From Luteitalea sp. TBR-22 (GTDB taxonomy: Bacteria > Acidobacteriota > Vicinamibacteria > Vicinamibacterales > Vicinamibacteraceae): a stretch of 64,000 bases of DNA. The stretch is from NCBI RefSeq assembly GCF_016865485.1, contig NZ_AP024452.1, positions 5,354,501 to 5,418,500 on the forward strand, written 5' to 3'. The notes beneath the pieces are model-generated. The model made no database searches, was not told the DNA's origin, and worked only from the letters and a program-made list of their open reading frames with translations. The translations under genes were made by a program, and so were the position numbers. Below, piece by piece: positions 1 to 64,000 of the stretch. How positions within the stretch are numbered: position 1 is the first letter of the stretch; every line of letters begins with the position of its first letter.

Positions 1-2
1 GG

Positions 3-1283
3 GTGGTGTGCGGCTGCGCCGACCCGTACGGCAAGCGGGTGCTCGGTGATGCACGCACCGACAGCCTCAACGCGATCTGGACCGGCCCCACCGCGTCGCG
101 GCTGCGGCAGGAACTCAACGCCGGTGGCTCGGACTTCTGCGGCGACTGCCCGCTGAAGCTGCCGCTGGCCGAGGACGAGCAGCCGCCGCAGCGCCCGCTC
201 GACGTCGGTCCGCTCCCCTCGCGCATGTACGTGGAGAGCACGGCGGCGTGCAACGTGTCGTGCCTCGACTCCTGCTGTGCGCCGGAGACCGGCATCACGA
301 AGACGCGGCAGGCGGGCATGCTCGACGTCGACCTGTTCCTGCGCGTGCTCGGCGAGGTCGGGCCGACCCTCGAGCGCGTCGACTTCTTCAACTACGGCGA
401 GGCCTTCCTCCACAAGCGCGCCGTGGAGATGTGCGAGATCGTCAAGCGCGACTACCCGCACATCTACCTGTACACGTCCACCAACGGCGGCGCGCTCAAC
501 GAGGAGTCGGCGCGGCGCCTGGTGCGGTCGGGCATCGACGAGATCACCTTCTCGGTGGACGGCGCGTCGCAGGACGTCTACGCCACCTACCGGCAGCGCG
601 GGCGCTTCGAGCACGTCATGAAGAACCTCCGTGCCGTGATGGACGAGAAGCGCAGGCTCGGCACCGACGTGCCGTTCGTGAACTGGCGCTACATCCTGTT
701 CCGGTGGAACGACAACGACGCGGAGATGGCGCGCGCCAGGAAGCTGGCCGCCGAGATCGGCGTCGACCGCCTGTGCTGGGAGATCACCGATCACCCCGAG
801 CACGCGTACTCGCGCCGCTTCGCGCCCGGCACCGAGGACTGGAAGCGGATCAGGCACGAGGTGTGGGACGACAACCACCTCGGGAGCGCGATTCCCGGCA
901 CCACGCCGCGTGCCCGCATCGAGGTGCGGGGGCCATCGCGCGCCGAGACGCTGGTGCAGCCGGCCGGCGCGCCGCTGGCGCTCGACCTGCGCGTGCGCAA
1001 CCTGAGCCAGCGCCCGTTCCCGCACACGGCCACCTACGGTCGGCGGCTCGTGCGGGTCGGCGCGCAGCTGCTCGACGAGCAGCGCGAACTTCGGGATCGC
1101 GACTTCGTGCGCGCCTCGTTGCCGGCCACCATCGACGCCGGTGCGTGGCAGGACCTCCGCCTCGAGATCCCGCCCATGCCCCCCGGCCGGTATCACATCA
1201 AGCTGGATCTCGTGAGCGAGGGTATCGACTGGTTCGAGTCGTGCGGCTCGGAGGTCACCCTGCGCGAACTGCGCGTCGAGTAG
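3..1283 (+). CDS. radical SAM protein with N-terminal SPASM-like segment, 5'-partial
   Basis: The frame is open to the left edge, so the true start is probably outside the window. Residues 3-49 (two Cys near the start, then a CGDC pair at 46-49, with D..NAIW between) look like the end of an Fe-S binding SPASM/Twitch region. Residues 75-290 look like a radical SAM barrel: cysteines 83, 87, 91 and 92, then FFNYGEAFLH in the place of the SAM-binding GGE motif. The cysteine spacing is CX3CX3C, one residue longer than the usual CX3CX2C. Residues 305-426 form a beta-rich tail ending near GYRYHIKLDLV..IDWFE-like sequence, similar to sandwich domains attached to glycan-modifying enzymes. Substrate unknown; peptide or glycan modification are both possible. 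An SPASM-like part before the barrel is unusual and could mean a tandem SPASM/rSAM protein truncated here. Confidence 0.8.
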   Translation: MVCGCADPYGKRVLGDARTDSLNAIWTGPTASRLRQELNAGGSDFCGDCPLKLPLAEDEQPPQRPLDVGPLPSRMYVESTAACNVSCLDSCCAPETGITKTRQAGMLDVDLFLRVLGEVGPTLERVDFFNYGEAFLHKRAVEMCEIVKRDYPHIYLYTSTNGGALNEESARRLVRSGIDEITFSVDGASQDVYATYRQRGRFEHVMKNLRAVMDEKRRLGTDVPFVNWRYILFRWNDNDAEMARARKLAAEIGVDRLCWEITDHPEHAYSRRFAPGTEDWKRIRHEVWDDNHLGSAIPGTTPRARIEVRGPSRAETLVQPAGAPLALDLRVRNLSQRPFPHTATYGRRLVRVGAQLLDEQRELRDRDFVRASLPATIDAGAWQDLRLEIPPMPPGRYHIKLDLVSEGIDWFESCGSEVTLRELRVE

Positions 1284-1316
1284 GGGCGGGGCGCTGCGAG
1301 CTCGCGTCCAGCAGGT

Positions 1317-1388
1317 GTAGCCGTCGGCCTTGGCCGACGGCCTGTGAACCGTCCAGCACCTGACTGCCGGCCAGGGCCGGCACCTACA
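1317..1388. repeat. pair of facing GTAG-headed REP-like hairpins (REPIN-like)
   Basis: Plus-strand GTAG (1317-1320) is followed by CCGTCGGCC-TT-GGCCGACGG (1321-1340, 9-bp perfect stem). At 1365-1382 a second hairpin TGCCGGCC-AG-GGCCGGCA is followed by CCTAC (1383-1387), which reads GTAGG on the minus strand. The two units therefore face each other with GTAG at both outer ends. The pair sits between two convergent genes and could also act as a bidirectional transcription stop. Confidence 0.75.
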
Positions 1389-1394
1389 CCATCG

Positions 1395-2054
1395 TTATTC
1401 CGCCATGTCGTGCGTCGTGAGGTTGCGCGCGAGCAGCGTGTCGGCGCGGGCGCCCTGCCGCGCCTTGGCGAGGTGCTGCAGGTGCGCCGCCTTCTTGTCC
1501 GGCGCCGTCGTCATCAGGGCCGCCGCGAAGTGCAGGGCGGCATCGTCGGGTGCCTGCGCCATGGCCGCCCGCACCATCGCGTAGCCGTCCTTGCCCTGCA
1601 GCGACACCTTCATCGCCACGCCTCGATCGCCGAGCTGCCTGTAGGTCTCCACCAGGTAGCCCGCGTCGAACAACGCCAGCCCCTCTGCCTTCGTGCGCGC
1701 CACCTTGGGCGCGCGCGCCTCGAGCGCCGCGAGCAACGCCGACGCCAGGGCGGGCGATTCGGCCGCATACGCCGACGCGCGGCGCAACGTCTCCATGCGC
1801 ACGATGACCGGCGTGGTCGGCGTGAGCAGCGCGAGCGTGTCGGCGACCAGTCGCGCGCGGTCGTACGACGGCGCCGTCGCGTTCCAGCCGCGCCAGCCCT
1901 CGCTCGTGTCGCCGAACGGCAGCGACCTGGCCGTGCCGATGTCGAACGGATGGCAGATGAGCGGCGGCCCGGCCAGCGCCGGCGTGGGAGTGGTGATGAG
2001 CACCGCGGCAACGAGCGACAGCGATCCGAGCCACGAAGCGATGGTCCTGGTCAT
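1395..2054 (-). CDS. secreted protein of unknown function, likely in the ECF regulon
   Basis: 219 residues. The ATG at 2054 is chosen because AGGAGG lies just upstream and the protein then starts with a clean Sec signal (MTRT, hydrophobic LVAAVLITT, cleavage near ALAGP). The mature part has one Cys early (LICHPFDIG) and then helical, alanine-rich sequence of TPR-like character (YDRARLVADT, YRQLGDRGVA, AAMAQAPDDAALHFAAALM). No family is recognised. A promoter-like element shared with the sigma factor operon lies 35-65 bp upstream, so it is probably a target of that sigma factor. Downstream gene order (sigma, FecR, then this gene) supports a link to envelope signalling; the role itself is not known. 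Confidence 0.75.
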   Translation of the reverse strand: MTRTIASWLGSLSLVAAVLITTPTPALAGPPLICHPFDIGTARSLPFGDTSEGWRGWNATAPSYDRARLVADTLALLTPTTPVIVRMETLRRASAYAAESPALASALLAALEARAPKVARTKAEGLALFDAGYLVETYRQLGDRGVAMKVSLQGKDGYAMVRAAMAQAPDDAALHFAAALMTTAPDKKAAHLQHLAKARQGARADTLLARNLTTHDMAE

Positions 2055-2088
2055 GAAGGTCTCCTCCTGCGAATGCGTGAACGTGCAG

Positions 2089-2118
2089 GAAGGACGAGCA
2101 CGAGCCGAGAACGTTAAC
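2089..2118 (-). promoter_or_regulatory. ECF-type promoter of the secreted-protein gene
   Basis: On the minus strand GTTAAC (2118-2113) is separated by 16 bp from CGTCCTTC (2096-2089). The same two blocks with 17 bp spacing precede the ECF sigma gene at 3914-3944. A -35 ending in AAC and a -10 of CGTC at 16-17 bp is the usual form of ECF promoters. Function is inferred from the match and the position 35 bp before the start codon. Confidence 0.6.
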
Positions 2119-2163
2119 CGACCGCCATTCCTCGGTCGCGCCTGCCTCCCTCGAGGAGTCCTG

Positions 2164-2192
2164 ACCGTCGACCTCAAGGTCGACGGCCACGT
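2164..2192 (-). repeat. REP-like hairpin, GTGG head on minus strand
   Basis: CCGTCGACCT-CA-AGGTCGACGG (2165-2186) is a 10-bp perfect stem; the following CCAC reads GTGG on the minus strand. It has nearly the same stem as the unit at 13793, and fits a GTRG head. Confidence 0.65.
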
Positions 2193-2226
2193 ACGGTGGG
2201 CGGCCTGTTCGACGATCGGCGTTCGC

Positions 2227-2261
2227 GTTAACCGTCAACCGTCAGACGTCAACCGTCACCT
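2227..2261. repeat. 7-bp tandem array (GTCAACC class) at the FecR gene stop
   Basis: Five units in strict 7-bp phase: GTTAACC, GTCAACC, GTCAGAC, GTCAACC, GTCACCT. The stop codon of the minus-strand FecR-like gene (2256-2258) is part of the last unit. Confidence 0.75.
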
Positions 2262-3293
2262 CCCGTCGTTCCACTGCTGCCGCCAGGTGCGCCACCAGGA
2301 GGTGGTGCCGAGGCCGAGCGCGTCCCACCACGCGTCGCGCATGGCGCGGTTGCCGGCCAGCACGCCCTCACGCGTCACGCCGGCAGGCATCGGCACGAGG
2401 GTGTCCAGGCGGTCGACGACCTGCGGCACCAGCGAGGCGTCCACGCGCGTCAGCAGGTGCCACAGCGTCAGCGCGTCCTCGCGACGCGCCTCCCGGAGCA
2501 CGACCGTCAGGGGGCCGGCCTGGGCGACGACGTCGTCGGCCAGGTCGAGCGCATCGACGGCCTCGCGAAGGGCGGCGGGGGCGTCGACGTAGGCCGGGAT
2601 GCCCGGGCCGCGGCCAGGGTAGGTGCGTCCGGTGGCGCCAGCGGGGATGAACGCCTCTCGGCCCTGGTGCTCGAAGCCGACCCAGCCGCCCTCGACGGTG
2701 ATGAGGCCGCGCCCGGCGTCGTCCACGGTCAGCGTGTAGGCGCAGCCGAGGTCGACGGTGGTGGCCGACGGCGTGTCGATCACGAACTGTCCGGGCGGCG
2801 CCCAGATCTGCGCCTGAATCGTGCCGCGCACCAGCTCGGCGCGGTGATCGCCGGGCGCCGCCGTCGTGACGCGGAGGCGAGACCCGGGAGCCACCTCCAG
2901 CCTGCCGATGCGGCCCACGAACATCACTGCCGACGCTCCCGCGCCGGTCTCGATCCAGCGCCCCTCGGCGATGCGCGCGTGGCGGGCGAGGGGGGCGGCG
3001 GCCAGTGTCGGCAGGCCTTCCACGCGTGCCACCCGCCAGGGGTCGCCTCCGACGTCGGGGCGCGGCATCCGCGTCGCCACGCCGACGGCCACCAGCACCA
3101 CCGCGGCGGCTGCCAGGCAGGACCGCCACGGCAACGGTGACCACGACGCCCCCGACGCTGACAAGGCCAGCGCCAGCGGCTCCGGACGCGCGGCGAGCGG
3201 TGCGAGCAGCGCCTCGAGGCGCTGCACGTCCGGGTCCGGCACGCCGGTGCCATCCCAGAGGTACTGCTCGTCGTCCAGCGGGTCAGTGCTCAC
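2256..3293 (-). CDS. FecR-domain membrane protein, probable anti-sigma partner
   Basis: 345 residues from a GTG at 3293 that overlaps the sigma factor stop as GTGA, so the two are translationally coupled. Residues 1-50 are cytoplasmic and acidic near the start (STDPLDDEQYLW), a single membrane span follows at about 52-75 (SCLAAAAVVLVAVGVA), and residues 95-235 resemble the periplasmic FecR domain (GSRLRVTTA, ELVRGTIQAQIW, PSATTVDLGCAYTL). The C-terminal 110 residues are Trp-rich and unassigned. Such proteins hold or activate the ECF sigma factor encoded beside them. No zinc-binding zf-HC2 HxxxCxxC motif is seen, so its mode of sigma control may differ from ZAS-type anti-sigma factors. Confidence 0.85.
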   Translation of the reverse strand: MSTDPLDDEQYLWDGTGVPDPDVQRLEALLAPLAARPEPLALALSASGASWSPLPWRSCLAAAAVVLVAVGVATRMPRPDVGGDPWRVARVEGLPTLAAAPLARHARIAEGRWIETGAGASAVMFVGRIGRLEVAPGSRLRVTTAAPGDHRAELVRGTIQAQIWAPPGQFVIDTPSATTVDLGCAYTLTVDDAGRGLITVEGGWVGFEHQGREAFIPAGATGRTYPGRGPGIPAYVDAPAALREAVDALDLADDVVAQAGPLTVVLREARREDALTLWHLLTRVDASLVPQVVDRLDTLVPMPAGVTREGVLAGNRAMRDAWWDALGLGTTSWWRTWRQQWNDGR

Positions 3294-3904
3294 GGCGATC
3301 TCCTGGCAGGCGCAGGGTCGAGGGCCTGCCGCAGCAACTTCATCCCCCGGCACAGGTTGACGCGCACCGAGTCGGGCGTGAGGCCGGTACGCGAAGCAAT
3401 CTCCGGGCCGGTCATCCCCTCCACCAGCCGCAGCACGAGCGATTCGCGATAGGCGTCGGGCAACTGCCGGATGGCCTCGAGCGCCCGGGCGGCGTCCAGC
3501 CGTGCGATGGCGGTCGCCTCACCTCGCTCGCCGACCGCCGCGTCGAGACGATCCGGACCATCGATGGCCGGCGATGCCTGCACGAGACTGCGGGCCTGTC
3601 GGCGCGCGCTGTCGATGCGCTGGTGGCGCGCGATGGCCACCACCCAGCCTGCGAAGGCAGCAGGGTCCCGCAGCGTGCCCAGTTGCCGCCAGGCGGCCAG
3701 GAAGACGTCCTGGACGAGGTCGTCGACCTGTTCGCGGGTGGCGCGCCCGAGCAGCACGCCGTGCACGACCCGCGCATGCCGACGGTACAGGGCGTCGAAG
3801 GCCACGAGGTCACCTGCCTGTGCCGCGAGGACCAGCGGCACATCGTCGGCCGGCGTCCAGGTGGACGCCCGCGGCGCCTCGCGGGCGGTTGGCGGAAGGG
3901 ACAC
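3290..3904 (-). CDS. ECF-family RNA polymerase sigma factor
   Basis: 204 residues, GTG start. Region 2 lies at about 28-95 (FDALYRRHARVV, then DLVQDVFLAAWRQL, the core-binding and -10 melting part) and region 4 at about 145-195 (LPDAYRESLVLRLVEGMTG with the helix-turn-helix SVRVNLCRGMKLLRQAL), which fits the usual 170-210 residue length. It is the first gene of a minus-strand set with the FecR-like gene. The 5' region carries GTTAAC-17 bp-CGTC, repeated before the secreted gene at 2054, which suggests autoregulation. Stimulus unknown. Confidence 0.92.
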   Translation of the reverse strand: MSLPPTAREAPRASTWTPADDVPLVLAAQAGDLVAFDALYRRHARVVHGVLLGRATREQVDDLVQDVFLAAWRQLGTLRDPAAFAGWVVAIARHQRIDSARRQARSLVQASPAIDGPDRLDAAVGERGEATAIARLDAARALEAIRQLPDAYRESLVLRLVEGMTGPEIASRTGLTPDSVRVNLCRGMKLLRQALDPAPARRSP

Positions 3905-3913
3905 GTGTCAGAA

Positions 3914-3944
3914 GAAGGACGTCGGCAGGGCGCGGAGCGTTAAC
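3914..3944 (-). promoter_or_regulatory. probable autoregulated ECF promoter of the sigma operon
   Basis: Minus strand: GTTAAC (3944-3939), 17 bp, CGTCCTTC (3921-3914), ending 10 bp before the GTG start. The match to 2089-2118 includes flanking bases (CGGTCG before GTTAAC in both). The short distance to the start codon implies a very short or absent leader. Confidence 0.6.
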
Positions 3945-3963
3945 ACGACCGGGTGCCGGGTTC

Positions 3964-4026
3964 GGACTCCCGACTCCCGACTCCCGACTCCCGATTCCCG
4001 ACTCCGGACTCCCGATTCCCGACTCC
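3964..4026. repeat. 7-bp tandem array (CGACTCC class)
   Basis: Nine units without a break in phase: GGACTCC, then CGACTCC and CGATTCC variants. It lies between the sigma promoter and the lpxC terminator. Confidence 0.9.
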
Positions 4027-4034
4027 CGAAAACG

Positions 4035-4059
4035 AAAAAGGCGGCTCCGCGGAGCCGCC
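4035..4059 (-). terminator. rho-independent terminator of lpxC
   Basis: GGCGGCTCCGCGGAGCCGCC (4040-4059) is a perfect palindrome and is followed on the minus strand by TTTTT (4039-4035), about 45 bp after the lpxC stop. Confidence 0.85.
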
Positions 4060-4102
4060 CTCGTCGTCCTGACGGCCACAAGGCCGCCCGGGTGCTGTCT
4101 GC

Positions 4103-4999
4103 CTAGCTGACCACCGTCACGGGCACGCCCACGACGTCGGTGGCGGCCTGCGGCGCCTCCACGTACGTCCAGGCGTCGCGCTGTTCGAGGAGCGAGGTGC
4201 CGAGCGCCGTGTGCAGGGCATGGCCGCCCCGGTGAGCGACGACATGGCCGATGATCGGCGCGCCCACGAGCGCGAGGTCGCCGATCGCGTCGAGGATCTT
4301 GTGGCGAACGAACTCGTCGTCGAAGCGGAGCGTGTTGTTGAGCACGCCGGTCTCGCCGAGCACCACCGCGTTGTCGAGGGAGCCGCCGAGGGTCAGGCCC
4401 TGCTGGCGGAGCATCTCGAGGTCCTTCAGGAAGCCGAAGGTCCGCGCCGGCGCGAGTTCTTCGGCGAACGAGTCCGGGGTGACCACGATGGAGCGGCTCT
4501 GGTGGCGCAGCAACGGGTGGTCGAAGCTGATGGTGTAGCTGATGCGGAAGTCGTCGGCCGGGTAGATCGCGATGTGCTTGTCGCCCTTGGCCAGGCTGAT
4601 GGGGCGGAGGACCTTCAGGTAGCGACGAGGCGCGCCCAGCTTCTTGATGCCGGCTTCCTGCAACAGGTACACGAACGGCGCCGAACTGCCGTCCATGATG
4701 GGCACTTCGGGAGTGTTGAGCTCGATGGCGACGTTGTCGACGCCCTGGCTGACGAGGGCCGCGAGCAGGTGCTCGACGGTCTCGACGCTGGCGCCCGCGA
4801 ACGAAAGGCCGGTCGCGTAGTTGAGGCTGGCGACGTGCTCGACGCGGGCCGGGATTTCGAGGCCCCCGAGGTCGGCGCGACGGAAACGGATGCCGTAATC
4901 GGCAGGCGCCGGCCGGAGCGTCAGGGTGACGCGGTGGCCCGAGTGCAGGCCAATCCCGGCGCAGGTGATGGAACGACGAAGAGTCCGCTGCGAAGTCAT
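4103..4999 (-). CDS. lpxC: UDP-3-O-acyl-N-acetylglucosamine deacetylase
   Basis: 298 residues, the usual length. LpxC is the zinc-dependent, committed step of lipid A synthesis, acting in the cytoplasm. The zinc ligands are visible: H77 in SVETVEHLLAAL, and H233 and D237 in HKILDAIGDL; E76 and H260 (AHRGGHALH) are the catalytic pair. A strong terminator follows. The gene shows the organism makes lipid A-type outer membrane lipid. It is not part of a cell-division cluster here; its upstream neighbour is uvrA with a gap of about 200 bp, so it probably has its own promoter. Confidence 0.97.
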   Translation of the reverse strand: MTSQRTLRRSITCAGIGLHSGHRVTLTLRPAPADYGIRFRRADLGGLEIPARVEHVASLNYATGLSFAGASVETVEHLLAALVSQGVDNVAIELNTPEVPIMDGSSAPFVYLLQEAGIKKLGAPRRYLKVLRPISLAKGDKHIAIYPADDFRISYTISFDHPLLRHQSRSIVVTPDSFAEELAPARTFGFLKDLEMLRQQGLTLGGSLDNAVVLGETGVLNNTLRFDDEFVRHKILDAIGDLALVGAPIIGHVVAHRGGHALHTALGTSLLEQRDAWTYVEAPQAATDVVGVPVTVVS

Positions 5000-5196
5000 T
5001 CAGCTCTCAGATCAAAGGGCACCGAACTGCTGCCGGGCGCTCTACAAGCAAGACTGATACCGCGACGACTCGTTTCGCCAACATTCCAGCAAGTCCAATC
5101 ATCACAGCCATTTGCAACCTAAACACGAGCTTGGAGCCGGTCACCGGTCAAGGTCACTGTTGCGCTCGTGACACGCTCATCCCTGATGGAGTGTGG

Positions 5197-8064
<2,868 letters not shown>

Positions 8065-8111
8065 GGGCAGTAGGTCTGGGCCGGCGGCACCGGACCCAAA
8101 CCTCGATTGTA

Positions 8112-9917
8112 TCAGCGGCGGTACGCCGTCCGGCCCACCACACCCCGCCCCTCCACCACGTCATACCGGCTCCCGGCCGCCAGCCGACCCAGCCGTTCGG
8201 GTGGTCGCCCCGGCCACTCGACGACGACCTGCTCGAGCGCCGTGGCGGCTCCCAGCCCGACGGTGAGGACGAGTTCGGACTGCGACAGGTAGCTCGATCC
8301 GGTCCGCACGACGCGGCTGACACGCTGGCCGTTGGCCACGCCGGTGACGCGCGTGCCCACGGCGTCGCGATTGGCCGCGGTGCCCCGGAGCCGCAGGCCG
8401 ACCACGCCGCCCCGTGGAGTCGAGTCGTTGCGGAACAGCTGCGCGGGCCCGCCGTTGGACGTCACGACCACGTCCGGATCGCCGTCGCCGTCCACGTCGG
8501 CGAACGCCGCCCCACGGCCGATGCGTGCCGCCGCGAACGCCGGTCCGGCCGCGCGGGCCACGTCGTCGAAGCGGCCCTGGCGGTTGACGAACAGATGAGG
8601 CGGCGACGCCTCGCCGGGCGAGCGCGTCAGCGACGGGTCGAGCTGGCCGTTCACCACGAGCAGGTCCTGCCACCCGTCGAGGTTGACGTCGAAGAAGAAG
8701 CAGCCCCAGCCCAGGGTCTGGCGGGTCGCCCGCCCGACCGCGCTCTGCGGCGCCGCATCGACGTAGACGCCGGCCTCCTGTGGCACGAACAGTCCCAGCA
8801 TCTCGCCCGAGAAGTTGGTGACGGCCACCGACGCCCGGCCGGAGTTGTCGACGTCGGCGGCATCGACGCCCATCCCGGCCCGCGCCCGGCCGTCGGTGCT
8901 GAACGCCACGCCGCTCTGCAGGCCGAGTTCCGCGAACGTGCCGTCGTGGTTGTTGCGGTACAGCCGGTTGGGCACCGTGTCGTTGGCGACGAACAGGTCC
9001 GGCCAGCCGTCGCTGTCGTGGTCGAGCACGGTGGCGCCGAGCGCCTTGCCCGTCACGTCGAACAGGCCGGCCTTCGCCGTGACGTCGACGAAGCGCCCCT
9101 GCCCCGCGTTGCGGAAGAGCCACGACGTGCTGCCGCGGTACGCCTGCGGCGTGCAGTAGGTCTTCTGCCGGCCATCGGCGCTGCAGTAGAGGTCGGTCTG
9201 CGGCGTCCACTGCACGTAGTTGCACACGAGCAGGTCGACCAGGCCGTCGCGATCGACGTCGACCCACAACGCGCAGGTGCTGAATCCACGGTGCGCCGCC
9301 AGCCCCGCACGTGCCGTGACGTCGGTGAACCGCTCACCACGCTCGTTGCGCAGCAGCGTGATCCCGCCCACCGAGGTCAGCACGACGTCGGTCCAGCCGT
9401 CGTTGTCCATGTCGGCGGCAGCCACGCCCATGCCATACCGTAAGGGCGTGTCGGCAGTCGGCAGTCGGCGGTCGGCAGTCGACGCTGTCTGAGCCTTGAG
9501 CCCTGAGCCCTGAGCCTGCTTTGTTTGCCCCTTGAGCCCTGAGCCCTGAGCCTGCGGTTGCAGCCCCGTGGCAATGGACACGTCGGCAAAGCGCCCCGTA
9601 CCGTCGTTCCGGTACAGGGTGGCCCAACGATTGCCGCCGCCCCCGGGGAACAACCCGTGCACGAACAGCACGTCCTGGTCGCCGTCGTTGTCGTAGTCGA
9701 GGAACGCCGCGCCGGCGCCCATCGTCTCGGGCAGGAACTTGCGGCCCGCCGCGCCGTTCCGGTGCACGACCGCGATGCCCGCCTGCTGCGTGACGTCGGT
9801 GAGCGTGATGCGCGGCGCGGGCGTCTGCGCGGTGAGCAACACGCCGAGGGCGCAGACGAACACGAGCGCCCACGCGCGCCCGGCGGCCTTCGTCAGGGGG
9901 CGATCGGCCTTCGTCAT
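8112..9917 (-). CDS. secreted CRTAC1-type FG-GAP/ASPIC protein with heptad-repeat insertion
   Basis: 601 residues from the ATG at 9917, which gives a Sec signal (KAAGRAW, then [12 protein letters not shown]); a GTG at 9956 is also possible. FG-GAP/VCBS blades follow ([55 protein letters not shown]-like loops that bind calcium), and residues 510-600 are the ASPIC/UnbV domain ([28 protein letters not shown]). A stretch of about 38 residues rich in Q, G, S, T after VSIATGL has no counterpart in the paralogue at 33843 and is encoded by a 7-bp array. The N-terminus is also encoded by heptads, so the start is uncertain. Probably a secreted calcium-stabilised propeller; ligand unknown. Confidence 0.9.
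9450..9554. repeat. 7-bp array inside a coding region
   Basis: Fifteen units in phase: GTCGGCA-like (four and a variant), CTGTCTG, AGCCTTG, AGCCCTG, AGCCTGC, TTTGTTT, GCCCCTT, GAGCCCT. Its length, 105 bp, is a multiple of both 7 and 3, so the reading frame of the CRTAC1 gene is kept and 35 codons are added. Confidence 0.85.
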
Positions 9918-10009
9918 GCGGCCTTCGGCCTTCGGACTTCCGTCTTCCGCCTCCACCCTTCGCCCCTTGAGCCGTGAGCCATGAGCCTCGAGCCGTCAGC
10001 CGTGACTAC
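9884..10009. repeat. long degenerate 7-bp array spanning a gene start and the next gene's stop
   Basis: Eighteen consecutive 7-bp units whose motif drifts from CGGCCTT (with CGTCAGG, CGTCATG) through CGGACTT, CCGTCTT, CCGCCTC to TGAGCCG, TGAGCCA, CGAGCCG, TGACTAC. The phase is unbroken although the motif changes. It covers the N-terminal codons of the CRTAC1 gene and ends at the stop codon of the response regulator. Confidence 0.75.
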
Positions 10010-10659
10010 TACTCGGGCAGCACGAGCCCCTTGCGAACAGCGTACAGCACGAGTTCCGCGGCCTTGTGGACGCCGAGCGTGCTCATCAGGTTCGCGCGAT
10101 GCACCGCGACCGTGTTGACCGACAGGTTGAGCAGCGACGCGATCTCCTTGTTGGACTTGCCGTGCGCGATCAGCTGCAGGACCTGCTTTTCCCGCTGCGT
10201 CAGCTTGTCGAACGCGTCGTCTTCGCCCTGCTGATCCTGCTTCTCGCGCAGCGCCCGAATCAGCACGTGCGAGAGTTCGGGGCTCAGGTACTGCTGTCCG
10301 CCCGCCACGGCACGCACGGCGCGGGTGAGGTCGGTCTCGAGCGCGCTCTTGAGGATGTACCCCGAGACGCCGGCGTCGAGCGCACTGCGGACGTACTGCG
10401 CGTCCGAGTACATGCTCAGCACGAGAATGCGTGTCTCCGGCCTGTCGCGAAGGATCTCGCGTGCCGCGTGGATGCCGTTGGCGTCGGGCATCGACATGTC
10501 CATCAGGACGACGTCGGGCCTGGCCTGGCGCGCGAGGGCGACGCCGTCCTGGGCATTGCCGGCCTCGCCGACCACCGTGAAGCCCGGCTCCTCCTCGAGA
10601 ATCCGCCTGAACCCCTGGCGCACGAGGGCATGATCGTCGACGAGGATGACGCGGATCAC
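10009..10659 (-). CDS. NarL/FixJ-family response regulator
   Basis: 216 residues. The receiver (1-120) has the acidic pair D8 D9, phospho-acceptor D54 in VLMDMSMPD and K103 region GYILKS. The C-terminal LuxR-type helix-turn-helix is at about 150-210 (LTQREKQVLQLIAHGKSNKEI, NTVAVHRANLMSTLGV). It is a DNA-binding transcription factor. The partner is almost surely the kinase at 10784-12151, 125 bp upstream on the same strand, separated from it by an inverted octamer array. Target genes are not evident; the next gene downstream is the CRTAC1 protein. Confidence 0.95.
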   Translation of the reverse strand: MIRVILVDDHALVRQGFRRILEEEPGFTVVGEAGNAQDGVALARQARPDVVLMDMSMPDANGIHAAREILRDRPETRILVLSMYSDAQYVRSALDAGVSGYILKSALETDLTRAVRAVAGGQQYLSPELSHVLIRALREKQDQQGEDDAFDKLTQREKQVLQLIAHGKSNKEIASLLNLSVNTVAVHRANLMSTLGVHKAAELVLYAVRKGLVLPE

Positions 10660-10670
10660 AGGCAGACTCC

Positions 10671-10772
10671 CAGAATCGCAGAATTGCAGAATTTCATGAT
10701 GGCGTGAGGAGGCTCGGCCAGGTGATCGAGATGGTAATGAAATTCTGCCATTCTGAAATCCTGGAATCTTCC
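10671..10772. repeat. AT-rich 8-bp arrays as inverted halves, with 12-bp perfect inverted repeat
   Basis: Left half CAGAATCG, CAGAATTG, CAGAATTT; right half ATTCTGCC, ATTCTGAA, ATCCTGGA. GCAGAATTTCAT (10686-10697) and ATGAAATTCTGC (10737-10748) are perfect inverted repeats around 39 bp. It lies between the kinase and regulator genes and could fold in the transcript. Related to the arrays at 42406 and 54271. Confidence 0.7.
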
Positions 10773-10783
10773 GACCGCCCTGA

Positions 10784-12151
10784 TCATGCCGTCGCCGACG
10801 GCGGAATCGGTACGGGCACCCGCACGCGCACCCGCGTGCCGCCCAGCGGGGAGGCGCCGAGGAGCAGGGTGCCCCCCATGAGCGCGGCGCGCTCGCGCAT
10901 GCTCGTCAGCCCCAGGCCGGGCCTCGAACCCGCCTCTCCCAGCCCCCGGCCATCGTCCTCCACCGTGAGTTCGAGATGGTGCTCGCCGCGATGTGCGCTG
11001 ACGGCCACCTCGGACGCGCCGGAATGGCGGACGACGTTGGTGAGCGCTTCCTGCAGGATGCGGTAGAGGTGTGTCGCCATCTCGCCGGGCAGGCCCGCGA
11101 AGTCGCCGGTCGTCTCCACCACGATGGGCAGTCCGGTCTGGCGCGCCACGAGTTCGACGTGCGACCGCAGCGCGTGCTCGAGCCCGAAGTCGTCGAGGAC
11201 CACCGGGTGCAAGGCGCGCGATCGCTGGCGGATGCCGTCGAGGACCTGCTTGGCGAGGTCCTGCAGTTCGCCCAGCTCGCCGGCAAGCGTGGCGGCCGGC
11301 GCCGCGCCCTGCTCCACCCGCCGGCGGGTGCGCGACAGCCCGAAGCCGAGCGCGGTCAGCACCTGCCCGAACTCGTCGTGGAGCTCCCGGGCGAGCGCCG
11401 ACTGCACGTCCTCCTGGAGGCGGATCATGCGCCAGGAGAGTGCCCGGCGTTCGGCCGACACCTGTTGGAGCGCGATGATGCTGCGTCGCACGGCGTGGAC
11501 CACCGTGCCCCCGGCCAGGAGCAGCGCGAACACCAGGCCGACGCTGAGCCAGAGCATCTGGCGGTCGACCGCGTCGTACACGGCCCGCGCCCGCGCCGTC
11601 CCCTCGTCGTCGGCGCGCGTGTTGGCGATCAGCAACTGCGACACCTGGTGCGCCAGTTCGGCCTGCCGCGCCGTGCCATCGGAGGTGAAGATGGCAATCG
11701 CCTCGTCGTCGCGCGAGGCGCGGGCGGCAGCGAAGCCGCGATCGATGGCCGCCCACAGGCGCGCCGCGGCCTCGTCGAGCTGGCGCGCCTGCGCGGCAGG
11801 TCGCGCGACGGGCGCGAGGTCGCGCTCGCGGGTGAGCGCCTGATCGAGGTCGACGCGCAGGCGGGCGAACGTCTGCTGCCACGCCGAGAGCGGATACGGC
11901 TCGCTGCGGTCGACCATGTCGCGCAACGTGTCCTCGATGGTGGCGACGTTGCTGGCGATGCGGATCAGCTGCAGCGTGTCGAGGCGATGCCGCTCGGTGA
12001 GCGCGACCTGCTCGTCGCGCAACCGGCGGACCTCGAGCCGGGCGTACCACGACGCGCCGACGACCATCAGGGCCGCGAGGAGCACGCCGGCGACCAGCCA
12101 CGCCACGGGGCGGCGTGGTGCGGCGGGTTCGGGGTTCGCGGCGTCGGACAT
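10784..12151 (-). CDS. NarX/HisKA_3-type sensor histidine kinase
   Basis: 455 residues from the ATG at 12151; an ATG at 12175 would overlap the divergent gene. One membrane span at about 16-37 (VAWLVAGVLLAALMVVG), a helical periplasmic sensor to about 195, a second span at about 200-222 (WLSVGLVFALLLAGGTVV), then the HisKA_3 dimerisation helix with the phospho-acceptor His in ARELHDEFGQVLTAL, and an HATPase_c domain (LQEALTNVVRHS, VEDDGRGLG, GLGLTSMRERA). It should phosphorylate the regulator encoded just downstream. The periplasmic part resembles four-helix sensors but shows no ligand motif. Confidence 0.93.
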   Translation of the reverse strand: MSDAANPEPAAPRRPVAWLVAGVLLAALMVVGASWYARLEVRRLRDEQVALTERHRLDTLQLIRIASNVATIEDTLRDMVDRSEPYPLSAWQQTFARLRVDLDQALTRERDLAPVARPAAQARQLDEAAARLWAAIDRGFAAARASRDDEAIAIFTSDGTARQAELAHQVSQLLIANTRADDEGTARARAVYDAVDRQMLWLSVGLVFALLLAGGTVVHAVRRSIIALQQVSAERRALSWRMIRLQEDVQSALARELHDEFGQVLTALGFGLSRTRRRVEQGAAPAATLAGELGELQDLAKQVLDGIRQRSRALHPVVLDDFGLEHALRSHVELVARQTGLPIVVETTGDFAGLPGEMATHLYRILQEALTNVVRHSGASEVAVSAHRGEHHLELTVEDDGRGLGEAGSRPGLGLTSMRERAALMGGTLLLGASPLGGTRVRVRVPVPIPPSATA

Positions 12152-12173
12152 GGGAGAGGCTAGACTGGCGGAC

Positions 12174-13766
12174 ATGCACCTGCAGGCCTGGGACCGAGCG
12201 CGACGACCGGCGCTGCGCTGGCTGATCGCCCTCGCCCTGCTGGGGGGTGCCCCGGCAGTCTATCCGAGCGCCTCACCCGCCGCGACGGCGACGACTGGCG
12301 GCCCGGCCGCCCTGCCGCCCGATCTGCCGGTCGCCACCGAGGCCGAAGTGCGCCAGCGATGCGGCACGGTGTGCCACAGGATGCCGCCGCCCGACATCCT
12401 GCCGCGCGCCGCCTGGCGCGACGAGCTGGTCCGCATGCAGCTGATCATGGATGGCGTCCCGGAGCCGGCCGGGATGATGGGCGCCGCCACGGCGATGATC
12501 CCGTTGCCGCCCGACATGCTCCGCATCCAGCGCTTCTACGAGCAGGGCGCGCCGGAGGCACTGCCGGCCCACACGCCGTGGCCCGCCGGGCCATCACCGG
12601 CGGACTTCGACCGCGAGGCCCTGCGCCTCGAGGGACAGCCCGGGGCCTCGCTGCCCGCCGTGGCCAACGTCCGGCTGCTCGATCTCGATGGCGACGGCGC
12701 CGCCGAGATCGTCGCGTCGGACATGCGCGCCGGCCTGGTGATGGCTGGCCCGACGTCCAAAGGGGCAACGCTTCGCGTGATCGCCGAAGTGCCGCATCCG
12801 TCGCACATCGAGCGCGTCGACCTCGACAAGGACGGCCTGCAGGACCTGCTGGTCGGCGACCTCGGGTCGTTCCAGCCCGCCGATCACACCAACGGCGCCA
12901 TCGTGTGGCTGCGGCGCGGCAAGGACGGCGCCTACACGCCCATCACGCTCGCCCGCCAGCTCGGACGGGTCGCCGACGTCCGCGCCGCCGACTTCGACGG
13001 CGACGGCGACCTCGATCTCGTGGCCGCCGTGTTCGGCTGGCGGAAGACCGGCAGCCTGCTCCTGCTGCAGAACCAGACGAAGGACTGGAAGTCCCCGCAG
13101 TTCCTGATCGCCGAGCTCGATCGCCGCCACGGCGCCATCCACGTGCCGGTCACCGACCTCAACGCCGACGGCCGGCCCGACATCGTCGTGCTCTTCGCGC
13201 AGGAGCACGAGACGGTGGCGGCGCTGGTCAACGCGGGCAACGGCACCTTCCGCACCGAGACGATCTTCGAGGGGCCCCACCCGAACTGGGGGTCGTCGGG
13301 CATCGAGCTGGTCGACATGGACAAGGACGGCGACCTCGACGTGCTGCACACGCACGGCGACACGTTCGACGACTTCATCCTGAAGCCGTATCACGGCATC
13401 ACGTTGCTCGAGAACCGGGGCAGTTTCCCGTATGTGGCGACGTCGATTGCCTCGCTGCCCGGCGCGCATCGCGCCCTGGCGGCCGACCTCGACGGCGACG
13501 GCGACCTCGACATCGCGGCGGCGGCGATGGTGGCCGGCGGCGGTGGCCCCGCCGAGGCCACGCTGCCCGCGGTGGTGTGGCTGGAGCAGACGGCGCCGGG
13601 CACGTGGGCCCGCCACCCGATCAAGGTCGGCACTCCTGCCTACGCGACGCTCGACGTCGGCGACATCGACAAGGACGGACGGCCCGATCTGGTGGTCGGC
13701 TCGTTCGCGTTCGGCAGGCCGATGGACTCGGTGGTGGACGTGTGGCGGAATCGCAAGGCGCGCTGA
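12174..13766 (+). CDS. secreted FG-GAP propeller protein with CX3CH haem-like motif
   Basis: 530 residues from the ATG at 12174, with GGGAGAGG upstream. Signal region WLIALALLGGAPAV. Residues 58-85 carry QRCGTVCHRMPPPDILPRAA..W, which matches the haem-binding CxxCH-xxP-LP-W segment seen before FG-GAP propellers in related phyla but with three residues between the cysteines. From about 160 there are VCBS/FG-GAP loops (DLDGDGAAE, DLDKDGLQD, DFDGDGDLD, DLNADGRPD, DMDKDGDLD, DIDKDGRPD). No ASPIC domain. It is transcribed away from the kinase gene with only 22 bp between starts, so the two promoters must lie in each other's coding sequence. Confidence 0.88.
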   Translation: MHLQAWDRARRPALRWLIALALLGGAPAVYPSASPAATATTGGPAALPPDLPVATEAEVRQRCGTVCHRMPPPDILPRAAWRDELVRMQLIMDGVPEPAGMMGAATAMIPLPPDMLRIQRFYEQGAPEALPAHTPWPAGPSPADFDREALRLEGQPGASLPAVANVRLLDLDGDGAAEIVASDMRAGLVMAGPTSKGATLRVIAEVPHPSHIERVDLDKDGLQDLLVGDLGSFQPADHTNGAIVWLRRGKDGAYTPITLARQLGRVADVRAADFDGDGDLDLVAAVFGWRKTGSLLLLQNQTKDWKSPQFLIAELDRRHGAIHVPVTDLNADGRPDIVVLFAQEHETVAALVNAGNGTFRTETIFEGPHPNWGSSGIELVDMDKDGDLDVLHTHGDTFDDFILKPYHGITLLENRGSFPYVATSIASLPGAHRALAADLDGDGDLDIAAAAMVAGGGGPAEATLPAVVWLEQTAPGTWARHPIKVGTPAYATLDVGDIDKDGRPDLVVGSFAFGRPMDSVVDVWRNRKAR

Positions 13767-13792
13767 CTGGGCACCTTCCTGACGTTCCCTGA

Positions 13793-13818
13793 CCGTCGAC
13801 CTGAAGGTCGACGGCTAC
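13793..13818 (-). repeat. GTAG-headed REP-like hairpin
   Basis: CCGTCGACCT-GA-AGGTCGACGG (13793-13814), 10-bp stem, followed by CTAC, that is GTAG on the minus strand. It lies 27 bp after the stop of the FG-GAP gene, between convergent genes. Confidence 0.75.
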
Positions 13819-13870
13819 GTCGGGTGGTGGCTGGGTGTTCGGGCGTCGAGCGTTTCGCGTCCGGCGCTCG

Positions 13871-13912
13871 ACGTCAAACGTCAAATGTCAGACGTCAAAC
13901 GTCAAACGTCAA
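13871..13912. repeat. 7-bp tandem array (ACGTCAA class) at a stop codon
   Basis: Six units of ACGTCAA with one ATGTCAG. Read in the sense of the minus-strand VWFA gene it is TTGACGT repeated, and the gene's TGA stop (13911-13909) is the first TGA of the array. Confidence 0.85.
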
Positions 13913-16128
13913 TCGATGCTGAACGTCGCGGTCTTGCTGTCGCTGCCGCGCTCGTCCTCGACGAGCACGCGCAACTGGTACACGCCGCGCGGCAAGCCGT
14001 CGATCGGGATGCGCTGCAGTTGCGGCAGCTGCCCGCGCGCGTCGAGCGCGGTCGGCGTCATCGGTAGCGCACTGACCACCCGGCCCTGCGACAGCAGCTC
14101 GAGGCGAATCGCGGGGCGCGAGCCCGGCCGGCCATACGCCGTGAAGAAGAAGGCCAGTTCGCGATCCTGCCTGGTGCGGACCGGCACGCCGACGTCGGGG
14201 TACAGCAGCAGATCGCCGACGTAGAGCGGGTTCTTCTCGTCGCGGTCGGCCGCCGCCACCTGCTCGGCGCGCCGCACGATCACCACGCTGCTGACGCGCG
14301 GGTGGGCGGCCCCGGGCGAGGGCACCGTCACGGTGGAGATGCGCGCGCTGCTGCGCTGCGACCGGGCGTCGTACACCATCGCCTCGACGCTGTAGGCGCC
14401 GGGCAGGAGCTCCGGCTGGCGGTAGAACAGGATCTCGCCGCTTCTGGCCGACGCGAGTTCCTCGATGCGCCCCGAGAGCAGGTACTGCTGGCTGGTCTTG
14501 TAGGCGACGCGCCCGCGCGTGTCGCGGACGCGCACGACGATCACGGCCTCGGCCGCGTACGTGCCCTGCGCCTCGTCCTTGTCGTAGGCGAGGGCGTCCA
14601 CGCGCAGGGCCACCAGGATCGGCGTCAGGCCGGGCCGGGCGGCCTCGGGGAACGACAGGCCGCCGGCGCTGATCGGGAACGCGTTGGGCAGCGGCGTCCT
14701 GTCGAGCAGGGCCAGCGGCACGCTCTCGTAGCCGAGGATCGGCATGGGGCTCAGCGATCGCACGGCGAAGTAGCCGCGACGCGCGAAGACGCGCGTCGCC
14801 GGGCGCTTCACCTTCACGTCGATCGTGCGGAACTGGCCGTCGAACTGCTGGTTCGACGGCGCGTACGTGAGCACGTAGTGGAAGCGCATGTCCTCGTCGA
14901 TGCGCTTGAACGCCGACTGCAGGTTGTTGGTGTCGCGCACCAGGAAGCCGCCGGTGTCGCGCGCCAGGTCGCCCAGGCCGGTGTGCGGGTCCATCCTGAG
15001 CATGTCCTCGTTGCGCTCGAGGATGCGCAGCATCGAGCCGGTCAGCGGCAGCGAGCCCGATTCGTTCTGCACGATGCGATCGACACCAGCCGCCGTCATC
15101 TCCCGGCGCACGTCGCCCACCGTGCTCTCGGCGCGCAGCCCGGACGCGTCCACGGTGTAGATGGTCACGTTGGCGCGGTTGGCCGTGTCGACCACCGACC
15201 GGAACGCCGCCTGGGCGGCCGGCGGGACGGCCAGGCCCTCGGAGAAGAAGACGATCGTCTTGCGGCCCGGCGTGTCCTGCAGGCTGGCCACCACCGCCAG
15301 CAGCGCATTGGTGGTGCTGTACCCCTGCTGCTCACGCTCGAGCGTGTCGAAGATCTCGAGCATCCGCGACTCCATGCGGTTCTGCGCGAGTTCCACCTCG
15401 ATGCTGCCGATCGCCTGCGTGCCGGTCGGGCCGGGATTGCCGCGGTTGGCGGCCACGGTGGCCGTCAGCTCCGGGCCGAGCACCTGCCGTCGCTCCTGCA
15501 GTTCCACGATGCGCCGGTCCCGCTGCTGGAACTGCGAGGCATTGAGCCCGCCGATGCGCTGCAGCCCCGCGCGCACGGCAGCGGGGTCACGCGTGAAGGG
15601 CTGCACCAGGTTGACCTGCAGGTCGATGGCGAAGACGCCCATCGCGTCGGGCAGCGCGTCGGCGGTCATCGGGATGCCGCTCAGGGCCGCCCGCTGGGCC
15701 AGCGCGCGGTTGTCGGCCGACAGGCGGTCGAACACCAGCGCCGTGAGCCCGGCCGCATCGGGGACCGCAGCCGGATTCGCGGCAGCGTCACCGGATGCCC
15801 CACCGACGCGCGTCACGCCGTCGCGCTTGCGCGCCGCCACGGCGATGCCGGCGCCGCGGTTGGCGATCGAGAACGACCCGACGGTCTGCCGCAGGCCGTC
15901 CTCGTAGAGCTCGAAGTCCTCGGGCGTGAGGTCGGTGACCAGCTGGCCCTTGCCGTCGCGCACGACGACGTCCACGACGATGGCGGTCGACGACGTCTCG
16001 AAACGGGGGGGCTGCGCGCCCTGCCCCGGCGCGGCGGGATTGGGGCGCGTCTGCGCCCACACCACGCCCGTGAGGAGGACGGCGAGTACGGCCGCCAGGG
16101 TCCGTCGACGAGGAGGTGTAGGTGACAT
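13909..16128 (-). CDS. VWFA-related acidobacterial-family secreted protein (first of three)
   Basis: 739 residues from the ATG at 16128, which starts a Sec signal (TPPRRRTLAAVLAVLLTGVVWAQT). Residues 45-100 are the typical entry of the acidobacterial VWFA-related family (IVVDVVVRDGKGQLVTDLTP then EDFELYEDG). The VWA fold spans about 130-420 (LTALVFDRLSADNR, GRKTIVFFSEGLAVP, TIYTVDASGLR, LARDTGGFLVRDTNNL). The metal site reads FDRLS rather than DxSxS. The C-terminal 280 residues are beta-rich. Closely similar in plan to the proteins at 17628 and 19830. Role unknown; likely a periplasmic or surface adhesion or scaffold protein. Confidence 0.92.
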   Translation of the reverse strand: MSPTPPRRRTLAAVLAVLLTGVVWAQTRPNPAAPGQGAQPPRFETSSTAIVVDVVVRDGKGQLVTDLTPEDFELYEDGLRQTVGSFSIANRGAGIAVAARKRDGVTRVGGASGDAAANPAAVPDAAGLTALVFDRLSADNRALAQRAALSGIPMTADALPDAMGVFAIDLQVNLVQPFTRDPAAVRAGLQRIGGLNASQFQQRDRRIVELQERRQVLGPELTATVAANRGNPGPTGTQAIGSIEVELAQNRMESRMLEIFDTLEREQQGYSTTNALLAVVASLQDTPGRKTIVFFSEGLAVPPAAQAAFRSVVDTANRANVTIYTVDASGLRAESTVGDVRREMTAAGVDRIVQNESGSLPLTGSMLRILERNEDMLRMDPHTGLGDLARDTGGFLVRDTNNLQSAFKRIDEDMRFHYVLTYAPSNQQFDGQFRTIDVKVKRPATRVFARRGYFAVRSLSPMPILGYESVPLALLDRTPLPNAFPISAGGLSFPEAARPGLTPILVALRVDALAYDKDEAQGTYAAEAVIVVRVRDTRGRVAYKTSQQYLLSGRIEELASARSGEILFYRQPELLPGAYSVEAMVYDARSQRSSARISTVTVPSPGAAHPRVSSVVIVRRAEQVAAADRDEKNPLYVGDLLLYPDVGVPVRTRQDRELAFFFTAYGRPGSRPAIRLELLSQGRVVSALPMTPTALDARGQLPQLQRIPIDGLPRGVYQLRVLVEDERGSDSKTATFSID

Positions 16129-16155
16129 GGGCGACCTGCCGGAAAGCGCGCCAAC

Positions 16156-16176
16156 GGCGCGGTGAGACACCGCGCC
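16156..16176. terminator. intergenic hairpin between isomerase and VWFA genes
   Basis: GGCGCGGTG-AGA-CACCGCGCC gives a 9-bp perfect stem 22 bp after the isomerase-like gene's stop. No U-tract follows, so it may be an mRNA-stabilising or attenuating hairpin instead of a true terminator. Confidence 0.4.
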
Positions 16177-16197
16177 CTGCCTGTAGAGCGCGGGAAC

Positions 16198-17064
16198 CTA
16201 CGCGAGGGCCGCGGCAATCCCTCGCATGTACGACAGCGACTCGAGCATCCCCGGCACCGGGTCGTCGGCCTTGATCTCGTACTCGAGGGAGACGTGGCCG
16301 GCGAACTTCGTCCGGACCAGTTCCTTGAACACGCCGACCACCGGCAGGATCCCACGCCCGACCTCGACCTGGCTGTCCTTGTTGGTGCCGTCGGTCAGGT
16401 CCTTGATGTGCAGGTCGAGCAGGCGTGGCCCGGCCAGCGCCACGGTCTTGACGACGTCGGCGCCGGCGCGCGTCGCGTGGCCGATGTCCATGCACACGCC
16501 CATCCGCGGGTCGCGCTTGTCGATCTTCTTCAGCACGTCCGACGGGGCGGGCCACCACGGGTCTTCGGTGCCGTGGTTGTGGATGGCCGCCTTGATGTCG
16601 AACTCCTTGACCATCTTCTCGAGCAGGTCGAGGGTGTCCGGCGCCGGCGAGCACACCACCAGCGGCATGCCGGCGGCCTTGGCGTACTCGAAGTCCTTGC
16701 GCATCGCCGCCTCGTCGGCCGTCTTCCACGTGAGCGTGCCGCCGCCCATGATGGTGATGCCGGCGTCCTCGAACTCCTTGCGCGCCGCCCGGATCTGCTC
16801 GGGCGAGTCGGTGCGCGCCAGGTGCACGTCCTTGATCGTCACGTACTTGACGTTGAGCTGCTTCAGCGCGGCGATCGCCTTGTCGCGCGGGAACTTGCGC
16901 AGCGAGTAGGACGCGACGCCGATCTTGAGCGGCAGCGGCTTCGGGGCCGTCGACTGCGCGGCAGCCGGCACGCTGACGGCCAGCGACCCGAGGGGCGCGG
17001 CGGCAGCCAGGCCCGCCAGTTGGAGCATCGAGCGACGGGAGAGGACGGACGAGGACGAGGACAC
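16198..17064 (-). CDS. exported sugar phosphate isomerase/epimerase-like TIM-barrel protein
   Basis: 288 residues from a GTG at 17064, chosen because AAGGAG lies 5 bp before it. A twin-arginine type leader (LSRRSMLQLAGLAAAA, cleavage after PAAAQS) points to folded export. The rest is an AP-endonuclease-2-type barrel of the xylose isomerase-like superfamily: LKIGVASYSLRKFP, KYVTIKDVHL, KAAIHNHG, VCMDIGHATRAG, LDLHIKDL, HVSLEYEIKADD, with H, D and E residues placed as metal ligands. Homologues act on inositol- or keto-sugars; the substrate cannot be named. It is followed by a VWFA-type gene and preceded closely by the BLUF gene (40 bp). Confidence 0.88.
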   Translation of the reverse strand: MSSSSSVLSRRSMLQLAGLAAAAPLGSLAVSVPAAAQSTAPKPLPLKIGVASYSLRKFPRDKAIAALKQLNVKYVTIKDVHLARTDSPEQIRAARKEFEDAGITIMGGGTLTWKTADEAAMRKDFEYAKAAGMPLVVCSPAPDTLDLLEKMVKEFDIKAAIHNHGTEDPWWPAPSDVLKKIDKRDPRMGVCMDIGHATRAGADVVKTVALAGPRLLDLHIKDLTDGTNKDSQVEVGRGILPVVGVFKELVRTKFAGHVSLEYEIKADDPVPGMLESLSYMRGIAAALA

Positions 17065-17104
17065 GGGCACTCCTTGCGGGTCGACCTGACCGGGAAACGG
17101 CATC

Positions 17105-17566
17105 TCAGGCCAGGTCGGGTAGCCTGGTGGCGGCCGGACGCGCGGTGGCGTGCGCCCGGAATTCCTTCAACAGCGACAGCGCCAGTGCGTTCTCGGCCTG
17201 CGGCTCCTGCCTTGGCCCGAACGCCGCGATCAGCCGATCGAACCTGTCGCGGTCCACCTCGCCGGACTGATCGACGTTGAGCAGGCCCATCGCCCACCCC
17301 TCGAACACCCGGGCAGGGATGGGGCCATCGAGCAACAGCTCGATGTCGGTGTGGCGCGCGTCACGGGCGATGCGGTCGTAGGTCAGCAGGAGCGGCTGGC
17401 GGCGTCCCTCGAGCAACTGGAGAAAGTGCCCGCGGCCGTACAGCAGGAGGCCGGTGAGGCCGTCCTGCTCGTTGCGACGCTGCGAGTACGCCACCAACTG
17501 CGCCAGTTCCGCCATCGTCCAGTCGCGCGTCGAGCGACTGAGGTACAGCATGTGAAACAACGCCAT
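17105..17566 (-). CDS. BLUF-domain blue-light photoreceptor
   Basis: 153 residues from the ATG at 17566. The whole BLUF pattern is present with exact spacing: Y8, N32, Q50, W91 and M93 lie at the same distances as Y21, N45, Q63, W104 and M106 of AppA, with DGLTGLLLYGRGHFLQLLEG around the flavin site. The 55 residues after the domain (DRFDRLIAAFGPRQ, LALSLLKEFR) form a helical cap and no output domain, so it is a short BLUF protein that must signal through a partner. It binds FAD non-covalently and acts in the cytoplasm. Its place between genes for exported proteins gives no clear partner. Confidence 0.96.
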   Translation of the reverse strand: MALFHMLYLSRSTRDWTMAELAQLVAYSQRRNEQDGLTGLLLYGRGHFLQLLEGRRQPLLLTYDRIARDARHTDIELLLDGPIPARVFEGWAMGLLNVDQSGEVDRDRFDRLIAAFGPRQEPQAENALALSLLKEFRAHATARPAATRLPDLA

Positions 17567-17627
17567 CGCTGCCCGGAGGATACCGCACCCGCCATCCCAC
17601 CGGTATGCCCGGCCCGGCGCCAGCACG

Positions 17628-19733
17628 CTACGGGGTCACGGTGAACCGCGTCGCGCGCGAGAGCACGTGCCCGGCGACGGGCACCCTGACCCGCAGGTCG
17701 TAGGTGCCGGGGGCGAGTTCGGCCACCGGCAGTGAGGCGATCTGCTGGATCCGGCCTCCTTCGCCGGGCGGCCCGAGGGCGAGTTGCGCCGCGCCGACCA
17801 CCTGCGAGCCGCGGGCCACCTCCACGTCGACGCCGGACACCGGTGCGCCCATCGGCACCACCGAGAACGCAAACGTGAGATCGGCCGCACGGGCCCGCGA
17901 GACCGTCTGCCCGACCTGCGGAAACAGCAGCACGCCGTCGTGCAGCAACGGACTGCGTCGCTGCGTGCCCGTCATCGCGCCCCGCTGCGCGTGCTGCACC
18001 ACGAACACGCTGCCGAGCCGCGGCAACCCCGGCATCGGGCGGGGCACGTCGAGGCTCCCCACGCGCACGCTGGCACGCTCGGCCTGCATGTCCTGCACCA
18101 CGGCCTCGACGACGTACGTGCCCGGCGGCAGCGACACCTGCCGGTGGAACAGCATCACCTGTGCCTGCGATGCCGGCATGTCGGCCAGGGCGCCTTCGAG
18201 CACGTACTGGTCGCTCGCCTTGGCGAGCACCTGGCCGTTGATGTCGCGGATGCGAAGCAGGAACACGGCCTCGGCCCGATACCGATCCCCCTCCTGCTCG
18301 TACCGGAAGTGCCGCGCGTCGGCCTGCACGAGCAACGGCACGATCGACACGTCCGAGTCGGCCGTCGGGAACACCAGGCGCTCGAGTTGCACCGGAAAGG
18401 CATTCGGCAAGCGTGAGGCCTCGAGCGCCGACACGGCCGGGGCCTCCCAGGCGTGCGTGACCAGGCCGCGGGTCGGCGCCACGGCGTAGTAGCCATGGCG
18501 GGCGCTCACCGTGACGCCGGGGCGACGGACCTTCACCTTGATGCGCCGGTACTTGCGGTCGTAGGTCGGGTTGGACGACACGTACGTGAGGACGTAGTGG
18601 TTGGCCATGTCCTCGGACACGCGCGTGAACACGCGCGCGAGGTCGTTGGTCGACTCGAGGTAGGCGCCACCGGTGTCGCGCGCCAGGCGACCGAGCGAGG
18701 CGGCCGGCGTGGACATCAGCAGCGCCTCGAAGCGCTCGACGCCGGCCAAGCTTCCCACCGAGTTGCCAGACGCCATCGCCAGGAGTCTGTTGCGCGGCTC
18801 CTCGAGCGGCGACACCGTCCGTAGGCCGGCCGCATCGATGGTGTAAATCGCGACGTTGGCGCGGTTGGCCGCGTTGATTACGTCCTGCAGCCGCCCGCGC
18901 AGCGACGGCCCCTGATCGAGTCCCTCCGACAGCAGCACCAGGCTCTTGCGCCCGGGGACGTCGGCCATCGTGCCGATGACGGCCAGCAGCGCATCCTGCG
19001 TGATGTTGCTGCGGAAGTCGCGCTCGGCCATCTCGAAGCCGAGCATCATCCGCAACTGCATCGCCTGGAGGTCGCCGATCGTCCCGGGCCTCGTCGTCCC
19101 GAGCGGCGGCGGCACGGCGCCGCCACCCACGCCGGTCCCGCCCGCCTGCAGGTCGAGGATGGCGGCCTGGTCCTGCCCGAACGGCAAGGCCTGGTTCTGA
19201 CCGAGCACGTCCACGGCCTGGCGGATGCGGCGGTAGTCGCGCGTGAAGTTGGCCACCGGCTGCAGCGACATGCCGATCCCGAACACGCCGATGACACCCG
19301 GCGCCTCGGGCCCGTTGCCGATGAACTGCCGCGCGGCACGGTGCGCGAGCCATCGCGACTCCGGCGTGAGCCTGTCGAACACGATGGCCACCACGCCCGC
19401 GTCGCCGATCGAGTCGTCAGGGCGCACGCGCGCGCCGGGAGGCGGGGCGTCGATCTCGCCGGCCGTCATCACCCGCACGGCCTGCGACTCCCGCGCCGTG
19501 AACGAGGTGACGTACTGGACGACCCCATCCTCGCGGATCTCGAAGTCGTCGGCGGTCAGCCCCGTGACCGGGCGGCGGCCGTCGCCACGCACGACGACGT
19601 CCACGAGGACGGCGTCGGTGCGGAGGCGGAAGGTCGGCTCTGGATCCTGGGCAGGCGAGGGCTGCTGCGCCCGTGGCGTGGCGGCCACGCACGCACACGT
19701 GAACAGGGCGGCGGCGGCACGACGGAAAGTCAT
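17628..19733 (-). CDS. VWFA-related acidobacterial-family secreted protein (second of three)
   Basis: 701 residues with a Sec signal (RRAAAALFTCACVAATPRAQ). Family entry at 38-75 (AVLVDVVVRGDG, GLTADDFEIREDGVVQYV), VWA part at about 105-400 (VAIVFDRLTPESR, GRKSLVLLSEGLDQGP, AIYTIDAAGLR, LARDTGGAYLESTNDL), then KVRRPGVTVSARHGYYAV, a segment common to all three paralogues, and a beta-rich C-terminal half. Compared with the neighbours it lacks part of the long middle loop. The ATG is preceded by only 96 bp from the next gene, with no terminator, so the three could be one transcript. Confidence 0.92.
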   Translation of the reverse strand: MTFRRAAAALFTCACVAATPRAQQPSPAQDPEPTFRLRTDAVLVDVVVRGDGRRPVTGLTADDFEIREDGVVQYVTSFTARESQAVRVMTAGEIDAPPPGARVRPDDSIGDAGVVAIVFDRLTPESRWLAHRAARQFIGNGPEAPGVIGVFGIGMSLQPVANFTRDYRRIRQAVDVLGQNQALPFGQDQAAILDLQAGGTGVGGGAVPPPLGTTRPGTIGDLQAMQLRMMLGFEMAERDFRSNITQDALLAVIGTMADVPGRKSLVLLSEGLDQGPSLRGRLQDVINAANRANVAIYTIDAAGLRTVSPLEEPRNRLLAMASGNSVGSLAGVERFEALLMSTPAASLGRLARDTGGAYLESTNDLARVFTRVSEDMANHYVLTYVSSNPTYDRKYRRIKVKVRRPGVTVSARHGYYAVAPTRGLVTHAWEAPAVSALEASRLPNAFPVQLERLVFPTADSDVSIVPLLVQADARHFRYEQEGDRYRAEAVFLLRIRDINGQVLAKASDQYVLEGALADMPASQAQVMLFHRQVSLPPGTYVVEAVVQDMQAERASVRVGSLDVPRPMPGLPRLGSVFVVQHAQRGAMTGTQRRSPLLHDGVLLFPQVGQTVSRARAADLTFAFSVVPMGAPVSGVDVEVARGSQVVGAAQLALGPPGEGGRIQQIASLPVAELAPGTYDLRVRVPVAGHVLSRATRFTVTP

Positions 19734-19829
19734 CGCTCGCTCCGGAACTCCGGCAGGAAGGCTGGCCCCTTCACGATACCGCAGGTCGCCAGTGCTTGAA
19801 GCTCGAGCGCCCGCGCCGCGGCACCCGCC

Positions 19830-21992
19830 TCACGGCGCCACGGTGAAGCGCGCCGACCGGTTGACCGCGACCGTCCCCGCCTGCACCGCCATCCGGATCT
19901 CGTAGCTGCCCGGTTCGAGGGCCTCGATGGGCAACCTGCCGATCTGGCGAATGATGCCGTCCGCTCCGGCAGCATCGAGCGTGATGGGAGCCTGGCCGAT
20001 CACCTGCCCGCTCCTGACCAGCGTCATCGTCGCGCCGGTCGCCGGCGACTTGCCCGGTTGGACCGTGAAGGCGAACGCCACCTCCTTGGTCGCAGCCTTC
20101 GACAGCGGCTCGCCGAGGTTGGGATACAGCAGCGTCTCGCCGAAGTACAGCGGGTTGGTGGCGTCTCGTTCGGCCTGCGGCACCTTCTCGGCACGCTGCA
20201 CGATCATCAGGCTGCTGACGCGCACCGGCGAGGCCGTCGGCGCCGGCACTTCGAGGCTGCTGATCCGCACGCTCGACTTCGCCGTGTGCGTGTCGTAGAC
20301 GATCGCCTCGAGGGAGTAGAGGCCCGGCGGCATCACCGGCTTGCGGAAGAACACCACGCGCCCCGCCTGGGAGTTGGCCAACTGCGCCGCGGCCCCGGAC
20401 AGGGTGTACTGCTCGCTCATCTTGGCGAGCACCTGCCCGTTGGCGTCGCGGAGTCGGGCGATGACGACGGCCTCGGCGCTGAAGCCCTCTGCTCCGTTGC
20501 TGTAATCGAGGTGCCTGGTGTCGAAGCCCACGAGCACGGGCACGGTGGCCTGCGACTCACCGGTCGGGAACACCAGCGCGCGCGCCGTGATCGGGAAGTT
20601 GTTGGGCAGCGGCGACGACTCGAGCAGCGCCAGGCCGGGCGCCTCGTAGGCCAGCACCGGCGAGCCGTCGGCGCTCGGCGGCACCGCGTAGTAGCCCTTG
20701 CGGTGCGACACGGTGAGGCCCGGCCGCTTCACCTTCACGCTGATGCTGCGGAACTTGCCGTCGAACGCCGGCTTGCTCGACGAATACGTCAGCACGTAGT
20801 GCGCCCGGATGTCCTCCGACACACGCGTGAAGCCCTTGTCGAAGTTGTTGCTGCCGGCGATGAGGAACCCGCCGGTCTCGTTGGCGAGCTGCCCGAGTCC
20901 CGACGAGGGATCCATGCGCAGGCGATCCTCGTTGCGCTCCAGGTAGCGCGAGGCGGCGCCGCCGGCGCCGATGTTGCGCTCGCCGTTGTCGAGCCGACCC
21001 GCCGCGTAGGCGTTGATCTCGTCGCGGGCCTCGGCCTGCGTGCTCTCGGCGCGCAGGCCCTTGGCGTCCATCGCGTACACGGCCACGTTGGCGCGGTTGG
21101 CCTCGTCGATCAGCGCCAGGAAACGCGGCATCACGTTGGGCGGGATCACGAGCCCCTCGGAGAAGAACAGCACGCTCTTGCGGCCCGGCACGAGCTTGAG
21201 GGAGTTCACCACGGCCGTGAGGGCGTTCATCGTGCCGTAGCCCGCCTGGTCGCGCTCGAGCATCGTGTAGGTCTCCGACATGCGCTGCTGCATCTGCGCC
21301 ATCTGCAGGTCGGCGCCCGCCGCGCCCTGCGCCGCGCCCGCCTGTGGCGTCCCGGTGCCGATGCTCGCCAGGGTGTTCTGCAACTGGTTCACGCGCTGCT
21401 GGTCGGCGCGTGACTCGGCCAGGGAACCGGAGGGCTGCGAACCGGTGCGCGTGCCGACCTTGTCGAGCGCGGCGCGGATGGTCGCGCCGTCGCGCGTGAA
21501 GCCCTGGATGACCTCGAGGCCCCAGTCGGTGGCGAACACGCCGGTGACGTGCGGGCTCTCGGCGCCCTTGCCGACGTACCGGTCCGCGGCGAGGGCGGTG
21601 AGGCGGCGCGAATCGGGCGAGAGCCGATCGAACACGAGCGCCACCACCGAGGCGCTGCCTGCCGATCCCGATGGCCTTGCCGCCGCCGTCGTCCCCACCA
21701 CGTTGACGGCTCCCGTCGTCGCCGGCAGGATGCCCGCCTCGGCCGACGGCAGACGGAACGATCCCACCTGCTGCGGCACGCCGTCCTCGAGCACCTCGAA
21801 GTCGTCGGCCGTGAGGTCGGTGACCGGCAGCCCCTTCTTGTCGCGGACCACGAGGTCGACGACCACCGCGGTGACCGACGCGGAGTCGCCGCCGCTGGCT
21901 CTGCGAGGCGCCTGATCCTTCGCGCCGAGCGGCGCGAGGGCCAGTACCGCGACGAGCAGTCCACCGATCCCTCGAGTCGTGCGCGTGTGCAT
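19830..21992 (-). CDS. VWFA-related acidobacterial-family secreted protein (third of three)
   Basis: 720 residues from the ATG at 21992; the Sec signal is RTTRGIGGLLVAVLALAPLGA. Same plan as the two downstream paralogues: VVVDLVVRDKKGLPVTDLTA, VALVFDRLSPDSRRL, GRKSVLFFSEGLVIPP, AVYAMDAKGLRAEST, LANETGGFLIAGSNNF, VKRPGLTVSHRKGYYAV. The sequence is closer to the first copy (13909) than to the second, which suggests that the row arose by duplication. Two REP-like units and a heptad array separate it from the TPR genes upstream. Confidence 0.92.
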   Translation of the reverse strand: MHTRTTRGIGGLLVAVLALAPLGAKDQAPRRASGGDSASVTAVVVDLVVRDKKGLPVTDLTADDFEVLEDGVPQQVGSFRLPSAEAGILPATTGAVNVVGTTAAARPSGSAGSASVVALVFDRLSPDSRRLTALAADRYVGKGAESPHVTGVFATDWGLEVIQGFTRDGATIRAALDKVGTRTGSQPSGSLAESRADQQRVNQLQNTLASIGTGTPQAGAAQGAAGADLQMAQMQQRMSETYTMLERDQAGYGTMNALTAVVNSLKLVPGRKSVLFFSEGLVIPPNVMPRFLALIDEANRANVAVYAMDAKGLRAESTQAEARDEINAYAAGRLDNGERNIGAGGAASRYLERNEDRLRMDPSSGLGQLANETGGFLIAGSNNFDKGFTRVSEDIRAHYVLTYSSSKPAFDGKFRSISVKVKRPGLTVSHRKGYYAVPPSADGSPVLAYEAPGLALLESSPLPNNFPITARALVFPTGESQATVPVLVGFDTRHLDYSNGAEGFSAEAVVIARLRDANGQVLAKMSEQYTLSGAAAQLANSQAGRVVFFRKPVMPPGLYSLEAIVYDTHTAKSSVRISSLEVPAPTASPVRVSSLMIVQRAEKVPQAERDATNPLYFGETLLYPNLGEPLSKAATKEVAFAFTVQPGKSPATGATMTLVRSGQVIGQAPITLDAAGADGIIRQIGRLPIEALEPGSYEIRMAVQAGTVAVNRSARFTVAP

Positions 21993-22011
21993 GTGCGTGT
22001 GCCAGTCCTGT

Positions 22012-22092
22012 CCGTCGCCCAAGGGCGACGGCTACATCCGGTGAAGGGAGCGCCGACTCTCCCAGGTGTAGGCGTCGGCCTTGGCCGACGCC
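22012..22092. repeat. two GTAG-headed REP-like hairpins, heads facing inward
   Basis: CCGTCGCCC-AA-GGGCGACGG (22012-22031) with CTAC after it (minus-strand GTAG), then GTAG (22068-22071) with GGCGTCGGCC-TT-GGCCGACGCC (22071-22092) on the plus strand. The stems differ by compensatory changes while heads and TT/AA loops are kept. The order is opposite to the pair at 1317. Confidence 0.75.
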
Positions 22093-22104
22093 TGCGGCGT
22101 TCCC

Positions 22105-22139
22105 GCGTCAGACGTCACACGCGACGCGTGAAACGTCAC
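22105..22139. repeat. 7-bp array (ACGTCAC class) at a stop codon
   Basis: Units GCGTCAG, ACGTCAC, ACGCGAC, GCGTGAA, ACGTCAC; the next three bases are the stop codon of the TPR gene at 22140. Confidence 0.6.
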
Positions 22140-23354
22140 TCAGGGCGTGATCCCACCCACCGCGGTCACGCCGTTGCGCTGCAGGCGGCTCAGGCGGTCG
22201 AGGCGGGTGAACTCCGCGCGCGCTTTCGCCGCATCCGCCTCCCGCCCCGCCCTGGCGTACGCCTTGGCCAGCGAGAAGTACACGCTGGGGCTGTTGGGCT
22301 CCAGCGTGCGGCTCTGCTCCAGCGAGGCAATCGCCGCATCGACCTCGCCGGCCTCGAGCTGCACCTGCCCCAGGAGCCGATGCGCGATGAAGTCGGTCGG
22401 CGCGAGCGCGAGCGCCTTCTCCGCGTGCGGCCGCGCCTTGGCCGCGTCGCCGCGCTTCAGGTACTCGCCGGCCAGTTGGACGTGCGACGTCGCGTGCCCC
22501 GGCTGGATCGTCAGCTCGCGCTCGAACTCGCGGATCGCACGGTCGGGATCGTCGGTGAGCAGGAAGACGGCGAAGGCGTAATGGACGTTCGGCGTCTCGG
22601 GGTACCGGAGCACCAGTTCCTCGAACGCCGTGCGCGCCGCGGGCGCGAGGCGCATCGCCATGAAGTAGCTGCCGCGCCCGGCCATCAGCACCATCTCGCG
22701 CTTCTCGGCGGGCACTTCGGAGGGCAGCAGCGGCATCCGCAGGGTGGCCACGCCCATCGCCTCGATCACCTGCGGCGAGTCGTTGCCCTCGAGGGCGAAC
22801 TCGCCGATGGTGTTGAGCGCCAGTTCGAACTGGCCGAGGCGCGTCATCGCGAGACCGGCGTGGAAGCGGGCCACCGAGCCGATCTCGGCGTTGCCGCTGA
22901 CGCCGAGGGCCTTGGCCTGCATCAGGTCGGCGAGCGCCTCGGGATAGGCGCCCTGCCTGAAGGTGCAGAGGCCGCGGAACGCGAGCGCCGCGCCGTGCGA
23001 CTTGTCGAGGCGCACGACGCGGTCGAAGGCGGCGCGGGCATCGGCCCATCGCTCGAGCTCGTAGAGCGAGGTGCCGAGATACCACCAGGCCTCGATCTGG
23101 CGGGGCGCGGCCTTCACCACCTGGCGATAGAGGTCGATCGCCGCCTCGAGGTCGCCGTCCTCACGCGCCGCGTTCGCCTTCACCATCGTCGGCCCGGCCG
23201 CGCGTGTCGTCGCGGGCGCGGCCTTGCTGGCACTGGCCTTGCCGACGCGCGAGCCGGGCGCGGCAGCGGGGGCGGTCTGCGCCGACGCGTCCAGGGACGC
23301 GACGAGGAGGCACGCCGCGAGCGAGGCGACGCGGCCCCCGGCAAGGAGGGTCAC
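22140..23354 (-). CDS. secreted TPR protein
   Basis: 404 residues, ATG overlapping the stop of the upstream TPR gene by 4 bp (ATGA). Signal peptide GGRVASLAACLLVASLDASAQ. From residue 55 on, TPR units follow each other (KANAAREDGDLEAAIDLYRQ, WWYLGTSLYELERWADARAAF, ALAFRGLCTFRQGAYPEALADL, VHYAFAVFLLTDDPDRAIREF, SHVQLAGEYLKRGDAAKARPH, AHRLLGQVQLEAGEVDAAIAS). The last 30 residues fade (RAEFTRLDRLSRL). It is a protein-protein interaction scaffold in the periplasm, probably working with the gene before it; partner unknown. Confidence 0.9.
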   Translation of the reverse strand: MTLLAGGRVASLAACLLVASLDASAQTAPAAAPGSRVGKASASKAAPATTRAAGPTMVKANAAREDGDLEAAIDLYRQVVKAAPRQIEAWWYLGTSLYELERWADARAAFDRVVRLDKSHGAALAFRGLCTFRQGAYPEALADLMQAKALGVSGNAEIGSVARFHAGLAMTRLGQFELALNTIGEFALEGNDSPQVIEAMGVATLRMPLLPSEVPAEKREMVLMAGRGSYFMAMRLAPAARTAFEELVLRYPETPNVHYAFAVFLLTDDPDRAIREFERELTIQPGHATSHVQLAGEYLKRGDAAKARPHAEKALALAPTDFIAHRLLGQVQLEAGEVDAAIASLEQSRTLEPNSPSVYFSLAKAYARAGREADAAKARAEFTRLDRLSRLQRNGVTAVGGITP

Positions 23355-24568
23355 GGCCGGCGCTCCGGGGTGGGCGGCGCGCTCCCGGCGGCGGCCTTGG
23401 CCGCCTCGGCAGCCTTGGCGCCCGGCTGCTTGGCCTGGGCCTCGGCGTTGAGGCGCTCGATCACCGCGCGCATGCGGTCACCGTCCTCCCGTCGCTGCAG
23501 GCGGTAGTACACCGTCGCGAGCAGCACGTAGGCCTCGGTGAACGACGGCGAGTCCTTGACGATGCCCTCGAGCACGCCGCGGGCCTGCTCGGTCTCGCCG
23601 CGCGAGACGTGCAGACCGGCCAGCGAGAAGCGGGCGGTCGGGTCCTGAGGCCGCATGCGGAGGGCGCGGCGGATGTAGGGCTCGGCCTCGTCGAACTTCT
23701 GTTCGCGCTTGCGGAGGTCGCCGATCTCGAGGTTGGCCTGGAAGTCGTTCGGGTTGTTGGCCAGTTCGCTGGCGAACGCCTTGGCCGCGGCCTCCTGGTC
23801 GCCCGTCCGCAGCAGCGCCCGCCCCATCAGGCTGTGCACCAGTGGCAGCTTCGGATTGAGCGCCGCCGCCTTCTGGAGTTCGGCCAGCGCCGCCGGGTTG
23901 TCCGAGCGCCTGAGGTGCGCGGTGGCCATCAGCAGGTGCGCTTCGGCCGACTCGCCCTTGCTGAAGATGCGGTCGATGTGGCGCTGCCCCTCGTCGAGCC
24001 TGTCGGTCTCGATCAGCGCGCTGCCGAGGATGTAGGCGTAGGCGAGGTTGTCGCCGTAGTCCGACTCGTACAGCGCCAGCACGTCGATGGCCTGCTGGAA
24101 CCGGCCCATCTGCAGGTAACAGTCGCCGAGCAGCAGGCGCGCATTCAGGTGGGCCTTGTCGAGGCGCAGCACCTCGGCGAACGCCTCGGCGGCCGACGGC
24201 ACCTGCGCCGACTTGTAGTAGGCGAGCCCCAGATTGAGCTGGAACGCGACGTTCTTCGGGTCGGCCTCGACGGCCGTCCGGTACTCCTTGATCGCCTCGT
24301 CGTAGCGCCCGAGCCGCACGTAGGCGGCCCCGAGGTTGGAGTGCGCGCCAGGGTTGTCGGGGTTTAGGTTCAGCGACGCCTGGTAGGCGGCGATGGCGCC
24401 GAGGATGTCGCCGGCCTGATGCAGTTCGAGCGCCTGCTGGAACAACGACTCGGCCGTGGGCCTCTGGGGGCCGGCCGGGCGCGTCTGCGCCCCCACGGGC
24501 GCGCCGGCGACCAGCAGCACGAGCGCCAGCGACAGCCCACGCGCGCGCGATGTGTTTCGGTGGATCAC
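23351..24568 (-). CDS. secreted TPR protein, first gene of coupled pair
   Basis: 405 residues. Signal peptide ARGLSLALVLLVAGAPVGAQT. About nine TPR units from residue 38 (LFQQALELHQAGDILGAIAA, PGAHSNLGAAYVRLGRYDEA, VAFQLNLGLAYYKSAQVPSA, LNARLLLGDCYLQMGRFQQA and so on), then an Ala/Lys-rich tail (AKAAEAAKAAAGS). Its stop overlaps the next TPR gene's start. Both TPR genes precede the VWFA row on the same strand; acidobacterial VWFA-related genes are often seen near TPR genes, so a joint envelope role is plausible but unproven. Confidence 0.92.
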   Translation of the reverse strand: MIHRNTSRARGLSLALVLLVAGAPVGAQTRPAGPQRPTAESLFQQALELHQAGDILGAIAAYQASLNLNPDNPGAHSNLGAAYVRLGRYDEAIKEYRTAVEADPKNVAFQLNLGLAYYKSAQVPSAAEAFAEVLRLDKAHLNARLLLGDCYLQMGRFQQAIDVLALYESDYGDNLAYAYILGSALIETDRLDEGQRHIDRIFSKGESAEAHLLMATAHLRRSDNPAALAELQKAAALNPKLPLVHSLMGRALLRTGDQEAAAKAFASELANNPNDFQANLEIGDLRKREQKFDEAEPYIRRALRMRPQDPTARFSLAGLHVSRGETEQARGVLEGIVKDSPSFTEAYVLLATVYYRLQRREDGDRMRAVIERLNAEAQAKQPGAKAAEAAKAAAGSAPPTPERRP

Positions 24569-24586
24569 GGTGGATCGATTCTAGAC

Positions 24587-24642
24587 CGGGAATCGGGAGT
24601 CGGGAGTCGGGAGTCGGGAGTCGGGAGTCGGGAGTCGGGAGT
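24587..24642. repeat. 7-bp tandem array (CGGGAGT class)
   Basis: Eight units, one CGGGAAT and seven identical CGGGAGT, starting 18 bp upstream of the TPR gene's start. It is the reverse complement of the class at 3964 and 40051. Confidence 0.92.
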
Positions 24643-24743
24643 CGAAGGCCACGTGCCGTGGCGAGCGGCGGTGCTGGACGTGAGGTCCGGCCTCCGACAT
24701 TCCGGCATCGCAGCATCGCGGCATTCCCGACGGCGACCGAACG

Positions 24744-24776
24744 AAAAAGGGCCGGGATGGCATGCCACCCCGGCCC
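24744..24776 (-). terminator. rho-independent terminator of the Oar-like gene
   Basis: GGGCCGGG...CCCGGCCC (24749-24776) pairs over nearly its full length, and on the minus strand TTTTT follows (24748-24744). It lies 20 bp after the stop of the receptor gene. The ACGAAAAAGG flank is shared with the lpxC terminator. Confidence 0.85.
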
Positions 24777-24796
24777 CTCTTGTGAGCGGTCGCTCC

Positions 24797-27700
24797 CTAG
24801 AAGTAGTACTTCAGCGCGAACTCCACCACGCGGCGGCCGCGCAGCAGGTTGATCTTGCCGAAGTTGCGGATCGTGTTGTCGGTGAAGCGGAACCCGCCGG
24901 TGGGGTCGCACACGTTGTCGACCGTGCCGCCCGCGCCGTTGGGCACGCCATTGACCGTCACGTTGCACTGCGTCTCGAGCATCAGGTCGATGTCGTTGGT
25001 GAGGTCCGACCGGACGCCGGCATAGGCCATGTTGAACAGGTTGAAGAACCCGACGCGGAACTGGATGCGGTTCTCGTTCGGCAACCGGAAGTCCTTGAAG
25101 ATCGTCAGGTCGTGGTTCATGCGCGTCGGGTAGCGCAGGTTGTACGGCGGGTTGATGTCCCCCACCTCGCCTGCGGCCGGGTTCGGCAGCCGGATGGCGT
25201 TGATGTCGAAGAGCTTGTCGCCGAGGCTGCTGTTGCCCGTGCGCGGGTCGGAGACGTACACCGGCGCGAAGGCGCCCGTGCGGTCACCGACGAACGACGG
25301 CGTGCCGAAGAAGTACTGCTCCATGCCGTCGGTGTTGATGGCACCGGTGAGGCGGAGGCGGATCGGGATGCCGCTGGCGACGGTGGAGATGCCCGACAGC
25401 TGCCAGCCGTTCAGGATGCCCTTGAGGATGGCCGGGCCGTCCTGGATGGGATCGGGCAGCACGGCGTTCCACGAGAAGTTGAAGATGTGCGTGCGGTCGC
25501 TCTCGAGGACGCCCTGCGACCGCGACGGATCGATCGGGTCGAGGGTCGAGTACTCGCCGCCGAGCGACCCGGTGGACCGGGCGAACGTGTAGGTGCCGAA
25601 GTACGAGAACTTGCTGCTCGTCTGGCGGCTGAGGGTGACCTGCAGCGAGTTGTAGTCGGTGATGCCGTTGTAGTCGAAGATCGTGACGCCCGAGTAGGCC
25701 TGGAACGGGCGGAACGAGTTGACCACAGAGACGGCCGCGGCCGAGCGGTGCAGCGGGTTGCGCATGTCGGCGTTGCCGATGACGCCGCCGCTGGACATGC
25801 CGCCGAGCGGGATCGCGTTGCCGTCGGTGCGGCTCACGAGGTCACGTCCCTTGGTGCCCACGTAGGCCGCCTCGATGACCTGCCCCCAGGGAATGCGCCG
25901 GGCATAGGAAATCGAGTAGCTGTGCGTCGTCGGCCACACGCGCTCGTCAGGGTCCACACTCGGCGTGTTGACGCCGATGGCGCCGCCACCGGCGCGGGCG
26001 AAGCCGTTCACCAGGCGCAGCGTGTCGTAGTTGAGGCCCTGGCCGCCGGCGAAGTCGGTGCCCACGTCGCCGGGCGACACGCCGGTGCGGTACGCGTTGG
26101 GCGCGATGCGCAGCGTGGTGTCGTATTCGACGTTGCCCATCGGGCGGTTGACGAACATGCCGTAGCCGCCGCGGATGACGTTGTTGCCGTCGCCGTCGAT
26201 GTTCCAGGCGACGTTGACGCGCGGCATCCAGTAGGGGGCGCGGTTGCCGACCAGGTTCTTCTCCACCTGGCCCGTCGCCGCGTACCGGTAGCCGTTCAGC
26301 TGCTGGTACGTGCCGGGGTCGAGGAAGGTGCCCGCGTTGGCGTTGTAGAACGCCGGGTCGAACACGCCGCCGAGGCCGTTCACCTCGATGTTGTTCGGCA
26401 TGTACGCCATACGGAGGCCGTACTCGAGGGTCAGGTTCGGCTTGACCTTCCAGCTGTCCTGCGCGAACACGTCGAAGTTCCAGGCGCGGAAGTTGCCCAC
26501 CGGGATCTGCGTGCCCTGCTCGGCCTGCGCGAACTTGCCGATCATCATGTCGGCCACGGTGTTGCCGGTGCTGCCGCTCGCCCAGTTGGCGTAGATCAGC
26601 TGCACGTTCTCCTCGTTCTGGAAGTTCTGTTCCTTGGTCAGCTTGGTGGCGCTGCCGCCGAACTTCAGGCCGTGGGTGCCGACGATCTTCGTCAGCTTGT
26701 GGCTGATCTGCAGCGCGTCGTTGTAGGCGAACACGTCGTTGACCGGCGACCAGAGGTCACCCACCTGGCTGCCGCCCCAGCTGTGGATGGTCTGCAGGGG
26801 CAGGTAGGGGCTCGCCCCCGGGAACATGCCCTCGAAGTTGATCCCCACCTGGTCCTTCCGCACGCGCGACGGGTCACGGTAGTAGTTGTCGAGCGTCAGG
26901 CGGCTGTAGCTCACCAGCGTCTCGGCGGTCGTCGTCGGGCCGAGGACGTTGACGAGGTTGAACGAATAGCTGCGGCCGGCGCTGTCGGCGACGTTGGGCG
27001 TCGGCAGGGCGACCTGCGACGGGCCCCACCAGCCGCCGCGCGGCTGGTCGTTCAGCTCGGACTCGCGGGCGAACCGGACGTAGGCCTTGGTGTTGTTGTT
27101 GATGTTCCAGTCGAACCGCATCTTGAGGTCGTTGCGGTTCTGCGGCTCGAGGGCCGAGTACACGTAGTTGAACCGGTTGTTCGGATCCGAGTAGTTCGGA
27201 TTCGGGTAGTTGTTCACCAGGTACTGGCCGAGCGGGTGGATGTAGGGCGCGATGTTGTTGTTGGGCGCCGGCTCACCCGCCCCCGGGAAGCCACCCGGGA
27301 TGTTCACGACGGTCGGCATGTTGAGGTTCGACCCAGTGTTGGCATACAGCTCGCTGAAGTCGCCGCGCTTCATGCGCTCGGTCGGCACGGTGGTGAACCG
27401 CGAGCCGGAGTCGACGTTCTGCTTCTGGTACTCGTAGCCCACGAAGAAGAAGAACTTGTCGCGGTTCTTCGCGTAGTCCCAGCCCGGGATGATGATCGGG
27501 CCGCCGACGTTGCCGCCGGGGTACTGGTACGTGTCCTTCGGCTTCTCGGTGCCCGCGATCGAGTTGGACCGGTCGTTGGCGCTGAACTTCGAGTCGCGGA
27601 TGTAGTCGTACAGGGTGCCGCGGAAGCGGGACGTGCCCGACTTGGTGACGGCGCTCACGCTCATGCCGCTCGAGCCGTACTCGGCAGCGTAGTTGGAGCT

Positions 27701-28408
27701 CTGGACCTTCACTTCCTGAACCATGTCGTTGTTCAGGGTGACGATCACGCCGCTGTTGGAGCCGATGTCGATCAGCGCCGAACCGTCGAGGCTGACGGTG
27801 TTGTTCGAGCTGCGGACGCCGTTGACCGTGTAGGCCTGCGTGTTGTTGCCACCCGAGCCGAAGCCGACGCTCTGCATCGTGCTCTGGTCGGGGGCGACGA
27901 CGCCAGGGAGGATGCGGAGCAGCTCGAGCGAGCTGCGGCCGATGATCGACAGCTTGTCGATCTGCTCGGCCCGGAGCACGCCCTCACGGGCGCCCGTCTC
28001 GGTCTGGATGATTTCGGGCGACGAGGTCACCGAGACGACCTCGTTCAGCTGGCCGACCTCGAGCGCGACGTCGACGCCGCGGGTGTCGGCCGGCGACAGC
28101 ACCAGTTTGGTCTGCTCGTACGTCTTGAAGCCCTGCAACTCCACCTTGACGGTGTAGGTGCCCGGGAACAAGCCGCTGAACAGGTAACCGCCACGATCGT
28201 CGGTGACCGTGTTGCGCGTCGCCTTGGTGCCTTCGTCGATGACCGTGACCGTGGCGCCGGGCAACACGCCTCCCTGCGTGTCGCTGACGGTGCCACGGAC
28301 CGTCGCCGTGGTCGAACCGCCTTGCGCATGCGCCAACACCGGCATCGCCAGCGCCAGCGTTGCGGCCGCCACCCACCTCATCCTGCTGAACACTCCGAAC
28401 ATGGACAT
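24797..28408 (-). CDS. Oar-like outer membrane receptor with carboxypeptidase-regulatory domain
   Basis: About 1203 residues; start set at the ATG 28408 (ATGs at 28402 and 28381 possible), signal peptide MRWVAAATLALAMPVLAHAQ. Residues 27-115 form a CarboxypepD_reg-like fold (ATVRGTVSDTQGGVLPGATV, GGYLFSGLFPGTYTVKVELQGF). A plug domain follows (IIQTETGAREGVLRAEQIDKL, NNTQAYTVNGVRSSNNTVSL) and then a long TonB-dependent-type barrel ending in aromatic KYYF-like residues (VEFALKYYF), the usual terminal Phe for BAM. In Acidobacteriota these are numerous and of unknown cargo. Single-gene unit between its own promoter and terminator. Confidence 0.95.
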   Translation of the reverse strand: MSMFGVFSRMRWVAAATLALAMPVLAHAQGGSTTATVRGTVSDTQGGVLPGATVTVIDEGTKATRNTVTDDRGGYLFSGLFPGTYTVKVELQGFKTYEQTKLVLSPADTRGVDVALEVGQLNEVVSVTSSPEIIQTETGAREGVLRAEQIDKLSIIGRSSLELLRILPGVVAPDQSTMQSVGFGSGGNNTQAYTVNGVRSSNNTVSLDGSALIDIGSNSGVIVTLNNDMVQEVKVQSSNYAAEYGSSGMSVSAVTKSGTSRFRGTLYDYIRDSKFSANDRSNSIAGTEKPKDTYQYPGGNVGGPIIIPGWDYAKNRDKFFFFVGYEYQKQNVDSGSRFTTVPTERMKRGDFSELYANTGSNLNMPTVVNIPGGFPGAGEPAPNNNIAPYIHPLGQYLVNNYPNPNYSDPNNRFNYVYSALEPQNRNDLKMRFDWNINNNTKAYVRFARESELNDQPRGGWWGPSQVALPTPNVADSAGRSYSFNLVNVLGPTTTAETLVSYSRLTLDNYYRDPSRVRKDQVGINFEGMFPGASPYLPLQTIHSWGGSQVGDLWSPVNDVFAYNDALQISHKLTKIVGTHGLKFGGSATKLTKEQNFQNEENVQLIYANWASGSTGNTVADMMIGKFAQAEQGTQIPVGNFRAWNFDVFAQDSWKVKPNLTLEYGLRMAYMPNNIEVNGLGGVFDPAFYNANAGTFLDPGTYQQLNGYRYAATGQVEKNLVGNRAPYWMPRVNVAWNIDGDGNNVIRGGYGMFVNRPMGNVEYDTTLRIAPNAYRTGVSPGDVGTDFAGGQGLNYDTLRLVNGFARAGGGAIGVNTPSVDPDERVWPTTHSYSISYARRIPWGQVIEAAYVGTKGRDLVSRTDGNAIPLGGMSSGGVIGNADMRNPLHRSAAAVSVVNSFRPFQAYSGVTIFDYNGITDYNSLQVTLSRQTSSKFSYFGTYTFARSTGSLGGEYSTLDPIDPSRSQGVLESDRTHIFNFSWNAVLPDPIQDGPAILKGILNGWQLSGISTVASGIPIRLRLTGAINTDGMEQYFFGTPSFVGDRTGAFAPVYVSDPRTGNSSLGDKLFDINAIRLPNPAAGEVGDINPPYNLRYPTRMNHDLTIFKDFRLPNENRIQFRVGFFNLFNMAYAGVRSDLTNDIDLMLETQCNVTVNGVPNGAGGTVDNVCDPTGGFRFTDNTIRNFGKINLLRGRRVVEFALKYYF

Positions 28409-28495
28409 CTCGTCTCGTTGATGGGATCGTCGCGCGGCGAAAAGTGGGCTTCTCGTCCGCGCATGGATCAACAACTAGTACTTTCGAGTGAGGGG

Positions 28496-28524
28496 AGTAT
28501 CTGGATCAGGCGGGTGGTTGTCAA
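28496..28524 (-). promoter_or_regulatory. sigma-70-type promoter of the Oar-like receptor
   Basis: Minus strand: perfect TTGACA (28524-28519), 17 bp, GATACT (28501-28496). About 85 bp before the start codon. The area is notably AT-rich against its GC-rich surroundings. Confidence 0.6.
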
Positions 28525-28873
28525 GCACCAGAAGTCATTCAAATGAATGGAGTTAGAGTCGAACGCCCGACAGCCCGCGAGAACCGGGCTTGCTGGCGGC
28601 CTGGCCGGAGGATTGGCACGACCACCTGCCTGTGCGGCCGACCTTCACAAGCGGGCCTGTGGCAAACATTCGGCCCATTCCGAGACAATCGAAGAGATTT
28701 GGACTGACCACTGCCGATGTGCCAGTGGCGAGTGGAGACTCCGGCCGAATGCGCCCCGAGGCGGCGCGCGGCGGCGCCCGTGGTGCCGTGTCCATCGCAT
28801 TGGATCCCGATCCGTGACTCCGCCCCGTCCCGGCGCGACACAGGGCCAGCGACGCGTGGTACAACCGCGGGAT
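28525..28873. other. intergenic space, divergent genes
   Basis: About 350 bp between the receptor promoter and the CRTAC1 gene. An open frame from 28547 runs into that gene but its first 109 codons have no domain, no signal and unusual composition, while a Tat signal begins at 28874. No hairpin or array was found; a plus-strand promoter must lie here but no clear boxes are seen. Confidence 0.5.
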
Positions 28874-30583
28874 ATGTCCCACCCGTGGCTCCCGCGATCC
28901 TCGTCGCGCCGCGCCTTCCTGCGGGCCGCCGGCGCTGCCGGCCTGGCCGCCGCCTGGCCGGCGACGACGCGAACGCAGCAGGGCGCGCTGTTCGAGGTCG
29001 TGCCCCCGTCACGCAGCGGCATCAGTTGGGTGCACGACAACGCGATGTCCGAGTTCCGCTACCTGCCCGAGACCTGCGGCTCGGGCTGCGCCATCTTCGA
29101 CTTCGATGGCGACGGGTGGATGGACCTCTATCTCGTCAACAGCGGCCCGGCCGACTTCTTCACGCCGAAGACGCCGCTGCGCAACGCCCTCTACAAGAAC
29201 AACCGCGACGGCACGTTCACCGACGTCACCGAGCAGGCCGGCGTGCCCGGCGGCACCTTCGGCATGGGCGTGGCCGTGGGTGACTACGACAACGACGGGT
29301 TTCCTGACCTGTTCGTGACCGCCTACGGCAACTGCACGCTGTACCGCAACAACGGCAACGGCACGTTCACCGACGTGACCGAGAAGGCCGGGCTGCGGGT
29401 GCCTGGCTGGACGACCAGCGCGGTGTGGTTCGACTACGACAACGACGGCCGCCTCGACCTGTTCGTGTGCAGCTTCGTCGAGTTCTCACTGAAGACCAAC
29501 GTGTTCTGCGGCGACAACAAGCTCGGGCGGCGCTACTACTGCATCCCGCGCGTGTTCAAGCCGTCGGCCTCGTTCCTGTTCCACAACAACGGCGACGGCA
29601 CGTTCACCGACGTGACCAGGGGCACCGACATCGCCCGCGCGCTCGGCAAGGGCCTCGGCGTGGTGGCCACCGACATCAACAAGGACGGGCAGCTCGACCT
29701 GTTCGTGGCCAACGATACGGTGCAGAACTTCCTGTTCATGAACCGCGGCAAGGGCGCGTGGGAGGAGATCGGCCTGGCCTCCGAGGTCGGCTTCTCGGCC
29801 AACGGCCAGCCGCGGTCGGGCATGGGCGTGGACGCGGCCGACTTCGACCAGGACGGCTGGGAAGACCTGTTCGTCGCCAACGTCGACCAGGAGATGTTCT
29901 CGCTCTACAAGAACCGCGGGAACGAGTCGTTCCAGGACGTGGCGCACGCCAACGGCATCGCCCAGTCCACCCGCCTGCTCAGCGGCTGGGGCCTGAAGTT
30001 CTTCGACTACGACAACGACGGCCACCTCGACCTGATGCTCGCCAACGGCCACCCGGACGACATGATCGAGCACTACTCCACGCAGGTGACCTACAAGGAG
30101 CCGCTGCTGCTCTTCCACAACGAGGGTGGCAAGCTGAAGGACGTCAGCAAGCAGGCCGGCGACGCCTTCGCGGCGCAGTATCCGGCCCGCGGGCTCGCGG
30201 TCGGCGACCTCGACAACGACGGTCGCCTCGACGTCCTCATCAACAACAACGGCGCCGCTCCGCTCCTGCTGCAGAACCGGGCCGGCCAGGGGAATCACTG
30301 GGTGGGCCTGTCGCTGCAGGGCGTGACCTGCAACCGCGATGCGATCGGCGCGCGCATCAGCTGGTCGGTCGGCGGCAAGGTCACCCGACGGTTCAAGACC
30401 GGCGGCGGCAGCTACCTGTCGGCGCACGACCCTCGCGAGATCCTCGGCCTCGGGCCCGCCACCCAGGTGGACTGGGTCGAGATCGCCTGGCCCGCCCCGA
30501 GCACCCGCGTCGACCGCCTCACCAACGTGAAGGTCGATGCGTACCAGAAGGTGGTGGAGGGGAAGGGCGTGGTTAACGTTTGA
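28874..30583 (+). CDS. Tat-exported CRTAC1-type FG-GAP/ASPIC protein
   Basis: 569 residues from the ATG at 28874, where a twin-arginine leader begins ([20 protein letters not shown]). Calcium-loop FG-GAP blades follow: [76 protein letters not shown]. Residues 475-560 are the ASPIC/UnbV domain ([34 protein letters not shown]). Tat export is odd for this family, where Sec signals are usual, and suggests folding or cofactor loading before export. It heads a plus-strand run with a multihaem cytochrome; the gap of 140 bp holds a heptad array. Confidence 0.93.
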
Positions 30584-30628
30584 CGTTTGACGTTTGACGT
30601 TTAGCGTTTGACGTCAGACGTCAGGCGT
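30573..30628. repeat. 7-bp tandem array (TTGACGT class) at a stop codon
   Basis: Eight units: TTAACGT, three TTGACGT, TTAGCGT, TTGACGT, CAGACGT, CAGGCGT. The TGA stop of the CRTAC1 gene (30581-30583) is the first TGA of the array, as at 13909. Confidence 0.88.
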
Positions 30629-30723
30629 TAAAACCGCCCAGCTAGTGCTTTCAGGTGACCCGACCGCAACGCCAGGGCCGCTACTCTGGCGGTTCCGGCG
30701 TTTCCGGCCAATCCAGGTTCCTG

Positions 30724-33700
30724 ATGACCGCACAGATACCGTCTGGGTGGCGAGCGTGGTGGCTCGCCGGCTTCTTCCTCCTCCTTCTCAACAGCGCCTA
30801 TCTGGGCGCGTTTGCGACGGCCTCGGCCTTCTACTACGCCCAGGTGGCGGCCCACGTGATCGGCGGCGCGGTCCTCGGCGCCACCGCCCTGCGCCACGTG
30901 GCCAGGCACCGGGCGGTGCCCGAGGGATGGGGCGTGGCGGCCGGTCCGCTGGTGGTAGCGCTGCTCACCGGGCTGGCGCTGGCCTGGACGGGTGCCACGC
31001 GGCCGTACCGGGGCCTGCTCTACACGCACGTCGCCGCGTCCGTGCTCGGCGTCCTGCCGGTGCTCTTCTGGCTGCTGGCGCGCGCCGGGCGCGTCGGCGC
31101 GCCCACCCTGCCGGGCGCCACGCCGGCCCGCTCGGCCACCCTGATGCGCGCCGCGGTGGCCATCACCCTGCTGGCGATGGTCGGCTCGATCGCCTGGGTC
31201 AGCCGGTACGGCGCCGTCCGGCGCGCCTCCTATCGCATCCAGAATCCGGCCGTGGTGCCCACCTCGATGCAGGAGGAGGGGCCTGGCCCCCGCAGCCCGT
31301 TCTTCCCCTCGCCGGCCAACACGACGCGCGACGGCATCATCCCGTCGAACTTCTTCATGACCAGCAAGGAGTGCGCCCGCTGCCACAAGCAGATCTACGA
31401 CGAGTGGAACGAGTCGGCGCACCACTTCGCGTCGTTCAACAACCAGTGGTACCGCAAGTCGATCGAGTACATGCAGGACACGGTCGGCACCGGCCCGTCC
31501 AAGTGGTGCGCCGGCTGCCATGACCACGCGGTGTTCTTCAACGGACGCTTCGACACGCCGATCAAGCAGCAGATCAACACGCCGGAGGCGCAGAACGGCC
31601 TGAGCTGCACGTCGTGCCACGCCATCACGCACGTCGGCGGCTCGATGGGCAACGGCCACTTCCTCATCGAGTACCCGCCGCTGCACGACCTGGCCGTGAG
31701 CAGCAACCCGCTGCTCCGCTGGGCGCACGACAAGCTGCTGGAGCTCGATCCTCAGCCCCACCGGGAGACGTTCCTCAAGCCGTTCATGACCGACCAGACG
31801 CCCGAGTACTGCAGCACCTGCCACAAGGTGCACCTCGACGTCCCGGTGAACGGCTACCGCTGGATCCGCGGCTTCAACGACTACGACAACTGGCAGGCCT
31901 CGGGCGTGTCCGGCATGGGCGCGCGCGCCTTCTACTACCCGGCCAAGTCGCAGGGCTGCGGCGACTGCCACATGCCGAAGGTGGCCTCGACCGATCCGGC
32001 GGCGAAGTCCGGCCAGCACAAGAGCCACCGGTTCGCGGCCGCCAACACCGCCCTGCCTTTCGTGAACGGCCACGCCAACCAGATGAAGGCCGTGCAGTCG
32101 TTCCTGAAGGACGGCCAGGTCACCATCGACATCTTCGGCCTGGTGCGCACGCCCGGCGGACAGGCCACCGAGGAGCGCCAGGTGGCCGGCAGCGAGCCGC
32201 GCCTCAGCAGCACCTTCGCCGTCGGCGAGGAGTCGATGCATTTCGGCTCCACCACCACCGTCACCACCGCGCCGATGACCGTCGTCGCACCGCTCGACAA
32301 GGCGCAGCCGGCGCTGCGTCGCGGCGAGTCGGTGCGCCTCGAGGTCGTGGTCCGCACGCGCAAGGTCGGGCACTTCTTCCCTGGCGGCACCGTCGACGGC
32401 CACGAGGTGTGGGTCGAGCTCGAGGCGGTCGACAGCAAGGGCCGCACGATCATGCACAGCGGCAAGGTGGCCGACGGGGGCAAGGGGCCGGTGGAGCCCG
32501 GCGCGCACATCTACCGTAGCCTGATGCTCGACGCGGCCGGCAACCCGATCAACAAGCGCAACGCCTGGGCGGCGCGCTCGGTCGCGTACGTGCGCCTCGT
32601 GCCTCCGGGCGCGGCCGACACGATCCACTACCGCCTCGACGTGCCGGCCGACGCCGGCGACTCGATCACGCTCAAGGCCCGGGTGAACTACCGCAAGTTC
32701 GCGTTCTGGACGACGCAGTGGGCGTACGCGGGCGTGCGCGATCCGCACGAGCCGGCCTCGCTCACCACGCGCGACTACGACAACCGCGGCTGGCTGCTGA
32801 ACGGCGACACCTCGAACGTGTCGGGGGGACTCAAGTCGATCCCCGACCTCCCCATCACCGTGATGGCCGAGGCGACGACGACGCTGAAGGTCGTGGGCGC
32901 GAAGGACGCCACCACCGACACACCGGTCGTCACCAGGGCGGTGCGCGAGCGGTGGAACGACTACGGCATCGGCCTGCTGCTGCAGGGCGACCTCAAGGGC
33001 GCCGAGGCGGCGTTCCTCAAGGTGACGCAGGCCGAGCCGGGTTACGCCGACGGCTGGGTGAACGTGGCGCGCGCCCGCCTCAACGAGGGCAACGTCGACG
33101 GCGCATCCGAGATGCTCACGCAGGCGCTGAAGCTGAACCCGACGCTGGCCAAGACCCACTTCTTCCTCGGACAGGCGGCCAGGCAGCAGGGCCGCTACGA
33201 CGAGGCCATCGCGTACTTCAAGGAAGCGGCGCGCCAGTATCCGCGCGACCGCGTGGTGCGCAACCAGCTCGGGCGCGTGTACTTCCTGAAACGGCAGTAC
33301 GAGGCCGCCGTCGCGGAGTTCAAGGCAGCGCTCGACGTCGACACCGAGGATCTGCAGGCACACTACAACCTGATGCTGTGCTATCAGGGCATGGGCAAGC
33401 CGGACCTCGCGGCGCGCGAGCGGAAGCTGTACGAGCGCTACAAGGCCGACGAGGCCGCGCAGGCGATCACCGGCCCCTACCGGCAGATCAACGCCTACGA
33501 CAACAACGAGCGGCAGAGCGTGCACGAGCACGGCGATGCCGCGCCGTACCCGAAGTACTACACGCCGCGCGGCGGCGCGGCGAAGGCGCTCGAGGCTGCG
33601 CGTCGGGCAAGCCCGACGCCTACGAGCCGCGCGACGGCGGCAACGGGCGTCGCGGTGGCGCGTCCGGCAAGCCCGACGCCTGCCCCTGGCGCCGGTGTAG

Positions 33701-33846
33701 CAGCCTCTGATTCCAGGGATGTAGCCGCCGGGCTTGCCCGGCGGTCGTCGCCCCCGCCGACGCCCGGAGCGTCCGACCGCCGACCTGTCCGCCGAAGCGC
33801 AACGCGCGAAGGTGGACTGAAGACTGCCGAGACATCCCCGCAATGA
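30724..33846 (+). CDS. membrane-anchored pentahaem cytochrome c with TPR domain
   Basis: 1040 residues from the ATG at 30724. Four or five membrane spans in residues 9-175 (WWLAGFFLLLLNSAYLGAF, VAAHVIGGAVLGATALRHV, PLVVALLTGLALAW, AASVLGVLPVLFWLL, AVAITLLAMVGSIAWV). Five CxxCH haem sites follow at about residues 217 (CARCH), 262 (CAGCH), 295 (CTSCH), 363 (CSTCH) and 412 (CGDCH), in a cytochrome c554-like arrangement (ECARCHKQIYDEWNESAHH). Beta-rich 440-730, then TPRs at about 740-900. The last 80 residues (RRASPTPTS, RPASPTPAPG) are encoded by REP-like units and look like a recent extension. Expected role: periplasmic electron transfer. The stop overlaps the next gene as ATGA. Confidence 0.93.
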   Translation: MTAQIPSGWRAWWLAGFFLLLLNSAYLGAFATASAFYYAQVAAHVIGGAVLGATALRHVARHRAVPEGWGVAAGPLVVALLTGLALAWTGATRPYRGLLYTHVAASVLGVLPVLFWLLARAGRVGAPTLPGATPARSATLMRAAVAITLLAMVGSIAWVSRYGAVRRASYRIQNPAVVPTSMQEEGPGPRSPFFPSPANTTRDGIIPSNFFMTSKECARCHKQIYDEWNESAHHFASFNNQWYRKSIEYMQDTVGTGPSKWCAGCHDHAVFFNGRFDTPIKQQINTPEAQNGLSCTSCHAITHVGGSMGNGHFLIEYPPLHDLAVSSNPLLRWAHDKLLELDPQPHRETFLKPFMTDQTPEYCSTCHKVHLDVPVNGYRWIRGFNDYDNWQASGVSGMGARAFYYPAKSQGCGDCHMPKVASTDPAAKSGQHKSHRFAAANTALPFVNGHANQMKAVQSFLKDGQVTIDIFGLVRTPGGQATEERQVAGSEPRLSSTFAVGEESMHFGSTTTVTTAPMTVVAPLDKAQPALRRGESVRLEVVVRTRKVGHFFPGGTVDGHEVWVELEAVDSKGRTIMHSGKVADGGKGPVEPGAHIYRSLMLDAAGNPINKRNAWAARSVAYVRLVPPGAADTIHYRLDVPADAGDSITLKARVNYRKFAFWTTQWAYAGVRDPHEPASLTTRDYDNRGWLLNGDTSNVSGGLKSIPDLPITVMAEATTTLKVVGAKDATTDTPVVTRAVRERWNDYGIGLLLQGDLKGAEAAFLKVTQAEPGYADGWVNVARARLNEGNVDGASEMLTQALKLNPTLAKTHFFLGQAARQQGRYDEAIAYFKEAARQYPRDRVVRNQLGRVYFLKRQYEAAVAEFKAALDVDTEDLQAHYNLMLCYQGMGKPDLAARERKLYERYKADEAAQAITGPYRQINAYDNNERQSVHEHGDAAPYPKYYTPRGGAAKALEAARRASPTPTSRATAATGVAVARPASPTPAPGAGVAASDSRDVAAGLARRSSPPPTPGASDRRPVRRSATREGGLKTAETSPQ
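33600..33744. repeat. cluster of three REP-like hairpins inside a coding 3' end
   Basis: GCGTCGGGC-AA-GCCCGACGC with CTAC (33600-33623); an imperfect copy GCGTCCGGC-AA-GCCCGACGC (33660-33679); and GTAG with CCGCCGGGC-TT-GCCCGGCGG (33721-33744). All three are read through in frame by the cytochrome gene, giving SPTP-rich sequence. Confidence 0.75.
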
Positions 33847-35549
33847 TGCGTTCGCCTTTTCTGACCCTTCCGCTGGCGGCCCTCGTGGTCGCCGGCCTCG
33901 TCACCGGCCTGCGCGCGCAAGCGCCGAGATCGGCCGCCGCCGCGCCAGCCGGCGCCATCGCCTTCTCGGACGTCACCGCGCCGGTCGGCGTCACGTTCCG
34001 CCACGCGAGCGGCGCCTTCGGCAAGAAGTACCTGCCCGAGACGATGGGGGCAGGCGTGGTGGTCTTCGACGCCGACGGCGACGGGCGCCAGGACCTGTAC
34101 TTGGCCAACGGCAAGGCATGGCCAGGGAGGCCACCGCTCAGGTCGATGCCGGCGCTGTACCGCAACACCGGCGGCCGCTTCGTCGACGTCACCCGCGCCT
34201 CCGGCCTGGCCGCCGAGATGTACGGGATGGGTGGCGCCGCCGCCGACTACGACAACGACGGCGACGTGGACCTGCTGGTCACCGCGCTCGGCGGCAGCCG
34301 GCTGTATCGCAACACCGGGGGCGGCCGGTTCGAGGACGTCACGGCCAGCGCCGGCGTCGGGCGGGCGGGGTTCTCGACCAGCGCCGCCTGGTTCGACTAC
34401 GACAAGGACGGGCGCCTCGACCTCATCGTCGCCAACTACGTGCAGTGGCAGATCGACAAGGACATCCACTGCACGCTCGACGGCAAGACCAAGTCGTACT
34501 GCACGCCCGAGAGCTACAAGGGCGAGACGCCGTTCCTGTTCCGCAACAACGGCAACGGGACGTTCGAGGACGTGACCCGGAAGTCCGGCCTCTTCGACCC
34601 GACGAGCAAGGGTCTCGGCGTGGGCCTCATCGACTACAACGCCGACGGCTGGCTCGACGTGTTCATCGCCAACGACACGCAACCGAATCGCCTCTACCGG
34701 AACACCGGCAAGGGCACCTTCGTGGACGAGGCGGTGACGGCCGGCGTCGCCTTCAACGAGGCGGGGGTGGCGCGCGCCGGCATGGGCGTCGACGCGGCGG
34801 ACTTCGACGGCTCGGGGCGCCCGGGCCTGCTGATCGGCAACTTCTCCAACGAGATGCTGTCGCTCTACCGCAACGAGGGCAACGGCCTGTTCATCGACGA
34901 CGCGCCGACCTCGAGCCTCGGGCGCGAATCGCTGCTGTCGCTGACCTTTGCGTGCTTCTTCTTCGACGCCGACAACGACGGCTGGGTGGACATCTTCACC
35001 GCCAACGGGCACGTCGCCGACGACATCAATCGCGTGCAGCCGAAGGTCACCTACGCGCAGGCGTCGCACCTGTACCGCAATGCCGGCAAGGGACGCTTCT
35101 CCAACGTCGCCGCCGGCACGGCGCTCGCCGTGCCCACCGTGGCACGCGGCGCCGCGCACCTCGACATGGACAACGACGGCGACCAGGATCTCGTCATCAC
35201 CGTCAACAACGGGCCGGCGCGGGTGCTGCGCAACGACTCGAAGGGCGGCCGTGCGTTGCGGCTGGCGCTGGTCGGCACGCGCTCGAACCGGTCGGCCATC
35301 GGCGCGCAGGTACGCGTCACGGTGGGCGGGGCGACGCGGCTCGCGATGGTCAAGTCCGGGTCGAGCTACCTGTCGCAGAGCGAGTTGCCGCTCACCTTCG
35401 GGCTCGGCGCGGCGTCAAAGGTGGAGCAGGTCGAGATTCGCTGGCCGAGCGGCCAGGTCGATCGCCTCGGCCCGCAGGACGCCGGCCAGACGCTCGTCGT
35501 CACCGAGGCGAAGGGCGTCACGCAGAAGGTGCCGTTCACCCGCCCGTAG
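33843..35549 (+). CDS. secreted CRTAC1-type FG-GAP/ASPIC protein
   Basis: 568 residues, start overlapping the cytochrome stop by 4 bp. Sec signal (FLTLPLAALVVAGLVTGLRAQ). Propeller loops FDADGDGRQD, AADYDNDGDVD, WFDYDKDGRLD, LIDYNADGWLD, AADFDGSGRPG, FFDADNDGWVD, HLDMDNDGDQD, with the family's YLPETMGAG and [27 protein letters not shown]/UnbV at about 475-555 ([29 protein letters not shown]). Closest relative in the window is the protein at 8112. Its stop codon TAG is supplied by the GTAG head of a REP-like element. Coupled translation with the cytochrome suggests a joint function at the cell surface. Confidence 0.94.
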   Translation: MMRSPFLTLPLAALVVAGLVTGLRAQAPRSAAAAPAGAIAFSDVTAPVGVTFRHASGAFGKKYLPETMGAGVVVFDADGDGRQDLYLANGKAWPGRPPLRSMPALYRNTGGRFVDVTRASGLAAEMYGMGGAAADYDNDGDVDLLVTALGGSRLYRNTGGGRFEDVTASAGVGRAGFSTSAAWFDYDKDGRLDLIVANYVQWQIDKDIHCTLDGKTKSYCTPESYKGETPFLFRNNGNGTFEDVTRKSGLFDPTSKGLGVGLIDYNADGWLDVFIANDTQPNRLYRNTGKGTFVDEAVTAGVAFNEAGVARAGMGVDAADFDGSGRPGLLIGNFSNEMLSLYRNEGNGLFIDDAPTSSLGRESLLSLTFACFFFDADNDGWVDIFTANGHVADDINRVQPKVTYAQASHLYRNAGKGRFSNVAAGTALAVPTVARGAAHLDMDNDGDQDLVITVNNGPARVLRNDSKGGRALRLALVGTRSNRSAIGAQVRVTVGGATRLAMVKSGSSYLSQSELPLTFGLGAASKVEQVEIRWPSGQVDRLGPQDAGQTLVVTEAKGVTQKVPFTRP

Positions 35550-35667
35550 GCGCCGGACTTGTCCGGCGCTCTCGTCTGGTGCGGCATCTCTGACCGTCGG
35601 ATACGGCCGACGCCTACGGATCGGCATCGCGAAACATCACTGACCCGTCGGGCAAGCCCGACGGCAA
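35546..35667. repeat. three REP-like hairpins after the CRTAC1 gene
   Basis: GTAG (35546-35549) with GCGCCGGAC-TT-GTCCGGCGC (35550-35569); a degenerate minus-strand unit with GTAG head around 35593-35616; and CCGTCGGGC-AA-GCCCGACGG (35645-35664) followed by CAAC (GTTG on minus). They fill the 146-bp space before the TPR/FG-GAP gene. Confidence 0.7.
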
Positions 35668-35695
35668 CGAACCAGGGCCGACGGCCACCAATTCC

Positions 35696-38600
35696 ATGAC
35701 ACGCACATTCACGGTTCTCGCCGGTCTGGTCACCCTGGGCGTGGTCCTCACGGCGCAGGCGCCGACGCCCCCGGCCCGCGACGTCCGCGAGAAGGCCTGG
35801 CAGGCCAACAACCTCGGCGTGGCGTACCTCGAGCAGTTCAACCACGCGAAGGCGGCCACGCAGTTCGAGGCGGCGCTCGGCATCGACCCGACGCTCGTCG
35901 CGGCGCGCGTCAACCTCGCGATCGCGCGGCTGTACGAGCCGGACCTGCCGGCCGCGCTGAAAGTCGCCACCGCCGCGGCGGCGTCTGCCGGGGCGCCTCC
36001 GCACGCCGACTTCGTCCTCGGGCTGATCGCGCGGCAGGAGAACCGCGAGGACGAGGCGCTCGCGGCCTTCCGGCGCGTGCTCGAGGCCGACCCCGACGAC
36101 GTGGCGTCGCTGGTCAACGTCGGGCAGCTGTTGCTGCAGAAGCGGGCCTACGCCGACGCGGTGCCGGTGTTCACGCGCGCCGTGGAGCTCGAGCCCTACA
36201 ACGTCTCGGCGCTCTACAACCTCGCCGTCGCCCAGACGCGCGCCGGCCAGCGTGAACTCGGTGCCGAGACCACCAGGCGGTTCCAGGCCCTGCGCGAGAC
36301 GGGCTACGGCACGACCTACTCGAACGCCTACCTGGAACAGGGCCGGTACGCCGAAGCCATCCTCTCCACCGGCGCGGAGGCGGACCTGGCCGCTCCGCCG
36401 CCGACGCTGACCTACGCGGCGCGTCCGCTGGCCCTGGGCCCTCGCCCGCCGGTGGCCATCACCGCCGCCGACATCGATCGCGATGGTCGCACCGACCTGA
36501 TCGCCGTGCACGAGGACGGGTTCGAGGCCTACGCGGCTGCCGCCGCCCCGACACCGACCCGCGTCTCGACCGGGACCCTGGCGACACCTGGACTTGGCGC
36601 GCGAGGGGCCGTGGTTGCCGACGTCGACAACGACGGCAAGGCCGACGTGCTGATCCACGGGCGAGGCGGCGTGGCCCTGTGGCGGCAGGTGGCCGGCCAG
36701 GGCGGCGCCTCATTCGGGTTCGAGGACGTGACCCGGGCCTCGACGATGGCCACGACGCTCGATGTGCGCACGGCGGCGCTCGTCGACCTCGATCACGATG
36801 GCGACGCCGACGTGGTGCTGGGCGGCGCGACACGCGACGGCGCGGCGGCCCCGCTCGCGGCCTGGCGCAACAACGGCGACGGCACCTTCGTGGACATGAG
36901 CGCCAGCGCCCTGCCCGGGCAGGCGCCGCTGGTCGCGACGGCCATCGTGCCCACCGACGTGGACCTGCGCCGCGACATCGACGTACTGGTGCTCGGCGAG
37001 GACGGCCGGCTCCGCCTGTGGCGCAACATGCGCGACGCGACCTTCCGCGAGGTGTCGGCGACGGTGGGCCTGGACGCCCTGCCACCGGCGGCGGCGATGG
37101 CGGTCGGCGATGCGACCAAGGACGGCTTCCCCGACATCGCGCTGAGCGCGAAGACCGGCGCGAGCGTCATCGCCGTCGGCGCCTCGAACAACCGCTTCAC
37201 GGCACGACCGCTGCCGGCACTGCCGACCGGCGCCTCGGCGGCGCAGATGGCCGACGCCGACAACGACGGCCTCCTCGACGTCGTCGCCCTGCTGCCCGAC
37301 GGGGTCCACGTGGTCCGGCAGGCCAGCGGCGGCGCCTTCGAGGACGTGTCCACGCGCACCGGACTCACGAGGACCGGCACGGCCGACGCCGCGGCTGCGG
37401 GCCTGGCCCTGCTGGACGCCGACCTGTCCGGCTCGCTCGACATTCTGCAGTGGCGCCACGGCGCAGCGACGTTGCTCGTGGCCGTGGGCGCGGCGCCCGG
37501 CTTCCGCGTCACGCTGCAGGGACAGGTGAGCAACAGGAGTGGCCTCGGCTCGAAGATCGAGATGCGGGCCGGCAGCCTGTGGCAGAAGCTCGAGGCGTCT
37601 GCGGCATCGCCGGCAGCCGCGCCGGCCGACCTGCTCTTCGGGCTCGGCACGCGGCCCTCGCCCGACGTCGTGCGCGTGCTCTGGCCGGCTGGCATCGTGC
37701 AGGCCGAGGCCCTGGCGGCCGACGTGCAGAAGGCGGGCCGGCTCGAGGTGATAGAGCTCGACCGCAAGCCCTCCTCGTGCCCGTACCTCTACACGTGGAC
37801 GGGAGATCGCTTCGAGTTCGTGACCGACTTCCTCGGCGGCGGGGAGATGGGCTACCAGCTCTCGCCGGGCGTGTTCAACACGCCTGACCCGGAGGAGTTC
37901 GTCCGCATCCGGGGCGACCAGCTCAAGGCCCGCGACGGGCGGTACGAACTGCGCGTGACCAACGAGCTCGAGGAGACGCTCTTCATCGACCACCTTTCGC
38001 TGCTCGCCGTCGACCACCCCGAAGGCACCGACGTCTTCCCGCTCGAGGGCATGGTCTCGGCGCCTGCGCCGGGGCTGCGGTACGCCGTGGTCCGCGACCG
38101 GCGGGCTCCCGCCGGCGTGACCGACGCCGCTGGCCGCGACGCGACCGGCGCGGCCGGGAAAGTCGACCACACCTTCGTGGACGGCCTGCCGCTGCTGCCC
38201 GTCCGCGGCTATGCGAAGCCGCACGCGATGACGATCGACCTCGGGGCGAACACGCCGGCGCGTGGCGCCGTGTTGCTCCTCACCGGCTGGACCGACTACG
38301 CGTTCTCGAGCGACAACGTCGCCGCGCACCAGGCCGGGCACGCGCTGCACCCGCCGTCGTTGCAGGTGAAGGACGCCTCTGGCGCCTGGCGCACGGTGGT
38401 CGAGGAGATCGGCGTTCCCGTCGGCCGGCCGCAGACGATCGTCGTCGACCTGACCGACCGGTTCCTGTCGTCGAGTCGCGAGGTGCGCATCGCGACGACG
38501 ATGCGGGTGTACTGGGATCAGGTGGAGGTGGCGACGCGGGTGCCCGACGCGCAGCCCGTGATCACGCGCGCCGGGGCGTCGCTGGCCGACCTCCGCTGGC

Positions 38601-39034
38601 GCGGCTTCTCCGAGCCGACGACGACGCGCGAGCCGTTGACGTTCGATTACGGGAAGGTGACGCCGCACTCGCCATGGAAGCAGATGCCCGGGCGCTATAC
38701 GCGTGAGGGCGACGTGCGGGCGCTGCTCGATGCCGTGGACGACCGCTTCGTGGTGTCGCGTCCCGGAGACGAGATCGCGCTGGCCTTCGAGGCCGCGGCG
38801 TTCCCGGCGGAGCGGGCGGGCTGGACGCGGACGTACCTCCTGCACGGCGACGGGTTCAGCAAGGAGATGGACATCAACTCGCAGAGCCCCGATCAGGCCT
38901 GGCCGCTGCCGTCGCACTCGATGACGCGTTACCCGGCGCCGGCCTCGCCGCTCGACGAGCCGGCCTGGTTCACGCACTACAACACGCGCGTCGTCGGCCG
39001 GCAGGTGCCGCGCCTGGCGGGCGTGCCGCGGTGA
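35696..39034 (+). CDS. secreted TPR + FG-GAP/ASPIC fusion protein
   Basis: 1112 residues. Sec signal (FTVLAGLVTLGVVLTAQA). Residues 30-230 are TPRs (AWQANNLGVAYLEQFNHAKA, DFVLGLIARQENREDEALAA, ASLVNVGQLLLQKRAYADAV). Residues 255-600 are degenerate FG-GAP blades (AADIDRDGRTD, VADVDNDGKAD, LVDLDHDGDAD, MADADNDGLLD), followed by an ASPIC-like stretch (RSGLGSKIEMRAG..LLFGLG). The C-terminal 420 residues open with SSCPYLYTWTGDRFEFVTDF and hold beta-rich sequence with two conserved-looking YELRVTNELEETLFID and EVRIATTMRVYWDQVEV segments, a domain seen at the end of large acidobacterial CRTAC1 proteins. Its stop overlaps the amidase start as GTGA. Confidence 0.93.
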   Translation: MTRTFTVLAGLVTLGVVLTAQAPTPPARDVREKAWQANNLGVAYLEQFNHAKAATQFEAALGIDPTLVAARVNLAIARLYEPDLPAALKVATAAAASAGAPPHADFVLGLIARQENREDEALAAFRRVLEADPDDVASLVNVGQLLLQKRAYADAVPVFTRAVELEPYNVSALYNLAVAQTRAGQRELGAETTRRFQALRETGYGTTYSNAYLEQGRYAEAILSTGAEADLAAPPPTLTYAARPLALGPRPPVAITAADIDRDGRTDLIAVHEDGFEAYAAAAAPTPTRVSTGTLATPGLGARGAVVADVDNDGKADVLIHGRGGVALWRQVAGQGGASFGFEDVTRASTMATTLDVRTAALVDLDHDGDADVVLGGATRDGAAAPLAAWRNNGDGTFVDMSASALPGQAPLVATAIVPTDVDLRRDIDVLVLGEDGRLRLWRNMRDATFREVSATVGLDALPPAAAMAVGDATKDGFPDIALSAKTGASVIAVGASNNRFTARPLPALPTGASAAQMADADNDGLLDVVALLPDGVHVVRQASGGAFEDVSTRTGLTRTGTADAAAAGLALLDADLSGSLDILQWRHGAATLLVAVGAAPGFRVTLQGQVSNRSGLGSKIEMRAGSLWQKLEASAASPAAAPADLLFGLGTRPSPDVVRVLWPAGIVQAEALAADVQKAGRLEVIELDRKPSSCPYLYTWTGDRFEFVTDFLGGGEMGYQLSPGVFNTPDPEEFVRIRGDQLKARDGRYELRVTNELEETLFIDHLSLLAVDHPEGTDVFPLEGMVSAPAPGLRYAVVRDRRAPAGVTDAAGRDATGAAGKVDHTFVDGLPLLPVRGYAKPHAMTIDLGANTPARGAVLLLTGWTDYAFSSDNVAAHQAGHALHPPSLQVKDASGAWRTVVEEIGVPVGRPQTIVVDLTDRFLSSSREVRIATTMRVYWDQVEVATRVPDAQPVITRAGASLADLRWRGFSEPTTTREPLTFDYGKVTPHSPWKQMPGRYTREGDVRALLDAVDDRFVVSRPGDEIALAFEAAAFPAERAGWTRTYLLHGDGFSKEMDINSQSPDQAWPLPSHSMTRYPAPASPLDEPAWFTHYNTRVVGRQVPRLAGVPR

Positions 39035-40029
39035 GCGCGTCGCGCTTGCGGTACGCGGTCGCCGCCTGCCAGACCGACCTGCCCTGCCCGCGCACCCGCG
39101 CGGAGATGGCCCACAACACCGACCGCATCGTCGAGATGATCGATGCGGCGGTGGTCGGCAGCCAGCCGTTCCTGCCGGTGCGGCTGGTGGTGTTCCCGGA
39201 GTTCGCGCATTGCGCGCCGGCCTACCCCGGGCTCGAGGCCCTGATCGAGCACCTCGCCGTCGAGATCCCGAACGAGCACACCGAACGGCTCCAGCAGCGG
39301 GCGCGGCGCCACGACGTCTTCATCCAGAGCGGCTCGATGCTGGAGGTGGACCCGAAGTGGCCGGGCGTGGTGTTCAACACGACCTGCCTCATCGGGCCCG
39401 ACGGCATCCTGTCGCGCTACCGCAAGGTGAACCCCTGGATCCCGTTCGAGGTGCACGCGAGCCCGCACGACCTGCCGGGCTACGACGAGGAGTTGTTCCC
39501 CGTCGTCGACACGCCGATCGGCAGGCTCGGGTGCGCGATCTGTTACGACTGGCTGTTCCCTGAGGCCATACGCCAGCTGGCGGCCAACGGCGCCGAGGTG
39601 CTGATCCGCGTGTCGGCCTACATGGATCCGTGGGGCGCCACCGAGCCGATGAACTGGTGGACGCTGGTCAATCGGACGCGCGCCATCGAGAACATGGCGT
39701 ACGTGGTGGCCGCCAACCAGGGCGCGAGCCTCCGTCACTACCCGCCGTATTCCTGGCCGGGCGGCAGCCAGGTGGTCGACTTCGACGGGCGGCTCCTCGC
39801 GGAAGCCTCGCCGGGGCCGGGTGAGCGGATCGTCGTGGCGCCGGTGGACGTCGACGCGCTGCGGCACGAGCGCGCCTCGCGCGTCGGTCATCACATGCTG
39901 GCCCACCTGCGGACCACGGCGTACCCGGTGTACCAGCAGCCGGGGTTCCCGCCCTCCGGGCACGCGTCACCCATCACCTACGCGAGCAACGTCGCACGCA
40001 CCGAGCAGCGGAAGGGGGAACTGTGGTGA
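39031..40029 (+). CDS. nitrilase-superfamily carbon-nitrogen hydrolase
   Basis: 332 residues from a GTG overlapping the preceding stop. The catalytic triad is clear: E57 (VVFPEF), K132 (SRYRKVNPW) and C171 (GCAICYDWLFPE). This enzyme class hydrolyses amides, nitriles or carbamoyl groups; the FNTTCLIGPDGILSRYRKVN segment is nearer to aliphatic amidase/carbamoylase types than to NAD synthetase or Lnt. No signal peptide, so it acts in the cytoplasm, unlike the exported products of the four genes before it. Tight coupling to the TPR/FG-GAP gene suggests it serves the same pathway. Substrate unknown. Confidence 0.92.
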   Translation: MSASRLRYAVAACQTDLPCPRTRAEMAHNTDRIVEMIDAAVVGSQPFLPVRLVVFPEFAHCAPAYPGLEALIEHLAVEIPNEHTERLQQRARRHDVFIQSGSMLEVDPKWPGVVFNTTCLIGPDGILSRYRKVNPWIPFEVHASPHDLPGYDEELFPVVDTPIGRLGCAICYDWLFPEAIRQLAANGAEVLIRVSAYMDPWGATEPMNWWTLVNRTRAIENMAYVVAANQGASLRHYPPYSWPGGSQVVDFDGRLLAEASPGPGERIVVAPVDVDALRHERASRVGHHMLAHLRTTAYPVYQQPGFPPSGHASPITYASNVARTEQRKGELW

Positions 40030-40050
40030 GCGTTCGGGTGCGGCGATCCC

Positions 40051-40120
40051 GCCTCCCGCCTCCCGATTCCCGCCTCCCGCCTCCCGACTCCCGATTCCCG
40101 ATTCCCGATTCCCGACTAGA
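40051..40120. repeat. 7-bp tandem array (GATTCCC/GCCTCCC class) at a stop codon
   Basis: Ten units: GCCTCCC four times, GATTCCC four times, GACTCCC, and a last GACTAGA that contains the stop (CTA, 40116-40118) of the minus-strand propeller gene. It fills the space between two convergent genes. Confidence 0.9.
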
Positions 40121-41102
40121 TGCGATAGATCGTGTCGTCGGAGCAGGCGACCATCGAGCCGTCGGTCGGATCGAAGGCCACGCCGATCAGGCCCGCGCCG
40201 CTGACGACCAGTGAGCGAGCCCCGTCGGGGGTGATGCGATGGATGCCGCTGTCGCCGGCGAGCGCGTCGACGACGTGCAGCACGCCGTGACGGTCGAAGG
40301 CCAGGCCCTGGGGTCGTCCGAAGCCCTCGAGCCAGCGCGTGACGACGCCATCGGGCGTGATCCGATAGAGGGCGTCGCAGGAATTCAGCGTCGGCGCCGC
40401 GACGATCACGTCGCCACCGGGATCGACCGCCAGGTGGAAGGCGGCAACGCTCGGCGGGATGGCGGCCAGCGGCCGATGACGACCGTCGGGCGTCACGACG
40501 TGGACCGTGCCGGATCGATCCCCCACGAGCAGGTCGCCGTCGGCCGTGAACGCCAGGCCGAACGCGACGCCCAGGTTCTCGGCAAACTTCGTCGGCTCGC
40601 CGTCAGCCGCGATGCGCGACACCGTGCCCTCGAACCGGCTCGAGACGTAGAGGTGGCCGTCGGGCCCGAAGGCGAGCGAGGTGGCATTGCCGAGCCCGGA
40701 GACGAACGCCTCCCGCACCCCATCGGCCCCGATGCGGTACACCGACACGGGCGTTTGCTGGCCGCGCTGGCCGCTCAGCGTCGCATAGACGCGGCCTTCC
40801 GCGTCGATCGCCGGGCTGTCCACCTGGTGGACGCCGGTCGTGATCGCCCGCCCCACCGAGACGAGTGGGGTGCTGCCCTCGAGCCCCTCGATCGCGAGGG
40901 GTTGCTCGCCGCCCGGGGTGTCGGCAGGCACTTCGATCGCGACGCTGCGCGACGAGGCGCGCAGCACGCGGGCGGCCTGGCCCCCGAGCGTCACCTCGGG
41001 AACGCGACCGGGCCGCACGTCGAAGCCGCTGCCGCTGACGACGAGCCGCCCGCCCGGCGTCACGGCCCTGGGTTCGATGCGATGGATGTCGGCGCGGGGC
41101 AT
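40116..41102 (-). CDS. IPT/TIG + NHL/SMP-30-type beta-propeller protein
   Basis: 328 residues from the ATG at 41102. Residues 8-75 form an IPT/TIG-like Ig fold (IEPRAVTPGGRLVVSGSGF, VTLGGQAARVLRASSRSVAI). Residues 90-328 are six propeller repeats of the NHL/SMP-30 type (SLAFGPDGHLYVSSRFEGTV, GLAFTADGDLLVGDRSG, HLAVDPGGDVIVAAPT, GLAFDRHGVLHVVDAL, GVAFDPTDGSMVACSDD). No signal peptide and no lactonase metal residues can be assigned, so a binding role is as likely as an enzyme. An open frame extends upstream but consists of heptad-coded PDSRLPT repeats and was not used. Confidence 0.85.
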   Translation of the reverse strand: MPRADIHRIEPRAVTPGGRLVVSGSGFDVRPGRVPEVTLGGQAARVLRASSRSVAIEVPADTPGGEQPLAIEGLEGSTPLVSVGRAITTGVHQVDSPAIDAEGRVYATLSGQRGQQTPVSVYRIGADGVREAFVSGLGNATSLAFGPDGHLYVSSRFEGTVSRIAADGEPTKFAENLGVAFGLAFTADGDLLVGDRSGTVHVVTPDGRHRPLAAIPPSVAAFHLAVDPGGDVIVAAPTLNSCDALYRITPDGVVTRWLEGFGRPQGLAFDRHGVLHVVDALAGDSGIHRITPDGARSLVVSGAGLIGVAFDPTDGSMVACSDDTIYRI

Positions 41103-41116
41103 CGACCGATCGTACC

Positions 41117-41172
41117 AGTCGGGAGTCGGGAGTCGGGAGTCGGGAGTCGGGAGTCGGGAGTCGGGAGTCGGG
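41117..41172. repeat. 7-bp tandem array (AGTCGGG class)
   Basis: Eight identical AGTCGGG units in the gap between the lipoprotein gene and the propeller gene, 15 bp upstream of the latter's start. Same class as 24587. Confidence 0.92.
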
Positions 41173-41202
41173 ACTGACCGAACCGGCGGGGGCGCGTGAG
41201 CG

Positions 41203-41721
41203 TCAGCCGACGATGCGTCGGGCGCCGGCAAAGCGCGAGGCCCAGTACTTCTGGTCGAGCCTGTCGATGCGGACGCGGCTGCGCGCGTTGGGCGCGTGGA
41301 TGAACGCGCCGTCTCCGGTGGCGATGCCGACGTGGGAGACGCGCCTGCCGCTGGTGCGGAAGAAGACGAGGTCACCGGGACGCAGGTCGCCGTCGATGTC
41401 GCGGCCGGCGGCAAACTGCTCGTCGGCGGTCCGCGGCAGTTCGATTCCGGCCTGTGCGTAGAGGTACTGGACGAAGCCGCTGCAGTCGAAGCCCTGGTCG
41501 GGTGTCGCGCCGCCTGGTCGATACGCGACGCCCGTGTAGGCCCGGGCCTGCGAGACCAACTGGTCGCCATTCATCGTCGGCTCAGGCCGGGCGACCACCG
41601 GGATGCCCGCCATGCCATGGGAGGCGCAGCCCGTGCTCCACAGGAGCGGCGCCAACGCCAGCAGCAGGAGGAGACGGAGGGCGGCGGCGGGCCGCGGGGC
41701 ACTGGTCATCGACGAGCTCAT
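41203..41721 (-). CDS. NlpC/P60-family cell-wall endopeptidase, probable lipoprotein
   Basis: 172 residues. Signal with a lipobox-like end (ALRLLLLLALAPLLWSTGC, C32). The NlpC/P60 domain covers 52-172: catalytic C80 in DCSGFVQYLY, H130 in SHVGIATG and H142 in FIHAPN, with RPGDLVFF between. Such enzymes cut the D-Glu-mDAP bond in peptidoglycan stem peptides. The size matches minimal Spr/NlpC-like lipoproteins anchored in the outer membrane. Confidence 0.93.
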   Translation of the reverse strand: MSSSMTSAPRPAAALRLLLLLALAPLLWSTGCASHGMAGIPVVARPEPTMNGDQLVSQARAYTGVAYRPGGATPDQGFDCSGFVQYLYAQAGIELPRTADEQFAAGRDIDGDLRPGDLVFFRTSGRRVSHVGIATGDGAFIHAPNARSRVRIDRLDQKYWASRFAGARRIVG

Positions 41722-41873
41722 CGGCCCGTCTCGCCTAACTCTTTAGTCACGTGCACGTTACCTCCGTTCGGGCAGCTTGACAGTCCCGATCGGGCTCGCA
41801 CAGACTACCTTCAGTTCGTGGGCACGTGGAAGGGGTGGCTCGAGGAGGCCCCCCGGGGTGGGTTACGGCGCTT

Positions 41874-42407
41874 ATGGAGCAGACACTGCTGCTCAACGCG
41901 ACGTGGGAGCCCCTCAAGGTCGTCGACTGGCAGAAAGCCCTCACGCTCTGGTGCCAGGGCAAGGTGGAGGTGGTGGCCAGCTACGACCGGGAAGTGCGCT
42001 CCGTCTCGCTGAGCTTCCGTCTTCCCTCGGTCATCCGCCTGCTGCGGCGGATTCGCATCAGGCGGGCCATCGACGATGTGCCCTTCTCGCGCGCGAACAT
42101 CTATGCCCGCGACGCCTGCACCTGCCAGTACTGCGGCGTGCGCTTCTCGGCCGCCGACCTCACGTTCGACCACGTCATCCCCGTGGCCCAGGGTGGACGC
42201 AAGACCTGGGACAACATCGTCGCCGCCTGTGTGCAGTGCAACAGGCGCAAGGGCGGACGCACGCCCGAACAGGCGGGCATGACGCTGATCCGCGCGCCGC
42301 GGCGGCCGTCCAAGGCGCCAGCCGTGCGGCTCACCATCGGGTTGCGGCACACCCCGGACAGCTGGCGCGACTACCTGTACTGGAACGTGGCGCTGGACGA
42401 GACCTGA
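41874..42407 (+). CDS. HNH endonuclease
   Basis: 177 residues from the ATG at 41874 (an upstream ATG at 41826 would add 16 unlikely residues). The N-terminal half (TLLLNATWEPLKVVDWQKAL, then ALTLWCQGKVEVVASYD) is typical of the stand-alone HNH_5 family found in many bacteria. The HNH site is CQYCG, then FDHVIPVAQGGRKTWDNIV, then CVQCNRRKGGRTP: two zinc CxxC pairs, the DH catalytic pair and the Asn. A role in DNA repair or restriction cannot be told apart. Divergent from the lipoprotein gene. Confidence 0.93.
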   Translation: MEQTLLLNATWEPLKVVDWQKALTLWCQGKVEVVASYDREVRSVSLSFRLPSVIRLLRRIRIRRAIDDVPFSRANIYARDACTCQYCGVRFSAADLTFDHVIPVAQGGRKTWDNIVAACVQCNRRKGGRTPEQAGMTLIRAPRRPSKAPAVRLTIGLRHTPDSWRDYLYWNVALDET

Positions 42408-42530
42408 AATTCCAGATTGGAAATTGGAAATTCTCGCGGGCGCGGCTACGCCGCCGCCCTTCGAGGCGTGTCGCGCGGCAGCGGCCGGAGGCCGCGTCGC
42501 CGGTCATTTCACATTTCGAATTTCAAATTG
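42406..42530. repeat. AT-rich 8-bp arrays as inverted halves around a GC-rich core
   Basis: Left half at 42406-42434 (GAAATTCC, AGATTGGA, AATTGGAA, ATTC) and right half at 42503-42530 (CATTTCAC, ATTTCGAA, TTTCAAAT) are AT-rich in a GC-rich genome and roughly inverted to each other, with about 70 bp of GC-rich sequence between them. Starts right at the HNH stop codon. Confidence 0.55.
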
Positions 42531-42533
42531 CGG

Positions 42534-43385
42534 CTATGCGGCGCGCACCGGCGTGGTCGCCCTCGCGCGGCTGAAGTCGCGCACCACGAGATCCGCCTCG
42601 GTGAAGCGGGCCCGGCCGGGCGCCTCCTTCAGCGGTTCGACGAGCACATCGGGCTCGGCCGGCTGGGCGTCGAGCACGTGGACGTATCGCTGCGGGTAGG
42701 TGCCATCGCGGAACGTCGTCCCCACCACGCTCCCGTGTCGAGCCTGCAGCGTCGCGAAGTCGTGGCGGACCACCTCGAGCACGTCGGGTGATGGCGCGGT
42801 CTCGAGGTAGGCGAGCACGAGGTCACGCACGTCGTCGAAGAACCGCGGCGGGTGCGTGCGCTGGTCGAGCGTGCCGTCGGCGCGCGCGAGCTGTCGCAGC
42901 CCGGAGGCGTCAGGCGCGATGTGATAGAGCTCGTGCACCACAGTGTCGAGGCGGACGACCCACGGCGGCAGGCCCACGTAACGTTCGAGCTTGCGGCGGC
43001 CGACCTGATCGGCAAATCTCGGCAGCCCGACGGAGATCATGTACTCGATGGGGGTGCCGTTGACGATCACCTCGGGGGAGCGCGTCACGAACCAGGGCGA
43101 CCGTCGCGTGATCGAGCCGGTGATGGCGTCGGCCCAGAAGTAGTAACCCGGCTCGCTCGTCGGCAGGGTGAGGCAATGGCAGGTCGCGTTGGGACCGTCG
43201 GCGCCGGTGCGGCCGCGGCGCGCGAACACGAGCGTGCGCTCCGGACGTACGTGCGCGAGCGCAGGTACGCGCTGGGCGATGTCGGCAATGAGCCCGGAGA
43301 GCGCGTCGGTGAAGTGGAACATCCCTGTCAGCGAATCGGTAAGGGGAGCCGCAACATGAGACACCCGCAACCGCCACGCGGTCAA
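42534..43385 (-). CDS. putative HExxH metallopeptidase, unknown family
   Basis: 283 residues if started at a TTG (43385) that overlaps the transglycosylase stop; GTG 43364 and ATG 43322 are alternatives. HELYHI (H151, E152, H155) is a zincin-type motif, and the following PDASGLRQLARADGTL may hold a third ligand. C69, H70 and C71 (ATCHCLTL) make a possible second metal site. No signal peptide. The gene is downstream of, and coupled to, a peptidoglycan glycosyltransferase gene, which hints at a cell-wall link, but the family is not recognised. Confidence 0.75.
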   Translation of the reverse strand: MTAWRLRVSHVAAPLTDSLTGMFHFTDALSGLIADIAQRVPALAHVRPERTLVFARRGRTGADGPNATCHCLTLPTSEPGYYFWADAITGSITRRSPWFVTRSPEVIVNGTPIEYMISVGLPRFADQVGRRKLERYVGLPPWVVRLDTVVHELYHIAPDASGLRQLARADGTLDQRTHPPRFFDDVRDLVLAYLETAPSPDVLEVVRHDFATLQARHGSVVGTTFRDGTYPQRYVHVLDAQPAEPDVLVEPLKEAPGRARFTEADLVVRDFSRARATTPVRAA

Positions 43386-44317
43386 GCACGAGGGACAGGT
43401 GTCGCTGGACGCGGCGGCAGCTCTTCTGACGAAGGTAAGGACGGCGTCTCGGGTGCCGGCGCCTCGGTCGCGGGAGCTTCCTGAGGCTCTGACGCGGGCT
43501 GTGCGGGAGTGGTCTCCGCCGGCGCCTCCTCGGCAGGCGGCGCAGTGGCGACCACTTCCTGCACCGGGGGCGGGACCGGCGCGTCGCGCATCTGCATGCG
43601 GCGCAGGATCATCGCCTGCCGACGCAGCAGCCGTCGCGGCGGATGGCCGGGGTTGTAGATGTTGGGATTGATCAGCGCGCCGGCCAGGAGTGCCGCTTCA
43701 CTGGCGCCCAGGCTCGAGGCAGGCTTCCTGAAGTAGTGGCGGCTCGCCGCTTCGGCGCCCCACGTGTCGTCGCCCCACTCGACGACGTTGAGGTACAGCT
43801 CGAGGATACGCGTCTTGCCGAGCACCCGCTCGAGGCGGTGCGCGATCATGATCTCGCGCAGCTTGCGCAGCGGGTCCTTCGACTCCGAGAGGAAGAGGTT
43901 CTTGGCCAGCTGCTGCGTGATGGTCGAGCCGCCACGCACGATGGCGCCCTTGGCGATGCTGGCCTCGAGCGACTCCTTCATCGCCTCGAGCTCGATGCCT
44001 TCGTGCTCCCAGAACCCGCTGTCCTCGGTGACCAGCACGGCGCGCTTGAGCGTCTGCGCGATGCGCGCGTAGGGCACGAACCGGTAGTCCTGGCGGAGCG
44101 GACGGCCCTCGGCGTGAGCCTGGCGCTGGCGGGCGCGCATGAACGCGGTGTCGACGGGGGGCGCGCCGAGGAGCGGGCGCACATCGGGGACCGTCACGAC
44201 GAGAAAGCCCACGGCCACCACGCCGACGGCGACCGCCCCCGCGAGCACGCGCCAGGCCGTGCGCAGGCGGGGCGACGAGGCACTCGCGCGGGCAGGGCGG
44301 CGGCGGGGTGGCGGCAT
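43382..44317 (-). CDS. mtgA: monofunctional biosynthetic peptidoglycan transglycosylase
   Basis: 311 residues from the ATG at 44317. One membrane span at about 20-45 (AWRVLAGAVAVGVVAVGFLVV), then a GT51 domain at about 75-240: VLVTEDSGFWEHEGIE holds the catalytic Glu, GGSTITQQLAKNLFLSE and REIMIAHRLERVLGKTRILE are the GT51 signatures, ELYLNVVEWGDDTWGAE follows. It joins lipid II into glycan strands in the periplasm. The last 65 residues are a Pro/Ala/Glu-rich tail, unusual for MtgA. A TATACT hexamer (44332-44327, minus) lies 9 bp before the ATG. Confidence 0.94.
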   Translation of the reverse strand: MPPPRRRPARASASSPRLRTAWRVLAGAVAVGVVAVGFLVVTVPDVRPLLGAPPVDTAFMRARQRQAHAEGRPLRQDYRFVPYARIAQTLKRAVLVTEDSGFWEHEGIELEAMKESLEASIAKGAIVRGGSTITQQLAKNLFLSESKDPLRKLREIMIAHRLERVLGKTRILELYLNVVEWGDDTWGAEAASRHYFRKPASSLGASEAALLAGALINPNIYNPGHPPRRLLRRQAMILRRMQMRDAPVPPPVQEVVATAPPAEEAPAETTPAQPASEPQEAPATEAPAPETPSLPSSEELPPRPATPVPRA

Positions 44318-44529
44318 GTCGGCGTCAGTATACAAACCGTCACTGCGACGAGGCGAGTGGGCCACGGCGACCCATGACCGGTACCCTGGACCGGGCAGAT
44401 GGGTCACGATGAACTAACGCGTCAGCCTCGCGCCGCCGGCGCGCGCCGCCTCGTGCGGTCGGCCGCCCCGTCCCGACGCCGACGGGCATTCCCGACGCTT
44501 CCCCGCCTCTCCCGTACAATCCTCAGCAG

Positions 44530-47400
44530 ATGACCGCTCAGGTCCAGGCGCCGGCGGAGGTGACCCACGACGCAGTGACCGCGGCGATGCTGCGGCATCG
44601 TCGTCTCCTGGCCACGCTCGTGCTGATCGCCCTGGTCGCCGTGTGCCTCTGGGTCGTGGTCGCCCTGGTTCGGACTCGCGAGTTGCCGACCCTCGGACTG
44701 CAGATGAGCCGCGCCGGGACGGTGCCCTGGCGACCCGTCGATCCGGGCGCCCCGGTCGTGGTGCGCAACGTGCGGTCGCGGGGGCCGGCCGCGGCCGCCG
44801 ACATCCGCGCCGGCGACCAGGTCGAGCGCATCGACGGCCTGGCAGCCACCGATACGCGCGGCCTGGCGGCCCGCCACGATGCCTTGCGCCCGGGCGATGT
44901 CGTCGCCTTCACCATCGTCAGGGAGGGGCGCCGACTGACACGCCACGTCACCGCCGCGCCGGTGCTCGCCGGGGGACGCCAGTGGCTCGGCGTCGGCGTG
45001 CGGCTGTTGCTGGTCTTCACGCTGTTCCTGGGCATCCCGTCGCTGGTCTTCAAGTGGCGGCCCCACGACCCTCGCGCGCTGCTCTTCATGCTGTTCGGCT
45101 GCTCGTTCGGCCTGTCGATGCTGAACTTCTCGGTGCCGGGCCTGAGCCAGGTGCCCGAGACGGTGCTGCCGCTGCCCGACGCCTTCGCGCGGTTCAACGT
45201 GACCTCGCTGGCCATCACCTACGTGTGCGCGCTGGCGATCAACCCGACGCTGCTGCATTTCCTGACGCTGTTCCCGCAGCCGCGCCTGTCGCCGATCACC
45301 CTGGGGCGGGCGCTTCGCTGGACCTACCTGGTGCCGTCGCTGGTCGGCTGCCTCGCCGCGCCGGTCGTCGTGCTGCTGATGCTGCGCTGGCTGCCGGCGC
45401 CGGCGCGCATGCCGGCGGGGTTCGTCGTGGCGGCCCTGGCCGGGGGCCTGGCCCTGCGCCTCTGGTGGACGCGACTGCGCCGGCAGTCGATCCGCACCCT
45501 GCTGACCGACGAGGCGCACTGGCTGGGCGCGACGTTCGCCCTGGCCGTGATGGCCACCCTGCTGGTCGGCTTGCTCGTGCTCGGCCTGCGCTCCCGCGAG
45601 GCGGCGGGCCTGACGGCCGGCCTGCTGCTCGGCGGCACGCTCGGCCTCTTCAGCATCTTCGTCGGCATCGCCTACCCCCTGGCGTGCGGTGTCACGATGT
45701 GGCGCTCCTGGACGATGAGCAGCGAGGACCTGCGCCAGCAGATCCGGTGGCCCCTGCTCAGCATCGCGCTGGCGCTCGGCATCGCGGTGGCGCTGTCGCT
45801 GCTGTCCATCGCCCTGTCGTTCTCCACCGGCAGCGCGCCCCCGCCGTGGCTCTTCTCGGTCTTCGAGATCTCCACGTGGGTGGCCTACTCGGTGATTCCG
45901 CTCGCCTTCGCGGCGGCCGTGCTGCGCTACGGGCTGATGGACATCCGGTTCATCATCCGCCTGACGTTCTTCTACCTCCTCACGAGTGCCAGCGTCTTCG
46001 TGGGGACCTTCGCCGTGGTGCTGCTGCTGGCCACCGTCGTCGCGGAAGCCGCCGACACCAATCGGGTGACGACGATCGTCGTGACGCTGATCGCGGTGTC
46101 GCTGGTCGAGCCGCTGCGCCGACGGGTGCAGCGACGCGTCGACAAGCACTTCTACCGGCGGACGCCTGACCCGGTGGGCGTGCTGGCGCGCCACGGCCAG
46201 GCCCTGCGCACCGTCGCGCGGCGCGAGGACCTGGAGCGGCGCCTGGTCCTCGCCCTGCAGGAAGCCATCCCGCATGGCCCGTCGTACGTGTTCAGGCGGC
46301 GCGAGGACCAGGGCGAGTTCGTGGCCGCGCATTCGCCCGACCCGACCGCCCGCGAGGCCTACTCCGCCCTGCCGTGGGTCGGCCAGCGGGCCCAGGACCT
46401 CGAGGGCCCGACCGTCCTCGGCGAGATCACGATGGTGGTGGAAGAGGCGCGCGCCTGGGCTCGCCTCGGCGTCGAAGTGCTGCTGCCGGTGCGCCACGGC
46501 ACCGAGGTGCCCATCGTGCTCGGCCTGGGCCGCAAGCGATCCGACGATGCCTGGCACGACCGCGACATGGAACTGTTGTCGTCGCTAGCGGCACAGACCG
46601 CGATGGCGCTGGCCGACATCGACGCGCGCCTCCACGACGCGTCGCTGAAGGAAGCCTTCGACAACCAGCGTGCGCTTCTGCCGCAGCAGTTGCCGCAGCC
46701 GGAGGCGTTCTCGATCGCCGGCGCCTGGCACCCGGCACTCACCGTGGGCGGCGACTACTACGATGCGTGGTGGCTCTCGACCGATGCGGTGGCGATCTGC
46801 GTGGCCGACGTGTCCGGCAAGGGACTGGCCGCGTCGCTGGTGATGGCCAACCTGCAGGCGACGGTGAAGGCGCTGGCCGGGCCGGACGTGACGCCGGCCG
46901 ACCTGTGCACCCGCGTCAACGAGACGCTGGCCAGCAACCTGCGCAAGGGCCGGTTCGTGACGTTCTTCTTCGGGGTCCTGCGGCTCTCGACCGGCGAACT
47001 CCGCTACGCCAACGCGGGGCACAATCCGCCGATGCTCGTCTCCGGCGGCCACGTGCACGAACTCGCACTCGGCGACCCCGGCCTCGGCCTGCTGCGCACG
47101 CACCCCTATCGCGACGCCACCGTGCAGCTCGACACCGACGCGCGCCTCCTCCTCTTCACCGACGGCGTCACCGAGGGTCGCAGCCCGGAGGGCGAGGAAT
47201 TCGGCGTCCCTCGCCTGCTGGAGATCGTCGAGCGCCCCCATGCCAATGCCGGCAACCTGCGCGACGACGTGTTGTCTTCCATCGCCGCGTGGACGCAGGG
47301 CCAGTTCGACGACGACGTCACGCTCCTCGCCGTCGTCGCGCGTCAGGGGCCGCACACGCTCTTCCAGACCCAGAAGATCCGGCTGCCGGGGATCGGGTAG
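44530..47400 (+). CDS. membrane-bound SpoIIE/RsbU-type PP2C phosphatase
   Basis: 956 residues. One span at 24-47, a PDZ-like segment at about 75-145 (VRNVRSRGPAAAADIRAGDQ, then VERIDGLAATD), about seven further spans at 155-530, a GAF-like region at about 540-690 (EAIPHGPSYVFRRREDQGEF), and a SpoIIE phosphatase at about 710-945 (GGDYYDAWWL, CVADVSGKGLAASLVMANLQ, ANAGHNPPMLV, LLFTDGVTEGRSPEGEEFG, DDDVTLLAV) with its Asp metal ligands. Such proteins dephosphorylate anti-anti-sigma factors in partner-switching pathways; none is encoded nearby. TACAAT at 44515-44520 is 9 bp before the ATG, mirroring the divergent mtgA. Confidence 0.93.
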   Translation: MTAQVQAPAEVTHDAVTAAMLRHRRLLATLVLIALVAVCLWVVVALVRTRELPTLGLQMSRAGTVPWRPVDPGAPVVVRNVRSRGPAAAADIRAGDQVERIDGLAATDTRGLAARHDALRPGDVVAFTIVREGRRLTRHVTAAPVLAGGRQWLGVGVRLLLVFTLFLGIPSLVFKWRPHDPRALLFMLFGCSFGLSMLNFSVPGLSQVPETVLPLPDAFARFNVTSLAITYVCALAINPTLLHFLTLFPQPRLSPITLGRALRWTYLVPSLVGCLAAPVVVLLMLRWLPAPARMPAGFVVAALAGGLALRLWWTRLRRQSIRTLLTDEAHWLGATFALAVMATLLVGLLVLGLRSREAAGLTAGLLLGGTLGLFSIFVGIAYPLACGVTMWRSWTMSSEDLRQQIRWPLLSIALALGIAVALSLLSIALSFSTGSAPPPWLFSVFEISTWVAYSVIPLAFAAAVLRYGLMDIRFIIRLTFFYLLTSASVFVGTFAVVLLLATVVAEAADTNRVTTIVVTLIAVSLVEPLRRRVQRRVDKHFYRRTPDPVGVLARHGQALRTVARREDLERRLVLALQEAIPHGPSYVFRRREDQGEFVAAHSPDPTAREAYSALPWVGQRAQDLEGPTVLGEITMVVEEARAWARLGVEVLLPVRHGTEVPIVLGLGRKRSDDAWHDRDMELLSSLAAQTAMALADIDARLHDASLKEAFDNQRALLPQQLPQPEAFSIAGAWHPALTVGGDYYDAWWLSTDAVAICVADVSGKGLAASLVMANLQATVKALAGPDVTPADLCTRVNETLASNLRKGRFVTFFFGVLRLSTGELRYANAGHNPPMLVSGGHVHELALGDPGLGLLRTHPYRDATVQLDTDARLLLFTDGVTEGRSPEGEEFGVPRLLEIVERPHANAGNLRDDVLSSIAAWTQGQFDDDVTLLAVVARQGPHTLFQTQKIRLPGIG

Positions 47401-47449
47401 GTTCAGGACTGCGGCGTACGACCGATCGCACGCCGAACGCCGTACCTCG

Positions 47450-48919
47450 TCACCGCTGTTCGACGACGATCTTGATCCGTTCGCCGGCGCGTGGCGGTTC
47501 CTGCAGCGTGTACCCGTTGATCACGGCCAGCGTGCGGGCCGGCACGAGGCCCCGACCCGGTCCCGATGCGAGTCGCTCCCAGGTGTCGCCGGCCTGCGCG
47601 GTCTGGAGGGTGATGACGTTCGGCCGGATGCGCTCGGCCTCCCCGCGGCTGAGTGGCTCGAACGACCGGACCGTCCCGTCCACGGCGCGCGCGATGGCCT
47701 GCGCGTTGGCCGCCGAGGCGAGGCCGGCCACGCGGAACACCTTCTGCGCGTGCGCGATCCACGCCGCGCGCAGCACCACCTCGCCCTGGTCCTGCAGTTG
47801 CCCACGGAACGTCGCGATGAAGGCCGGCAAGCCGTTCACGCGCGTCTCGCCGCCCTCGAGGTACTGCAACCCGGTCTGCCCGAGGTCGGCTGCCGCGACG
47901 TCACGCAGCGACGCGCCCTGCGGCTGCTGGACCAGTTGCAGGAACACGTAGCCGCCGCCACCCTGTGGCTGCGCCACGACCTGCTGCGGGGTGTTCTGGA
48001 CCTGCCAGCCCTCGGGGAACGTCATGCGGAAGCCGAGGTCGGGATGGAGGAAGGCGTTGCCTCGCAGCACCCCTTCCCGCGGGTTGTCACCGAACATCAG
48101 CCCGTCGATGCGATCGAGGTATGCCGCGCGATTGACGGCCAGCTCCCGGCCGCCCGCCTGGGCGCGCAGCGCCGCGACGCGTGCGTCGAGCCGAGCGACG
48201 CGATCGGCAGGCATCGGGTGTGTGGACATCCAGTTGGGCACGCCCTTGCGGTCACTTCCCTCGTCCAGCCTGCCGAGCGTTTCGAGCATGCTGGCGACGC
48301 CGCGCGGATCCCACCCCTGCGCGGTGGCGTAGCCCGCGCCCAACTCATCGGCCTGCAGCTCGTCGTCACGCCCGAACTTCAGGAAGAGGAGGCCGAGGCC
48401 GGCCTCGGCCGCCTGTCCGAAGGGGCGAAGCTCGGGGACGAAGATCTGGCCGAGCAGGAGGCCGAGCGAACCGGCTGTCTGCTTGCTGTACTGCGCGGCC
48501 GAATGTCGTGCGGTCACGTGGGCGATCTCGTGACCGAGCACCCCGGCCAGTTCCGCTTCGCTGTTGAGGTGCCCGAGGATGCCTCGGGTGACGTAGACGA
48601 AGCCACCAGGCACCGCGAACGCGTTCACGGCCGGGGCATCGACGATGGCGAAGGACCACGGGAGCTGGGGCCGCTCGGTGGCGCTGGCGAGCCGGCGGCC
48701 GATGCCGTCGACGTAACGCTGCAACTCCGGATCGTTGACGACCCCCATTTCCTGCCGGATCTGGGGATCGGATTCCTTGCCGAGCGCGACCTCCTGGGCC
48801 TCGCTCATGAGGTTGAACTCCTTCTTGCCCGTCGCGGGATTGGTGGCGCACGCGACCGTGATCGCGGCAACGCCCGCGGCGAGCGCCAGACCTTGCAGCC
48901 CTGCGAAACGTCGGCTCAT
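47450..48919 (-). CDS. M48-family metalloprotease, BepA/YfgC-like
   Basis: 489 residues. Signal ending at ITVACATNP (C24, possible lipoprotein). The catalytic domain has H130-E131-x-x-H134 (GHEIAHV) and the third ligand in DELQADELGAGY. Residues 270-400 are a domain of mixed sheet (NAFLHPDLGFRMTFPEGWQV), and the C-terminal 60 residues are LysM-like (QAGDTWERLASG, AVINGYTLQEPPRAGERIKI), which would bind peptidoglycan. Periplasmic M48 proteases of this plan handle misfolded outer membrane proteins. A good AGGAGAG precedes the ATG. Convergent with the phosphatase gene. Confidence 0.93.
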   Translation of the reverse strand: MSRRFAGLQGLALAAGVAAITVACATNPATGKKEFNLMSEAQEVALGKESDPQIRQEMGVVNDPELQRYVDGIGRRLASATERPQLPWSFAIVDAPAVNAFAVPGGFVYVTRGILGHLNSEAELAGVLGHEIAHVTARHSAAQYSKQTAGSLGLLLGQIFVPELRPFGQAAEAGLGLLFLKFGRDDELQADELGAGYATAQGWDPRGVASMLETLGRLDEGSDRKGVPNWMSTHPMPADRVARLDARVAALRAQAGGRELAVNRAAYLDRIDGLMFGDNPREGVLRGNAFLHPDLGFRMTFPEGWQVQNTPQQVVAQPQGGGGYVFLQLVQQPQGASLRDVAAADLGQTGLQYLEGGETRVNGLPAFIATFRGQLQDQGEVVLRAAWIAHAQKVFRVAGLASAANAQAIARAVDGTVRSFEPLSRGEAERIRPNVITLQTAQAGDTWERLASGPGRGLVPARTLAVINGYTLQEPPRAGERIKIVVEQR

Positions 48920-49033
48920 CGGACTCTCCTGCCCTCCTCACAGTAGCAAGGAGGGCGCCAACCCGGGCGCGACACGTCCGGCGAGGTTTCCGGCGCGATC
49001 GAACAACTGCCGTGACGATCTCGTCCTCACGGG

Positions 49034-49558
49034 GTGATGACCCCGGAGCTGCATGCCCTTCCTGCGCCCTTGCCCGCACGGCTGCGCTGGACTCCCGCCC
49101 ACCGGCGCACGGCGTGGCTGTTCGATCAGGACACCTGCGTGGGATCGCTGGGATTCAGTGGCTACGGCCGCGCCAGCGGCCTGACGAGCCGCGGCGTGTG
49201 GCACCTGCAGCGTCGCGGCGTGCTGCACCAGGGCGTGCACGTGCTGCCCGCCGATGGCCGGCAGCCACCGTTGTTGTTGCGCCAGCCCTGGTCGCTGGAC
49301 GGGGAACTCGAGGTGCCCGGTGGCGAGGTCGTCGCCTGGCGTACGTTCGGGGCCGGCGCCGACTGCTGGGGCTTCGAGCGACTGGGTGATCGGGTACGGC
49401 TGCTGACGTTCGCCATCGCGGGCCCGTTGCAGAGCGACATCACGATCGACGTCGCTCCGTCGGGGGCCACGCTCGCCGACCCGACGCCGCTGCTCCTGCT
49501 CGGCGCCTTCCTGGTGCGCCTCGCGGTGGACGACAGCGTCGTGATCGCCGGCGCCTAG
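49034..49558 (+). CDS. conserved-looking protein of unknown function
   Basis: 174 residues from a GTG at 49034 (next codon is ATG, 49037). No signal or membrane span. The sequence is beta-rich with regular Gly and Trp (WLFDQDTCVGSLGFSGYGR, GVWHLQRRGVLHQGVHVL, RTFGAGADCWGFERLGDR) and ends in a hydrophobic stretch PTPLLLLGAFLVRLAV. The strand pattern recalls tubby/LURP-one-type folds, but this is a guess from pattern only. Its TAG shares the CTAG palindrome with the stop of the next gene on the other strand. Confidence 0.75.
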   Translation: MMTPELHALPAPLPARLRWTPAHRRTAWLFDQDTCVGSLGFSGYGRASGLTSRGVWHLQRRGVLHQGVHVLPADGRQPPLLLRQPWSLDGELEVPGGEVVAWRTFGAGADCWGFERLGDRVRLLTFAIAGPLQSDITIDVAPSGATLADPTPLLLLGAFLVRLAVDDSVVIAGA

Positions 49559-50565
49559 CGCACCTTGCCGCCGAAGTACGACGGGATGACCATGCTGCGC
49601 ATCGTCTGCAGGCCGGCCGGCGCGGTCAGCACCTTGGGGATGGAGTTCACGGTGATGGAAGCGGTGGCGATGTCGCCGTGGACGCCCCCCGCGATCTTCA
49701 TGTGCAGGTCGGGCACGCCCTTGACGATGACGGCGTCGTAGGATTCGGGCGCGCCGAGGTAGGCCTCCATGTGGAGGGTGATCAGCGCCTGCCCGTCCTT
49801 GTCGTAGCCGGTGCCGGTCTGCACGATGCCGGCGACCTGCCCCTTCTTGACCTCGAGGAACTGGCTGCGGGTGGGCTTCTGCGCGATCTTGGGGCCGATG
49901 ACGTCGGTGATGCTGTCGAGCTTCCAGCCCATGGCGTCGGCGATCATCGCCACCGACTCGGTCAGGCCGACGTGACGGACCGACCCGCCCTGGACCTTCT
50001 CGGCGAACTGCTCGGGCGTGAGCCCCGCGCCGATCTTCTGCTGGAACGGCAGGCGCCGGATGGAGGCGTCCTGGATGCGCTCGACGCGGATGGTGTCGAC
50101 GCGCTCGCACACGCCAGTGAGGGTGATGGGCAAGGCGTCCATCGTGAAGCCCGGGTTGACGCCGGTCCCGAGGACGGCCACCTTCGCCTTGCGCGCCATC
50201 GCGTCGATCTTCTTGGCGAGGCGCTTGTTGGAGAACCACGGGTAGGCGAGTTCCTCGGTCGTCGACACGATCGGCAGCTTGTACGCGAGCACGTCGGCGA
50301 CCTGATCGGTCACCTTGGCGAGCGACGAACTGGTGCACAGCACCACGACGTCGGGCTTGCCGGCCTTGATCGCGGCGCCGAGGCGGCCCTCGACCTTCAC
50401 CTTGAGGCTGCGCCCGAGGTCGGCGACCTCGCCGAGATCCTTGCCGATCTTGGCCGGGTCGAGATCGACCGCGCCGACGATCTTGAAGCCCTTGCGCGAG
50501 GCGCACTGGCGGACGACACCGACTCCGATGGGACCAAGCCCCACGTGCAGGACACGGATGGCCAT
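49555..50565 (-). CDS. NAD(P)-dependent dehydrogenase, DAP_DH_C type
   Basis: 336 residues from the ATG at 50565, with AGGAG upstream. Rossmann start RVLHVGLGPIGVGVVRQCAS and VGAVDLDPAKIGKDLGE resemble the DapB N-terminal fold; VLGTGVNPGFTMDALPITLT and the C-terminal half match the family that contains 2,4-diaminopentanoate dehydrogenase. The known enzyme belongs to ornithine fermentation, but the other genes of that pathway are absent here, so the substrate remains open. Cytoplasmic. Confidence 0.85.
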   Translation of the reverse strand: MAIRVLHVGLGPIGVGVVRQCASRKGFKIVGAVDLDPAKIGKDLGEVADLGRSLKVKVEGRLGAAIKAGKPDVVVLCTSSSLAKVTDQVADVLAYKLPIVSTTEELAYPWFSNKRLAKKIDAMARKAKVAVLGTGVNPGFTMDALPITLTGVCERVDTIRVERIQDASIRRLPFQQKIGAGLTPEQFAEKVQGGSVRHVGLTESVAMIADAMGWKLDSITDVIGPKIAQKPTRSQFLEVKKGQVAGIVQTGTGYDKDGQALITLHMEAYLGAPESYDAVIVKGVPDLHMKIAGGVHGDIATASITVNSIPKVLTAPAGLQTMRSMVIPSYFGGKVR

Positions 50566-50694
50566 GAACGGGAAATCTCCTGAAGGGCGCCTCCGGGCTG
50601 CCCTCGGCCGGTCCCGCCGATCAGGTGAAAGGGGCAGGCTCGTGGGCGAGTCGACGGGCGCGCGTAACCTCCAGATTATACTCGCGGGCACATC

Positions 50695-53163
50695 GTGGAC
50701 ATCCTGATCGGGCTCGTCTTCCTCGGTGCGTCGCTCGCAGTCGCGTTCGTGCTGCCGGTCCTGTCCTTCCTGCGAGCCTCGCAGGCGACGCGACGCGCCG
50801 AAGCGCTCGGCCGCGAGGTGGCCGCGCTGCGCGCCGAGGTCGAGGCGCTGCGCGCAGCCGGCCCGCCCCCCGCGCCTCACGAGGCCGACGAGGCAGCCCG
50901 CGCGGCCTGGGCATCGCAGGTGCGCGACATGGCCGCGCCACCGCCGCCGACCACCGACGGCCTGTCGGTCCCGCCGCCGGTCCCGTTGCCGGTCCCGTTG
51001 CCGCCGGGCACCATGCTCGACGAGCGTGGCGCGGTGATCCCGGATCCACGCGAGTCGACCGCGGCACGAGAGTCGGCGACCGCTGCCGGGATGGCTGGAC
51101 TCTCGCCGATGCCCGGGCAGGAGGCCGCGGCTCTCCCCGGCGGTGTGCACGACACGTCGGCGCCCCCGGACGGCGGTACGGCGCCAGGCGAGCACCCGGG
51201 TGCACACGCGCTGCCCGGCAGCACGATCGCTCCAGCCGCGACCACACCCGAAGGGCTCGAGGAGCGCATCGGCGCCCGCTGGCTGCTGTACGCCGGCATC
51301 GGCGCGCTGATCCTGGGGGTCAGTTACTTCATCAAGTTCGCGTTCGACAACGGGTGGGTCAGCGAGCCGTTGCGCGTGCTGATCGGACTGGGCGCCGGCG
51401 CGGCTCTCGTGGCGGTCGGCCAGCGCTTCGTGCGCAACGGGCTGGCGTTCTTCGGGCACGCGCTGAGTGGCGGCGGCCTCGTGGTGCTGTACGTCGCGAT
51501 CTATGCAGCCCTGCACGTCTACGAGCTCGTGTCACCGGGCACGGCGTTCGGCGCCATGGTGCTCGTCACGGCCCTCGGCGTCGTGCTCGCCGACCGGCAC
51601 CGGGTCGAGATGCTCGGCGCGCTCGCGGTGCTGGGCGGCTTCCTGACGCCAGCGCTCGTCGGCGGCGGGCAGGACCGGCAGGTCGTGCTGTTCCTGTACA
51701 ACGCGCTGCTGCTGGCCGGTGTCCTGTTGATGGTGTGGCGGCACGCCTGGGCGGGCGTCGCGCTGCTGGGCCCCGCGCTCGCCGCGGCGATGTCGGTCGC
51801 CTGGGCAGCGCAGCACTACGCCCCCGCGGCAGGCCTGCGCACCCTGCTGCTCCTCACGATACACCTCGTCCTCGTCTCGGCAATCATCGCCGTGCTGCGG
51901 ACGCAGCGGACCCGGACCGCCCTCGCCGTGCCGGTGTCGTGGATCCTGCTGGCCGCGCCGGTGCTGTATCACGTGGCCGCCCTCTGGCTGATCGGCCGGG
52001 CGCACGGGCAGTTCCTCGTCTACCTGCTGCTGGTGACGGTGGCCGGCCTGTCGGCGAGCTACCACGCCGGATGGCGCTGGGCGCGCACGGTCCTGCTCGT
52101 GCTGGTGGCGCTGCCGTTCATCGACTGGATGGGGGAGCTGGTCACGCCGCGCTTTCACACGGGCGGTGTCGTGACCGCGTGCGCCCTGTACCTGCTGCAC
52201 CTGGCGGGCCAGTGGCGCGACCTCAGCGACGATGACCCGCAAGCGCCGGTGCCCGTCGCCGAACTGGTGCACACCCACGCCACGGGCGTGTTCCTGCCGC
52301 TGGCGCTGTACGCGTTCTTCGCCGAACACGCCGCGTGGTGGAACGCCCCGATGCTGACCGTGCTGGCTGCATGGAACCTCGGTCTCTGGGCGGTGGTGCG
52401 GTCGCGCATCCCCGTGCTGTCCTGGCAATTCGTCGCCCTGGCGGGCACGCTGGCCGCCGTGGCGATCAGCGAGTGGTTCGAGGGGCCGGTCGTCGCCATC
52501 GGCTGGGCGCTCGAGGGCGCGGCGCTGGGCTACGCCGCCCTGCAGTCACGGAGCCCCTGGCTCGATCGAGGCGCACTGGTGCTCTTCGTGATGGCCGCGA
52601 TGCGCCTCGCCGAGGCGCTCGTCGCGCCGATGCCCGTCGGCACCTGGCCCATCGTCAACACGCGCACGCTCGCCGCCATCGTCGTGATCGCCGCGATGGC
52701 CTGGCTGGCGGCCCGCGCCAAGGACGCCCCCGACCACTTCGGCGGCCCGATGGCGCGCCACGCCCTCGTGGTGGGGGCCAACGTGCTGGCGATCGGCTGG
52801 ATCTCGTCCGAGATCGTGCTGGTGTTCGGCCAGCGGGCGCTGGCGGCGAGCACCGACGATCGCCCGGCCGACGTGGCACGCGCCGAACTGGCCGAGCAGG
52901 TGGCCCTCTCGGTGTCGTGGGCGCTCTACGCCGTGGGCCTGGTGGCCGCCGGATTCTGGCGCGCCTACGCCCCGGCCCGCTACCTGGCCATCGCGCTGTT
53001 CGGCCTCACGCTGGTCAAGGTGATGACCAAGGACATCGCCGAACTCGACAGGGTCTACCAGATGCTCAGCGTGCTCGGCGTCGGCGCGCTGCTGGTGGCC
53101 GCGTCGTACCTGTACCAGCGGGTGGCGGCGGCGCGCCGCGACGACTCGTCGCGCGGCCTTTGA
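50695..53163 (+). CDS. DUF2339 multi-pass membrane protein
   Basis: 822 residues from a GTG. One span at 2-24, a coiled coil (AEALGREVAALRAEVEALRA), a long Pro/Ala-rich linker to about 180, and then some 20 or more membrane helices. The opening of that part (ERIGARWLLYAGIGALILGV then SYFIKFAFDNGWV) is the DUF2339 signature. Function of the family is not known; a role in envelope glycan or lipid handling is often proposed. TATACT at 50677-50682 lies 12 bp before the GTG and is a likely -10 box. Confidence 0.93.
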   Translation: MDILIGLVFLGASLAVAFVLPVLSFLRASQATRRAEALGREVAALRAEVEALRAAGPPPAPHEADEAARAAWASQVRDMAAPPPPTTDGLSVPPPVPLPVPLPPGTMLDERGAVIPDPRESTAARESATAAGMAGLSPMPGQEAAALPGGVHDTSAPPDGGTAPGEHPGAHALPGSTIAPAATTPEGLEERIGARWLLYAGIGALILGVSYFIKFAFDNGWVSEPLRVLIGLGAGAALVAVGQRFVRNGLAFFGHALSGGGLVVLYVAIYAALHVYELVSPGTAFGAMVLVTALGVVLADRHRVEMLGALAVLGGFLTPALVGGGQDRQVVLFLYNALLLAGVLLMVWRHAWAGVALLGPALAAAMSVAWAAQHYAPAAGLRTLLLLTIHLVLVSAIIAVLRTQRTRTALAVPVSWILLAAPVLYHVAALWLIGRAHGQFLVYLLLVTVAGLSASYHAGWRWARTVLLVLVALPFIDWMGELVTPRFHTGGVVTACALYLLHLAGQWRDLSDDDPQAPVPVAELVHTHATGVFLPLALYAFFAEHAAWWNAPMLTVLAAWNLGLWAVVRSRIPVLSWQFVALAGTLAAVAISEWFEGPVVAIGWALEGAALGYAALQSRSPWLDRGALVLFVMAAMRLAEALVAPMPVGTWPIVNTRTLAAIVVIAAMAWLAARAKDAPDHFGGPMARHALVVGANVLAIGWISSEIVLVFGQRALAASTDDRPADVARAELAEQVALSVSWALYAVGLVAAGFWRAYAPARYLAIALFGLTLVKVMTKDIAELDRVYQMLSVLGVGALLVAASYLYQRVAAARRDDSSRGL

Positions 53164-53199
53164 CAGCGCCGCCGGGACCGGTCAGGATCGGACTCGCGC

Positions 53200-54246
53200 A
53201 TGGCCGACTTCTCGTGGCCCGAGGCCTGCATCCTCGCGGTCGACGACCAGGTCCAGAACGTCAACATCATCGACCGGCTCCTCCGCCGCGCCGGGTTCTC
53301 GCGCGTCGTCACGACGACGCAGCCGGAGCACGCCCGGCCGCTCTTCGCGGAACACAAGCCCGACCTGGTCCTGCTCGACCTGCACATGCCCGGCCTCGAC
53401 GGGTTCGGCGTCCTCGATGAACTGGCGCCGCTGCTCCCCGCGGATGGCTACCTGCCGATCGTGTTCATCACGGCCGACGCCGACACGCACCTGAAGAAGC
53501 GCGCCCTCTCGATGGGCGCCAAGGACTTCGTCAACAAGCCGTTCGACGCGACCGAGATCGTGCTGCGCATCCGCAACCTGCTCGAGGCGCGCTACCTCTA
53601 TCTCGCGCTGCAGGCGCAGAACGAGGTGCTCGAGGCGCGTGTGCAGGAGCGCACGGAGGAACTCGAGCAAGCGCAGCTCGAAATCCTCAACCGCCTGTCG
53701 CGCGCCGCCGACTTCCGCGACGACGACACGATGCAGCACACCGAGCGGGTCGGCCGGCTGTCGGCCGCACTCGCGCGGGAACTGGGCATGGAGGAACAGG
53801 AGGTGGCACTGCTCCGCCTCGCCGCGCCGCTGCACGACCTCGGCAAGATCGCGGTGCCCGACAGCATCCTGCTCAAGGGCGGCGGGCTCAGCGACGACGA
53901 GTTCGGCGTCGTCAAGACGCACACGACGATCGGCGCCCGCCTGCTGTCGGGCAGCACGCATCCGCTGCTGCAGATGGCCGAGGAGATCGCGCGCACGCAC
54001 CACGAGCAGTGGGACGGCTCGGGGTACCTGCAGGGGCTGCAGGGCGACGCGATCCCGCTCGTCAGCCGCATCGTCGCCGTCGCCGACGTGTTCGACGCGC
54101 TGACACACGCCCGCACGTACAAGAAGTCGTGGCCGCTGTCGGAAGTGCTCGAGGAACTGAACCGGCAGAAGGGGCGCCAGTTCGACCCCGCCGTGGTGGA
54201 CGCGCTGTTGCGCATCGTCAACCGCGGCGAGGTGACCGTCGAGTAG
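53200..54246 (+). CDS. response regulator with HD-GYP phosphodiesterase domain
   Basis: 348 residues. Receiver 8-130 (AVDDQ, phospho-acceptor Asp in [10 protein letters not shown], Lys in FVNKPF), a coiled-coil linker ([18 protein letters not shown]) and an HD-GYP domain at about 160-345 ([59 protein letters not shown]). HD-GYP proteins of this RpfG-like layout hydrolyse cyclic-di-GMP. Here the GYP triad reads GYL; the HD and HH metal residues are intact, so activity is likely but altered specificity is possible. Confidence 0.94.
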
Positions 54247-54270
54247 CGCAACGACGGGCAGGCGCAATCA

Positions 54271-54377
54271 GGGAATTTCAGGATTTCAGGATTTCAGAAT
54301 TGCGTCGGCACAGCCAACCTTCGAGGCAGCAACGAAGGTGCCGGCAATTCTGAAATTCCTGCGATTCTGAAACTCTA
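54271..54377. repeat. AT-rich 8-bp arrays as inverted halves
   Basis: Left: GGAATTTCAG then GATTTCAG twice and CAGAATTG (to 54302). Right: CAATTCTG, AAATTCCTG, CGATTCTG, ending at the gltD stop. GGAATTTCAG (54272-54281) and CTGAAATTCC (54350-54359) are perfect inverted repeats, as are CAGAATTG and CAATTCTG. Same family as 10671. It could fold into a terminator-like cruciform between convergent genes. Confidence 0.7.
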
Positions 54378-55801
54378 GCGGTTCTCGAGGTACTTGCCGA
54401 TCTGCTCCGCCGCCTGCCGTCCCTCGGCAATCGCCCACACGATGAGTGACGCGCCGCGGCGTGCGTCGCCGGCGACGAATACGCCGGGCACGGTGGTCTG
54501 GCGCGTGACCGGATCGGCCTTGACGCGGCCGGCGGCGTCGCACTCGACGCCGAGTTGCTGGAAGACGGGCAACGGCTCCGGGCCGGTGAACCCCATCGCG
54601 AGGAAGACCAGGTCGACGTCCTCGGTGAACTCGGTGCCGGCAATCGGCTCGAAGGCGATCTGCCCGTTGTCCTTCTTCACCATCTCGACGCGGACCGCGT
54701 GCAGGCGCTTCAGCACGCCGTTCTCGCCCTCGAGCTTCGTGGTCATGATGGCGTAGTCGCGCTCGCCACCCTCCTCGTGCGCGGCCGACACGCGGTAGAT
54801 GTTGGGCCACTGGGGCCAGGGGTCGGCGGGGCTGCGGCTGTCGGGTGGCCGGGCCGCGATCTCGAACTGCTTGACGCTCGCGGCGCCCTGCCGATGCGCC
54901 GTGCCGAGGCAGTCGGCGCCGGTGTCGCCGCCACCGAGGATGATCACGCGCTTGCCCGCGGCGTCGAGGAACGGATCCGCTGCGACGTCGTCGCCGGCGA
55001 TGATGCGGTTCTGGCGCTCGAGGTAGGTCATCGCCATGGCGACGCCCTTCAGGTCGGCGCCGGGCACGGTGAGCGCGCGCGGTTGGGTCGCCCCGACCGC
55101 CAGGCACACTGCATCGAAGTCCTTGCGCAGTTGCTCGCCCGAGATGTCGCCGCCGACGTCGGCGCTGGTGCGGAACTCCACGCCCTCGGCCTGCATCTGC
55201 TCCAGCCGCCGATCGAGCAGGCGACGGTGCATCTTGAAATCGGGGATGCCGTAGCGGAGCAGGCCGCCGATGCGGTCGGCGCGCTCGAACAGCACGACGT
55301 CATGCCCTTGTCGCGCGAGTTGCTGCGCGGCGGCCAGGCCGGCGGGACCGGAGCCGACCACCGCCACCTTCTTGCCGGTGCGAACCGGCGCCGGCTCGGG
55401 CACGACCCAGCCCTGCTCGAAGGCGTGGTCGATGATCGACACCTCGACCTGCTTGATGGTGACGGGCAGGTCGTTGATGCCGAGCACGCAGGCCGCCTCG
55501 CAGGGCGCGGGGCACAGGCGTCCGGTGAACTCGGGGAAGTTGTTGGTGGCGTGCAGGCGCGCGGCCGCCTCCTTCCACCGGTCGCGGTAGATCAGGTCGT
55601 TCCAGTCCGGGATCAGGTTGCCGAGCGGGCAGCCCTGGTGGCAGAACGGGATGCCGCAGTCCATGCAGCGGCTGGCCTGCGCGCGCAGCGACGCCACCGG
55701 GAAGGGCTCGTACACCTCTTCCCAGTCCTTGACCCGCTGGTCGACCGGACGCCGCGTCGGCGTCTCGCGCGTGAGTTCGAGGAACCCCGTCGGCTTGCCC
55801 A

Positions 55802-55802
<1 letters not shown>
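54375..55802 (-). CDS. gltD: glutamate synthase small (beta) subunit
   Basis: 475 residues from the ATG at 55802, which overlaps the gltB stop by one base (TAATG). Two Fe-S cysteine groups at the N-terminus (CMDCGIPFCHQGCP and CPAPCEAAC), the FAD motif VAVVGSGPAGLAAAQQLA and the NADPH motif VIILGGGDTGADCLG, then GDARRGASLIVWAIAEGRQA. It passes electrons from NADPH through FAD to the large subunit. The longer open frame running to 58433 is only an overlap with gltB and has no coding sense. Confidence 0.97.
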
Positions 55803-60427
<4,625 letters not shown>

Positions 60428-60669
60428 TGGGGCACCCCGCCCACCGGGAGACCAGCGGGGACACGTCCCGCCGGTTGGTGATGCGTGCGAGGAGTGTATG
60501 CCAACACGCACGAGCATGCGTCTGGCTTATGGACGAAATGCGCCACCCGGGCGCTGCGGGGCGCCCCTGATTAGCCGGCGTGAACTTGCCATTAGTGGCA
60601 CTGATACCTGCGGGCCCGCCCGGCGGCGCGGGAAGCCGCCGCCCCCGCGCCTTCACGGCAGCCGGGGCG

Positions 60670-60895
60670 TCAGCGGCGGCGCGCCGCCAGGGCCACGGCG
60701 AGGGCCGTCCCGAGCAGCGCGGTCGTTGATGGTTCAGGGACCGGCGGGGGGCCCGCCGTCGTCGCCATCGAACCAGGAGAAATCCCCCGCAATCGGCTGG
60801 GTGTATTCGAAGCCGGACTCCGACGCGATCCGGACGTCGCGGTTCACGGAGCCGTCGGGGTCTCGCGTCGTGGCCAGCACCAGAACGGTGGCCAT
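60670..60895 (-). pseudogene. PEP-CTERM protein remnant, frameshifted in a homopolymer
   Basis: On the minus strand a frame from ATG 60895 reads MATVLVLATTRDPDGSVNRD then on to SESGFEYTQPIAGDFSWFDG and stops at 60734. In the next frame, over the same place, the sequence continues as PVPEPSTTALLGTALAVALA then ARRR and stop (60670-60672): a complete PEP-CTERM sorting signal (VPEP, hydrophobic helix, Arg cluster). Removing one base from the G6 run at 60746-60751 joins both parts. The upstream side is also cut: in-frame stop in a TGAGCCC-type repeat near 60955. PEP-CTERM proteins are sorted by exosortase to the surface. Either a decayed gene or a sequencing or slippage indel. Confidence 0.75.
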
Positions 60896-61053
60896 GTCGG
60901 AGGTGTGGGCGCTGGACGTCGCGACGCTGCTGGCTGCGAAGCAGGCTCAGGGCTCTGGGCACGAGGCTTCGGGGGCATTCTGTGGCTCAGGGACATCCCG
61001 CGTGGGGGCGTCCCCGGGCGGTCGTGCGTCGCGGCAGGGAGTACGATGGACAA
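60896..61053. other. short gap without a recognisable gene
   Basis: It holds a remnant of a TGAGCCC-type heptad (60947-60962) and no coding pattern; likely the eroded upstream part of the PEP-CTERM gene and the promoter of the small ORF. Confidence 0.4.
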
Positions 61054-61272
61054 ATGGCAAAGACGACGGGGACGAGCGACGCCAAGAAGCGGGCGCAGGA
61101 GAAGGTGGCCCTGCTGAGGCAACGCCTGGCGAAGCAGGACGGCCTGGCGGCGCCCGACGCCCACGCGGGAGAGGACGCCGAGGTCACCCGGAAGCCGGCC
61201 CACGTGACGCGCGCCCAGGCTCACCCCGCCGCACGCACCCAGCGCCCGCAGGGCCGCCGCGAGGGCAAATAG
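61054..61272 (+). CDS. small basic protein, hypothetical
   Basis: 72 residues, ATG with GGGAG 13 bp upstream. Very hydrophilic: N-terminal helix rich in Lys, Arg and Gln (SDAKKRAQEKVALLRQRLAK), then acidic AGEDAEVTRK and a basic end (RTQRPQGRREGK). No Cys, no signal, no family. Such small charged proteins may bind nucleic acid, but this is only composition. Convergent with the PIN toxin gene, with a gap of 3 bp. Confidence 0.5.
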   Translation: MAKTTGTSDAKKRAQEKVALLRQRLAKQDGLAAPDAHAGEDAEVTRKPAHVTRAQAHPAARTQRPQGRREGK

Positions 61273-61275
61273 TCC

Positions 61276-61734
61276 CTAGTCGCTCAACCAGGCGGGGAGC
61301 CGGACGGGCCGCCCCTCCCCCTGCGGGGCGACATAGGGGTTCACCACGGTGACTCCGCCCCACGTGAACCCGTCCTGCAGGTCTTCCGACAGCAACATCC
61401 CGCAACCGGCCGCGCTCGCGGCCGCGAGGATGACCGCATCCCAGGTGCCCAGTCGGTGCTGCATGACGAGCCGGGTGGCCTGCAGGACGACGTCGGCCGA
61501 CGAGTCGATCACGGGATAGGCATTGCGCCAGGCAAGGACGGCGGCATTCGCGTCCACCGGCGGTCGCCCCGCCTTGCGGACCAGCACGTCGAACAACTCG
61601 CCGAGCGCCTGCGCGGGGATGACCACTTCTCCGATGGGTGCCGCCTCGAGCCATCCACAGGTCGTGGCCTGACGCTCCGCGCCGTTCACTCCCTCGGCGC
61701 ACGCGAGGATGTTCGTGTCGAGGGCGACCTTCAC
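61276..61734 (-). CDS. PIN-domain toxin of a type II toxin-antitoxin pair
   Basis: 152 residues from a GTG at 61734 that overlaps the antitoxin stop (GTGA). The PIN acidic residues are in place: D6 (ALDTNIL), E46 (ALGELFDVL), D99 (GTWDAVILAAA) and D118 (LLSEDLQDG). PIN toxins of the VapC class are magnesium-dependent RNases that cut tRNA or rRNA. The pairing with a Phd-type rather than AbrB- or RHH-type antitoxin is one of the known combinations. The full set of acidic residues suggests it is active. Confidence 0.92.
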   Translation of the reverse strand: MKVALDTNILACAEGVNGAERQATTCGWLEAAPIGEVVIPAQALGELFDVLVRKAGRPPVDANAAVLAWRNAYPVIDSSADVVLQATRLVMQHRLGTWDAVILAAASAAGCGMLLSEDLQDGFTWGGVTVVNPYVAPQGEGRPVRLPAWLSD

Positions 61735-61973
61735 GGCTCGTCGTACAGCTCGTCTCGGGTCCAGCGGGGCGCGTCGACGGCAGGTGTCTCGTGCAGGCGC
61801 TCGAACAGGGCGCGGCGGGCCGACGCGATGCGCTCGTCCTCGGCCGTCATCGGCACGAGTCGGGCGACGGCCCGTCCGTGCGACGTGATGACGGTGGTGT
61901 GGCCCTCCCGAGCACGACGAAGGAGTTCGGAGAAGCGCCGGTTGGCCTCGGCGGCTGGGACGTGGGCATCCAT
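61731..61973 (-). CDS. Phd/YefM-family antitoxin
   Basis: 80 residues. HVPAAEANRRFSELLRRARE then GHTTVITSHGRAVARLVP is the Phd/YefM DNA-binding and dimerisation fold. The C-terminal part (ARRALFERLHETPAVDAPRW) is the likely toxin-neutralising tail. First gene of a two-gene operon with a 4-bp overlap; a 6-bp inverted repeat lies 10 bp upstream of the start and is the probable autoregulatory operator. Confidence 0.9.
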   Translation of the reverse strand: MDAHVPAAEANRRFSELLRRAREGHTTVITSHGRAVARLVPMTAEDERIASARRALFERLHETPAVDAPRWTRDELYDEP

Positions 61974-61982
61974 CGCCGAAAT

Positions 61983-61999
61983 GTAGTGCCTTTCACTAC
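61983..61999 (-). promoter_or_regulatory. probable operator of the toxin-antitoxin operon
   Basis: GTAGTG-CCTTT-CACTAC, a 6-bp inverted repeat 10 bp before the antitoxin start. Phd/YefM antitoxins bind such short palindromes at their own promoter. Inferred from position. Confidence 0.45.
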
Positions 62000-62102
62000 G
62001 TTCGGCAAGTCAGCGACCGGCTCGACCTCGGCACTCCGTGAATCGAGTGTGGCTTGCGACACGTCAACAGTGGTGCAAGATAAGGCTTCGTGATTCCAGA
62101 GG

Positions 62103-62160
62103 GTCGGCACTGGCCGGCGCTACGTCCCGACTCCCGACTCCCGCTTCCCGACTCCCGACC
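62103..62160. repeat. degenerate REP-like unit next to a 7-bp array
   Basis: GTCGGCACTGGCCGGCGCTAC (62103-62123 without the last base counts as a weak stem) reads GTAGCGCCGGCC on the minus strand. It is followed by five 7-bp units (CCCGACT three times, CCCGCTT, CCCGACC; 62126-62160), which end 3 bp before the flavoprotein start codon. Confidence 0.6.
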
Positions 62161-62163
62161 TTC

Positions 62164-63750
62164 ATGTCCCTGACGACCTACGACGTGATCATCGCCGGCG
62201 GTGGCCTTGCAGGCCTCTGCCTCGCCCGCCAGCTCCGCCAGGAACACCCGGACATCACCATCCTGGTGGCCGAGAAGAAGAAGCACCCGGTGCCCGAGGC
62301 CGCCCACAAGGTCGGCGAGTCGAGCGTCGAGATCGGGGCCCACTACTTCTCCAAGATCCTCGGCCTCGAGCCGCACCTGCTCGAGAAGCAGCTCTACAAG
62401 CTCGGGTTGCGCTACTTCTTCACCGAAGGCGACAACCGCGACGTCACGCAGCGGATCGAGCTCGGGCCGAAGACGTTCCCGAAAGTGCCCTCCTTCCAGC
62501 TCGATCGCGGCCGTCTCGAGAACTTCCTGCTCGAGGAGGATCGCAAGGCCGGCATCGAGGTGCTCGACGGCGTGAAGGTCAAGGCCATCGAATTCGGCGA
62601 CCCGCACCATCGCGTCGACATCGAGATCGACGGCAAGATTCAGAGCTTCAAGGGACGCTGGGTGGTCGACGGCTCCGGCCGCGCCGGCCTGATCCGCCGC
62701 AAGCTCGGGCTCACGCGGACGGCGTCGCACAACGCCAACGCCGTGTGGTTCCGGATGGGCAGCCGCATCAAGATCGACGACTGGTCCCCCAAGGCCTCGT
62801 GGAAGGACTGGATGCCCACCGAGGAGCGGTGGATGAGCACGGTCCACCTGATGGGCAAGGGCTACTGGACGTGGCTGATCCCGCTCGCCTCCGAGAGCCA
62901 CAGCATCGGCATCGTCGCCGACGACGCGATTCACCCGTACCAGACGCTGAACCGCTTCGACAAGGCGATGGCGTGGCTGCACAAGTTCGAGCCGCAGTGC
63001 GCCGAGTACCTCGAGGACCATCGCAGCGAGCTCGACGACTTCCTCGGCCTGCAGCACTTCTCGCACAACTGCACGCAGATGTACTCGGCCGACCGCTGGG
63101 CGCTGATCGGCGAGGCCGGCGTGTTCACCGATCCGTTCTACTCCCCGGGCTCGGACTTCATCTCGATCGGCAACGACATCACTGCGGAGCTGATCGCGCG
63201 TGACCGTCGCGGCGAGGACATCACCCACCACGCGGCGTTCTTCAGCCGCATGTACCTGCTGCTGTTCCAGGCATTCCTGAAGCTGTACGACGGGCAGTAC
63301 CCGATCATGGGCAACGCCCAGGTGATGACGGTGAAGGTGGCCTGGGACAACGCCTGCTACTGGGCGATCTCGGCGCTGCTCTACTTCCGCCGCAAGTACC
63401 GCGACATGGCCTACATGCAGCAGCTCGAGGGCCTGCTGACGCGGTTCTTCTTCCTGCACGCGCGCATGCAGGCCAGGCTGAAGGCCTGGAGCGACAGCGA
63501 CCAGGCCAGCTACGGCTACCAGCAGATGTCGCTGCTCGACATGCCGTACCTGCACCGCATCCAGGGCCAGCTCTGGGACGACATCGACGACGCGACGCTG
63601 ACGATGCGGCTCACCGAGAACTTCGCGGAGCTGGAGCGGTATGCGGACGTGATCCTGCAGATGGCGGCGGGCAAGACCATCGCTCGCGATCATGGCGGCT
63701 TCGAGAACGCCGCGGTATTCCAGTTGCCGAAGGCTCACGTCGCGGCATGA
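62164..63750 (+). CDS. flavin-dependent halogenase-like monooxygenase
   Basis: 528 residues from the ATG at 62164. FAD motif DVIIAGGGLAGLCLARQL at the N-terminus, then HKVGESSVEIGAHYF with the GES motif, VVDGSGRAGLIRRKLGL, the halogenase-type WxWxIP motif as YWTWLIP (W235, W237, P240), and GEAGVFTDPFYSPGSDF near the flavin. This set marks the tryptophan-halogenase superfamily; WxWxIP is held to prevent monooxygenation in true halogenases. K64, 12 residues after the GES Glu, may be the chloramine-forming Lys, but the alignment is not certain. No reductase or biosynthetic partner is visible, so the substrate is unknown. A heptad array runs up to its start codon and no Shine-Dalgarno is seen. 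Confidence 0.85.
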   Translation: MSLTTYDVIIAGGGLAGLCLARQLRQEHPDITILVAEKKKHPVPEAAHKVGESSVEIGAHYFSKILGLEPHLLEKQLYKLGLRYFFTEGDNRDVTQRIELGPKTFPKVPSFQLDRGRLENFLLEEDRKAGIEVLDGVKVKAIEFGDPHHRVDIEIDGKIQSFKGRWVVDGSGRAGLIRRKLGLTRTASHNANAVWFRMGSRIKIDDWSPKASWKDWMPTEERWMSTVHLMGKGYWTWLIPLASESHSIGIVADDAIHPYQTLNRFDKAMAWLHKFEPQCAEYLEDHRSELDDFLGLQHFSHNCTQMYSADRWALIGEAGVFTDPFYSPGSDFISIGNDITAELIARDRRGEDITHHAAFFSRMYLLLFQAFLKLYDGQYPIMGNAQVMTVKVAWDNACYWAISALLYFRRKYRDMAYMQQLEGLLTRFFFLHARMQARLKAWSDSDQASYGYQQMSLLDMPYLHRIQGQLWDDIDDATLTMRLTENFAELERYADVILQMAAGKTIARDHGGFENAAVFQLPKAHVAA

Positions 63751-63827
63751 CGACGGGCGGGCCGGTCGCCCCTCGACCGGTTCCGCTGGCCGGAACACTC
63801 ACGCTCCGGCGGTTGCGGGCGGCACGT

Positions 63828-63850
63828 GCGTGGGGCCCCCAGCCCCACGC
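63828..63850. terminator. hairpin after the flavoprotein gene
   Basis: GCGTGGGGC-CCCCA-GCCCCACGC, 9-bp perfect stem, between convergent genes. No T-tract on either strand, so its role as a terminator is tentative; it could also be a REP-like unit without a GTAG head. Confidence 0.4.
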
Positions 63851-63922
63851 CTGTCACTCGCCTCCGCGCGAGTTTTCGCGCATGATGGCGGCCAGCTCCA
63901 CATCGGTCGCTGGTCGCCCGTC

Positions 63923-64000
63923 CTATCTCTGCGCCGCCCTCGCCTGGGGCAGGACGTTCTCGATCACCCACACCTCTTCTTCCTGCTTTCCGGCGAGGTA
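63923..64000 (-). CDS. C-terminal end of a gene running in from the right edge
   Basis: On the minus strand the last 25 codons before a TAG at 63925-63923 read YLAGKQEEEVWVIENVLPQA then RAAQR. The same frame continues after the stop as DGRPATDVELAAIMRENSRG and ends at a TGA (63856-63854), also with normal coding composition. Either the gene ends at the TAG or the TAG is a recent nonsense change. Too short to name. Confidence 0.4.
   Translation of the reverse strand, partial: YLAGKQEEEVWVIENVLPQARAAQR

Follow-up and report, generated by a model that had tools for sequence, protein, structure and literature searches.

Pentahaem cytochromes of the PHC family, among them Thermochromatium tepidum c552, Geobacter ExtKL and Gsu2801, and the sPHC and lPHC proteins of cable bacteria, have five c-haem motifs and, after these, a domain rich in beta structure. 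In the passages of PMC11976967 that treat their function, a role in electron transfer over long distances or to the cell exterior is proposed for ExtKL and the cable-bacteria sPHC, the archaeal nanowire AvECN is given a related fold, and the cable-bacteria PHCs are classed as potentially catalytic. CRTAC1/ASPIC-UnbV proteins are characterized by FG-GAP_3 repeats and a UnbV_ASPIC domain. According to the relevant passages of PMC12758564, CRTAC1 genes adjoin hydrazine-synthase-like genes in other bacteria, in a different cluster that likewise has genes for multihaem or c554-type proteins beside the CRTAC1 gene. ASPIC/UnbV domains also occur in Poribacteria, where the passages of PMC3909097 on these domains mention no cytochrome. 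A literature search yielded no paper recognized as describing the gene set analysed here, in which a membrane-bound relative of the first family is paired with members of the second. We know of no function assigned to bacterial CRTAC1 proteins.

The cluster lies in a window of 64,000 nucleotides, the whole stretch of DNA that was analysed, and comprises five genes on the same strand, as the initial annotation had described, coding for proteins P1 to P5 (Table 1). That annotation's statement that three of the four later genes begin within or almost at the end of the preceding one has to be corrected: only two do, the overlaps ATGA at 33843 (P2-P3) and GTGA at 39031 (P4-P5) being present, and gaps of 140 nt and 146 nt separate P1 from P2 and P3 from P4. 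The protein families that the annotation named (FG-GAP/ASPIC, c-type cytochrome, TPR and C-N hydrolase) were all matched by Pfam, and its view that four products are exported agrees with a Tat-type motif, SRRAFL, at the N-terminus of P1, with N-termini of P3 and P4 that appear by eye to be of Sec type, and with the five helices predicted to anchor P2 in the membrane. The REP-like palindrome of the P3-P4 gap recurs in the 3' tail of P2, with copies at 33601 and 33661 and an inverted one at 33721. Rfam, at gathering thresholds, gave no match between 28000 and 41000. A terminator scan of 28400-40200 returned 6 sites (shuffled mean 4.1); the sole + strand terminator-like site, at 30748-30769, falls just inside P2, and one on the - strand lies within the P3-P4 gap. 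The single promoter-like site in the same scan is on the - strand. A gene for a TonB-type outer-membrane receptor is found just upstream of the cluster, on the opposite strand.

Table 1. Genes, gap and protein domains of the cluster (positions in the window)
Feature	Position	Strand	Description
P1	28874..30583	+	CRTAC1-type FG-GAP propeller with ASPIC/UnbV tail, predicted Tat export; 569 aa including start
P2	30724..33846	+	Predicted membrane pentahaem cytochrome with TPR tail; 1040 aa
P2 N-terminal 5-TM domain	30724..31227	+	aa 1-168; probable b-haem ligands H44, H102
P2 pentahaem c domain	31336..32043	+	About aa 205-440
P2 beta-rich domain	32311..32898	+	About aa 530-725; probably Ig-like; GHFFPGG motif
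P2 TPR domain	32926..33498	+	About aa 735-925; Pfam TPR_2 2.7e-18
P2 low-complexity tail	33556..33846	+	REP-like palindromes; past the end of most orthologue matches
P3	33843..35549	+	CRTAC1 propeller, predicted Sec export; 568 aa
P3-P4 gap	35550..35695	.	REP-like palindrome inside
P4	35696..39034	+	Predicted Sec export; TPR, FG-GAP, weak ASPIC and C-terminal beta domains; 1112 aa
P4 jelly-roll domain	38081..38548	+	About aa 796-951; CBM32/35/F5-8C-like fold
P5	39031..40029	+	Cytoplasmic C-N hydrolase, formamidase/aliphatic-amidase type; 332 aa

P2 is the core of the system. It contains five CxxCH motifs and is matched by the Pfam families Cytochrome_C554 and TPR. Within the genome it is matched over its full length once, and 24 further matches cover the TPR region only. 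Its five motifs and its relation in fold and sequence to T. tepidum c552 relate it to the PHC family, from whose members, as given in section 14 of PMC11976967, it differs in the 5-TM domain added in front, the TPR domain behind and the pairing with CRTAC1. The identity of the haem domain rests on Foldseek and a profile search, since the VIA-align listing consisted of TPR chains throughout. The AF2 model (pLDDT 82.5; below 50 at residues 945-956 and 963-1040) matched 5ze8 with E 7.6e-9, prob 1.00 and TMt 0.61, this being the sole non-TPR chain among the 50 Foldseek matches listed, and 5ze8 was also the best profile match (E 3.3e-5, covering haems I-III). In a set of 80 related loci plus the window (81 rows), the haem Cys and His columns are conserved in 80-81 rows; five strict CxxCH motifs are kept in 74 rows and four in the remaining 7. 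Seven further histidines of the haem region are conserved (233, 234, 268, 321, 346, 370 and 435), and a dense block of invariant or near-invariant residues, SFNNQ.YRKSIEYMQ...SKWCAGCHDHA, spans residues 231-274 near haems I-II. The beta-rich domain shows strands in the model and invariant G549, H550, F552 and P553; its GH.FP motif aligns with 5ze8 at a non-significant score only. The TPR domain resembles a designed TPR protein (VIA-align Z up to 17.8) and is followed by the motif NNERQ..HEH (aa 927-936), with H934 and H936 at 0.98 of the 81 rows.

The transmembrane helices of the P2 model comprise residues 7-29, 35-62, 70-89, 93-120 and 134-169. Two of their histidines, H44 and H102, are kept in 75/76 and 76/76 rows, respectively, and this pair probably binds a b haem. 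The count covers 76 of the 78 rows of alignment A1, which left out L063 and L082 (N inside) and L046 (partial); L012 and L035 have no N-terminus and were omitted. The 12 mid-type relatives examined have a second pair, displaced by +18 in TM2 (by eye) and by +14 in TM4, for which the divergent set was compared without L151 and L154 (short N-terminus). This pattern of four histidines in two helices, one pair being 14 apart, presumably corresponds to the arrangement of di-haem cytochrome b, from which these proteins differ in the 18-residue spacing of the other pair and in the fusion of 5 TM helices to a multihaem c domain. The P2 of the window, with W at position 116, does not have two bis-histidine b-haem sites, the four-histidine pattern being found in relatives only; window-type proteins keep just the first pair in most rows.

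The two propellers have FG-GAP repeats and a UnbV_ASPIC domain above the Pfam cut-off (FG-GAP_3 E 1e-62 and UnbV_ASPIC 7.5e-13 for P1; 1.7e-47 and 3.2e-20 for P3), as in CRTAC1/ASPIC-UnbV proteins, and P1 has seven DxDxDG-like loops. A search for solved relatives of P3 at E <= 0.1 gave human CRTAC1 (9etn) and no other. In 64 of the 78 rows usable for this count, window included, the cytochrome is followed by a CRTAC1 frame at a distance of at most 350 nt. A random gene would rarely be followed by such a neighbour, as only 13 distinct FG-GAP_3-bearing frames occur in the 6.47 Mb of the window's genome, and the adjacency is more frequent than expected by chance. All 64 cytochrome-adjacent CRTAC1 proteins used in a tree (55 from loci L009-L088, 8 from survey loci and the window; identical sequences and eight survey loci possibly repeating others were left out) fall in one clade of 67. 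P3 differs from CRTAC1 proteins generally in that its clade is tied to the cytochrome, of which it is probably the dedicated partner. P1 belongs to the cluster at genus level only: the window, L009 and L136, the three loci in which a gene of P1 type was seen immediately before that of the cytochrome, are all of one genus, and P1 was rejected as a core member; it forms a clade of support 1.0 with proteins of these loci and of L070, where the relative lies elsewhere in the cluster. The grouping of the L165 and L169 propellers with P1 has a support of only 0.099. Other, more distant CRTAC1-like genes are found upstream of P4 in L058, L060, L088 and L142.

In the other 14 of the 78 rows, the CRTAC1 gene stands farther away (about 360 and 770 nt on in L026 and L027), is truncated at a contig end (L034), has PQQ dehydrogenase genes at its usual place (L045 and L046) or was not recognized nearby (nine rows). 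Both L045 and L046 have two PQQ dehydrogenase genes immediately behind that of the cytochrome, three of the four identified by Pfam (E 1e-181 to 3e-191) and the fourth by cluster. A survey of 396 genomes found the cytochrome in 106, of which 43 have a full-type protein (at least 372 bits, a score split of our own) and 63 a divergent one. No CRTAC1 gene was recognized nearby in 3 of 20 full-type survey loci (L134, L135 and L145), a set that overlaps in records with the 78 rows, so that the two counts are not additive. Divergent loci were fetched for 20 of the 63 genomes, and one (L152) runs off its contig; CRTAC1 is directly beside the cytochrome in 12 of the 19 evaluable loci and absent there in 7. 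Apparent cytochrome-CRTAC1 fusions in L082 (1500 aa) and L132 (1547 aa) were rejected, the frames crossing 2 Ns at the junction and 52 Ns, respectively; L082 is still counted among the 64.

P4 is matched by Pfam for TPR and FG-GAP_3, with UnbV_ASPIC below threshold (22.5 bits, cut-off 23.4). Its C-terminal 428 residues were modelled with pLDDT 90.8 and aligned in 41 rows; alignment A2 left out L052, and A3 every second row. This region has no PDB sequence relative at E <= 1 and no Foldseek match at E < 1e-3. The jelly-roll aligned by VIA-align with CBM32, CBM35 and F5/8C chains over 108-132 residues at Z 8.0-9.2, only slightly above the 7 to 8 typical where there is no clear match; the top match of the C-terminal domain was a phage tail protein (Z 9.8). 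The C-terminal domain of P4 occurs in 41 of the 43 genomes with a full-type cytochrome, compared with 136 of 396 overall. P4 is near the cytochrome in 41/81 rows, or 30/43 among rows with enough flank, counting L052, where it is upstream, and L079 and L081, where it is about 5 kb away. Regarding P5, Pfam CN_hydrolase matches at 2.2e-40, and formamidases are the closest solved structures (E 1.4e-24). E57, K132 and C171, which we take to be the nitrilase catalytic triad, are invariant in P5 and 7 relatives, and P5 shares them and its sequence relation with the formamidases and aliphatic amidases of the nitrilase superfamily. A formamidase or amidase substrate does not follow, because P5 scores far below the NCBIfam equivalog cut-offs (117.1 of 406 and 94.3 of 427 bits, respectively). 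Of the 396 genomes, 38 have the amidase and 36 of these also P4; in at least 13 the amidase gene is the one that immediately follows P4. The amidase is missing from most cytochrome-bearing genomes. Fisher p values for co-occurrence disregard the kinship of the genomes. Loss of the gene order in relatives, the condition named beforehand as refuting the unit, was checked, and the outcome speaks mainly for the unit: the cytochrome-CRTAC1 pair is found together with P4 and the amidase elsewhere in Acidobacteriota, in varying orders. Against it stand the restriction of P1 to one genus, the absence of the amidase from most genomes with the cytochrome and the 14/78 cytochromes without CRTAC1 next. 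Such recurrence among many relatives makes it probable that the set is a real, still uncharacterized system.

We favour, with a probability of about 0.4, a quinone-linked module for oxidation in the periplasm. P2 would be an inner-membrane protein in which one b haem or more, bound by the 5-TM domain close to the periplasmic side, adjoins five c haems of PHC (c552/ExtKL) type in the periplasm. P3, and in this genus also P1, would bind to P2, with the TPR tail as a possible docking site, and act as a dehydrogenase partner or hold substrate at the haem site; electrons would pass from the c haems to the b haem and on to quinone. P4 may capture or position a larger, possibly glycan-related substrate, and P5 would hydrolyse an amide-type product in the cytoplasm. 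The surface electron-transfer function first proposed for the cluster finds support, as regards electron transfer but not a surface location, in the five c-haem motifs, the conserved histidine pair and the PHC resemblance; substrate capture, proposed alongside it, gains modestly from the predicted CBM32/35-like fold of P4. This fold, together with a xylose-isomerase-like neighbour family (seven members, one of them scanned), provides the hint as to substrate. PQQ dehydrogenases pass electrons to cytochromes or quinone, and their replacement of CRTAC1 in L045 and L046 points to inward flow. Several observations count against the oxidation module: the replacement comes from two related loci only; the Pfam scan found no cofactor domain in P1 or P3, and no CRTAC1 was recognized nearby in nine of 78 rows and 3/20 full-type survey loci; P5 is cytoplasmic and absent from most genomes with the cytochrome; the 5ze8 match has an rmsd of 8.6 over 559 columns. 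We also know of no CRTAC1 protein that is an oxidoreductase.

The role proposed for ExtKL and cable-bacteria PHCs in those passages of PMC11976967 has the opposite direction, and together with the fold kinship to AvECN it speaks for outward transfer, in which P2 would oxidize menaquinol via the b haem and its PHC domain would reduce an extracellular or periplasmic acceptor, CRTAC1 and P4 being surface scaffolds. The TonB-type receptor gene fits this reading, which we consider unlikely: neither a porin nor a second multihaem cytochrome was found among the five proteins and three neighbours scanned, Pfam c554, the one multihaem family searched genome-wide, gave three matches, and the PQQ dehydrogenases in CRTAC1's place point inward. 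Less probable still is a catalytic multihaem reductase or oxidase similar to HAO or hydrazine synthase, with an open PHC haem converting a small N or S compound, CRTAC1 as structural subunit and P5 handling a related nitrogen compound. The invariant block around haems I-II, the CRTAC1 genes beside hydrazine-synthase-like genes (PMC12758564, in the passages cited) and the potentially catalytic grouping of cable-bacteria PHCs (PMC11976967, likewise) agree with it. The seven extra histidines, however, could serve as sixth ligands, so that an open haem is not implied, the architecture of P2 differs from that of the cytochromes in those clusters, and Pfam reported no HZS alpha, HZS beta-gamma or HAO family among the five proteins. 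Surface proteins often contain FG-GAP, TPR and CBM32-like domains, whose presence here, with calcium-type loops, would suit an extracellular lattice of propellers and TPRs with the haem protein as redox sensor or anchor; we regard this as very improbable, the conserved haem ligands and transmembrane histidine pair arguing for redox turnover. Finally, a chance run of unrelated genes, to which the two gaps of 140-146 nt, the genus-specific P1 and the presence of P4 near only 41/81 cytochromes might point, has a negligible probability, as gene order and joint occurrence are repeated from family to family in a phylum-wide sample, which refutes it for P2-P3 and P4-P5.

The cluster might represent a quinone-coupled respiratory enzyme of an undescribed class, whose b-c pentahaem cytochrome has a CRTAC1 calcium propeller as the subunit that oxidizes or presents the substrate in the periplasm; we hold this generalization as doubtful. 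Were it true, bacterial CRTAC1/ASPIC proteins, a large family, would gain a redox role, and P4 and the amidase would make the enzyme part of a pathway acting on a compound that is linked to a glycan or bears an amide. With P2, a cytochrome family considered in connection with bacterial nanowires and extracellular electron transfer gains a branch that is anchored in the membrane and bears TPRs. The CRTAC1 clade that travels with P2 provides a defined partner and a testable redox setting for a type of FG-GAP gene that is abundant in this genome.

Five open reading frames, P1 to P5, lie on one strand of the window (see table). By Pfam, P1 (569 aa) and P3 (568 aa) are CRTAC1 proteins, each with an FG-GAP propeller and an ASPIC/UnbV tail, P4 (1112 aa) pairs TPRs with FG-GAP repeats and also has an unnamed C-terminal part, and P5, at 332 aa, belongs to the C-N hydrolases; P2 (1040 aa) combines TPRs with five CxxCH motifs. 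The initial annotation described three of the four junctions as close, which holds for P2/P3 and P4/P5, each with a 4-nt overlap, but not for a third, the other two being gaps of 140 nt (P1-P2) and 146 nt (P3-P4).

Coordinates of the features in the window (5354501-5418500 of a single 6.47-Mb contig) and at four related loci
Feature	Position	Strand	Basis
Five same-strand ORFs, P1-P5	28874-40029	+	ORF reading and Pfam
P1-P2 gap	30584-30723		
P3-P4 gap	35550-35695		
REP-like palindrome CGTCGGGCAAGCCCGACG, P2 tail	33601-33618, 33661-33678, 33721-33744		
REP-like palindrome CGTCGGGCAAGCCCGACG, P3-P4 gap	35646-35663		
Further CRTAC1 gene of the window (L094)	8112-9995	-	
Second further FG-GAP gene of the window	11844-13766	+	
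Repeats reading ESGVGSRESGVGSRES or DSRLPTPDSRLPTPD	~24500 and ~41000		
L045, PQQ dehydrogenase and propeller genes	10359-15651		
L046, PQQ dehydrogenase and propeller genes	2156-7596		
L049, five tandem genes	7512-13148		
L144, amidase frame	12609-13679 (as turned)		

The order and co-occurrence of the cytochrome, CRTAC1, P4 and the amidase recur in relatives, so that the set is a recurring module rather than an accident. The expectation that gene order would be kept is thus borne out for the joint recurrence of these genes, but order and membership are variable, and P1 is a genus-level extra that forms no general part of the set.

A P2 scan of one-genome-per-species contigs confirmed 510 relatives, the best 80 of which, together with the window, gave 81 rows. 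Among the 78 rows with at least 300 bp past the cytochrome stop (including L082, a locus whose frame runs over Ns), 64 have a CRTAC1 frame starting no more than 350 nt past that stop. The junction is ATGA, GTGA or TTGA at the stop in 43 of them, a one-base overlap in 4 and another spacing in 16, L082 being the last. The 64 cytochrome-adjacent members of a 113-sequence CRTAC1 tree (55 from loci L009-L088, 8 from survey loci, and P3) fall within a clade of 67 (support 0.844), nested in a clade of 68 (support 0.994). The smaller clade has three extra tips, of which two (L026, L027) are likewise encoded a short way downstream of a cytochrome; the 68th is the window's own gene L094, the nearest CRTAC1 outside the cytochrome-adjacent clade. 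The window holds a second further FG-GAP gene. Across a phylum sample of 396 genomes, the cytochrome is found at E <= 1e-60 in 106, of which 43 rank by score as full-type and 63 as more divergent. Twenty loci were fetched for each type: CRTAC1 comes next in 16 full-type loci, past an N gap in 1 and is lacking in 3, and it is directly beside the divergent cytochrome in 12 of 19 evaluable loci (9 downstream, 3 upstream). A contig titled Bifidobacterium breve (L087, a MAG) carries an Acidobacteriota-type cytochrome-CRTAC1 locus, and two others (L028, L073) are titled Acidimicrobiia; these are probably wrong labels or mixed bins.

P4-type genes are located downstream of the cytochrome in 15 of the 81 rows (window included; best 80 of 510 relatives) and upstream in 26 (25 by script plus L052). 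Where at least 5.5 kb after and at least 3.3 kb before the cytochrome are available, P4 is present in 30 of 43 such rows (29 by script plus L052). The P4 C-terminal profile matches 136 of the 396 genomes, comprising 41 of the 43 full-type (Fisher p 5e-19) and 47 of the 63 divergent-cytochrome genomes (p 1e-12), both values ignoring relatedness. Within the best 80 of 510, a P5-type amidase lies downstream in 7 loci and the window; at L029 it is near the cytochrome but inverted. The P5 subfamily at E <= 1e-90 occurs in 38 of 396 genomes, 36 of which also hold P4 (p 2e-16, ignoring relatedness); the amidase is directly downstream of P4 in at least 13 genomes, and elsewhere or within a few kb in others. 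Two distant genomes with divergent cytochromes show the orders P4-amidase-cytochrome (G086) and P4-amidase-CRT-CRT-cytochrome (G383). Their short one-TM cytochromes, which have no five-helix domain, still accompany P4, amidase and CRTAC1 genes, the latter on the same strand in G383 (L169) and inverted in G086 (L165). At L144 the amidase frame opens with a remnant like the P4 end, LLHADGFSKEMDLNSSSP, a sequence that suggests loss of P4 by deletion.

The best profile match to P2 is the T. tepidum pentahaem cytochrome c552 (5ze8; E 3.3e-5), followed by the multihaem selenoprotein MccSep (E 0.003). Foldseek also matches 5ze8 (E 7.6e-9, TMt 0.61, rmsd 8.6), and the remaining chains in the 50 rows listed are all TPR chains. 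Strict CxxCH motifs number five in 74 of the 81 rows (best 80 of 510 plus window) and four in 7; the haem Cys and His columns are retained in 80-81 of 81 aligned rows, and the haem region contains seven further conserved histidines. The PHC family, comprising ExtKL, Gsu2801 and the cable-bacteria pentahaem proteins, is described as having an Ig-like domain and a c552-like structure (PMC11976967). P2 fits as a PHC core extended by two further domains, one of TPRs and one of TM helices that probably holds a b haem.

Modelled by AF2 from a 78-row alignment (pLDDT 82.5), P2 shows five helices of membrane-spanning type, the haem domain, a beta-rich domain and the TPRs. H44 in the second helix is kept in 75 of 76 rows and H102 in the fourth in all 76, each about 10 residues from the modelled start of its helix; if the N-terminus is cytoplasmic, as assumed, both would be placed toward the periplasmic side. 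All 12 mid-type divergent relatives examined have a second histidine pair, at TM2 +18 (judged by eye) and TM4 +14, an arrangement as in di-haem b domains; the TM4 +14 histidine occurs in only 12 of 76 window-type rows. At six loci the relatives are shortest, at 762-784 aa, with a single TM-like stretch and no such histidine pair.

We favour, at a probability of roughly 0.4, a periplasmic oxidation whose electrons would pass via P2 to quinone, a direction and substrate that we infer. The main clue to direction comes from two related loci, where CRTAC1 is exchanged for PQQ dehydrogenase, a known kind of periplasmic dehydrogenase: at L045 and L046, CRTAC1's usual place behind the cytochrome is taken by genes for two PQQ dehydrogenases and a lactonase/YNCE-like propeller protein, the first dehydrogenase and last gene of L046 being assigned by clustering only. 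Electron transfer in the outward direction is less likely; a link of the PHC family to the archaeal nanowire AvECN is noted in PMC11976967. Somewhat less probable again is a catalytic multihaem enzyme; the same source regards PHC haems as possibly catalytic. A surface lattice is improbable.

As for the partners of P2, the nearest solved relatives of P5 are formamidases, P5 scores far under the formamidase and amidase cut-offs, and E57, K132 and C171 are invariant across P5 and 7 relatives. The P4 C-terminal part has no PDB sequence relative at E <= 1; its modelled residues ~796-951 align with CBM32/35 and F5/8C folds (Z 8.0-9.2, below the 9.8 of a phage tail protein), a weak hint that they may bind glycans. 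A Poribacteria-titled contig (L049) carries five tandem related genes a few kb downstream of its cytochrome; the one scanned matches PD40 propeller repeats.

The component protein families are already known. In the literature covered, a CRTAC1 family protein is named in one paper, on hydrazine-synthase-like clusters (PMC12758564), and UnbV together with tetratricopeptide repeats likewise in one, where Poribacteria carry ASPIC/UnbV domains in several copies (PMC3909097). No literature was found on CRTAC1 with Acidobacteria or on FG-GAP with a multiheme cytochrome and TPR, and for UnbV, FG-GAP and cytochrome only ice-binding protein work; these negatives are weak evidence of absence because the coverage excludes bioRxiv preprints altogether and the majority of subscription papers.

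The REP-like palindrome has 10 exact genomic places among the matches listed. With up to 2 mismatches it matches 46 times on one strand and 55 on the other, where a palindrome can score on both, against 2 + 3 for a reversed control. The repeats on either side of the gene row lie within frames of spurious look.
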